Positions 1 through 34,674 of a stretch of DNA of 34,674 bases are shown piece after piece. The translations under genes and the position numbers were made by a program. The stretch lies in assembly GCA_017436865.1 (NCBI GenBank), contig JAFSCH010000042.1:1-34674 (forward strand), written 5' to 3'. Origin of the DNA: Lachnospiraceae bacterium (GTDB lineage: Bacteria; Bacillota; Clostridia; Lachnospirales; Lachnospiraceae). A model generated the notes under the pieces. It was not told the origin of the DNA, made no database searches, and saw only the letters and a list, made by a program, of their open reading frames with translations. Each line of letters starts with the position of its first letter. Position 1 is the stretch's first letter.

Positions 1-36
1 TAGTTTCTTTTTAATTCTGTCTTGTTCTCTGCTCAT
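1..36 (-). CDS. 5' end of a divergent gene, runs off the window
   Basis: Reading the minus strand, an ATG at 36-34 opens a frame that stays open to the window edge and starts MSREQDRIKKKL. An AGAGGAA ribosome-binding sequence lies about 7 bases upstream of it (positions 43-49 region). Only 12 codons are visible, so no product can be named. The lysine-rich start and good Shine-Dalgarno make a real gene more likely than chance, but the evidence is thin. Confidence 0.4.
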   Translation of the reverse strand, partial: MSREQDRIKKKL

Positions 37-165
37 TTTTTTCCTCTGCGATAAAGTTTTTCTTTTATTTTACCTTATCACAATGAAAATGGCTAAAATT
101 AAGCACATTTATTGCGAATTATTTTTACCTGTCAGAGCTGTATTTTGGCACAGGCTTGTGGAAGT

Positions 166-447
166 ATGAGAGAAGATTATCTTACTAATATATTTGGAAG
201 GATGCAAAGTGTAAGACCAGAGAAGTGGTATATAGATGGAGAAACAAAAGGAAGATACAGCTATGATTTAGATGTTACCGAGATTATAGATAGAAAAAAA
301 GTGTCAAGTATAGAACCAGAAACATTTCACATAGAGTGCATGAAGTGTATTAATATTAGTGGAAGAAAATGGCATTTGCGGGAACGGTGTGAAGAGAATA
401 TTTTTAGTGAAAAATGTGTAGAGGATAAGCCAGATGAAGTGGAATGA
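166..447 (+). CDS. Small cysteine-containing protein, first gene of the SMC-ATPase operon
   Basis: I do not recognise this protein. From the ATG at 166 it would be 93 aa; an in-frame TTG at 112 would add 18 residues including a CQSC pair. Neither start has a convincing ribosome site, and an in-frame stop lies at 100. The C-terminal part has a CMKC pair and two further cysteines (HIECMKC, RERC, SEKC), which could bind zinc. Its last 14 bases overlap the start of the next gene, so translation is probably coupled and the two should work together. In Lamassu/ABC-three-component loci the first gene is normally a larger effector such as a nuclease. This short product may be a reduced component or the remnant of one. 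That is inference from position only. Confidence 0.5.
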   Translation: MREDYLTNIFGRMQSVRPEKWYIDGETKGRYSYDLDVTEIIDRKKVSSIEPETFHIECMKCINISGRKWHLRERCEENIFSEKCVEDKPDEVE

Positions 448-1093
448 GTGTTTTGAAAAATATAATTATAGTTCATTAATTGAGCAGGATACAAATGGTA
501 ATCGCAAGCTTTTGATTCCTATGTTTGAGGAAGATGGGCAGATACCGGCAGAGTTGGAAGAAGTGTACTTGAGTGCGTTGACGGATGAATTAATTGTAAT
601 CATCCGTCTGAAAGAGGAAATGAACGTAGCCGATGTGTGTGCAAAGTGGGACAGCAGGATTATGGCTTTTATAAACTTTGGTCATTTACCCGGCGAAAAT
701 AATGGGAAAGAGCATATGCGTAAGATTAGATATAATGTGGTTCAAATATTATTGCATGAGCATGAGGTAGATAAAAGGTTAGAGAAGGATACGTCAATTT
801 CGCGTAAAATCTTTTTACGCTGTGATGAGGATAATGAATTAGACAGTGAGAATCGGTTACTGTTGCCATTTTGGTATGATGAATTTGATAGCATTATAAT
901 AGACCCGGAAAGGGAAATAAAGTTAAAAGAGCTCTTACCAGTGGGAGAAGAAACAGATTTCCTAAGAAAAAGTCGCGTGAAGATTCGCAAGAAAAAAAAT
1001 AGTAATGAGGAACAGTTAAACTTTAGCAAAGAGGAATCGGATGTACTGAAAGGATGGCTTGAGACGGATGAAACTGAAGAAGATAACAATTGA
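434..1093 (+). CDS. Middle component of an SMC/ABC-ATPase defence-like system (putative)
   Basis: A 219-aa acidic protein without signal peptide or membrane segment. It lies between a small upstream gene (14-base overlap) and a zinc-hook ABC ATPase (26-base overlap). A GAGGAT ribosome site precedes the ATG. This position, the size near 200 aa and the companion ATPase match the 'middle component' of ABC-three-component systems and LmuC of Lamassu, small proteins thought to bridge effector and ATPase. Residues around 125-150 (SRKIFLRCDEDNELDSENR) followed by LLLPFWYDEFD resemble segments I associate loosely with such components, but I cannot confirm family membership by eye. The C-terminus is highly charged and may be disordered. 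Function is inferred from context. Confidence 0.6.
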   Translation: MKWNECFEKYNYSSLIEQDTNGNRKLLIPMFEEDGQIPAELEEVYLSALTDELIVIIRLKEEMNVADVCAKWDSRIMAFINFGHLPGENNGKEHMRKIRYNVVQILLHEHEVDKRLEKDTSISRKIFLRCDEDNELDSENRLLLPFWYDEFDSIIIDPEREIKLKELLPVGEETDFLRKSRVKIRKKKNSNEEQLNFSKEESDVLKGWLETDETEEDNN

Positions 1094-3482
1094 AAATTTT
1101 CGAGGTTTTTCAGGAAGACATGAGTTTGATTTTGAGGAAAAGGCATTAATTATGCTTACAGCGCCAAATGGAAATGGGAAAACCTCATTATTGGATGCCA
1201 TTGAATGGTGTTTGACGGGAAATATTAAACGTATTCAGGATGTATACCAAAGACGTAATACGAATGCAACAGAGAGAAAAGAAAATAGAAGTGCGGTATT
1301 AAAAAATGAAAACCACTTAACAGATAAGACAGAAGTTATCCTTGAAATAAAGAATGATACAGAGGAGTATACAATTAAACGTACCCAGAGCAGGGATACA
1401 TTAGAGGATAAGGGAAAGGTATATGTAAATCAGTTGAGTGGGGAGCAGGCAGAAGGAAAATTGGAAAGTATGACGGATTTGAAAAACTTTTACAAATATC
1501 ATTTTTGTGATATGCAGAAAACATTCAATTTTCTGACAAAAAGCAGAGATGATATGGAGGTGGAGTTTGCAGATTTTTCATCTGATTATTCGGAAGCAGA
1601 GAATGTTGTGCATAACCTAGAACTGTATATTAAAGATTTAGAAACTTATATTGAAAACAGTAATCAGGAAAAAGCAAAAGTGGAGAAGGATATAAAGAAT
1701 TGTGAGGAAGCAATTGAAAAGTATAAGTCATCAGCAGAGATACTTCCATACAATTCCCAGATACTATTTGCAGGAGAACAGACAGATATAAAAAACATGA
1801 CATTAGAGCAGTTACAGGAGCAATTGCAGGCATTGTATCGGTGTGGCTATACCCATGCATATGAACTGTTAGGATATAAGCAGAATAGTGCATCAGCAGA
1901 AAAGGTAAGAAAAGAGTTGGAAGTTATAAAGAAGGAGCTTTCAGAACAGGAAGAACATATTAAAGAGACCTTGAAAAAGGAGGCAAATAAAGCAGATGTT
2001 CGTACAGCGGCAGAGCGTGAGTATAAGAAATATAGTGAGATGAAGCTGACGAAAGAGAGTTTGGCGGGAAATAGAGAGGAATTATTTAAACTTAATCATG
2101 ATAATTTCACGCAGGATTACTGGAAAGAGAGTAGTGAGAGATTAGAGGAGTTAGGAAAAGCTCAAAAGACATTGCAAAAAGAGCTTAAGACTTTAAATAA
2201 GGGAAACGAAATACTGGATATTCTTACGTCTATCACAAATGGAAAAGAAAGTCTGACAGCATATCGTAAGGAAATGCAGAAGCACGGGGATGGTATTACA
2301 GTACAGTGTCCTGTTTGTGGTTCAGAACAGTTTGGTATAATAGATGAACATGAGATAACCAAGCAGGCACAGGAATATCAGGCTGAGCATAAGGAGCTTA
2401 TTGAACAGAAGAAAAAGGACGAAGAAAAACTGAAAAAAGATGTACAGAAAATCGAGGAAGAACAATTAAGCAAGGCAGAAGCTGTTTTAAGAGAAGCAGT
2501 AGAGAATGCAAAAGAAAAGTTTGAGAGCTTAATTTCTCTGTATAATGCAACAAAGGTGTATTTTGATTCACTTCAAACATTACAAAAGGTGGATAAAGAC
2601 ATATTTTCATCTGAGAAGATGTTGATAATGAGTAATGTAGATGAGGAAATCAAACATACAGACGAGAAAATACTTTCACAAGAAAAGATAGCTGAATTGG
2701 ATACAGAAGTGCAAAAAATACTGCAGAATGTAAATTATTCGGATAAGGAAGAACTGTCTCCAGAGAGTCTGTTAGAAGAAGTAGCACGAAGAGCTGAAAA
2801 TGCACCAACAGAAGTACAATATGATGAAAAATTGTTATTTGGAAAGATTAGCTCTGTTCGTAGTTATATAAGCAATACAGAATATGTACAGGCTACACAG
2901 AAGCATGCGGATGCAAAGAAGAAAACTGCTCAAATCGAGGGTGATATTGTTGGATGGAACAAGCTTATAGATAAAGCGAATAAAAGAAAGAATAAAATAG
3001 CAACGGCAAAGGATGAATTAAAGGAGGAAGAGTATAATCAAGTTGGACCATATCTATTTAAGTTCTTCTGCAAGTTATCCAGAGATGTGAGGATTGGCGG
3101 AATGGATATTAAGTTTACTGATGGGAAAAAGGTGGCTCTGTTAAATGACAAGAATAGTTCGCTTTTGAATATTTTCAGTGATGGTCAGCTGAGTGTATTT
3201 ATGTTGTCTTATTTTCTCGGAAACATTTTTCGCTTGAAGGATGTAGAGAAAATGCCGATATATTTTATAGATGATATTACTAGCTGTATGGATGACATTA
3301 ATATGCTGGCATTTATTGATCTTTTGAAGTATCAACTTTTAGATTCTGGCAGTGCGATGAAACAGATATTTTTTGCTACCTGCGACAACAGAATAGAGGA
3401 TTTATTGGAATATAAAATCAAAAACTGTGGAATCGCTTATAAAAAGCTGGATGCAAAAGCTTTTCAGCAGAGTAGGGTATAA
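1068..3482 (+). CDS. SMC/RecN-like ABC ATPase with zinc hook (LmuB/ABC-3C type)
   Basis: An 804-aa chromosome-segregation-type ATPase. The N-terminus starts MKLKKITIENFRGF and carries a Walker A loop, APNGNGKTS, at residues 32-40. Long coiled coils follow, broken by a CPVC zinc-hook motif at 414-417. The C-terminal half-ATPase has an ABC signature FSDGQLS (703-709) and a Walker B IYFIDDITS (731-739), where the usual catalytic Glu is Asp736, as often seen in RecF/RloC-like families. The ATG at 1068 is preferred over the TTG at 1059 because AAAGGATGG lies at a workable distance. SMC-like proteins of this build recognise foreign or damaged DNA in Lamassu, Wadjet and ABC-three-component immunity. 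Here it closes an overlapping three-gene operon next to a recombinase. An ordinary SbcC/RecN repair role is less likely because the SbcD and other repair partners are absent. Confidence 0.8.
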   Translation: MKLKKITIENFRGFSGRHEFDFEEKALIMLTAPNGNGKTSLLDAIEWCLTGNIKRIQDVYQRRNTNATERKENRSAVLKNENHLTDKTEVILEIKNDTEEYTIKRTQSRDTLEDKGKVYVNQLSGEQAEGKLESMTDLKNFYKYHFCDMQKTFNFLTKSRDDMEVEFADFSSDYSEAENVVHNLELYIKDLETYIENSNQEKAKVEKDIKNCEEAIEKYKSSAEILPYNSQILFAGEQTDIKNMTLEQLQEQLQALYRCGYTHAYELLGYKQNSASAEKVRKELEVIKKELSEQEEHIKETLKKEANKADVRTAAEREYKKYSEMKLTKESLAGNREELFKLNHDNFTQDYWKESSERLEELGKAQKTLQKELKTLNKGNEILDILTSITNGKESLTAYRKEMQKHGDGITVQCPVCGSEQFGIIDEHEITKQAQEYQAEHKELIEQKKKDEEKLKKDVQKIEEEQLSKAEAVLREAVENAKEKFESLISLYNATKVYFDSLQTLQKVDKDIFSSEKMLIMSNVDEEIKHTDEKILSQEKIAELDTEVQKILQNVNYSDKEELSPESLLEEVARRAENAPTEVQYDEKLLFGKISSVRSYISNTEYVQATQKHADAKKKTAQIEGDIVGWNKLIDKANKRKNKIATAKDELKEEEYNQVGPYLFKFFCKLSRDVRIGGMDIKFTDGKKVALLNDKNSSLLNIFSDGQLSVFMLSYFLGNIFRLKDVEKMPIYFIDDITSCMDDINMLAFIDLLKYQLLDSGSAMKQIFFATCDNRIEDLLEYKIKNCGIAYKKLDAKAFQQSRV

Positions 3483-3590
3483 GCAGATAGCACGATAACC
3501 GTTTTTCAACAGATAAGAGAGTATAGATGAAATGATATACTATAATTAAGAAGTTTTATGTCATTTTTCTATACAAAGGAGGCTGTTGAA

Positions 3591-4520
3591 ATGGAGCTAA
3601 ATGAGGAAATGCGCAAGTATCTGCAATATTGTAAGTGTCAAAAGGAGCTTGATGGTAAGACGATAAGAGCTTATCAGACGGACTTGGAGCAATTTATTTT
3701 GTTTTTACAAGAGAATGGTGAAGTAGTAAATAAAGAAACAGTAAATTTATATCTGATAGATATTCATGCCAGATATAAGCAGAAGACAGTAAAAAGAAAA
3801 ATTGCCAGTGTAAAAGCTTTTTTTGGCTATTTAGAGGATGAAGAGATTATTGAACTGAATCCTATGCATAGGATAAAGACGAAATTTAAAGAAGAGCAGG
3901 TGCTGCCCAAAATTGTGCCAAGGAATGTGATAGAACAGCTATTGAAGCATCTTTATATGAAAAATGCTTCGCAGAGTTGTTCAGATTGGCAGAAGAAACT
4001 TATTTTAAGAGATATAGCTGTGATTGAAATGTTGTTTGCAACAGGAATACGCATTTCAGAGCTGTGTCAATTAAAAAGCAAATTTTTTGATATGGAAGAG
4101 GGTGTATTGTGTATACAGGGGAAAGGAGGAAAAGAACGTTACCTGCAAATTGGTAATATGGATGTGCTGAATATATTAACTGAATATAGAAAACAGTATA
4201 GAGATGTAATAGAAAAACATGGTTTTTTCTTCGTGAACCGATATGGACAGCCCCTGTCAGAGCAATCTGCCAGACGTATGCTCCATAAATACGCAAGAGA
4301 TATAAAGGCAGACATATCTATTACGCCTCATATGCTTCGTCATTCCTTTGCGACATACTTGATGGAAGAAGAGGTAAATATTCGATATATACAGAAGATG
4401 TTAGGGCATTCTTCCATAACAACAACTCAGATTTATACATATGTTGCAACGGAAAAGGAAAGAGAACTACTTAGGACAAGACACCCTAGAAATAAGATGC
4501 AAATTGGAAATGTTAAATGA
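3591..4520 (+). CDS. XerC/XerD-family tyrosine recombinase, candidate invertase
   Basis: A 309-aa site-specific recombinase with an N-terminal SAM-like core-binding domain (about 5-85) and a C-terminal catalytic domain. The full catalytic set is visible: Arg154 in TGIRISEL, Lys in GKGGKER (178-181), HMLR (His247, Arg250), LGH (His273) and nucleophile Tyr282 in TQIYTYV. It should be active. The ATG at 3591 has a perfect AAAGGAGG 7 bases upstream, so I prefer it to an earlier start at 3558. The enzyme is an orphan Xer, too far from housekeeping neighbours to be assumed chromosomal XerC. Its gene ends 6 bases before a 30-bp inverted repeat whose partner is 4.2 kb away, the arrangement of phase-variation recombinases such as RecV of Clostridioides difficile. 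That it inverts this segment is inference. Confidence 0.93.
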
Positions 4521-4526
4521 AGATTC

Positions 4527-4556
4527 GGTACTGATAATTGGAAATTATCGGGCTGA
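4527..4556 (+). repeat. Left inverted repeat of the putative invertible segment
   Basis: Thirty bases that are the exact reverse complement of 8715-8744. The centre is a dyad, GATAATT-GGA-AATTATC (4533-4549), like the paired arm sites bound by tyrosine recombinases, with asymmetric outer bases GGTACT and GGGCTGA. It sits 6 bases after the recombinase stop codon. Confidence 0.9.
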
Positions 4557-4595
4557 TGAGAGATTGGGATATTATCATGATAGGTGTGGTGAAAA

Positions 4596-6926
4596 ATGAT
4601 AGATTTTAAATTTGTATGTCGTGAAGAAGAACTTAATTTTGCTCAAGAAGCATTACAGGAAAAAAAGCTTACAATTTATTATTATTTTAGTAATAGTGGT
4701 TTGTCTCATTATTTAAAAAAATTAAGTATTAATTTAAATACCTGTACTGAAATATGTTTCTACGTCAATTGTGCTAAAAACCAAAATATAGCTGTTCAAA
4801 TAGCAACACAAATTATTTCAGGATTTGATAAAAATAAAATGCGTAAATATACGCAGGATGCAGGTGAAGTGGTAAAAAAAATTATAGAATCATTAGTGTC
4901 ATCAATAGACATTATTCCTATTGTGAATGTAGGGGAAATGATATCCGCGTTTACATCGGCAATAAAAAATACACTTGACACAGATATAGAACATTTATCG
5001 GATTATAAGCTTGAAAAAGCTATAATATCCATGTTTAAACAAATTACTAAACAGGAAAAAATAAATAATATTTATATTTTGATTGATGATGCAAGTGCTT
5101 TGAAACCAGAGTCCTTAGATTTTTTGGCTAAGATTATGGATTATAAATTAATAAAGCTTTTGGTTACAATACCAAATAATCATATTAATTTAGGAATAGA
5201 AAACTTATCAAAAATTTGCACAAATGAATTTGAAACATATGAAATACAAAAAACGTTTGAACGCCCTGATAATAATATGATAAGAGGATTATATAAATGC
5301 TATAATTGCAATTACGATGAGAAATATTTAAATGTTTTTGAAAGATATGAAAGAAATATTCATATTATCATGTCGTATATTCGTGGATTTCATATGAATT
5401 TTATGCAATTAGATAAAAATTCTACTCGCATATTAAAAATTTTGTTAATCTTAAATACATCTATAGATAGTATAACCTTATCCAATATATACATTCGAAC
5501 TTTTCACTTACCTGTTAAAACTGAATATAAGGACTTTTGGGCGCTTATTAATAAAATGAACGAACAAGGATTTTTAATTGTAGATCAACATGATTGTATA
5601 CATTTAAATCATAATATAGTAAGTGAAGAGGAAATAAAAATTACATTAATTGAACGTTTATCTATTTCGCGTGATATTGTTGATTCATTTGAAACATGCA
5701 AAGAGCAATTAACTATTCCTCATTTAAAATTTGCAATACATAATTTAGACAAAGACTATAATAGACGTAAATCATATATTATGTTGTTATTAGATAAGCA
5801 AAAAATAAATGGACAAATAGAACAGCAATATCTAGATATGCTTTTTTATTTAGATAATAAGAAGGATTTAGTAAAGATATGTTCTATGTATTACAATTTG
5901 CAAGTATATGATGTCCCATTCTTAAGACTCAAACAGCATATAGAGTTTTTAGAAGAAAGAGAGTGTATGGACCTACTAGCCTTACTACAAGAACGTTTAC
6001 ATAAAGATGATTATTGTCAAAAACTTCGTAACCTACTTCATAGTAGTACCAATATAAATGAAAGATGCCTATTGCTAGCAATATTATTTACTGCATTGTT
6101 TAATAATGGAGAAAATGAAGAGTGTTTAAAAATATTATATGATACAAATTATGAGTTCTATTATAAAAAATTTAGAGTGTCAAGTTATTATCATTTTTTG
6201 CTTAGAAATGTTAGTTACTATATAGAAGATGTTGAAGAAGGAATTCAAAACTATAATTTTTGTCTATCAAAATTTAAAAATTGCGATCCAGTTAATTATA
6301 ATAGAACATTATCAAATTATATTGGATATCTAATGAAGCAAGCATCGAATAAACATGCATTAAAAAGGCTACATGATAAAATTGATGAAGTTGAAACTAT
6401 TTTGGAGTTTAATGATCAAAAGTATTTATATTTAAATATTAACTATGGAATTTATTTAATGCTTGAAACAGATGCAGATCCAACACCATATTTTGATTCG
6501 ATTGTATTTAATACAGGAACAACAGAGACACCACATATTTATGCCAAAATTAATCAAGCATTATATGTTGCTAAAAATAATCCCGCCAAGGCACTTTCTT
6601 GCCTTGACGAAATTTTTTATGATTTGATTTACGAATCAAATGTAATACCAACAAAAGTTTTCTATAAAATAAATAGATTATTGGTTGAATATATGAACGG
6701 CATAAATAATATAGAATTATTAGAAGAAATTAAATCAGAACCTTTACGAGGTGATGAAAAATATACCAATAAATTATATTCCTTTTATGCATATCGGTTT
6801 AAAAAGAAGATAAAATATAAGCCTAATGATTGGAAAATATGCTTTCTCCCTGGATATATTTTTTATCACGGCTTTGATGCAGAGTTACTTATATCAAGTT
6901 TAGCAACACCCAGTTCAAGAATATAA
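4596..6926 (+). CDS. STAND-like NTPase with degenerate P-loop and helical repeat C-terminus
   Basis: A 776-aa protein, very rich in Asn, Ile, Lys and Tyr. The start FVCREEELNFAQEAL (residues 6-20) is the typical entry of a signal-transduction (STAND/AAA_16) ATPase. Where the P-loop should be (27-41) it reads IYYYFSNSGLSHYL, lacking the Gly-Lys-Thr/Ser. A Walker-B-like IYILIDDA follows (159-166). A winged-helix-like region and a long all-helical C-terminal half of tetratricopeptide type come next; this is judged by eye. ATP binding is therefore doubtful and the protein may act as a scaffold or sensor. AGGTGTGGTGA precedes the ATG. The last 61 bases overlap the convergent ATP-grasp gene tail to tail. 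It lies inside the putative invertible segment, currently downstream of the recombinase gene. Role unknown; defence or regulation are guesses. Confidence 0.75.
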   Translation: MIDFKFVCREEELNFAQEALQEKKLTIYYYFSNSGLSHYLKKLSINLNTCTEICFYVNCAKNQNIAVQIATQIISGFDKNKMRKYTQDAGEVVKKIIESLVSSIDIIPIVNVGEMISAFTSAIKNTLDTDIEHLSDYKLEKAIISMFKQITKQEKINNIYILIDDASALKPESLDFLAKIMDYKLIKLLVTIPNNHINLGIENLSKICTNEFETYEIQKTFERPDNNMIRGLYKCYNCNYDEKYLNVFERYERNIHIIMSYIRGFHMNFMQLDKNSTRILKILLILNTSIDSITLSNIYIRTFHLPVKTEYKDFWALINKMNEQGFLIVDQHDCIHLNHNIVSEEEIKITLIERLSISRDIVDSFETCKEQLTIPHLKFAIHNLDKDYNRRKSYIMLLLDKQKINGQIEQQYLDMLFYLDNKKDLVKICSMYYNLQVYDVPFLRLKQHIEFLEERECMDLLALLQERLHKDDYCQKLRNLLHSSTNINERCLLLAILFTALFNNGENEECLKILYDTNYEFYYKKFRVSSYYHFLLRNVSYYIEDVEEGIQNYNFCLSKFKNCDPVNYNRTLSNYIGYLMKQASNKHALKRLHDKIDEVETILEFNDQKYLYLNINYGIYLMLETDADPTPYFDSIVFNTGTTETPHIYAKINQALYVAKNNPAKALSCLDEIFYDLIYESNVIPTKVFYKINRLLVEYMNGINNIELLEEIKSEPLRGDEKYTNKLYSFYAYRFKKKIKYKPNDWKICFLPGYIFYHGFDAELLISSLATPSSRI

Positions 6927-7864
6927 TTTATTAGTTCTTCATAATTCTTAAAATGACTATTAAGGAAACTATTTACAAAACCACCACGTATACCTAGATT
7001 CATCAAAACATTCACTTCTAGGAAATATGGTGTAAAACTTTCTTCCTCTAATATAAAATCAATTCTTGCATAATCACAAGGCTGCATCGCAGAATAGTAT
7101 TTTTGCGCAATATGCATTAACTGTTTATTTAGAGTAGAATCGGGGCTTTCAAACCGTTTCATTCCAGAATCGGCAAATCTTTTTTGGGAATGTGTCATAA
7201 TATTTCCTGTTTTGTCAGATATAGTATAGTGTGGAGCTGCGATTAACGGATTTCCAGATATAGTATTTAGTAAGGAAACACCATAACATAGTCCTTTTAT
7301 GTATTTTTCAACAATAACATCTAGATTTTGTTGAAAATAATATTCAGATTTCTTTATTGCATCTTCCCAAGTATAGCAAAGAGAACTTTCATCAATATTT
7401 ATTGATGCACTACCAAAACGTGGTTTCACAAAATATGGACCAGAAAAAGGTGGTATTTTACATAACGGATATTCTTTGGAGCAGACCACCCAAGGTGCAG
7501 TATTTATCCTTAAATGTTCAGCAAGTTGCTTTGATAAACTTTTATCTTCAACAAGTGCTCGGACATTTGGGGTTGCACCTATGTATTTAATATTGTAATA
7601 TTCGCATAGAGATTGAACAAAGATTTCACTATTTCTAAAGCCTAATCTGTTATACACAGACCAAACTAAGTCATATTTGTTATGGTTTTCTATTAGGAAT
7701 TCTATGTTACTTGCAGTGTCTATATTATATTTTGCCTTTTTTAATATTTCAACAATTTTCCAATGGTAAGTCTCTGCATAAAACTTTTCTTCTTGGGTTG
7801 AGGGTGGATTTAATATGATACCATTTGTAGGTGCAAATTGAGCTAAAAATAAGATATTAGGCAT
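6866..7864 (-). CDS. ATP-grasp ligase, D-Ala-D-Ala ligase-like
   Basis: A 332-aa ATP-grasp enzyme that should join a carboxylate to an amine or similar nucleophile using ATP. Visible features are a Rossmann-like N-terminal domain (MPNILFLAQFAP), the nucleotide-binding strand PYFVKPRFGSAS with Lys147, VIVEKYIKG (183-191), and the metal-binding set RIDF (Asp269) and FLEVNV (Glu283, Asn285). This fits the D-alanine-D-alanine ligase fold rather than carbamoyl-phosphate synthase. The ATG at 7864 has AAAGGAG 5 bases upstream; an alternative ATG at 7885 overlaps the upstream stop. It is co-transcribed with the methyltransferase 20 bases upstream. No murein genes are nearby, so a peptide or small-molecule modification role is more likely than cell-wall synthesis, but the substrate is unknown. 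Confidence 0.85.
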   Translation of the reverse strand: MPNILFLAQFAPTNGIILNPPSTQEEKFYAETYHWKIVEILKKAKYNIDTASNIEFLIENHNKYDLVWSVYNRLGFRNSEIFVQSLCEYYNIKYIGATPNVRALVEDKSLSKQLAEHLRINTAPWVVCSKEYPLCKIPPFSGPYFVKPRFGSASINIDESSLCYTWEDAIKKSEYYFQQNLDVIVEKYIKGLCYGVSLLNTISGNPLIAAPHYTISDKTGNIMTHSQKRFADSGMKRFESPDSTLNKQLMHIAQKYYSAMQPCDYARIDFILEEESFTPYFLEVNVLMNLGIRGGFVNSFLNSHFKNYEELINYILELGVAKLDISNSASKP

Positions 7865-7884
7865 TTCTACTCCTTTCTTTGACA

Positions 7885-8640
7885 TTAAATATGTCCAATA
7901 TAACAGCAGGTATTATTTTGTAATACCAATATTCCGTTTTGACAGTGTGATTCAAAATAGTACGACAAGTCTTCCATATATTTTTTATAATTTCCTTCAT
8001 TTCTATTTGGGCAATATGAAGCTGATTGATGTAGTCCTAAAAAACTTTCTTTATTAAATGTTATTGGATTAAAAAAACTTTTTGTGTCATAATTCCCGTT
8101 GAAAAAATTTTGATATTCAGCATTATTTTTGGCTCCGCGCATTCCTTTTGAAGAGCCAGAAAAATCAGAACAATATTTTTTGCTAATTAAATCAATTTCT
8201 TGTACCATTTTATCTTCTTCATCACGACAATTCCAAATCAAGATTACTTGTCCATTGGGTTTCAGAATACGTTGACATTCTTTTTTAAATGCCTCTCTAT
8301 TAAACCAATGAAAAGCTTGCGCGACAGTAACAAAATCTATGCACTGGTCATGTAATGTTGTGTCTTCTGCAGTTGCATTAATAGATATAAAATTGTTTGT
8401 ATGAGCTAGATTTAATTCAGCAACTTGACGCATATCATTGTTTGGCTCAACTGCATAAACTTGTCCACATATATCTAAAAGTTTTTTTGTAAAAATTCCA
8501 GTTCCTGAACCAATATCAGCAACATTAGAAGATTCATTTATGCCAATCTTAGAAGATAAGTATGAAAATAGTTCTTTTGGATATGTAGGGCGATATTTAT
8601 CGTAGATATCTGCAAGCCCATTGAATATGTTTTCATTCAT
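7885..8640 (-). CDS. Class I SAM-dependent methyltransferase
   Basis: A 251-aa methyltransferase of the Methyltransf_11/25 type. Motif I, VADIGSGTGIF, is at residues 40-50, the acidic residue after strand 2 is in YAVEPN (about 62-67), and the post-motif AQAFHWF near residue 110 is typical of small-molecule methyltransferases related to ubiquinone and tetracenomycin enzymes. AAGGAGG lies just upstream of the ATG. It is the first gene of the minus-strand unit in the putative invertible segment, followed by the ATP-grasp ligase. The pair looks like a small tailoring or biosynthetic module. The leader between its ATG and the right inverted repeat is only 74 bases and has no convincing promoter, so expression may depend on segment orientation. 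Substrate unknown. Confidence 0.88.
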   Translation of the reverse strand: MNENIFNGLADIYDKYRPTYPKELFSYLSSKIGINESSNVADIGSGTGIFTKKLLDICGQVYAVEPNNDMRQVAELNLAHTNNFISINATAEDTTLHDQCIDFVTVAQAFHWFNREAFKKECQRILKPNGQVILIWNCRDEEDKMVQEIDLISKKYCSDFSGSSKGMRGAKNNAEYQNFFNGNYDTKSFFNPITFNKESFLGLHQSASYCPNRNEGNYKKYMEDLSYYFESHCQNGILVLQNNTCCYIGHI

Positions 8641-8714
8641 ATCTACAACCTCCTTGTATAATGGTTAAATTGTTATAAGAACGTGTAAATTTTTGTTATT
8701 ATTGGTCGTCTTTT

Positions 8715-8744
8715 TCAGCCCGATAATTTCCAATTATCAGTACC
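8715..8744 (-). repeat. Right inverted repeat of the putative invertible segment
   Basis: Exact reverse complement of 4527-4556 over 30 bases; similarity then drops off in both directions. Same GATAATT-N3-AATTATC core. It lies 74 bases upstream of the methyltransferase start codon. Confidence 0.9.
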
Positions 8745-8837
8745 AAAGCTTTTGAGAAATACTTATATACTGAGAGGACATAAGGTTAAAAAAGGGATAA
8801 TAAGAAAGAAGATTTTTAGGTAAAAAGGTGGGGCAAC

Positions 8838-8957
8838 ATGGTAACTATGCAAGAGGTAAAGTAAATATTGGAATAGAGGATTTCTAGGATGATTAATAGG
8901 TGTAGAGAATATGGGGTAAAAGAACTGCTATTTGAAGAATTTGGTGATGGATTTTAG
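8838..8957 (+). pseudogene. Remnant of a MNT-type nucleotidyltransferase (antitoxin-like) gene
   Basis: A single frame from the ATG at 8838 reads MVTMQEVK-stop-ILE-stop-RISRMINRCREYGVKELL and then FEEFGDGF-stop. The second part matches the usual N-terminus of minimal nucleotidyltransferases (helix, then REYGVKEL leading to LFGSFARG). Here the GS catalytic loop is lost and two in-frame stops interrupt the frame. It is therefore a short decayed fragment. The rest of the gene-free stretch 8641-9081 holds the right inverted repeat, a hairpin at 8998-9021 and the promoter of the next gene. Confidence 0.45.
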
Positions 8958-8997
8958 GTAACCATGTTTAAGAAACTAACAATACCCTCGAACGGTT

Positions 8998-9021
8998 AAA
9001 ATACCCGTTTAAGGGTATTTT
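8998..9021. terminator. Hairpin, possible bidirectional terminator
   Basis: AAAATACCC (8998-9006) and GGGTATTTT (9013-9021) form a perfect 9-bp stem around GTTTAA. The A/T ends give a short U-run on either strand. It separates the decayed MNT region from the Uma2 gene promoter. It could instead be an operator. Confidence 0.45.
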
Positions 9022-9025
9022 GAAA

Positions 9026-9054
9026 TTGATAATTATCCGTTTTTGGAATAAACT
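9026..9054 (+). promoter_or_regulatory. Sigma-A-type promoter of the XRE-Uma2 gene
   Basis: TTGATA (9026-9031) and TAAACT (9049-9054) are separated by 17 bases, 28 bases upstream of the start codon at 9082. A GATAATTATC palindrome overlaps the -35 box (9028-9037) and could be a repressor site. Confidence 0.5.
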
Positions 9055-9081
9055 AATAACAGAAAGAAAGAGGTGATGATC

Positions 9082-9828
9082 ATGTACCGAGATATTCTGC
9101 GTGAGAAAAAGGAAAAAATGAACTGGACAACGGAAGAGTTGTCGAATCGTTCCGGTGTACCAATTGGAACGATAAATAAAATATTGAGTGGAGAGACTGC
9201 ATCGCCACGCTATGACACGATGCAGGCACTGGATGAAGCATTTCGTGAGGAAGAAGCACTTATGCTGAGGGAAGCAGCTATATATGAAGCAAGTGATGAA
9301 ACACGAGAGTATACGTTAGATGATTATTATCGCCTTCCAGATGATGTCAGAGCAGAACTGATTGATGGAAAGTTCTTTTTTATGCAGAGTCCGACTTCGA
9401 CTCATCAAGGGATGTTAGTAAAATTTGTATATCAGTCGATGAATTTTATTATGCAACATCAAGGAGAGGGTAAAACATTTGTAGCTCCTCTGGACGTTCA
9501 GCTTGACTGCGATGATAAGACTATGGTACAGCCTGATTTTATGATTATCTGTGATAAGGAAAAGATTTGGAAGGACAGAATCTATGGTGCACCTGACTTT
9601 GTTGTGGAAGTGTTATCGCCATCGACCAAGAAAAGAGATACAGATATCAAGCTCCTAAAATACAAGAAAGCCGGAGTCAGAGAATACTGGATTGTTGATA
9701 CAGATAAGGAAAGAGTCATTTGCTATTTTTTTGAAGAAGATGGATTGATGCCGAATGTCTATACGTTTCAGAGTAAAGTTCCGGTAAGGATTTATGATGG
9801 AGAGTTGGAGATTAGACTGGATGGATAA
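9082..9828 (+). CDS. XRE helix-turn-helix / Uma2 endonuclease-fold fusion protein
   Basis: A 248-aa two-domain protein. Residues 1-60 are a Cro/CI-type DNA-binding domain (WTTEELSNRSGVPIGTINKILSG is a clear helix-turn-helix). From about residue 77 to the end is a Uma2 (DUF820) PD-(D/E)XK domain. This has RAELIDGK (Glu92), VQPDFMII (Asp152), FVVEVLSPST (Glu176) and a basic KYKKAGVREYW stretch, which together form the expected nuclease-type site. Uma2 proteins are common in cyanobacteria and found scattered in Clostridia; their substrate is not established. ATG 9082 is chosen because GAGGTGAT lies about 7 bases upstream; an in-frame GTG at 9073 is part of that ribosome site. The N-terminal HTH suggests autoregulation or targeting to a DNA sequence. 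It stands alone between accessory and metabolic genes. Confidence 0.88.
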   Translation: MYRDILREKKEKMNWTTEELSNRSGVPIGTINKILSGETASPRYDTMQALDEAFREEEALMLREAAIYEASDETREYTLDDYYRLPDDVRAELIDGKFFFMQSPTSTHQGMLVKFVYQSMNFIMQHQGEGKTFVAPLDVQLDCDDKTMVQPDFMIICDKEKIWKDRIYGAPDFVVEVLSPSTKKRDTDIKLLKYKKAGVREYWIVDTDKERVICYFFEEDGLMPNVYTFQSKVPVRIYDGELEIRLDG

Positions 9829-9909
9829 CAGGAATATAGACATCTTATTTCTTCATATACTACAAAGATAGCATCCTCGCATGCTAAATGGCAGCAGAAG
9901 GCAGGTAGT

Positions 9910-10596
9910 ATGAAGAAGGTTAGAAGAATGAATCAAAAATATATCATATTAGGAGAAGTAGCATTATGTCTGCTTCTCTTTTTCATTTATTTTATCAGAC
10001 AGGCAGGAGATATCAGAGAAAGCATGGCAATTCTGCAGGAGGAAAAAAAGATAGCGATTACCTTTGATGATGGGCCGCATCCACAGTTTACGGAACAGCT
10101 TTTAGACGGATTAAAGGAGAGGGGCGTTCAGGCTACTTTTTTTGTGACGGGGGAACATGCAGAGCTTCATCCCGATATTATAGAGAGAATGAATGAGGAA
10201 GGACATATAATCGGTAATCATACTTATAGTCATATGCAATTGACAAAAGGAAACCGTGATAGTTTTAAGGATGAATTGATTAAGACGAATCAAATTTTAA
10301 ATGAAATTACGGGAGAAGAAGTGGTGTATGTCCGGCCACCTTATGGAACATGGGACAAAAGCTTTGAAACGGAATTAAATATGATTCCTGTTTTATGGAA
10401 TATTGATCCTTTGGATTGGTGTTCGCAGGATGTTACAGGTGTTGTGAATAAAGTAATGAAGGAAGCGGATGAAAACGCCATTATTCTTATGCACGATTAT
10501 TATGAGACAAGTGTAACGGCTGCTTTACAAATTGTAGATAGATTGCAAGAAAAAGGATACACATTTGTAACGATAGAAGAGATAATGTTTGATTAA
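9910..10596 (+). CDS. Membrane-anchored polysaccharide deacetylase (CE4, NodB fold)
   Basis: A 228-aa enzyme that should remove acetyl groups from N-acetylated sugars in peptidoglycan or other polysaccharide outside the membrane. An uncleaved-looking N-terminal membrane segment (about 11-29) anchors it. All CE4 motifs are present: TFDDGPH with Asp53 (base) and Asp54 (metal), HTYSH with metal ligands His104 and His108, RPPYG, LWNIDPLDW and ILMHDYY near the C-terminus. The short form without extra domains resembles the PdaA/PdaB-like or chitooligosaccharide deacetylase group. AGAAGGCAGG precedes the ATG. The gene is alone on its strand between the Uma2 gene and the decayed glycan locus. No terminator was evident after it. 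Confidence 0.93.
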   Translation: MKKVRRMNQKYIILGEVALCLLLFFIYFIRQAGDIRESMAILQEEKKIAITFDDGPHPQFTEQLLDGLKERGVQATFFVTGEHAELHPDIIERMNEEGHIIGNHTYSHMQLTKGNRDSFKDELIKTNQILNEITGEEVVYVRPPYGTWDKSFETELNMIPVLWNIDPLDWCSQDVTGVVNKVMKEADENAIILMHDYYETSVTAALQIVDRLQEKGYTFVTIEEIMFD

Positions 10597-10713
10597 TTGT
10601 TGTTATGCAGTGTATTTTTTAATAAAATAGAAGAAGGAAACAATTGATATCATAGTTTTAGTAAAGAAATGGGAAGTATATCTGACGATAAGTAAGGAGG
10701 AATGCTTAACAGT

Positions 10714-11520
10714 ATGAGAAGAGTAGTAAAACTGATGGAAGACTGGATGTTTACGAATCAGGCAGGAAAAAGACATCCGGTAGATTTACCTCATACATGG
10801 AATGCCGCCGACGGTCAGGACGGGGGAAATGATTATTACCGTGGTACGTGTGTCTATGAAAAGAAATTTCAGGTGCCGGAGTTTCAGGATGAGGAATGTG
10901 TTTATTTACAGTTTCATGGAGTAAATGCAAGTGCAAGAGTAATCCTGAATGAGGAAGAAGTAGGTACACATGATAACGGCTATTCGACTTTTCGGGCAGA
11001 TGTTACCAAGGTACTTCGAACAGAGAATGTACTTAGGGTAGAGGTTGATAACAGTGTCAATGAACGTGTCTATCCACAGAAGGCAGATTTTACCTTTTAC
11101 GGCGGCATTTACAGAGATGTGGAACTGCTAATCGTATCGAGAGAGCATTTTGATTTAGATTACTATGGTGGTCCTGGTCTACAGGTGACAACCGATGTTC
11201 AAGATAAAAAGGGCATCGTTCATGTTAAAACATATACCAATGTGAAAAATCTTGCAGAAAAGAAAATGCAGGTTATGGTGAAGCTCATAGATGCAGAAGG
11301 AAATCTGGTAAAAGCAGCAGAGGGCTATGATACGATTTTGGAAGTTGAGAATGCACATCTCTGGAATGGAATAAAGGATCCGTATCTCTATACCTTACAA
11401 GCGGGACTATTCCGTGAAGGAGAGCTTATTGATACGATTGCATGTAAATGTGGTATCCGAACCATTCATGTAGACCCTGATAAAGGATTTTTCCTAAATG
11501 GTAAAGGATATGTTGGATAA
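10714..11520 (+). pseudogene. N-terminal part of a GH2 beta-galactosidase/glucuronidase, truncated by deletion
   Basis: The first roughly 265 residues of a glycoside hydrolase family 2 enzyme: the sugar-binding jelly roll (DLPHTWNAADGQ, YYRGTCVYEKKF, YLQFHGVNASARVILN, FTFYGGIYRDVEL) and the immunoglobulin-like domain ending GFFLNGKG. A normal enzyme would continue from FFLNGK into the catalytic barrel. Here the frame ends five codons later. Downstream sequence in another frame (from 11498) is the C-terminal part of the same family, so a block of barrel including the acid/base Asn-Glu motif has been lost. AAGGAGG at 10694 serves the ATG at 10714 (an ATG at 10702 would be too close). Beta-galactosidase function should be lost unless another copy exists. 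Confidence 0.8.
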
Positions 11521-12200
11521 TCATCATGCACTGCAAAAGCTTTGTAAGGAAATGGATCCGACAAGACCAACCACACTTGCATGCTTTGCAATGTGTAGTC
11601 CGTTCCATACGGTTACCAAGATTTCCGATATTGTGGCATGGAATCTGTATTTAGGTTGGTATGTACCGGGACTGTTCCTAAATGACTTATTTATGAAGTT
11701 CTATCACTGGAAATATCCGAAGCGTTGTTTGGGTTATTCTGAATATGGCGCAGAGGGAATGCCAAATCTTCACAGTGCAAGGCCAAAACGAGGCGACCAT
11801 ACGGAGGAATATCAGGCAAAATATCATGAATATATGTTGGAATGCTTTGAAAGACATTCATTCTTGTGGTCAACTTATGTCTGGAACATGTTTGACTTTG
11901 CAACAGATGCCAGAAATCAGGGTGGCGAACCGGGAATGAATCACAAGGGGTTAGTTACCTTTGACAGAAGAATCAAAAAGGACAGCTTTTATATTTATAA
12001 AGCGTGGTGGAGTGAGGAACCATTTGTCCATCTATGTGGTAAACGATATGAATATCGTGCAGAGAAGGTTACAAATGTAACGGTGTACTCGAATCAGAAT
12101 GAAGTATCACTTTATAACAATGGAAAGCTTGTGGAAACGAAGACAGGAACACACGCATTTCATTTTCAGGTTACGATGAAGGCAGATGGAACGGTTCAGA
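11498..12200 (+). pseudogene. C-terminal catalytic part of the GH2 enzyme, shifted in frame
   Basis: The frame from 11498 opens with DNHHALQKLCKEMDPTRP, ordinary GH2 barrel sequence that should sit about 150 residues beyond the point where the upstream fragment stops. It contains the nucleophile region LGYSEYGAEG, then FLWSTYVWNMFDF, and a following beta domain (VYSNQNEVSLYNNGKLV). Near 12200 it runs without a break into GH3 sequence, so the open frame 11498-13813 (771 codons) is a chimera of two enzymes. The exact join cannot be fixed by eye. No independent ribosome site of quality precedes 11498. This half keeps the nucleophile Glu but has lost the N-terminal domains and acid/base residue. 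Confidence 0.75.
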
Positions 12201-13726
12201 AGATTATCGTACTGATTAACTCTGCAAATCCGCTACAGGTAGATTTTTTAAAGAATAATGAATATGCAATCGATGCATGTCTTTGGATAGGTGATGTAGG
12301 TATTTCCGGTGTGAATGCAGTAGCAGAGATTCTGGCAGGTAATGTAACACCTTCCGGAAGTCTGGTTGATACATACTGCTATGATAATTTCTCATCACCG
12401 GCTATGGCAAACTTTGTACCGACTACTTATGGCGGCTATACGGAAGGGATTATTCCTGCAAATGCAAGTACTTATATGATTTATCAAGAGGGTATTTATG
12501 TAGGTTATAAGTATTACGAGACACGTTATGAAGATTATGTTATGGGAACAGGTAATGCAGGAAATTACGCATATCGTGATGACATTGCCTTCCCATTTGG
12601 ACATGGTTTAAGCTATACCAGCTTTGAATATAGTAATGTAAATATGGTTTATAATGAGGCAACAGACCAGTTTGAAGTGACTGTAACGATAACGAATACA
12701 GGAGATACTTATTCAGGCAAAGAAACAGTTCAGGTATATGCACAGGCTCCATACACGGCATATGACGTGGAACATGGTGTAGAAAAGGTTTCCGTTGCAC
12801 TTTGTGGTTTTGCGAAGACAGATATTCTTGCGCCGGGTGCTTCTGAGACCATTACCGTATATGTAGATAAGAGAGATTTCGCTTCGTATGATACTTATGG
12901 TGCAGGAACCTATATTTTGGACGATGGTGATTATTATCTAATCGTAGCAACAGATGCACATAATGCAGTAAATAATGTTCTTGCTGCAAAGGGCTACACG
13001 GTAGCAAATACAGATGGACGTATGGATGTGGATGGTAATGCTGAGCTTGTATGTCAGTGGAATAATCCAAGCTTTGATGCTACAACCTATGCAACCAGTA
13101 AGAATGGAACAGAGATTACCAATCAGCTTTCCAATGCAGACTTAAATCTGTATGAAGGAAATGACACAAGTGTCATTTATGTAACAAGAAATGACTGGTC
13201 AGGAACCTTCCCAAGCCAGATTGTACAGATTGCTTTAACAGATCAGATGGTAGAGGATTTACAGGATATCCAGTATGATCCTGCTGATTATGAGGCAATG
13301 GAAATGCCTACACTTGGAGCAAAGAATGGCTTAAAGCTTTATGATATGATTGGGCTTGATTATGACGATCCAAAGTGGGAGTTATTATTAGACCAGATGG
13401 AATTTGATGAAATGGTAACCTTAATCGGTGATGCATTTCATTGGACCATGCCTGTAAAATCTATTGAAGCTCCGGAAACCAATATTCACAGAACGCCTTA
13501 TGGTGGACGTAATTTTGAGTACTATAGTGAGGATGGTTTCTTATCGGGTAAGATGAGTGCGTATGAGGTAGCCGCAATTCAGGCTAAGGGTGTTCACGTT
13601 GTTATGAAGCACTTTGCATTAAATGATTCAGAGCAGGACAGAATCGGTCTTGGAGTATGGTTAAATGAGCAGGCAGCTCGTGAAATCTACTTAAAGGCTT
13701 ATCAGGCAGCATTTGAAGAAGGGACA
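12201..13726 (+). pseudogene. GH3 beta-glucosidase remnant (C-domain, Fn3-like, broken barrel)
   Basis: This part has the swapped GH3 layout seen in Lachnospiraceae, in which the alpha/beta sandwich precedes the barrel. In order it shows the C-domain (KIIVLINSANPLQVDFL, DACLWIGDVG, GNVTPSGSLVDTY, FPFGHGLSYTSFEY), a fibronectin-like domain (VTVTITNTGDTYSGKETVQVY), then the barrel. The barrel has an internal deletion at about 13470, where MPVKSIEAP jumps to ETNIHRTPYGGRNFEYYSE. It is then cut at about 13720 after YQAAFEEG, before the catalytic nucleophile aspartate. The start is missing because GH2 sequence is fused in front. Catalysis is not expected. Confidence 0.78.
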
Positions 13727-14336
13727 GCGTGCAGCACTTGCCTTATATACCAGAATTGCATTGATTTGTTATGTAGGTGTACTGGCATTGCTGGTTATCT
13801 GGAATCAGGGTAATCCGGCTACGATGTTATCTTTAAAAAATATCAATATGTATACTATTATTTTTATCATTTGTTATGCAATTGGTTATGGTGCATATTA
13901 CTCCACAGCGGATATGCCGATTCCGATGGTAGCGGATTGCTCCGACTATGAAACCTACCGAAGCGGTAATTATGTACCGGGTATCATGGGAACTTTGTTT
14001 AGTCTTGTAGACAAGCTGGTATCCTCACTTGGTTCTACCATTGTAGGGCTTGCGGTTATGCTGATTGGTATAGAGACACTTCCGGATACCAAGACACCTT
14101 ATTTACCGGGGATGAAATGGGTGGTTATTGTTCTGTTCTGCATATTACCAATGATTGCGTGGATATTGACACAATATGCAATGCACCGTTACAGTCTTTC
14201 GGGCGAGCGTATGAAGGAGATTCAGTCAGTAAATGCTGTGCGAAAACATGCAATGAATGAAGGTATGTCGATGGAAGAAGCGATGCACAAATGGCAGACG
14301 ATAGAAGATGTACCAAAGGAATTTAGGCAGAACTAG
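13713..14336 (+). pseudogene. C-terminal half of a GPH/MelB-type sugar:cation symporter
   Basis: About 205 residues of a major-facilitator sugar transporter: a loop KKGQRAALALY, then membrane helices, the motif PIPMVADCSDYETYRSGNYVPG and a final cytoplasmic helix. This corresponds to roughly the last 45 percent of a normal 450-470-aa glycoside-pentoside-hexuronide symporter. The N-terminal half is gone. The sequence is joined to the GH3 barrel across GAAGAAGGG at about 13713-13730, a stretch both parents could share. There is no start signal of its own. Family neighbours GH2 and GH3 suggest it once imported beta-galactosides or beta-glucosides. Confidence 0.8.
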
Positions 14337-14464
14337 TTTACAGATTTTTCATTTTGAGGTATGCTTGACTCTGGATTAATTATAGATTTAAGGTAACAGT
14401 GAGACCGATAAGGAAAGTCGGAAGAGAAAAGTTACACGTTAAGTTAAGAGTTAAGGGAGAGCAT

Positions 14465-15709
14465 ATGAAAAAGAAAGTATTAGCTATTGTAGCTGGCGTA
14501 TTAGTGCTTGGAGCGCTTGCGTGCGGATTTGGTTTTATGATGAAAAGCGAGAAAATAACTCAGGAAGATTTCCTACATGTTGAAAATGGAAATCTGGTAA
14601 CAGAGGCAGGTGAAACGGTGCTTCTACAAGGTGTAAATCTCGGAGGCTGGCTTTTACAGGAAAGTTGGATGTGCCCAGTAAATGGAGAAGATAGAAAATG
14701 GGCACATCTCGATACGTTGAATGTATTGGAGTCACGTTTTGGATATGAGAAAGCAGCTAATCTGATAAAGACTTATCAGGACAACTGGATTACAGAATGG
14801 GATATCGAAAATATTGCCAAGATGGGTTGTAATGTGATACGTGTTCCTTTTTGGTATCGCAATTTTATGAAGGATGAGCAGGGAACTTGGATTACGGAAA
14901 ATATGGATGAGAACCCTGGATTTCAAAGACTTGATTGGGTGATAGAGCAGGCAGGGAAAAATGGCATGTATGTCATTTTGGATATGCACGGTTGTCCGGG
15001 AGGACAGAGTATGGATCACTGTTGTGGAACACTTTCTAGGAATGACCTTTATACCGATGTGAATTGTCAAAATGTGATGGAATTATTATGGACGGTAATA
15101 GCAGCTAGATATAAAGATAATCCGGTGGTTGCGGCATATGACATTATGAATGAGCCACAAAATAATAGTGAATATGAGGGTGAACATAGTTATAATCCTT
15201 GGACGCCAGAGTCGTGGCAAATGAGTAATCAGATATATGACAAAATGATTAAGGCAATTCGTCAAATAGATAATAGGCATGTCATCACAGTAGAAGGAAT
15301 CTGGCGAGTATCGAATCTTCCTGATCCGGCAACGATGGGATGGGAGAACATGATGTATCAGACTCATTTATATGATAATGATGAGAATTTTGAGATACAG
15401 ACGCAGGCTATGGCAGACACAATGACAAAGTATGGTGTTGCAGGATATGTTGGTGAATTCCAAAATCTGAATGGAATCGAAATGTGTCAGAACAAGAACA
15501 TCAATTGGACAACATGGACCTATAAAGGAACAGATCACGATGCGGACAGCTTTTTCTGGTATTTTGGTAAAGAGGTATGGGATGCAGATGTTCAGAATGA
15601 CAGCTATGAAATGCTTCTTATAAAATGGGGAGAAGTATTAAAAACTCAGAATTTTAGTGACAGAAATAGAGTTCTTAATGCGATAAAAGATGCTTTTGAG
15701 GAAGAGTAA
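14465..15709 (+). CDS. Secreted or anchored GH5 glucanase (endoglucanase / exo-1,3-beta-glucanase type)
   Basis: A 414-aa glycoside hydrolase family 5 enzyme that should cleave beta-glucan outside the cell. The N-terminal hydrophobic stretch (about 4-26, ending ALACGFG) is a signal peptide or anchor; the Cys is not in a perfect lipobox. The barrel follows: LLQGVNLGGWLLQE, MGCNVIRVPFWY, MYVILDMHG, YDIMNEP with acid/base Glu230, THLYD, and GEFQ with nucleophile Glu331. All catalytic elements are present, so unlike its upstream neighbours the gene is intact. The ATG at 14465 follows AAGGGAGAG; upstream in-frame codons from 14399 lack a ribosome site. A strong terminator follows at 15727. The GGWLLQES start resembles yeast-type exo-1,3-glucanases (BglC), so beta-1,3 or mixed-link glucan is possible. 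Confidence 0.9.
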   Translation: MKKKVLAIVAGVLVLGALACGFGFMMKSEKITQEDFLHVENGNLVTEAGETVLLQGVNLGGWLLQESWMCPVNGEDRKWAHLDTLNVLESRFGYEKAANLIKTYQDNWITEWDIENIAKMGCNVIRVPFWYRNFMKDEQGTWITENMDENPGFQRLDWVIEQAGKNGMYVILDMHGCPGGQSMDHCCGTLSRNDLYTDVNCQNVMELLWTVIAARYKDNPVVAAYDIMNEPQNNSEYEGEHSYNPWTPESWQMSNQIYDKMIKAIRQIDNRHVITVEGIWRVSNLPDPATMGWENMMYQTHLYDNDENFEIQTQAMADTMTKYGVAGYVGEFQNLNGIEMCQNKNINWTTWTYKGTDHDADSFFWYFGKEVWDADVQNDSYEMLLIKWGEVLKTQNFSDRNRVLNAIKDAFEEE

Positions 15710-15726
15710 AATGTTATAGAGAATAA

Positions 15727-15756
15727 AAAAAGGAGGTGATGTCAGACCTCCTTTTT
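15727..15756. terminator. Bidirectional intrinsic terminator between GH5 and ECF genes
   Basis: AAAAAGGAGGT (15727-15737) pairs with ACCTCCTTTTT (15746-15756), an 11-bp perfect stem with an 8-base loop. The T-run serves the plus strand, and the A-run at 15724-15731 gives a U-run for the convergent minus-strand gene ending at 15760. Confidence 0.9.
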
Positions 15757-15759
15757 GTG

Positions 15760-16323
15760 TTAAACAATCTCTTGCAAAGTGGGGATTGTTTGGCTAGGTA
15801 AGAGTTTGGCGCGTTCCAATGCATGATATAAAATCGGAAGTAAAATAAATTGCACAATAATTCCTGGCAGGCAGGAAACAAAATAGTTTGTTGCCCATAT
15901 TTGAATCGAAAGACTTCCCGGAGCAAAGAGAAAAGCTCTTGCGATTCCAGTAATAATACGACCTATTAGCATCGCGGAAACTAAGGAAATATAAATGTCA
16001 GCTGTTTTATTCCTTGTATGAATCAGATGTATTAGTAGTCCACTTATTAGTCCGTAGAGTGCTAGCTCTAACATCATGGTAGGAAGATAACCAATGCCCG
16101 GCATGCCAGTAATAAAGCTGGAAAGGACAGGACCAAAAAGTCCACATAGTAAGCCATATTGCCAGCCACATACCAGTCCACAGATAAAGACAGGAAGATG
16201 CATAGGTGAGAACAGAGTGCCGCCGTCAGGAATTAAGTGAAAGGCAAGTGGGAGTATGACACAAAGAGCCATACAGATAGCAGAGATTATAGTTTTTCTT
16301 AGATGAATAGAATATTTTAGCAT
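15760..16323 (-). CDS. ECF transporter substrate-binding S component
   Basis: A 187-aa very hydrophobic protein with about six membrane segments, the size and form of energy-coupling-factor S components (ECF_trnsprt, PF12822), which bind a vitamin or micronutrient and dock with a shared EcfT/EcfA module encoded elsewhere. Motifs HLPVFICGLVCGWQYGLLCGLFGP and MMLELALYGLISGLL are typical. The substrate cannot be read from sequence alone. The ATG at 16323 has AAAGGA six bases upstream; a start further out at 16359 falls inside the leader hairpin tail and is unlikely. The gene has a long structured 5' leader (16355-16510) with an attenuator-like terminator, which suggests control by a ligand or by antitermination. 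It is divergent from DUF3842. Confidence 0.82.
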   Translation of the reverse strand: MLKYSIHLRKTIISAICMALCVILPLAFHLIPDGGTLFSPMHLPVFICGLVCGWQYGLLCGLFGPVLSSFITGMPGIGYLPTMMLELALYGLISGLLIHLIHTRNKTADIYISLVSAMLIGRIITGIARAFLFAPGSLSIQIWATNYFVSCLPGIIVQFILLPILYHALERAKLLPSQTIPTLQEIV

Positions 16324-16354
16324 ATGATGTCCTTTCTTTTTGTAAACAATAAAA

Positions 16355-16401
16355 GCCACGAAAAACAGACTCTTTTTCGAAAGAGTTCCAGCCTTCGTGG
16401 C
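16355..16401 (-). terminator. Attenuator-like hairpin in the leader of the ECF S-component gene
   Basis: In the minus-strand transcript GCCACGAA pairs with UUCGUGGC, enclosing an internal loop and an ACUCUUU/AAAGAGU stem capped by CGAA, followed by CUUUUAUUGUUU. This looks like an intrinsic terminator 32 bases before the start codon, inside the leader, so it should reduce read-through unless an upstream structure blocks it. Confidence 0.6.
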
Positions 16402-16407
16402 AAATTT

Positions 16408-16523
16408 TTATAGTATTATAGGATTGTTTTAATACGTAAAAACCATTCTTCTGAGTGGAATATCTGTTACTTGGTATAGTGCTAAGTGACAGATAGCTTC
16501 TTCGTGAAGCTTATAGTATTATA
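16408..16523 (-). promoter_or_regulatory. Structured leader and promoter region of the ECF gene, flanked by 13-bp direct repeats
   Basis: TTATAGTATTATA occurs at 16408-16420 and 16511-16523. On the minus strand each copy contains TATAAT. The outer copy has TTGACA upstream (16548-16543), a little far at 19 bases, or 17 bases to the adjacent ATTATA. Between the repeats are three hairpins: TAGCTTC/GAAGCT (16495-16512), ATCTGT..ACAGAT (16462-16494) and CCATTC/GAGTGG (16443-16458). I could not match it to a riboswitch class I know. This and the attenuator fill the gene-free stretch to 16637. Confidence 0.5.
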
Positions 16524-16556
16524 ATATAATACTTAATGGATTTGTCAAGCAAGGAG

Positions 16557-16586
16557 TTGCAAGGATGTTTTGGTACATGCTATGAT
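16557..16586 (+). promoter_or_regulatory. Promoter of the DUF3842 gene
   Basis: TTGCAA (16557-16562), 18-base spacer, TATGAT (16581-16586), giving a leader of about 45 bases before the ATG at 16638. Confidence 0.5.
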
Positions 16587-16637
16587 TTTGTAAGAACAAA
16601 AAAACGAGCAATATTAAACTTTATGAGGGAAGAAAAT

Positions 16638-17042
16638 ATGCGAGTAATGGTCATGGATGGACAGGGTGGAGGAATAGGAAAGGCTTTAGTAGAAGTACTT
16701 CATGATAAATGTTCACAAATAGAGATAGTTGCAGTGGGAACAAATGCAACGGCAACAGCTAATATGATGAAAGGTGGAACTGTGCTTGGTGCAACCGGAG
16801 AAAATGCGGTTGTGTTTAATAGCAAGAAAGTTGATGCGATAGTAGGACCTATTGGAATTGTGATGGCAAATGCTATGCTTGGAGAGATTACTCCTAAGAT
16901 GGCGGAAGCAGTATCGTCAAGTGATGCAAGATTGTATCTAATTCCAATGAACCGTTGTCATGCGAATGTAATCGGAATTGAGAACAAGAAGTTGTCCGAG
17001 TATATTGTAGAAGCAGTTGAGCGAATTATGGAAGAAGCGTGA
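16638..17042 (+). CDS. DUF3842 family protein
   Basis: A 134-aa protein matching the DUF3842 family of Clostridia. It begins MRVMVMDGQGGGIGKALVE, a Rossmann-like nucleotide-binding start with a glycine-rich loop (residues 7-13). It continues with VGTNATATANMMKGG, ATGENAVVFN, VGPIGIVMANAMLGEITPKMAEA and IPMNRCHANVIG, all strongly conserved in the family. The biochemical role is not established. GAGGGAA precedes the ATG at 16638; an open frame reaching back to 16536 overlaps the promoter and is not credible. The stop overlaps the next start by 4 bases (GTGA), so it is translationally coupled to the kinase-like gene. Confidence 0.88.
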   Translation: MRVMVMDGQGGGIGKALVEVLHDKCSQIEIVAVGTNATATANMMKGGTVLGATGENAVVFNSKKVDAIVGPIGIVMANAMLGEITPKMAEAVSSSDARLYLIPMNRCHANVIGIENKKLSEYIVEAVERIMEEA

Positions 17043-18097
17043 AAAGTATGCAGAAAACAGTGAAAGATTATTTGTGCGAGCAGCTAGCAATGCACCCATC
17101 TATGCAGCCGCAGGATATTGTTAAGCTATTGTTTCAGGCAGCATTTGGGGCAGAGCATTTATTAACAGATAAAGACGCTGCTTTTCGATGGTTGCAAAAG
17201 GAATTTGAGAAAATAGAAACGACAGATGTGTCAGAAAAATTGTATGAACAGATTCAAGATAAGGTATGTCGTATTAATTTGAGAGAATGGAAGCGTAGAA
17301 ATATGCCATTGAGCTGGCTTTTTCGCATGTTTGTTGAGTCAGCTTCTTATGCCAATTTATACGGTGGGCAAGAACTCTTTACAAAAAGTTTGCAAGAAGT
17401 GGAAGTATTGATTCAGGAAGGTGTTTTTGACTTTTCTATGGAGGAGTGGGAAGAAACAGCAAAGCAAGGGCCAGTACACCATAGCGAGATTTATCGGCAG
17501 CAAGAGAAGCCGGCGTATCGCATTGTATGTAGCCGATATATCCGTTTACTTCCTATTTTAGAGGAGCTTGCAAAGTTGCCACAGGATAAGATACACACGA
17601 TTGCGATAGATGGACGCTGTGCCTCTGGAAAAACGACAATGGCTTTCATGCTTGCCAAGGTATTGGAGGCAGGAATTGTTCATATGGATGATTTCTTCTT
17701 ACCCATGGAGCTTCGGACAGAAGAGAGATTAGCAACACCAGGAGGTAATGTACATTATGAAAGAGTGGCAGAGGAAGTATTGCCAAAGTTAAAGGCAGAA
17801 GATAACTTTTTCTATCAGAGATTTGATTGCAGTAAGATGGAATTAGACGATTATGTAACAGTTAAGGGGGCTAAGTATTATATTGTGGAAGGCGCTTATA
17901 GTTGTCATGCGGAATTGGGGGAATATATGTCTCTCAAGATTTTTTCTGATGTAGAAAAGGTAGAACAGATAGAAAGAATCCGTAGAAGAGATGGAGAGGA
18001 ATATTTGGAAGCCTTTATAAAGAAATGGATTCCACTTGAGGAAAGATATATAATGAGCATTGCTGATGTACAAGAGGTGTTTGATATTATAATTTAA
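17039..18097 (+). CDS. Uridine-kinase-like P-loop phosphotransferase with extra N-terminal domain
   Basis: A 352-aa protein. The C-terminal part (about 190-352) is a nucleoside-kinase fold: Walker A AIDGRCASGKTT, then IVHMDDFFLP, the uridine-kinase signature with the catalytic Asp. It continues with TPGGNVHYERVAEEVLP and an arginine-rich lid, RIRRRDGEEY. The N-terminal roughly 180 residues are a helical domain (VKDYLCEQLAMHPSMQPQDIVKLLFQAAFGAEHLL) I do not recognise. Because lid and Asp are kept it probably phosphorylates a small hydroxyl substrate. The start is GTG 17039 overlapping the upstream stop, or ATG 17048; coupling favours the first. Neighbour DUF3842 is the only functional hint. 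Confidence 0.82.
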   Translation: MKSMQKTVKDYLCEQLAMHPSMQPQDIVKLLFQAAFGAEHLLTDKDAAFRWLQKEFEKIETTDVSEKLYEQIQDKVCRINLREWKRRNMPLSWLFRMFVESASYANLYGGQELFTKSLQEVEVLIQEGVFDFSMEEWEETAKQGPVHHSEIYRQQEKPAYRIVCSRYIRLLPILEELAKLPQDKIHTIAIDGRCASGKTTMAFMLAKVLEAGIVHMDDFFLPMELRTEERLATPGGNVHYERVAEEVLPKLKAEDNFFYQRFDCSKMELDDYVTVKGAKYYIVEGAYSCHAELGEYMSLKIFSDVEKVEQIERIRRRDGEEYLEAFIKKWIPLEERYIMSIADVQEVFDIII

Positions 18098-18156
18098 ATT
18101 GTTAACCCAATTACATCAATTAAGGAAATGATTGATCTTACATAGGAGGTAATTAG

Positions 18157-18867
18157 TTGATACATATTGCAATATGTGATGATGAACCTGGATTTGTGGC
18201 AGAGCTACAGGAGTTGGTTCATCAATATGCGAGAGAGAAAAAAATAGAGATAAAAATATCTGTTTATTTTGATGGAGAGAAATTACTGGAGAAGTATGAT
18301 ACAACAATAGATTTAATTTTTTTGGATATAAAGCTGAAAGAGTTAGATGGATTGCACGTAGCAGAAAATATCCGTCAAATGGATGAGCAAGTAGATATCA
18401 TTTTTATATCAACATATGCAAAATATGGAATAGAGGGGTATCAATATCATGCAGTCAATTTTCTTCTGAAACCAATCAAATATGTACGATTAAAAAGTGA
18501 ATTGAGTCAGTGGCTGGAGAAATATCAAAAAAATGATAGTCCGTTTTTGGTTATTACAAATAAGACGGGGACCAGTAAAGTCTTGGTACGAAATCTAAAA
18601 TATATTGAGACTTTTCAAAGGAAGCTTTTATTGCATACGGATGAAGAGGAGATAGTTTGTTATAAGAAAATGAAAGAACTGGAAGAAGAATTATCGCAAT
18701 ATGGATTTGTTCGTTGTCATTCAGCTTTTCTTGTTAATCTGTTTTATGTGAAAAGGATTGAAAAAATGGATATCATTTTATTAACCGGAGAGCGACTTAC
18801 AATTAGTCAGCCTAAAAGGAAAGAATTTATGGAAAGACTGGCAGATTATTGGGGAGATATGTTATGA
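18157..18867 (+). CDS. LytTR-family response regulator (AgrA/LytR type)
   Basis: A 236-aa two-component regulator. The receiver domain (1-115) has the acidic pair Asp8-Asp9, phospho-acceptor Asp57 in LIFLDIKL, Ser85/Thr86 and Lys105 in LLKPIKY. The LytTR DNA-binding domain (about 130-236) includes YIETFQRKLLLHT and FVRCHSAFLVNL, as in AgrA and VirR. LytTR domains bind 9-bp direct repeats with a 12-bp gap; such repeats occur at 20155-20186, just past the partner kinase gene. The start is TTG at 18157, chosen for AGGAGGT 7 bases upstream. Its stop overlaps the kinase ATG (TTATGA), typical of a coupled pair. The membrane proteins at 20251-22355 are the likely target. Confidence 0.93.
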   Translation: MIHIAICDDEPGFVAELQELVHQYAREKKIEIKISVYFDGEKLLEKYDTTIDLIFLDIKLKELDGLHVAENIRQMDEQVDIIFISTYAKYGIEGYQYHAVNFLLKPIKYVRLKSELSQWLEKYQKNDSPFLVITNKTGTSKVLVRNLKYIETFQRKLLLHTDEEEIVCYKKMKELEEELSQYGFVRCHSAFLVNLFYVKRIEKMDIILLTGERLTISQPKRKEFMERLADYWGDML

Positions 18868-20138
18868 ACGTGGAGATAGGTTACAGAGTCTTGGATTTGC
18901 TGGTGACAATATTAGAAATTGGATTGCTATATGAATGTAATCATATTTTTTGTAAAAAACCGAAGCATTTTATATGGAGCAAGGTTCCATATTTTGTGAT
19001 AATAATAATTGTCTATGTCTTAACTTGGAGACTGAATATTGGTGCTTTAAAATTTTTTGTAATGATGATTTTATTTTTGGGCATGCAGAAAATGATTACT
19101 AAGGAAGCATGGTATGCGCTTGCGGCGGCTTATTCTTTATATGCTATATTTATTTCATTATCGGGATATTCGTGTATTCTTATAGTAGATGCAATATGGG
19201 GATATACGAATATCTGTTTGGAAGAACATATAGTATCGATATGGCAGGCATACGCAATAAATGGAATGATAACGATTATATGGATAGTGGCTCTTCGAAA
19301 AGGATTTGCAAGATTTGAATATGATATTACAGCTGGAAATTCGGTGATCATTATTTTATATGGCATTATTACGTATTTGATTTCTGGATTTGTAGGAAGT
19401 GGATATTATACAGGAAAGGTAGATTGGGTTGATTCTACGGTTTGGGGATTTGCATTGTTGGTAGGGTGTCTTTTACTGATATTATTTTTATATTATAAAA
19501 ATAACATTCTTCTAAAACAAGAAAAATTCGAGATAGAACAAAAATATGCTTTTTATAAAGAAAAAGCTAAGGAAGAAGAGTGTATTCGAGCAGTTTATCA
19601 TGATTTTAAGAACCATTTGCTCTTGTTGGAGAGAAAGGTAAGCAATAATGAAGAGGCAAGGCAAATGGTAAATACTTTACAGGAACAAATTGCAGATTAT
19701 GAAAGGTTTCAAAATACAGGAAATGAATTTCTTAATATTATTATTTGTGATAAAGCACGGATTGCAAGAGAAGAGAATATAGATTTTTATGCTGTTTTAC
19801 AGTTTCACGATGGTGGGTTCATAGATCCTCTAGATATTAGTACGATATTTGGCAATGCAATTGATAATGCAATAGAAGCAAGCAGGCTGCTACCACTGCA
19901 AGAGAGAATGATTACCGTAAAGGCAAATCGTTTTCACGACATGCTGTCAATATTGATACAAAACAATCGATGCAAAAATTTGGTTAAAAATACAAAAGAG
20001 GATTCATATATGCATGGATTTGGTAAGAAAAATATCAAAAAAGCGGTAGAAAAATATGCCGGACAGATTTCGGTTCATGAAGAAGAAACGCAATATATAC
20101 TTAAGATTATTATTCCGATACCTCAAGATGTGCACTGA
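18864..20138 (+). CDS. AgrC-like GHKL sensor histidine kinase
   Basis: A 424-aa membrane kinase. Residues 1-212 hold about six hydrophobic segments, the peptide-sensor type of N-terminus. A coiled linker follows, then the phospho-acceptor box VYHDFKNHLL with His246, then a GHKL ATPase domain with N-box FGNAIDNAIEAS (Asn331, Asn335) and HGFGKKNIKKAVEKYAG as the second glycine box. The kinase should phosphorylate the LytTR regulator encoded immediately upstream, whose stop it overlaps. No AgrB/AgrD-like signal peptide genes are visible, so the input signal is unknown; it may be an external peptide such as a bacteriocin. GGGGAGA precedes the ATG. No clear terminator follows. Confidence 0.92.
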   Translation: MNVEIGYRVLDLLVTILEIGLLYECNHIFCKKPKHFIWSKVPYFVIIIIVYVLTWRLNIGALKFFVMMILFLGMQKMITKEAWYALAAAYSLYAIFISLSGYSCILIVDAIWGYTNICLEEHIVSIWQAYAINGMITIIWIVALRKGFARFEYDITAGNSVIIILYGIITYLISGFVGSGYYTGKVDWVDSTVWGFALLVGCLLLILFLYYKNNILLKQEKFEIEQKYAFYKEKAKEEECIRAVYHDFKNHLLLLERKVSNNEEARQMVNTLQEQIADYERFQNTGNEFLNIIICDKARIAREENIDFYAVLQFHDGGFIDPLDISTIFGNAIDNAIEASRLLPLQERMITVKANRFHDMLSILIQNNRCKNLVKNTKEDSYMHGFGKKNIKKAVEKYAGQISVHEEETQYILKIIIPIPQDVH

Positions 20139-20154
20139 TTTTATTTTATTTTAG

Positions 20155-20219
20155 TTTAAGCAAAAAAAAGAAGAATTTAAGCAAAATAAGTTGAAAAACG
20201 TACTTTTTTTTCATATACT
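20155..20219 (+). promoter_or_regulatory. LytTR operator and promoter of the membrane-protein operon
   Basis: TTTAAGCAAAA occurs as direct repeats at 20155-20165 and 20176-20186, exactly 21 bases apart (two helical turns), the geometry of LytTR sites. The core TTTAAG resembles AgrA half-sites. The second repeat ends 4 bases before TTGAAA (20191-20196), which is 17 bases from TATACT (20214-20219). A regulator bound here could contact the sigma subunit, as an activator at the -35 box. Confidence 0.75.
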
Positions 20220-20250
20220 AGACGGCATTGAGTTGAGGAGGAAGAGATAA

Positions 20251-21333
20251 ATGAGAAAAGATTTAACAAAGAAAACATTTCAAGCAGCATTGTTTGGTAT
20301 TATTGTGGTATTTCTGATGGGAGTAGTGTTTCTCTATTTTTCAACAGAAAACTGTTTTAGAATTATGCAGGGACGTTCTGTTTTTGAGGAATTACTACCG
20401 GAAGAAATTGATGATCAGATAGTAGATATAACATTAAAAGAAAATTTTGGAATGTTTATGGAAGAATATTCTAAGAATACAAAAACAAATATAGAAATAA
20501 GTGAAGCATTCTATTATATCATTTGGACTGGAAATGATGATGCTGAGGATTATCGTTATATGGCGATTAAGGTGCCGGCATCTTATGAAGATGAGATGGA
20601 TCAGATGACGGACAATACATACAACTATATTGAGAGTGAACCTATTGAACTCTCTGGTGCAATTGAGAAGATGAGCGAAGAGGATTATCAATATTTTAAA
20701 GAATATTTTATTGAGAGCGGATTCACAGAAGAAGAATTTGAGCAGGCTACGATTCCATATTATATTAGTGTAGGAACATTGACAGATGGTGCATTTATGG
20801 CTTATGTACTCTTCGGGGCAGGAGTACTTTGTACAGTTTTAGGTATTTGGTTATTTGTTTCTGCACTAAGAGGAGGATATGTTAAAAAGGCATACAAAGA
20901 TATTGTTGCATCAGGTTATTCAGAGAGTGTTGCAGAGTCAGATTATGAAAGTGGCGAAAAATTCAAAAGATGGGTTACAGTAGGACGTATTTTTACATAT
21001 TATGTGGATAAGAGCAGCCATGCCCGTGCGATATTGAATAGGGATATTGTTTGGGCTTATATGATGAGAACAACACATAGAACGAATGGAATAAAAACAG
21101 CAACTACTTACGCAGTATATTTGTATACGATAAATAATAAGAAAAAGCCAATTATTATTAATATGAAAAATGAGCAGGAATCAGATAATATGCTTGCATA
21201 CATAAATGAAAAGTTACCGTGGGTCATGGTTGCATATGATGATGAAGTATGTGGGTTGTATTACAAAGACTATGAAACATTTTTACAGCAAAAATATTAT
21301 GCTCTTAGACCAGAACAGGATTTTGCAGTATAG
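20251..21333 (+). CDS. Membrane protein of unknown function, first gene of the LytTR-controlled operon
   Basis: A 360-aa protein I do not recognise with certainty. It has one membrane segment at 13-30 and an acidic extracytoplasmic domain (about 31-185) with many Asp and Glu. A second membrane segment lies at about 190-207 (FMAYVLFGAGVLCTVLGIWLF). A cytoplasmic C-terminal domain follows with beta strands resembling a PH/DUF domain (RIFTYYVDKSSHARAIL, TTYAVYLYTINNKKKP). The GAGGAGGAAG ribosome site is strong. It is the first gene after the predicted LytTR promoter and forms a unit with the next gene, which has a similar layout at its C-terminus. A role in the response to an envelope-active peptide is a reasonable guess from the kinase partner, not from the protein itself. 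Confidence 0.8.
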   Translation: MRKDLTKKTFQAALFGIIVVFLMGVVFLYFSTENCFRIMQGRSVFEELLPEEIDDQIVDITLKENFGMFMEEYSKNTKTNIEISEAFYYIIWTGNDDAEDYRYMAIKVPASYEDEMDQMTDNTYNYIESEPIELSGAIEKMSEEDYQYFKEYFIESGFTEEEFEQATIPYYISVGTLTDGAFMAYVLFGAGVLCTVLGIWLFVSALRGGYVKKAYKDIVASGYSESVAESDYESGEKFKRWVTVGRIFTYYVDKSSHARAILNRDIVWAYMMRTTHRTNGIKTATTYAVYLYTINNKKKPIIINMKNEQESDNMLAYINEKLPWVMVAYDDEVCGLYYKDYETFLQQKYYALRPEQDFAV

Positions 21334-21359
21334 AATAGGACATAGGAGGAAACGTTTAA

Positions 21360-22355
21360 ATGTTACTGACTACATTTCGTTGTGTATTGAATGAGTGGTA
21401 TTTAGATTATGGTACAAAAGAAAAATGGTTTATAAAGCATGTTAAGAATTGTGAAAAGCAGCATACAACAGAGCAAAATACATCATGCTATACCTTTTCT
21501 GTTGTAGAAAAAGATACGAATATTCCATTTGAAGGTAAGGCGATGTTTGAGAATCAGCAGTTGAAAGGATTGGAATTGTGTATTCAGAATGAAAATCAAT
21601 CTAATAGACTGAAGGACATTGTGTCAGGGATGCTTGGAAAAGAGAATATTCAGGTAAATGGGGTAAGCTATTACTTTTTTGAGAATACAAAATACAGTTT
21701 TCGCGAAGAGGACAAGGCTTTATTGATTGAGTTTCATAAGACCTACAAAAAGAAAACACACCATTTCGATAATCCATTCAAATATAGGAGAGTATATAAA
21801 CTTCGCGGATGTTCAAAGTATGTTGGATTATTTTGCTTATTGCTTGTTACGATGGGATTTTCCTATAATGTATATAAGGATTTGATGTTCTTTATGGAAA
21901 CAGGTTATGATTTCTATATAGAAGATGCAATAGGTGATGTGATTATGGTACTGCCATTTTTGCTCTGGACAATTCGAAATATACGAGGACTATATAATTT
22001 AGAATATTCCTTTATAGGGAAAAATATGAAGAGCTTTAGTGATGGAACCAATAGGGAAAGCTATGTGAAAAATATGGAATTGTTAAATGAAGAGTTGGCA
22101 AATCCAGAGTATAAGGATATGAATATACGAATTACCAAGAATTTTGTTTGTGTAAGACATTTTCCTCTTTATATGTTTATAGCAATTCCAAGAAGAAATA
22201 TTGCAAAAGTATCTTTTGGCACAGCAACAACAAGAACTAGAACGGCAAAAATTACTAGGACTTGTCTTGATATAGAAGCACCAAATGGAGTGACATATCA
22301 ATATGTAGCAAACAAGAAAGAACAGATGGATGAAGTGAAGGCGATTATAATATAA
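21360..22355 (+). CDS. Membrane protein of unknown function, second gene of the LytTR-controlled operon
   Basis: A 331-aa protein without a recognised family. The N-terminal roughly 150 residues are soluble. Two membrane segments follow (about 157-172, SKYVGLFCLLLVTMGF, and 191-208, AIGDVIMVLPFLLWTI). The C-terminal domain (about 240-331) with FIAIPRRNIAKVSFG and a following beta pattern recalls the PH-like tail of the upstream protein; both tails have a Thr/Arg-rich loop (TATTRTRTAK here, TTHRTNGIKTATT there). AGGAGG lies 10 bases before the ATG, and the gap to the previous gene is 26 bases. A strong terminator closes the operon at 22363. Confidence 0.78.
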   Translation: MLLTTFRCVLNEWYLDYGTKEKWFIKHVKNCEKQHTTEQNTSCYTFSVVEKDTNIPFEGKAMFENQQLKGLELCIQNENQSNRLKDIVSGMLGKENIQVNGVSYYFFENTKYSFREEDKALLIEFHKTYKKKTHHFDNPFKYRRVYKLRGCSKYVGLFCLLLVTMGFSYNVYKDLMFFMETGYDFYIEDAIGDVIMVLPFLLWTIRNIRGLYNLEYSFIGKNMKSFSDGTNRESYVKNMELLNEELANPEYKDMNIRITKNFVCVRHFPLYMFIAIPRRNIAKVSFGTATTRTRTAKITRTCLDIEAPNGVTYQYVANKKEQMDEVKAIII

Positions 22356-22362
22356 CAATAAG

Positions 22363-22402
22363 CATGGATATTTCAGGAAGAAAGAAGTATCCATGTTTTT
22401 TT
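22363..22402 (+). terminator. Intrinsic terminator of the membrane-protein operon
   Basis: CATGGATATTTC (22363-22374) pairs with GAAGTATCCATG (22384-22395), a 12-bp stem with one G-U pair, followed by seven T (22396-22402). Confidence 0.9.
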
Positions 22403-22406
22403 GAAT

Positions 22407-22496
22407 ATTAGGAAATTGCTGTTACGTAGTGGTAGTTAGACAAGAATTTCGAAAGAAATTCTTGCCAAAGTGCGTGCGCTGGCACGCACTATTTTT
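22407..22496 (+). repeat. Two-hairpin repeat element, copy A
   Basis: It begins ATTAGGAAATTGCTG and shares GTAGTGGTAGTTA-type sequence with copies at 31471 and 31564. Hairpin 1: CAAGAATTTC-GAAA-GAAATTCTTG (22441-22464). Hairpin 2: AGTGCGTGC-GCTG-GCACGCACT (22469-22490), then five T. Stem sequences differ from the other copies but pairing is kept, as is the GCTG loop. It sits directly after the terminator of the preceding operon. Confidence 0.8.
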
Positions 22497-22516
22497 ACGT
22501 TCAGAATATATATACC

Positions 22517-22574
22517 TTGACAAGAATAAAAGATATGCTATACTTAAATTAACATATGAATAATTGTTCATATG
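22517..22574 (+). promoter_or_regulatory. Promoter and ArsR/CadC-type operator of the metal-efflux operon
   Basis: TTGACA (22517-22522), 16-base spacer, TATACT (22539-22544). Immediately downstream is a perfect inverted repeat CATATGAA-N6-TTCATATG (22553-22560, 22567-22574), close to the ATATGAA/TTCATAT sites of ArsR-SmtB family repressors. Position over the transcription start fits repression by the ArsR protein encoded at 24828 when metal is absent. Confidence 0.85.
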
Positions 22575-22599
22575 AAATAAAGAAAAGGTGGTATTGACA

Positions 22600-22818
22600 A
22601 TGAAGAAAACATATAAGATTGAAGTAGACTGCGCAAATTGTGCAAACAAGATGGAAGAAGCAACTAAGAAAACAGCAGGTGTAAAGGATGCTACGGTTAA
22701 TTTTATGACCTTAAAGATGATAGTAGAATTTGAAGAGGGAGCAGACGTGAAGGCAGTTATGCAGGAAGTGCTTGCAAATTGTAAGAAGGTAGAAGATGAC
22801 TGTGAGATATATCTGTAA
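22600..22818 (+). CDS. Heavy-metal-associated (HMA) domain protein, small metal chaperone
   Basis: A 72-aa single HMA domain. The metal site is CANC (Cys11, Cys14) in the first loop, followed by the usual KMEEATKKTAGVKDATVNFMTLKMIVEF ferredoxin-like pattern. It probably carries Zn2+, Cd2+ or a similar ion to the P-type ATPase encoded 49 bases downstream, which lacks its own N-terminal HMA domain. The C-terminal pair of acidic residues with Cys (NCKKVEDDCEIY) may add ligands. ATG 22600 is chosen with AAGGTGG about 10 bases upstream. It is the first gene of the operon under the palindromic operator. A copper chaperone (CopZ) is the alternative, but the ATPase type argues for zinc or cadmium. 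Confidence 0.88.
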   Translation: MKKTYKIEVDCANCANKMEEATKKTAGVKDATVNFMTLKMIVEFEEGADVKAVMQEVLANCKKVEDDCEIYL

Positions 22819-22867
22819 AGCGTGGAAAGGCTAGTGAGACAGATAGACATGATTTGGAGGACAGCAT

Positions 22868-24781
22868 ATGAATAAGAAGCAGAAAAAGGTACTGCGAAGG
22901 ATTATCCTTGCGACAAGCTTGGTCGTTATCCTTGAACTGCTGCCAATACAGGAGGCTTTTGCATTTATCTTATATTTGATTCCATACTTAATTATTGGTT
23001 ATGATATCTTGATAAAGGCATGGAAGGGAATTCGGAATAAACAGGTTTTTGATGAGAATTTTTTGATGGCAATTGCAACGGTTGGAGCGATTGCACTGGG
23101 AATTTACCGTGTACTGAACGGAGAAATGGCAGAAGGTTTGGAAAACGGCAGGGAAGGCGTAGCTGTTATGCTGTTTTATCAGATTGGTGAGTTGTTTCAA
23201 AGCTATGCGGTTGGAAAGAGTCGTAGAAATATTAGTGAGCTGATGGATATTCGTCCGGATTATGCGAACATCGAGAATGAGAACGGCAAATTGCAACAGG
23301 TAGACCCTGACGAGGTAGAGATTGGAAGTATCATTATTGTTCAACCGGGGGAAAAGATTCCGATTGATGGTGTGATTATTGAAGGTAGTACTACATTAAA
23401 TACGAGTGCGCTTACAGGAGAAAGCCTTCCGAGAGAGGCTAAAGCAGGTGATGAGGTTATCAGTGGTTGCATTAATACGACTGGAGTACTTAAGATTCGT
23501 ACAATAAGAGAGTTTGGTGAATCAACAGTGTCAAAGATTTTAGAGCTTGTTGAGAATGCAAGCTCAAGAAAGTCAAAATCAGAGAATTTTATCTCTAAGT
23601 TTGCCAAGTACTATACTCCGGCGGTTTGCTATGGTGCGGTAGCACTTGCACTATTGCCGCCAGTTTTCCGTATGCTAGTGATGAGTGCAGGGCCGGAATG
23701 GGGCATATGGGTATTGCGTGCGCTTACCTTTTTGGTAATCAGTTGTCCTTGTGCATTGGTAATTAGTATACCGTTAAGCTTTTTTGCAGGAATTGGCGGA
23801 GCAAGCAACGCAGGTGTATTAGTAAAGGGGTCAAACTATTTGGAAACCTTTGCACAGACGAAATATGTAGTATTTGATAAGACAGGAACTCTGACACAGG
23901 GTGTATTTGAGGTGAGTAAAATTGTTTCAGAGCAGATGGAGGAAACAAAACTAATCGAATATGCAGCACTGGTCGAGAGCTATTCAACGCATCCGATTAG
24001 TAAGAGTCTGCAAAAGGCGTATGGTAAGAAATGTGATCTCAGCCGAGTAACAAGCGTTGAAGAAATCAGTGGAAATGGTGTAACTGCGTTGGTAGATGGA
24101 ATAGCTGTTGCTGCCGGAAATGAAAAGCTGATGTATAAGCTTGGAATCAAGTCGAAGGAAGTTTATGAGTCAGGAACGGTTGTTCATATGGCAGTGAATG
24201 GCAGTTATGTGGGATATATCCTGATAGCAGATAAGTTAAAACCAACGGCAAAGGAAGCAATCAAAGTATTGAAAAAAGCAGGTATCAAGAAAACGGTTAT
24301 GCTCACTGGAGACAGAGCAGAAACAGCAAAAGAGGTTGCTAGAGAACTTGGTATAGATGAAGTATACAGTGAGCTACTTCCGGCGGATAAAGTTTCTAAG
24401 GTAGAGGAGCTGTTACAACACAAAGGGGAAAAAGAGAAGTTAGCCTTTGTGGGAGACGGCATCAACGATGCACCAGTGTTATCTAGAGCAGATATAGGAA
24501 TTGCCATGGGTGCGCTTGGTTCGGATGCTGCAATTGAGGCAGCAGATATCGTTCTGATGGATGATGACCCATTAAAGATTGCAAAGGCAATTAAGATTTC
24601 GAGAAAGTGCATTCGTATTGTGTATCAGAACATTTACTTTGCGATTGGTATTAAGGTGCTCTGTCTTGCGCTTGGGGCAGTTGGCATTGCCAATATGTGG
24701 GTAGCTATTTTTGCAGATGTGGGCGTTATGGTGCTTGCGGTGCTGAATGCGATTCGGGCGCTTAATGTAAAAAACGTGTAA
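22868..24781 (+). CDS. cadA: Zn2+/Cd2+/Pb2+-exporting P-type ATPase
   Basis: A 637-aa PIB-type ATPase that pumps divalent metal out of the cytoplasm. Motifs in order: TGES actuator loop, CPC metal site (Cys293, Cys295) in ISCPCALVIS, phosphorylation site DKTGTLT (Asp337), the HP locus STHPISKSL, TGD, and the hinge GDGINDAP. In the last membrane helices a Lys (GIKVLCLALG) and Asp (FADVGVMVLAVLNA) match zinc/cadmium pumps rather than copper pumps, which use Asn/Tyr and Met/Ser. Typical CadA/ZntA proteins carry an N-terminal HMA domain; here it is missing and encoded as the separate upstream gene. TTGGAGG precedes the ATG. The downstream ArsR regulator completes the operon. Exact metal preference is inferred. 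Confidence 0.92.
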   Translation: MNKKQKKVLRRIILATSLVVILELLPIQEAFAFILYLIPYLIIGYDILIKAWKGIRNKQVFDENFLMAIATVGAIALGIYRVLNGEMAEGLENGREGVAVMLFYQIGELFQSYAVGKSRRNISELMDIRPDYANIENENGKLQQVDPDEVEIGSIIIVQPGEKIPIDGVIIEGSTTLNTSALTGESLPREAKAGDEVISGCINTTGVLKIRTIREFGESTVSKILELVENASSRKSKSENFISKFAKYYTPAVCYGAVALALLPPVFRMLVMSAGPEWGIWVLRALTFLVISCPCALVISIPLSFFAGIGGASNAGVLVKGSNYLETFAQTKYVVFDKTGTLTQGVFEVSKIVSEQMEETKLIEYAALVESYSTHPISKSLQKAYGKKCDLSRVTSVEEISGNGVTALVDGIAVAAGNEKLMYKLGIKSKEVYESGTVVHMAVNGSYVGYILIADKLKPTAKEAIKVLKKAGIKKTVMLTGDRAETAKEVARELGIDEVYSELLPADKVSKVEELLQHKGEKEKLAFVGDGINDAPVLSRADIGIAMGALGSDAAIEAADIVLMDDDPLKIAKAIKISRKCIRIVYQNIYFAIGIKVLCLALGAVGIANMWVAIFADVGVMVLAVLNAIRALNVKNV

Positions 24782-24827
24782 CTTGGCTAATCTCGAAAAA
24801 GGCATACGAAAAGAAAGGTATAGAAGC

Positions 24828-25217
24828 ATGGAAAAGGAAAAAAAGCATTACTGCCATCATAATACAGAAGATATGCGTTGTGAGACGGTAGAGGTTCACG
24901 AAGAATTGATTCAAAGAGTGAATGAAAAGATGCCCGATGAAGAAGAATTGTACGATTTGGCAGAACTATTCAAGGTATTTGGAGATTCTACTAGAATACG
25001 AATCTTATTTGTGCTATTGGAGGCTGAGGTATGTGTTTGTGATTTGGCAGCAACCTTAAATATGACACAATCCGCAGTTTCACATCAGCTAAGAATCCTA
25101 AAGCAAAGTAAGCTGGTAAAGAGTAGGAGAGAAGGAAAATCTATTTTCTATTCTTTAGCAGATGGTCATGTAAAAACAATCATCGACCAAGGGCGCGAGC
25201 ATATTGAAGAAGATTAA
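24828..25217 (+). CDS. ArsR/SmtB-family metal-sensing repressor (CadC/CzrA-like)
   Basis: A 129-aa winged-helix repressor. The recognition helix-turn-helix is around residues 73-95 (DLAATLNMTQSAVSHQLRIL). Two metal sites are suggested. One is the EVCVCDLA motif with Cys69 and Cys71 plus N-terminal Cys9/Cys18 and histidines, like the alpha-3N site of CadC. The other is the alpha-5 set Asp112, His114, His125, Glu128, as in SmtB, CzrA and CadC zinc sensors. It should release the operator at 22553-22574 when Zn or Cd accumulates. The gene ends the operon and has a terminator at 25240. AAAGG lies about 10 bases before the ATG at 24828; an in-frame earlier start has no ribosome site. Confidence 0.92.
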   Translation: MEKEKKHYCHHNTEDMRCETVEVHEELIQRVNEKMPDEEELYDLAELFKVFGDSTRIRILFVLLEAEVCVCDLAATLNMTQSAVSHQLRILKQSKLVKSRREGKSIFYSLADGHVKTIIDQGREHIEED

Positions 25218-25239
25218 TTTAAATGGTTGTTTGAAATTT

Positions 25240-25275
25240 TGGCTATTGCATTGTTGTGTGATAGCCATTTTTTTT
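25240..25275 (+). terminator. Intrinsic terminator of the metal-efflux operon
   Basis: TGGCTAT (25240-25246) pairs with ATAGCCA (25261-25267), followed by eight T. Confidence 0.85.
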
Positions 25276-25348
25276 GTAAAATAGATGTGACTATTCCGTA
25301 CAGGTCGAAGTACTTGCTGCTGAGACCGTAAGAATATGATTTGCGAAT

Positions 25349-25377
25349 GGTAATTATGAAGGTACTGAATAATTACC
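25349..25377. repeat. Palindromic repeat, copy 1 (upstream of rarA)
   Basis: GGTAATTAT (25349-25357) and ATAATTACC (25369-25377) enclose GAAGGTACTGA. Almost the same unit is at 33531-33557. It lies 30 bases before rarA. Its loop and right arm, GGTACTGAATAATT, resemble the outer part of the 4527 inverted repeat. Confidence 0.7.
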
Positions 25378-25407
25378 AACTAATTATAAAATACATAGAG
25401 GGACATT

Positions 25408-26745
25408 ATGGATTTATTTGAATATATGAAAAGCAAGACCTTGGAAAAGGAGTCACCCCTAGCAGCAAGGTTGCGTCCAACCACCTTAGAGGAAGTTGTT
25501 GGCCAGTCACACATTATAGGAAAGGACAAGTTGTTATACCGTGCGATTAAAGCAGATAAGATAAGTTCGATTATTTTTTACGGTCCTCCGGGAACTGGTA
25601 AGACCACACTTGCCAAGGTAATTGCTAATACAACCAGTGCAGAATTTACGCAGATTAATGCAACCATAGCTGGAAAAAAGGATATGGAAGAGGTCGTAAA
25701 TAAAGCAAAGGATACGCTCGCCATGTATGGAAAGCGTACGATATTGTTTATTGATGAGATTCACCGATTTAATAAAAGCCAGCAGGATTATCTGCTACCA
25801 TTTGTGGAAGATGGAACGATTATATTAATTGGTGCAACGACGGAGAATCCTTATTTTGAGGTGAATGGGGCGTTGATTTCACGTTCTATCATTTTTGAGC
25901 TAAAGCCAATTGAAAAGGAAGATATTAAGACGCTATTAAAGCGTGCTGTTTATGATAAGGAAAAAGGCATGGGGTCTTTTGATGCAGAGATTGATGAAGA
26001 TGCCTTAGAGTTTCTTGCGGATTTATCCGGTGGAGATGCCAGACATGCCTTGAATGCCATTGAGCTTGGTGTCATGACAACTGACCGTAGTGAGGATGGT
26101 AAGATACATATCACAGTGGAGGTAGCGCAGGAGTGTATTCAGAAGCGTAGGGTACTTTACGATAAAAACGGAGACAATCATTATGATACCATTTCTGCAT
26201 TTATTAAGAGTATGCGAGGTTCTGATCCGGATGCGGCTGTATATTATCTTGCAAAAATGTTATATGCAGGTGAAGAGGTTGCATTTATTGCCCGACGAAT
26301 CATGATCTGTGCAGCAGAGGATGTGGGAAATGCAGATCCGAATGCGTTAGTGGTTGCGGTAAGTGCTTCACAGGCGGTTGAGCGTATTGGTATGCCAGAG
26401 GCGCAGATTATCTTGTCACAGGCAGCAACTTATGTAGCATGTGCGCCAAAGAGTAATTCGGCATGCAATGCAATATTTGCAGCAAATGAAGAAGTAAGAA
26501 GAAGTGGAAACTTACCAGTACCGACACATTTACAGGATGCACATTATAAAGGAGCAGCAAAATTGGGACACGGAACAGGATATAAATATGCACATGATTA
26601 TCCAAATCACTATGTAGAGCAGCAGTATTTGCCATATGAATTAAAAGGAAAGACCTTTTATGAGCCATCATGGAATGGATATGAAGCAAAAATCAGAGAG
26701 CATATGAAGCGGATAAAAACAGAAGCAAGAAATAGCGAAGGATAA
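25408..26745 (+). CDS. rarA: Replication-associated recombination protein A, AAA+ ATPase
   Basis: A 445-aa RarA/MgsA protein, related to clamp-loader and RuvB ATPases, acting at stalled replication forks. Motifs: SPLAARLRPTTLEEVVGQSHI, Walker A GPPGTGKTT (59-67), Walker B TILFIDEIHRFNKSQQD, sensor ATTENPYFEV, arginine finger LISRS, then the helical tetramer domain (YDTISAFIKSMRGSDPDAAVYYLAKML, GMPEAQIILSQA) and the conserved tail GTGYKYAHDYPNHYVEQQYLP. Length is normal and nothing is missing. AGAGGGACATT is the ribosome site. It is transcribed alone, followed by a terminator at 26751. Confidence 0.95.
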   Translation: MDLFEYMKSKTLEKESPLAARLRPTTLEEVVGQSHIIGKDKLLYRAIKADKISSIIFYGPPGTGKTTLAKVIANTTSAEFTQINATIAGKKDMEEVVNKAKDTLAMYGKRTILFIDEIHRFNKSQQDYLLPFVEDGTIILIGATTENPYFEVNGALISRSIIFELKPIEKEDIKTLLKRAVYDKEKGMGSFDAEIDEDALEFLADLSGGDARHALNAIELGVMTTDRSEDGKIHITVEVAQECIQKRRVLYDKNGDNHYDTISAFIKSMRGSDPDAAVYYLAKMLYAGEEVAFIARRIMICAAEDVGNADPNALVVAVSASQAVERIGMPEAQIILSQAATYVACAPKSNSACNAIFAANEEVRRSGNLPVPTHLQDAHYKGAAKLGHGTGYKYAHDYPNHYVEQQYLPYELKGKTFYEPSWNGYEAKIREHMKRIKTEARNSEG

Positions 26746-26750
26746 AAATA

Positions 26751-26780
26751 GGACTGCCTGTAAAGGCAGTCCATATTTTT
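26751..26780. terminator. Bidirectional terminator between rarA and DUF4364 gene
   Basis: GGACTGCC (26751-26758) pairs with GGCAGTCC (26765-26772), followed by ATATTTTT; an A-run before it serves the opposite strand. Confidence 0.88.
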
Positions 26781-27294
26781 AAAAAAGTTCGGACATTAAA
26801 TACTGATAAATTTTTTGATTTTTTTTCTGCCAGCTGTCGCAGATGGAAACAGCCATTTCTGCGGTAGGGACAGAGAGCTTGATGTTTACCAGTTCTACAT
26901 CCTTTTCACGGGCAATGAGCTGAGCCTCATATTCCCCGGAGGTGGATTTGTAATAATCAGCAGTAATCGAAGCTTCGCTTTGTAATTCCAGATGCTTTTC
27001 ATCCAAATAAGCATCAATATCATGGCGAATGGCATCACCAATACGATTTCCAAAATAAGAAAGAGTATCGCGCCCTTCGTCAGTAATGGAGAAATAGGTG
27101 CGGTTCATTAAAGTATCCGGTTTGATAAGTTCGGTATCCTGCAAATCAGAGATAACTTCCTGCAAAGTAAGAAAATTTGTATATTCTTTTTCCAGAATAA
27201 ATTCACTGATTTGTGCGTAGGTCAGTTTGAACTTTACCTTATTTAACATATAAAGAACAATCAATTTATATAGAGTAGATGGATCTTGTGTCAT
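26779..27294 (-). CDS. DUF4364 family protein, winged-helix-like
   Basis: A 171-aa protein of the DUF4364 family, widespread in Clostridia. The N-terminus (LYKLIVLYMLNKVKFKLTYAQISEFILEKEYTNF) and the following ISDLQDTELI and TYFSITDEGRDTLSYF resemble a PadR/MarR-like winged helix, so a transcription-regulator role is plausible. The second half is a beta-rich domain (YEAQLIAREKDVELVNIKLSV) of unknown function. AAGGAAGTGA lies upstream of the ATG. It ends at a shared terminator and follows the radical SAM gene on the same strand with a 43-base gap, so it is probably the last gene of a malic enzyme - radical SAM - DUF4364 unit. Confidence 0.87.
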   Translation of the reverse strand: MTQDPSTLYKLIVLYMLNKVKFKLTYAQISEFILEKEYTNFLTLQEVISDLQDTELIKPDTLMNRTYFSITDEGRDTLSYFGNRIGDAIRHDIDAYLDEKHLELQSEASITADYYKSTSGEYEAQLIAREKDVELVNIKLSVPTAEMAVSICDSWQKKNQKIYQYLMSELF

Positions 27295-27337
27295 CTGCGA
27301 TTCACTTCCTTTTCATGCAATCAGCCAGTCGGCATAG

Positions 27338-28297
27338 TTATAAGTTTATATTATTAGGAGTAGATAGCCTTCCTTGAAACGTTTCCCTTATTCGAAGTTC
27401 TTTATGAAGTGTATTGAGAACATTTCGCTTGTTGAGACTCCACGTTGGCTCTATTAAAAGCTCCTTTGGACCATCGCCTGTTACACGGTGTATTACGACA
27501 TCAGGTGGTAATAGCTCAAGACAAGAGATGATAATATCAATATACTCCTCAAACGCAAGAATTTCAAAACTTTTCTTAAAAAAGTCAGTTGCAAGGTCTG
27601 TATTCTTCAAAACATGGAGCAATTGAAGTTTAATGCCAAAAATCTTTTTATCACTGAGGTAACGGCAGGTAGCAAGCATCATATCTTTCGTTTCGCCGGG
27701 AAGTCCTAAAATTACGTGAACAATGACAGGCAGCTCAGCAGCGTGTAAGTGCGCAAGTGCATCTTCAAAAACAGCAAGTGGATAGCCGCGTCGAATATAA
27801 AGAGCGGTTTGTTCATGTATTGTCTGTAATCCCAATTCTATCCAGATGAATTTATCAGGAAATTGTTTTTTTAAACAACTTAATAGTTCTATAATAGCCG
27901 GTTCCAGACAGTCAGGTCTGGTTGCAATTGAGATACCAATGACCTCAGGTTCGGCTAGTGCTTCTTCAAAGAGGTATTTTAAACGTTCCGGTTCTGCGTA
28001 AGTATTCGTAAAGGACTGAAAATAAGCAATAAAGTGAGAACCTATTTTTTTGTCATGAAATAGCTTCTTGCCATTTTCAAGCTGTTCACGAATAGACGTA
28101 CCATGGCTTGCAAAATCGCCACTTCCTCCGGCACTGCAAAAGATACAGCCTCTTGTATCCAACTTTCCGTCACGGTTTGGACATGTCATACCGGCATCAA
28201 GTGCTATCTTATATATTTTTTCACCATAGATATTTTTTAAATAGTAATTAAGGGAGTGATATGGTTTGTCCCCCCATTTAGTAGGTTTATTATTCAT
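27338..28297 (-). CDS. TIGR01212 family radical SAM protein (YhcC-like)
   Basis: A 319-aa radical S-adenosylmethionine protein. The cluster motif sits in CPNRDGKLDTRGCIFC (near residues 38-55); the spacing is not the classic CX3CX2C but is the one known for this family with Elp3-like features. FIAYFQSFTNTYA, ISIATRPDCL, IWIELGLQTIHE and VIVHVILGLPGETKDMM follow the expected barrel strands. The family reaction is unknown. The start codon is 3 bases beyond the stop of the malic enzyme gene, without a clear ribosome site, so translational coupling is likely. Confidence 0.9.
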   Translation of the reverse strand: MNNKPTKWGDKPYHSLNYYLKNIYGEKIYKIALDAGMTCPNRDGKLDTRGCIFCSAGGSGDFASHGTSIREQLENGKKLFHDKKIGSHFIAYFQSFTNTYAEPERLKYLFEEALAEPEVIGISIATRPDCLEPAIIELLSCLKKQFPDKFIWIELGLQTIHEQTALYIRRGYPLAVFEDALAHLHAAELPVIVHVILGLPGETKDMMLATCRYLSDKKIFGIKLQLLHVLKNTDLATDFFKKSFEILAFEEYIDIIISCLELLPPDVVIHRVTGDGPKELLIEPTWSLNKRNVLNTLHKELRIRETFQGRLSTPNNINL

Positions 28298-28300
28298 ATT

Positions 28301-29455
28301 TTATCGCTCAATATGAGATTTTACTGCTTCAGCAACAACATCTGCAACCTTTGGATTAAAAGCCTCAGGCATGATGTTATCTTCGTTTCGTTCATTTTCC
28401 GGAACAAGATTTGCAATCGCATTTGCAGCTGCAAGTTTCATTTCTTCTGTAATCTGAGTTGCACGTCCTTCTAAGGCTCCTTTAAAGATACCAGGAAATG
28501 CTATCACATTGTTAACCTGATTTGGGAAGTCACTTCTTCCTGTTCCGACTACCTTTGCACCGGCAGCCTTAGCAATATCCGGCATAATTTCAGGAGTTGG
28601 ATTAGCCATAGCAAAGAGAATGGAATCCTTAGCCATGGAAGCAACCATTTCAGAAGTAACAATATTTGGAGCAGATACGCCGACAAAAATATCTGCATTT
28701 TTCATGGCATCTGCAAGTGATCCGGTTTCGTGATTTGGATTTGTTATCTTCGCCATTTTTTCCTGCATCCAGTTAAGTCCCTGTGTAGATTCATCAATGA
28801 TACCAACTTTGTCACACATAATAACATTGGTGAAGCCATAGGTTAAAAGAAGTTTCGTAATGGCAACACCAGCACTTCCGGCACCATTTATAACGACCTT
28901 GCAGTCTTCCTTTTTCTTGTTTACAACCTTTAAGGCATTGATGATACCTGCCAGTACAACAATAGCAGTACCATGCTGGTCATCATGGAAAACAGGGATG
29001 TCAAGAGTAGCTTTTAGTCTTTCTTCTATTTCAAAGCAGCGTGGAGCGCTGATATCTTCGAGGTTGATTCCGCCGTAAGCCGGAGCAAGCCAGGTAACGG
29101 CTTTGATGATTTCCTCTGTGTCCTGTGTATCAAGACAAATAGGAACTGCATTTACCCCGCCGAATTCTTTGAAAAGTACGGCTTTTCCTTCCATAACAGG
29201 CATTGCAGCGTGTGGTCCAATGTTTCCAAGACCAAGTACAGCACTACCGTCAGAGATAACGGCTACCGTGTTGGCTTTCATCGTATATTTATAAGCAGCT
29301 TCCTTATCCTCTGCAATCACCTTGCAAGGCTCTGCAACGCCCGGAGTATAGGCGAGAGAGAGTGCTTCTCTTGATTTTATGGGTGTTTTTGATATTGTTT
29401 CCAATTTGCCGTTCCATTCCTCATGGAGAGCAAGTGCTTGTTCCAGTATTGTCAT
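28301..29455 (-). CDS. Malic enzyme, NAD(P)-dependent
   Basis: A 384-aa short-form malic enzyme that decarboxylates malate to pyruvate with reduction of NAD or NADP. Motifs: LSLAYTPGVAEPC, TVAVISDGSAVLGLGNIGP, the metal and substrate region FHDDQHGTAIV, the dinucleotide fold VVINGAGSAGVAITKLLL and FAMANPTPEI. The length fits the bacterial/archaeal small class without a C-terminal phosphotransacetylase domain. GGAGAT precedes the ATG. It has its own promoter at 29488-29516 and leads the unit with the radical SAM gene. Cofactor preference cannot be fixed by eye. Confidence 0.94.
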   Translation of the reverse strand: MTILEQALALHEEWNGKLETISKTPIKSREALSLAYTPGVAEPCKVIAEDKEAAYKYTMKANTVAVISDGSAVLGLGNIGPHAAMPVMEGKAVLFKEFGGVNAVPICLDTQDTEEIIKAVTWLAPAYGGINLEDISAPRCFEIEERLKATLDIPVFHDDQHGTAIVVLAGIINALKVVNKKKEDCKVVINGAGSAGVAITKLLLTYGFTNVIMCDKVGIIDESTQGLNWMQEKMAKITNPNHETGSLADAMKNADIFVGVSAPNIVTSEMVASMAKDSILFAMANPTPEIMPDIAKAAGAKVVGTGRSDFPNQVNNVIAFPGIFKGALEGRATQITEEMKLAAANAIANLVPENERNEDNIMPEAFNPKVADVVAEAVKSHIER

Positions 29456-29487
29456 AGTAATATCTCCATTCTTTTTACATTCTAATA

Positions 29488-29516
29488 CAGTTTAAAACAT
29501 TTAAAATGTGTTCGCA
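29488..29516 (-). promoter_or_regulatory. Promoter of the malic enzyme gene
   Basis: On the minus strand TTGCGA (29516-29511) and TAAACT (29493-29488) are separated by 17 bases, about 32 bases upstream of the start codon. Confidence 0.55.
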
Positions 29517-29527
29517 ATAAATTCTTC

Positions 29528-29556
29528 TTCCTATTTTCAAAAAAATGGGTTATAAT
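29528..29556 (+). promoter_or_regulatory. Promoter of rho with a long leader
   Basis: TTCCTA (29528-29533), 17-base spacer, perfect TATAAT (29551-29556). This leaves a leader of about 175 bases before rho; a weak GTAAC/GTTAC stem with trailing T is at 29656-29687. Leader control is usual for rho but nothing specific is proven here. Confidence 0.5.
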
Positions 29557-29739
29557 ACAAGAACTACTACATATCTAAAAGATTCAAAAGCAGAGCAGGT
29601 ATAATTGATGTTCTATATTTGCGAATATCCCCAAAGAATATATTAGAAAGAATGTAACGATGAAGATACAAAAAAGTTACGTTTTTGAATAGGTAGTCAG
29701 AAATAATTTTTTATTATTTAGAATAGATGGAGGAAAAGG

Positions 29740-31095
29740 ATGAGAGAAAAGTATGAATCTCTTGCGCTTGCAGACTTACGTGCAATTGCAAAATCTAGAG
29801 GAATCAAGGGCACTACCGGATTGAAAAAGGCAGAGCTTGTTGAATTAATGCTTGCAGAGGATGAGAAGGATAAAGCAGCAGGTAAGGATGTGGAACCAAA
29901 GCCTGTATTTCGCAGTCCGGGAGAGGCAAAGGAAGAAAAACAGGAAGAAAAATTCCCAACAGAGTTAGATAGTGGTATTGCTGCCAATGGTATCTTAGAA
30001 GTAATGCCGGATGGATTTGGATTCATTCGTTGTGAGAATTTTCTTCCGGGTGAAAATGACGTGTATGTTGCACCAAGTCAGATTCGTCGTTTTAACTTAA
30101 AAACAGGTGACATTGTAGAAGGAAATACGAGAATTAAGACACAGAATGAGAAATTCAGTGCTTTATTATATGTAAAAAAGGTAAACGGTTTACCACCTGA
30201 GATTGCTAGCAGGAGAGCGAATTTTGAGGATATGACACCGATATTCCCAAATGAAAGAATTCGTTTAGAGACTCCAGGTGCAAGTGTTGCCATGCGTGTG
30301 ATGGATTTGATGAGTCCTGTAGGTAAAGGACAAAGGGGGATGATTGTATCATCTCCAAAGGCAGGTAAGACAACACTTTTAAAAGAGGTTGCAAAGTCAA
30401 TTAAAAAGAATTCGCCTAACATGCATTTGATTATCCTGTTGATTGATGAAAGACCAGAGGAAGTGACAGACATAAAGGAAGCTATTGAAGGACCAAATGT
30501 TGAGGTAATATATTCCACATTTGACGAGTTACCAGAGCATCATAAGAGAGTATCGGAAATGGTAATTGAGCGTGCCAAGAGACTTGTAGAGCATAAGAAG
30601 GATGTGTGTATTCTATTGGATAGTATTACAAGATTGACACGAGCATATAACCTCACTGTTCCACCAAGTGGAAGAACACTTTCCGGTGGTCTTGATCCAG
30701 CGGCATTACATATGCCAAAGAGATTTTTCGGTGCGGCAAGAAATATGAGAGAGGGCGGAAGCCTTACCATCCTTGCTACAGCACTTGTGGAAACCGGCTC
30801 CAAGATGGATGACGTAGTATACGAGGAATTCAAGGGAACTGGTAATATGGAAATGGTTCTTGATAGAAAGCTTTCTGAAAAGAGAATCTTTCCAGCAATT
30901 GATATTCCAAAGTCCGGAACCAGAAGAGAAGACTTACTTCTTACAGGGGAGGAGTTAGAAGCAATCAATATTATGCGAAGAGCATTAAATGGATTAAAGG
31001 CTGAAGAAGCGGTGGACAAGATTCTAGATATCTTTGCAAAGACAAAAGATAATGCAGAATTTGTTCAGACAGTGAAAAAAATGAAGTTTATTTAA
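29740..31095 (+). CDS. rho: Transcription termination factor Rho
   Basis: A 451-aa Rho helicase. The N-terminal RHO_N domain (LADLRAIAKSRGIKGTTGLKKAELVELML) is followed by a short acidic linker (60-75), a cold-shock RNA-binding domain (GILEVMPDGFGFIRCENFLPGENDVYVAPSQIRRF) and the RecA-like motor with Walker A SSPKAGKTTLLK and Walker B DVCILLDSITRL, the Q-loop and R-loop region PPSGRTLSGGLDP, and the C-terminal end AKTKDNAEFVQTVKKMKF. The linker is much shorter than the long insertions seen in some Firmicutes and Actinobacteria. The ribosome site is TGGAGGAAAAGG. It is a housekeeping gene at the head of the rho-rpmE block. Confidence 0.97.
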   Translation: MREKYESLALADLRAIAKSRGIKGTTGLKKAELVELMLAEDEKDKAAGKDVEPKPVFRSPGEAKEEKQEEKFPTELDSGIAANGILEVMPDGFGFIRCENFLPGENDVYVAPSQIRRFNLKTGDIVEGNTRIKTQNEKFSALLYVKKVNGLPPEIASRRANFEDMTPIFPNERIRLETPGASVAMRVMDLMSPVGKGQRGMIVSSPKAGKTTLLKEVAKSIKKNSPNMHLIILLIDERPEEVTDIKEAIEGPNVEVIYSTFDELPEHHKRVSEMVIERAKRLVEHKKDVCILLDSITRLTRAYNLTVPPSGRTLSGGLDPAALHMPKRFFGAARNMREGGSLTILATALVETGSKMDDVVYEEFKGTGNMEMVLDRKLSEKRIFPAIDIPKSGTRREDLLLTGEELEAINIMRRALNGLKAEEAVDKILDIFAKTKDNAEFVQTVKKMKFI

Positions 31096-31103
31096 GTGTT
31101 ATT

Positions 31104-31146
31104 TTGACAAAAAATGCTTGCATATCATAAACTGCTATGATATACT
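31104..31146 (+). promoter_or_regulatory. Overlapping promoters of rpmE
   Basis: Two candidates: TTGACA (31104-31109) with TAAACT (31128-31133, spacer 18), and TTGCAT (31118-31123) with TATACT (31141-31146, spacer 17). Either gives a leader of 60-75 bases for the ribosomal protein gene. Confidence 0.6.
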
Positions 31147-31211
31147 AAGGAAGCTGTTTATGTAAAAACTAATTAAAATTATTCTGATTTAATTATAGAG
31201 AGGTGAAAATC

Positions 31212-31418
31212 ATGAGAGAAGGAATCCATCCAAATTATCAACAGGCAACAGTTACTTGCAACTGCGGTAACACATTCGTAACAGGATCTACAAAGCCTGA
31301 AATCCACGTTGAAGTTTGTTCTAAGTGCCATTCATTCTACACAGGCCAGCAGAAGACTGCAGCAGCTCGTGGACGTATTGATAAGTTTAACAAGAAGTAC
31401 GGCGTAGAAAGCAAATAA
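31212..31418 (+). CDS. rpmE: 50S ribosomal protein L31, zinc-binding form
   Basis: A 68-aa L31 starting [10 protein letters not shown] and ending in a basic tail. The four zinc ligands of the C+ form are present: Cys16 and Cys18 (TCNCG) with Cys36 and Cys39 (VCSKCH). The ATG at 31212 has AGAGGTGA 7 bases upstream; an in-frame GTG at 31203 lies in that site. Its own promoters are at 31104-31146 and its terminator at 31433-31466. L31 of the zinc type can be replaced by zinc-free L31 in zinc shortage; no such paralogue is seen in the window. Confidence 0.97.
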
Positions 31419-31432
31419 GTAACGTAAAAGAG

Positions 31433-31466
31433 GGTTGAGGTAAATTTTTATCTCAACCTATTTTTT
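31433..31466 (+). terminator. Intrinsic terminator of rpmE
   Basis: GGTTGAG (31433-31439) pairs with CTCAACC (31452-31458) around an A/T-rich loop, followed by TATTTTTT. Confidence 0.85.
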
Positions 31467-31470
31467 AAAT

Positions 31471-31559
31471 ATTAGAAAATTGCTGTAACATAGTGGTAGT
31501 TAATAAAGAATTTGCGGAGCAAATTCTTTGAGTGATTGCTGCTGGGCAATCACTTTTTT
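31471..31559 (+). repeat. Two-hairpin repeat element, copy B
   Basis: Same 5' part as copy C (AAATTGCTGTAACATAG, then TGGTAGTTAATAAAG). Hairpin 1: AAAGAATTTGC-GGA-GCAAATTCTTT (31505-31529). Hairpin 2: AGTGATTGCT-GCTG-GGCAATCACT (31531-31554), then a T-run. It is tandem with copy C, period 93 bases, directly after the rpmE terminator. Confidence 0.85.
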
Positions 31560-31563
31560 ATGT

Positions 31564-31652
31564 AATAGGAAATTGCTGTAACATAGTGGTAGTTAATAAA
31601 GAATTTACGAAGTAAATTCTTTGAGTGATTGCCGCTGGGCAATCACTTTTTT
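31564..31652 (+). repeat. Two-hairpin repeat element, copy C
   Basis: Hairpin 1: AAAGAATTTAC-GAA-GTAAATTCTTT (31598-31622), with an A-U pair where copy B has G-C. Hairpin 2: AGTGATTGCC-GCTG-GGCAATCACT (31624-31647), with C-G where copy B has U-G, then a T-run. It ends 17 bases before the DUF1385 start codon. Confidence 0.85.
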
Positions 31653-31668
31653 ATAGGGGAGAAAGACC

Positions 31669-32649
31669 ATGTCAAAGAAGAAACAAACCAGATACTCCGG
31701 TATTGGCGGTCAGGCAGTTCTTGAAGGTGTGATGATGAAAAACAAGGACAAGTATGCTGTAGCAATAAGAAAGCCAAACGGAGAAATAGATGTTGATGTT
31801 GAAGAATACAAGGGCATCGCTGGAGAGAATAAGCTTGCTAAGCTTCCGTTTATCCGTGGTGTATTTTCATTTATAGATTCTTTGGTGCTTGGAATGAGAG
31901 TAACAATGCATTCTGCTTCGTTTTTTGAAGAAGAGGATGAGCAACCAAGTAAGACAGAGCAGAGATTGTCTAAGATATTAGGAAATAAAGCAGATGATAT
32001 TATGATGGGATTTACAGTAGTATTATCAGTTATTATTGCTGTTTCGCTGTTTATGTTATTGCCATTTTTTATTTCTGATTTTCTTGGTCAGTATATAAGA
32101 AACGCAAGCGTGATTGCAATTGTTGAAGGTGTAGTCAGAATAGCGATTTTTGTTTGCTACATTGTCGCGATTACCCTAATGAAAGACATTAAACGATTAT
32201 ACATGTATCATGGAGCAGAGCATAAATGTATTAATTGTATTGAAAGAGGAAGACCTCTGACAGTAAAAGATGTGAAGAGATGTTCCAGATTACATAAGCG
32301 TTGTGGAACTAGCTTTTTACTATTTGTTGTGTTGGTTAGTGTAGTTGTTTTTTTCTTTATCAGAGTCGACAACCTGGCGTTAAAGCTGGTAATTCGTTTA
32401 GCGCTGATTCCGGTAATTGCAGGAATTTCCTATGAGTTGATTCGATTGGCAGGAAGAAGTGATAATGCTATTGTGAATCTTCTTTCAAAACCGGGCTTAA
32501 TGATGCAGAAGCTCACAACAAAAGAGCCGGATGATGATATGATAGAGGTTGCGATTGCTTCGGTAGAGGCTGTTTTTGATTGGAAAGCATATTTAAAAGA
32601 AACCTTTGGTTACGATGTAGATGATTCTTGGTTAGAGGATGAGCAGTAA
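31669..32649 (+). CDS. DUF1385 membrane protein, putative metal-dependent enzyme
   Basis: A 326-aa protein of the DUF1385 family, almost always found between rpmE and prmC/prfA in Clostridia. The N-terminus GIGGQAVLEGVMMKN is diagnostic. Two membrane segments lie in the middle (about 117-140 and 145-170). Next comes YHGAEHKCINCIERG with conserved His and Cys, RLHKRCGTSF, and two more membrane segments (about 223-255). The His/Cys clusters suggest metal binding but the reaction is unknown. GGGGAGAAAG is the ribosome site. It heads the DUF1385-prmC unit, with the next gene 24 bases away. Confidence 0.92.
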   Translation: MSKKKQTRYSGIGGQAVLEGVMMKNKDKYAVAIRKPNGEIDVDVEEYKGIAGENKLAKLPFIRGVFSFIDSLVLGMRVTMHSASFFEEEDEQPSKTEQRLSKILGNKADDIMMGFTVVLSVIIAVSLFMLLPFFISDFLGQYIRNASVIAIVEGVVRIAIFVCYIVAITLMKDIKRLYMYHGAEHKCINCIERGRPLTVKDVKRCSRLHKRCGTSFLLFVVLVSVVVFFFIRVDNLALKLVIRLALIPVIAGISYELIRLAGRSDNAIVNLLSKPGLMMQKLTTKEPDDDMIEVAIASVEAVFDWKAYLKETFGYDVDDSWLEDEQ

Positions 32650-32673
32650 TCACTGGCGGAAAGGATGTAGGCT

Positions 32674-33507
32674 ATGACATACAGACAGTTGTATGAATAT
32701 GGCGTTGAGAAGCTCGTAGAAGCTGGCATTGATGAAGCAAAACTCGATGCACGACTTTTGCTGGAATATATTTGTCATACAGATAGAAATACCTTGTTAG
32801 TTCATGGAGATAGTGAACGGAATGAGATGGAGGAGCAGTTTTATCGTATGTGTATAGAGAAGCGTGCGACCAGAATTCCATTACAACATATTACTGGTGA
32901 ACAGGAATTTATGGGACTGACTTTTCGAGTAAATCAGCATACACTGATTCCAAGACAGGACACGGAGATACTTGTGGAAGAAGGAATGCGTCATATGTAT
33001 GATGGAATGCGTATTCTTGATATGTGCACCGGTTCCGGATGCATTCTGCTAAGCCTTTTAAAGTATAGCAATGAATGTGAGGGAATGGGAGTCGATATTT
33101 CAGAGGAAGCTCTAAAGGTTGCACGAGAAAATGCACAGCGTTTGGGGCTTAAGGCAGAGTTTGTTCAAGGAGATTTGTTTGAACCAGTTCCTGAAAAGAA
33201 ATTCGATATGATCGTATCAAATCCACCGTATATAGAGACCGCTGTAATTGAAACACTTATGCCGGAAGTACGTGAGCATGAGCCAATGCAAGCACTTGAT
33301 GGTATGGAAGACGGACTTTTTTTCTACCGTAAAATTGTGGAAAAAGCACCTGGATTTTTAGGGAAAGGTGGATGGTTGCTGTTTGAAATTGGATATAATC
33401 AAGGAGAAGCAGTAAGTAAGCTTATGACAGAACAAGGTTTCAAAGAGGTAGAAGTTGTAAAGGATTATGCAGGACTAGATCGTGTTGTCCTAGGACAAAT
33501 GTTATAA
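32674..33507 (+). CDS. prmC: Release factor glutamine methyltransferase
   Basis: A 277-aa PrmC/HemK enzyme that methylates the glutamine of the GGQ motif in release factors, using S-adenosylmethionine. The helical N-terminal domain (1-80) includes PLQHITGEQEFMGLTF and TLIPRQDTEILVEE. The methyltransferase domain has motif I ILDMCTGSGCI, VDISEEALKVARENA, and the substrate-binding NPPY in MIVSNPPYIE. Its substrate, prfA, is the next gene. AAGGATG precedes the ATG. Confidence 0.96.
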   Translation: MTYRQLYEYGVEKLVEAGIDEAKLDARLLLEYICHTDRNTLLVHGDSERNEMEEQFYRMCIEKRATRIPLQHITGEQEFMGLTFRVNQHTLIPRQDTEILVEEGMRHMYDGMRILDMCTGSGCILLSLLKYSNECEGMGVDISEEALKVARENAQRLGLKAEFVQGDLFEPVPEKKFDMIVSNPPYIETAVIETLMPEVREHEPMQALDGMEDGLFFYRKIVEKAPGFLGKGGWLLFEIGYNQGEAVSKLMTEQGFKEVEVVKDYAGLDRVVLGQML

Positions 33508-33530
33508 GAAAACAAAATGGAAGATGGCAT

Positions 33531-33557
33531 GTAATTATCAAGGTGCTGAATAATTAC
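33531..33557. repeat. Palindromic repeat, copy 2 (upstream of prfA)
   Basis: GTAATTAT (33531-33538) and ATAATTAC (33550-33557) enclose CAAGGTGCTGA; 25 of 27 bases match the copy at 25350-25376, the two differences being in the loop. It lies 74 bases before the prfA start. Confidence 0.7.
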
Positions 33558-33631
33558 GATAGCATGATGCTATGCAGTGAATAGAATGTGACTGCTGAGA
33601 AGGCAGATAGAAAGAGAACGGAGGAATAGAG

Positions 33632-34674
33632 ATGTTTGATAAGTTAGAAGCATTAGTTGCTCGTTATGAAGAAATTATGAATGAGTTAAATGAGCCGACA
33701 GTTGCCGATAATCAGGCAAGATTTCGCTCCCTGATGAAGGAACAGAGTGACTTAACACCATTAGTAGAGGCATATAAGGAATACAGGGGATGTAAGGAAA
33801 CAGTAGAAGACTCACTTTCTTTATTAGAATCTGAAAGTGATGATGATATGCGTGAAATGCTCAAAGAAGAGCTTAACGATGCGAAGAAGCGTATTGAAGA
33901 GCTGGAAACAGAGCTTAAAATTCTTCTCTTACCAAAGGACCCTAACGATGATAAGAATGTTATCGTAGAAATACGTGCAGGTGCTGGTGGAGATGAGGCT
34001 GCATTGTTCGCAGCAGAAGTATATCGTATGTATGTACATTACGCAGAAGGCAGACGCTGGAAGGTTGAAACCATGGAATACGAAGAAATCGGTATCGGTG
34101 GTATGAAGAGTGTGACCTTTATGATTTCCGGACAGGGTGCATATTCTGTTATGAAGTATGAATCCGGTGTACATCGTGTACAGCGAGTTCCAGAAACAGA
34201 GTCAGGTGGACGTATCCATACATCTACCATAAGTGTTGCCGTAATGCCAGAGGTAGATGAAGATATCGACATCGTAATCGAAGATAAGGATATCCGTATT
34301 GACGTAATGCGTGCTTCCGGTAACGGTGGACAGTGTGTCAACACAACCGACTCTGCGGTACGTTTAACACACTATCCAACAGGTATCGTAGTATACAGCC
34401 AGACAGAAAAGTCTCAGCTCCAGAATAAGGCAAAGGCATTTGCTTTATTAAAAGCGAAGTTGTATGATATCGAACAGCAGCAGCGTCATGACGCCGAAGC
34501 TGAGCTTCGTCGTAGCCAGATTGGTACTGGTGACCGTTCTGAAAAGATTAGAACTTACAACTTCCCACAGGGACGTGTAACAGATCATAGAATTAACTTA
34601 ACTATCTACAAGTTAGATAAGGTTATGAATGGAGATATTCAGGAAATTCTCGATGCTTGTATCGCAGCCGACCA
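33632..34674 (+). CDS. prfA: Peptide chain release factor 1, cut by the window end
   Basis: The first 347 codons of RF1; the usual length is about 358, so only the last dozen residues are missing. The start is [20 protein letters not shown] with CGGAGGAATAGAG as ribosome site at ATG 33632. The coiled N-terminal domain is followed by the codon-recognition domain with [21 protein letters not shown], and the catalytic GGQ at 232-234 ([15 protein letters not shown]). The residue after GGQ is Cys instead of the His seen in many bacteria. It recognises UAG and UAA stops and is modified by PrmC encoded just upstream. Confidence 0.97.

Follow-up and report, generated by a model that had tools for sequence, protein, structure and literature searches.

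A 4.2-kb segment bounded by inverted repeats beside a Xer-type tyrosine recombinase gene is likely an invertible two-state gene cassette

The stretch of Lachnospiraceae DNA analysed here (34,674 nucleotides, referred to as the window) carries on its + strand a gene for a Xer-type tyrosine recombinase, the proposed invertase (3591–4520; Pfam Phage_integrase, 7.7e-40). Translation probably starts at the ATG at 3591, downstream of AAAGGAGG, instead of at 3558, where the longest open reading frame begins. As had been claimed in the earlier note, all catalytic residues (R, K, H-x-x-R, H and Y) are present: R155, K179, H248, R251, H274 and Y283, which we take to fill these roles, are invariant in an alignment of 23 sequences that includes the window's own. 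The protein scores below the curated NCBIfam cut-offs of XerC (239.9 versus 335.15 bits) and XerD (238.1 versus 329.6 bits), and in a tree its clade stands apart from four Xer-like sequences with a support of 96/96, a separation that carries a long-branch warning. At E ≤ 1e-70, none of the 397 genomes besides the window's own in a phylum-wide sample gave a match; relatives with 36–43% identity lie on plasmids of Streptococcus, Aliarcobacter and Paenibacillus, and a scan of named genomes returned a single distant match (25%). The distribution is thus patchy and not confined.

The left inverted repeat (4527–4556, + strand) begins 6 bases past the recombinase stop codon, which ends at 4520, and is the exact reverse complement of the right repeat (8715–8744, − strand). 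A repeat search of the window bore out this perfect 30-nt core within a 37-nt inverted repeat (arms 4520–4556 and 8715–8751, 95%); among the 10 inverted pairs listed, the runner-up spans 35 nt and is 77% complementary. Both copies contain the dyad GATAATT-N3-AATTATC described earlier, which is preferably written GATAAT-TGGAA-ATTATC. We propose them as recombination sites, with cores at 4533–4549 and, with an equal spacer in inverse orientation, at 8722–8738. A search of the 169-contig assembly for GATAATT-N3-AATTATC-N-GGCTG found these two copies as the sole mismatch-free matches. Between the repeats lies a 4.2-kb segment (4527–8744) adjoining the recombinase gene. Inverted repeats around a segment, with a recombinase nearby, are as in an inverton in the broad sense; the opposite orientation, a further mark of invertons, was seen in homologous loci.

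The segment is nearly all coding and contains, as first described, two opposed units that start 39 bases (unit A) and 74 bases (unit B) inside their own repeats; their 3′ ends overlap by 61 nt. Unit B, on the − strand, comprises a SAM methyltransferase gene (7885–8640; Pfam Methyltransf_11, 8.8e-19) and a gene for a D-Ala-D-Ala ligase-like ATP-grasp protein (6866–7885; Pfam Dala_Dala_lig_C, 1.2e-10), for which the best phmmer match to solved D-Ala-D-Ala ligases was 5.3e-12. Unit A (4596–6926, + strand) encodes a 776-aa STAND-like protein with a degenerate P-loop. Its previous label, NTPase, could not be upheld: no Pfam, PADLOC or NCBIfam match was found at E ≤ 0.01, and the would-be Walker A motif, YFSNSGLSHYL, is without GK[ST]. 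A structural model built from three sequences only (mean pLDDT 62) shows, at low confidence, an alpha/beta N-terminus and a helical C-terminal part. Of 37 other genomes of the genus, one (G034) has the protein, and a search of 393 other genomes in a family sample found it nowhere. A homologue with 57% identity occurs in L068, a cassette of the same type. Upstream of the recombinase and outside the segment lies a gene for an SMC/ABC-type, LmuB/ABC-3C-like ATPase (1059–3482, + strand; PADLOC LmuB 2e-42, Pfam AAA_23 7.2e-13).

Sites adjoining relatives of the recombinase are palindromic (GATAAT-N5-RTTATC) and unlike what we take to be the dif consensus. They occur as inverted pairs whose 5-nt spacer is equal within a pair and varies from locus to locus. 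Pairs with identical cores were inverted in 29 cases (26 of 84 loci) and direct in 1, in contrast to the gene cassettes of integrons, which have directly repeated sites; in 19 of the 40 loci with 7 kb or more of downstream sequence, no identical-core inverted pair was found. The catalogue for the window's bacterial order comprises 35 such segments, promoter-poor coding cassettes of 1.9–7.0 kb. All but one (L040) have the convergent two-unit layout, and in these 34 the 3′ ends of the arms overlap in 20 cases and lie at most 30 nt apart in 28. In three cases (L090, L105 and the upstream cassette of L065) the recombinase gene has the segment on its 5′ side. Four loci (L068, L069, L148 and L150) have paired sites with no recombinase match within the stretch examined; the contig of L069 has one at a distance of ~8.5 kb. 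A phage contig (L155) carries a recombinase relative and an inverted site pair beside tail-fiber-like genes. We did not find this family of loci described in the literature searched, which consisted of titles and abstract openings, with subscription papers mostly outside it.

Where cassettes could be annotated, one arm usually encodes a sensor or effector (STAND-like, TIR, SIR2/ThsA or pentapeptide) and the opposite arm an enzyme (ATP-grasp, radical SAM, methyltransferase, PLP or glycosyltransferase). By analogy with these cassettes, unit A is the proposed sensor/effector arm of the window segment. Thoeris (ThsA, SIR2-STALD, plus the TIR protein ThsB) normally requires both proteins together. 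In L062 and L118, but not in the window, a ThsA protein (1.4e-103 and 1.1e-60) and a TIR protein (ThsB models, 1.8e-9 and 2.4e-12) form the two arms, split, unlike in Thoeris, over opposite arms of the invertible segment. Because the ThsB models rank behind PDC-S66, the ThsB label is less sure.

The earlier note had proposed comparing orientations in related genomes, and homologous loci do occur in both. The Streptococcus equinus plasmid record CP020439.2 holds two copies of a locus, 185,448 bp apart, that align colinearly over 8,002 bp (99.975%) once the segment is reversed; likewise, the Aliarcobacter plasmids pACRY43158 and pM830MA are colinear over 10,300 bp at 99.913% after inversion of the segment. 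In both cases the inversion runs exactly between the sites and the flanks are 99.9–100% identical. More generally, homologous cassettes are found in either orientation relative to the recombinase. What has been observed is how the sites are built, the convergent arrangement of the units and, in the named homologous loci, inversion between sites of this kind.

Draft assemblies tell a similar story. In the related genomes G178, G444, G476 and G114, paired flank contigs stop at one base of a common 19–23-nt repeat, as mixed orientations predict. The G379 and G025 cases, which share exactly 127 nt, are weaker than these four, since 127 nt may be no more than the k-mer length of the assembler in a long repeat. 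Of 84 contigs with the recombinase, 22 break off less than 300 bp past the gene and 3 less than 300 bp ahead of it, against an expectation of ~1.4. Flank contigs of G214 and G435 have no common end base and were not counted as twin ends, nor was the C44/C12 pair of G009, which has equal spacers, the C12 site standing alone far inside a long contig.

Two further explanations of the repeats were weighed. A gene-carrying segment bounded by inverted repeats might be a transposable element with its terminal inverted repeats. We regard this as extremely improbable, given that the recombinase lies outside the segment, the spacer matches within a locus and differs between loci, inspection by eye found no target duplication outside the window repeats, and homologues with identical flanks have the segment inverted, not absent. 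The second explanation is that repeats and recombinase are left over and that flipping of the segment has ceased in the window's strain. Consistent with such a relic, no flipped copy of 4527–8744 was found in the one assembly, where the window contig runs unbroken through both sites and a third site copy is absent, so that there is no alternative junction. The perfect 30-nt repeat, the complete set of catalytic residues and the open reading frames of the recombinase and all three cassette genes make a relic improbable. By extension from the homologues, we infer that the window recombinase flips the segment, and that it does so in this strain.

We consider it likely that 4527–8744 is an invertible two-state cassette, flipped by the recombinase and read from a fixed outside promoter, with one unit expressed per orientation. 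At both sites the window recombinase would bind the palindromic arms (GATAAT/ATTATC), and recombination across the matching 5-nt spacer would invert the intervening 4.2 kb. The inward-facing units A and B would have no strong promoters of their own, and transcription would enter the cassette from one fixed outside side, so that orientation would decide whether unit A or unit B (methyltransferase and ATP-grasp) is expressed. A further expectation from the overlapping 3′ ends is that transcription of the active unit yields RNA antisense to the silent one. We infer that expression is exclusive, as we do the side that drives the window cassette.

Promoter predictions in the relatives argue for an outside source of transcription. 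Strong inward promoters outside the segment (score ≥9) occurred on 7 of 34 far flanks, away from the recombinase, and on 2 of 34 near flanks, on the recombinase side, compared with a shuffled rate of 0.041; 9 of 34 relatives have terminators on the near flank, and 4 of 34 have terminator-like hairpins on the far flank. Strong internal promoters driving both units would have told against a switch, but inward promoter matches show no enrichment in the first 70 nt inside the sites (2 of 70 ends at a score of at least 9, 0 of 70 at 10 or more). A promoter split over the repeat, with GATAAT in the site as −10 and the −35 outside, was rejected (2.18 observed versus 2.56 shuffled, 49 sites); the site itself as −10 gave a z of 1.9 on both sides and is not taken as evidence.

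Neither flank of the window has a convincing promoter on the scale used for the relatives (3.3 near, 3.8 far). The far-side candidate, TTAACC-16-TATAAG (8762–8789, − strand), lies outside the segment pointing inward and, as the segment is oriented in the assembly, would transcribe unit B; its score of 3.8 is not above background. A second candidate, TTTACC-16-TATTAT (8824–8797, − strand), belongs to 2 matches in the region versus 2.6 in shuffles. With promoters weak on both flanks, read-through from the recombinase could still operate in the window. In that case an ATPase–recombinase operon would express whichever unit adjoins the recombinase and leave the far unit silent, as the first description of the locus had supposed. 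The left site core lies only 12 bases from the recombinase stop codon, no terminator was found between the recombinase and unit A, and the stretch from 4177 to that unit has no promoter match on the + strand. Against this stand the near-flank terminators and the mostly far-side strong promoters of the relatives; moreover, with the segment on the 5′ side of the gene, as in L090, L105 and the upstream L065 cassette, the recombinase gene cannot supply read-through. We therefore view read-through as a possible but doubtful source of expression. Of the switch as originally conceived, the invertible segment with opposed units stands, on the homologue inversions, the twin contig ends, the predominance of inverted pairs and the convergent layout, whereas the rule that expression goes to whichever unit follows the recombinase is, as first put, unsupported.

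The cassettes are exchanged too, as follows from plasmids of the Streptococcus salivarius group, where three different gene pairs lie between identical sites and identity among the three types stops 26–29 nt from the outer core edge. Similarly, A. faecis pAFAEC carries a gene pair unlike that of A. cryaerophilus between the same sites, and in L047 one arm is duplicated and a third site, in direct orientation, is present. The sites might then serve chiefly for recombinase-mediated, pdif-like exchange between molecules, with inversion as a side reaction of no regulatory consequence and each unit having expression signals of its own. Exchange, however, needs neither convergence nor overlapping 3′ ends, and no recurring opposed partner families, outside-only promoter enrichment or recombinase-side terminators, and we think it unlikely to be the chief role of the sites.

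Taken as a two-state cassette, the window segment resembles several known systems. In the Mu G and P1 C segments (Gin, Cin) and in Salmonella Hin, one gene set is expressed at a time from a fixed outside promoter; Gin, Cin and Hin are serine recombinases that switch related tail-fiber or flagellin alternatives. The present family shares with them alternative genes oppositely oriented in an invertible segment but has a Xer-type tyrosine recombinase, as does the window itself, and two unrelated gene sets. Outside promoters are predicted in relatives and weak in the window. PMC12529663 cites the P1 C segment, and PMC8987985 treats exchange between Hin and phage enzymes. The earlier note had likened the locus to RecV (C. 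difficile) and Mpi; such invertons likewise combine a tyrosine recombinase, inverted repeats and phase variation (PMC5386303). The segments flipped there are short, ~200–250 bp in two group-139 examples of PMC11892184, as opposed to coding cassettes of 1.9–7.0 kb here. The likeness to a promoter inverton does not hold, the window segment being almost wholly coding and inward promoter matches just inside the sites not being enriched. Acinetobacter pdif modules also place genes between Xer sites and are shuffled; they depend on host XerC/XerD and are described as mobility modules, whereas the present loci mostly have an adjacent recombinase, palindromic arms, a pair-shared 5-nt spacer and convergent units. 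The Ureaplasma genes MBA and UU376 encode surface antigens in one genus. There too, two partner genes alternate through DNA inversion at specific repeats, and the portion of PMC3047005 covered mentions no family of interchangeable cassettes.

A more speculative reading, to which we give limited credence, is a portable immune cell-type switch, in which the cassette would hold two halves of one circuit, addressed by its spacer and swappable. The enzyme of one arm would make or modify a small molecule or peptide, and the other arm would be the responding sensor or effector; since inversion prevents joint expression, each cell would be either maker or responder, with both halves coexisting only during the few generations that follow an inversion. 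Several cassettes of one genome might be kept apart by the 5-nt spacer acting as an address, and the paired sites might permit natural swapping of whole circuits.

If the two-state reading is true, bacterial, plasmid and phage loci use one recombinase type to choose between two unrelated gene programs; a number of these resemble immunity modules, among them a Thoeris-like pair divided by the switch. Some defense systems would then be phase-variable by design, and a genome sequence would show one of two states; such loci are easily missed because draft assemblies often break at the sites. An enzyme and a putative sensor would be placed where joint expression is hard, and the reason for this becomes testable.

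A repeat search of the window confirmed the perfect 30-nt inverted repeat reported in the earlier note (4527–4556 and 8715–8744), and no third copy was present in the genome assembly of the window. The left repeat begins after the end of the recombinase gene, with 6 nt between them. Inside lie a 776-aa gene on the plus strand and, on the minus strand, genes for a methyltransferase and then an ATP-grasp protein; as had been claimed, these units are indeed opposed, and they face each other with their 3' ends overlapping by 61 nt. The recombinase is Xer-like but falls short of the curated XerC and XerD cut-offs. An upstream operon (112–3482) encodes a small protein, one of 219 aa and an SMC/ABC ATPase similar to LmuB/ABC-3C, and a further gene of this operon may be cut off, since the contig begins at base 1. 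L068, a cassette of the same type, likewise stands behind an ABC-3C operon (MComp1), although the match between the two ATPases is only weak. The window also holds a 93-nt repeat (31454–31639 and 22390–22482), with a tandem copy at 88% and a distant copy at 61%.

A search of 144 related genomes revealed a group of recombinases 45–49% identical to that of the window, from which XerC/D-like proteins stand apart at about 35% identity. Profile searches matched 53 of 397 genomes in a family sample, the window's own included, and solely the window's own among 398 genomes of a phylum sample. In a tree, the window's enzyme, other family members (probably Lachnospiraceae-like), those of Aliarcobacter and Streptococcus salivarius and phage members formed a clade split from four Xer-like rows at 96/96, a separation whose long branches warn against a firm reading. 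With the same caveat, a Paenibacillus enzyme fell on the Xer side, and its repeat departs from the site consensus. A relative of the recombinase adjoins an inverted site pair on a phage-plasmid-like contig (L155; ParB, with a tail-fibre match nearby); on contig L160, inverted sites enclose a STAND-like/ATP-grasp cassette. Five of the 84 recombinase loci compared (window included) carry a partial or broken recombinase. In genomes G126 and G114, of different genera in one family, a shared nine-T run marks the point where the gene breaks into two frames (10754–10762 in L065 and 14595–14603 in L064, recombinase-oriented coordinates), which could reflect slippage control or shared decay.

The site motif was derived from repeats detected without a motif in five loci (the window, L040, L041, L046 and L062). 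A site with at most one mismatch, at −20 to +260 of the recombinase stop, occurs in 49 of the 84 loci, with the core GATAAT-N5-RTTATC; the alignment adds the A/G position (26/23) and the free spacer, the uniformity of the arms being partly due to selection. Identical cores 0.6–9 kb apart formed 29 inverted pairs (in 26 loci) versus one direct pair. The spacer is the same within each pair and differs between most loci, and the two cassettes of G126 each have their own. In L073, L079 and L069, where the stretch examined contains no recombinase, the sites follow two small HTH-like genes; the L073 and L079 contigs stop 59 and 106 nt past the site, a hint that additional switches may operate in trans.

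Inversion in this family of loci is near certain. In the S. equinus plasmid record CP020439.2 the locus occurs twice, 185,448 bp apart, a distance close to the unit length of its relatives (164–190 kb), so that the record is probably an untrimmed circle. The flanks of the two copies are 99.95–99.99% identical and the 2.07 kb between the sites is inverted; once the segment was reversed in silico, the copies were colinear over 8,002 bp at 99.975%. Aliarcobacter cryaerophilus plasmids pACRY43158 and pM830MA likewise share the same recombinase protein and flanks (100% over 2,285 bp and 99.87% over 5,525 bp) around 3.46 kb inverted between 17-nt sites (AATAAT-AGGAT-ATTATA, two bases off consensus), and reversal gave colinearity over 10,300 bp at 99.913%. 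The 823-aa arm of pM830MA, which there lies distal to the recombinase, is broken into frames of 368 and 464 aa (L192, 1937–4407). In G178, G444, G476 and G114, two flank contigs stop at the same base after 19–23 shared nt, a pattern expected from a de Bruijn assembler only when both junctions are present; G379 and G025, whose flank contigs share exactly 127 nt, are a weaker case, and in G346 the segment lies nearly alone on a separate 3.5-kb contig. Contigs end within 300 bp after the recombinase in 22 of 84 loci and within 300 bp before it in 3, with 1.4 expected. The comparison of orientation proposed in the earlier note found homologous cassettes both ways round, with the ATP-grasp gene nearest the recombinase in L041 and L130 and its partner there in L124 and L065. 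From this evidence, all drawn from homologous loci in other strains, inversion of the window segment is very likely.

We catalogued 35 paired-site segments, with identical cores in 33 and one base different in L046 and L118. In all except L040 (34/35), genes encoding 120 aa or more point strictly inward at both ends of the segment. Of these 34 segments, 20 have overlapping opposed 3' ends and 28 have them within 30 nt of each other. Cassette proteins were annotated partly by family search and otherwise by sequence cluster (L106, L119 and L125 have no annotation), and many STAND/AAA labels come from matches under the Pfam cut-off. Recurring families have recurring partners: a weakly TPR-like protein opposes an ATP-grasp protein (4/4), a pentapeptide protein an ATP-grasp/radical-SAM protein (4/5, the fifth facing a radical-SAM protein), a STAND-like protein an SHMT-like protein plus dehydrogenase (2/2), AAA/STAND-like proteins a glycosyltransferase (2/2) or a carbamoyltransferase (2/2), and SIR2-STALD a TIR protein (2/2). 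The SIR2-STALD arm is ThsA (1.4e-103; 4.9e-57 to solved ThsA), which with the TIR protein in the opposite arm forms a Thoeris-like pair. ATP-grasp proteins of a single sequence cluster occur in 13 of the 35 cassettes. L047 has three sites, two direct and one inverted (8698–15744, recombinase-oriented coordinates), with a transposase-like gene inside. Its pentapeptide arm is present in two copies that form a perfect inverted duplication of 1,978 nt, and the locus may be an intermediate in the gain of a cassette.

Five S. salivarius-group plasmid records (four S. salivarius, one S. equinus) have a common recombinase, flanks and sites around three different gene pairs: polyprenyl synthetase/unknown protein, SHMT-like/STAND-TPR and unknown/methyltransferase. 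Identity among the three types breaks off at a distance of 26–29 nt from the cores' outer edge. In A. faecis pAFAEC, GNAT/methyltransferase replaces the AAA-like protein and ATP-grasp of A. cryaerophilus. The pairs between shared sites are thus exchanged as units.

Promoters and terminators were scored in 34 cassettes (contig L149 left out), near and far flanks being merely left and right for five cassettes without a recombinase in the comparison. Inward promoters outside the sites scored at least 8 in 8 far and 6 near flanks (shuffled rate 0.066), at least 9 in 7 and 2 (0.041) and at least 10 in 5 and 1 (0.015); of the 70 segment ends scored immediately inside the sites, 2 reached 9 and none reached 10. 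Most of the 34 cassettes have no strong promoter by this score on either side, and the window's flanks score 3.3 and 3.8, the right one with two weak minus-strand candidates. Terminators, by our own definition, occur in 9 of 34 near and 4 of 34 far flanks (shuffled 0.007). The likely rule for the family is one outside promoter serving two arms without strong promoters, which the window may or may not follow. Expression of the arms is probably exclusive.

That unrelated cassettes repeatedly divide into an enzyme arm and a sensor arm points to a functional link between the two. This rule is not strict, since both arms are of immunity type in the Thoeris-like pair and arm types are mixed in L069. 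The sequences would fit cells that choose between two strategies as well as cells that each hold half of a circuit, and we lean towards immunity as the main role of the cassette family.
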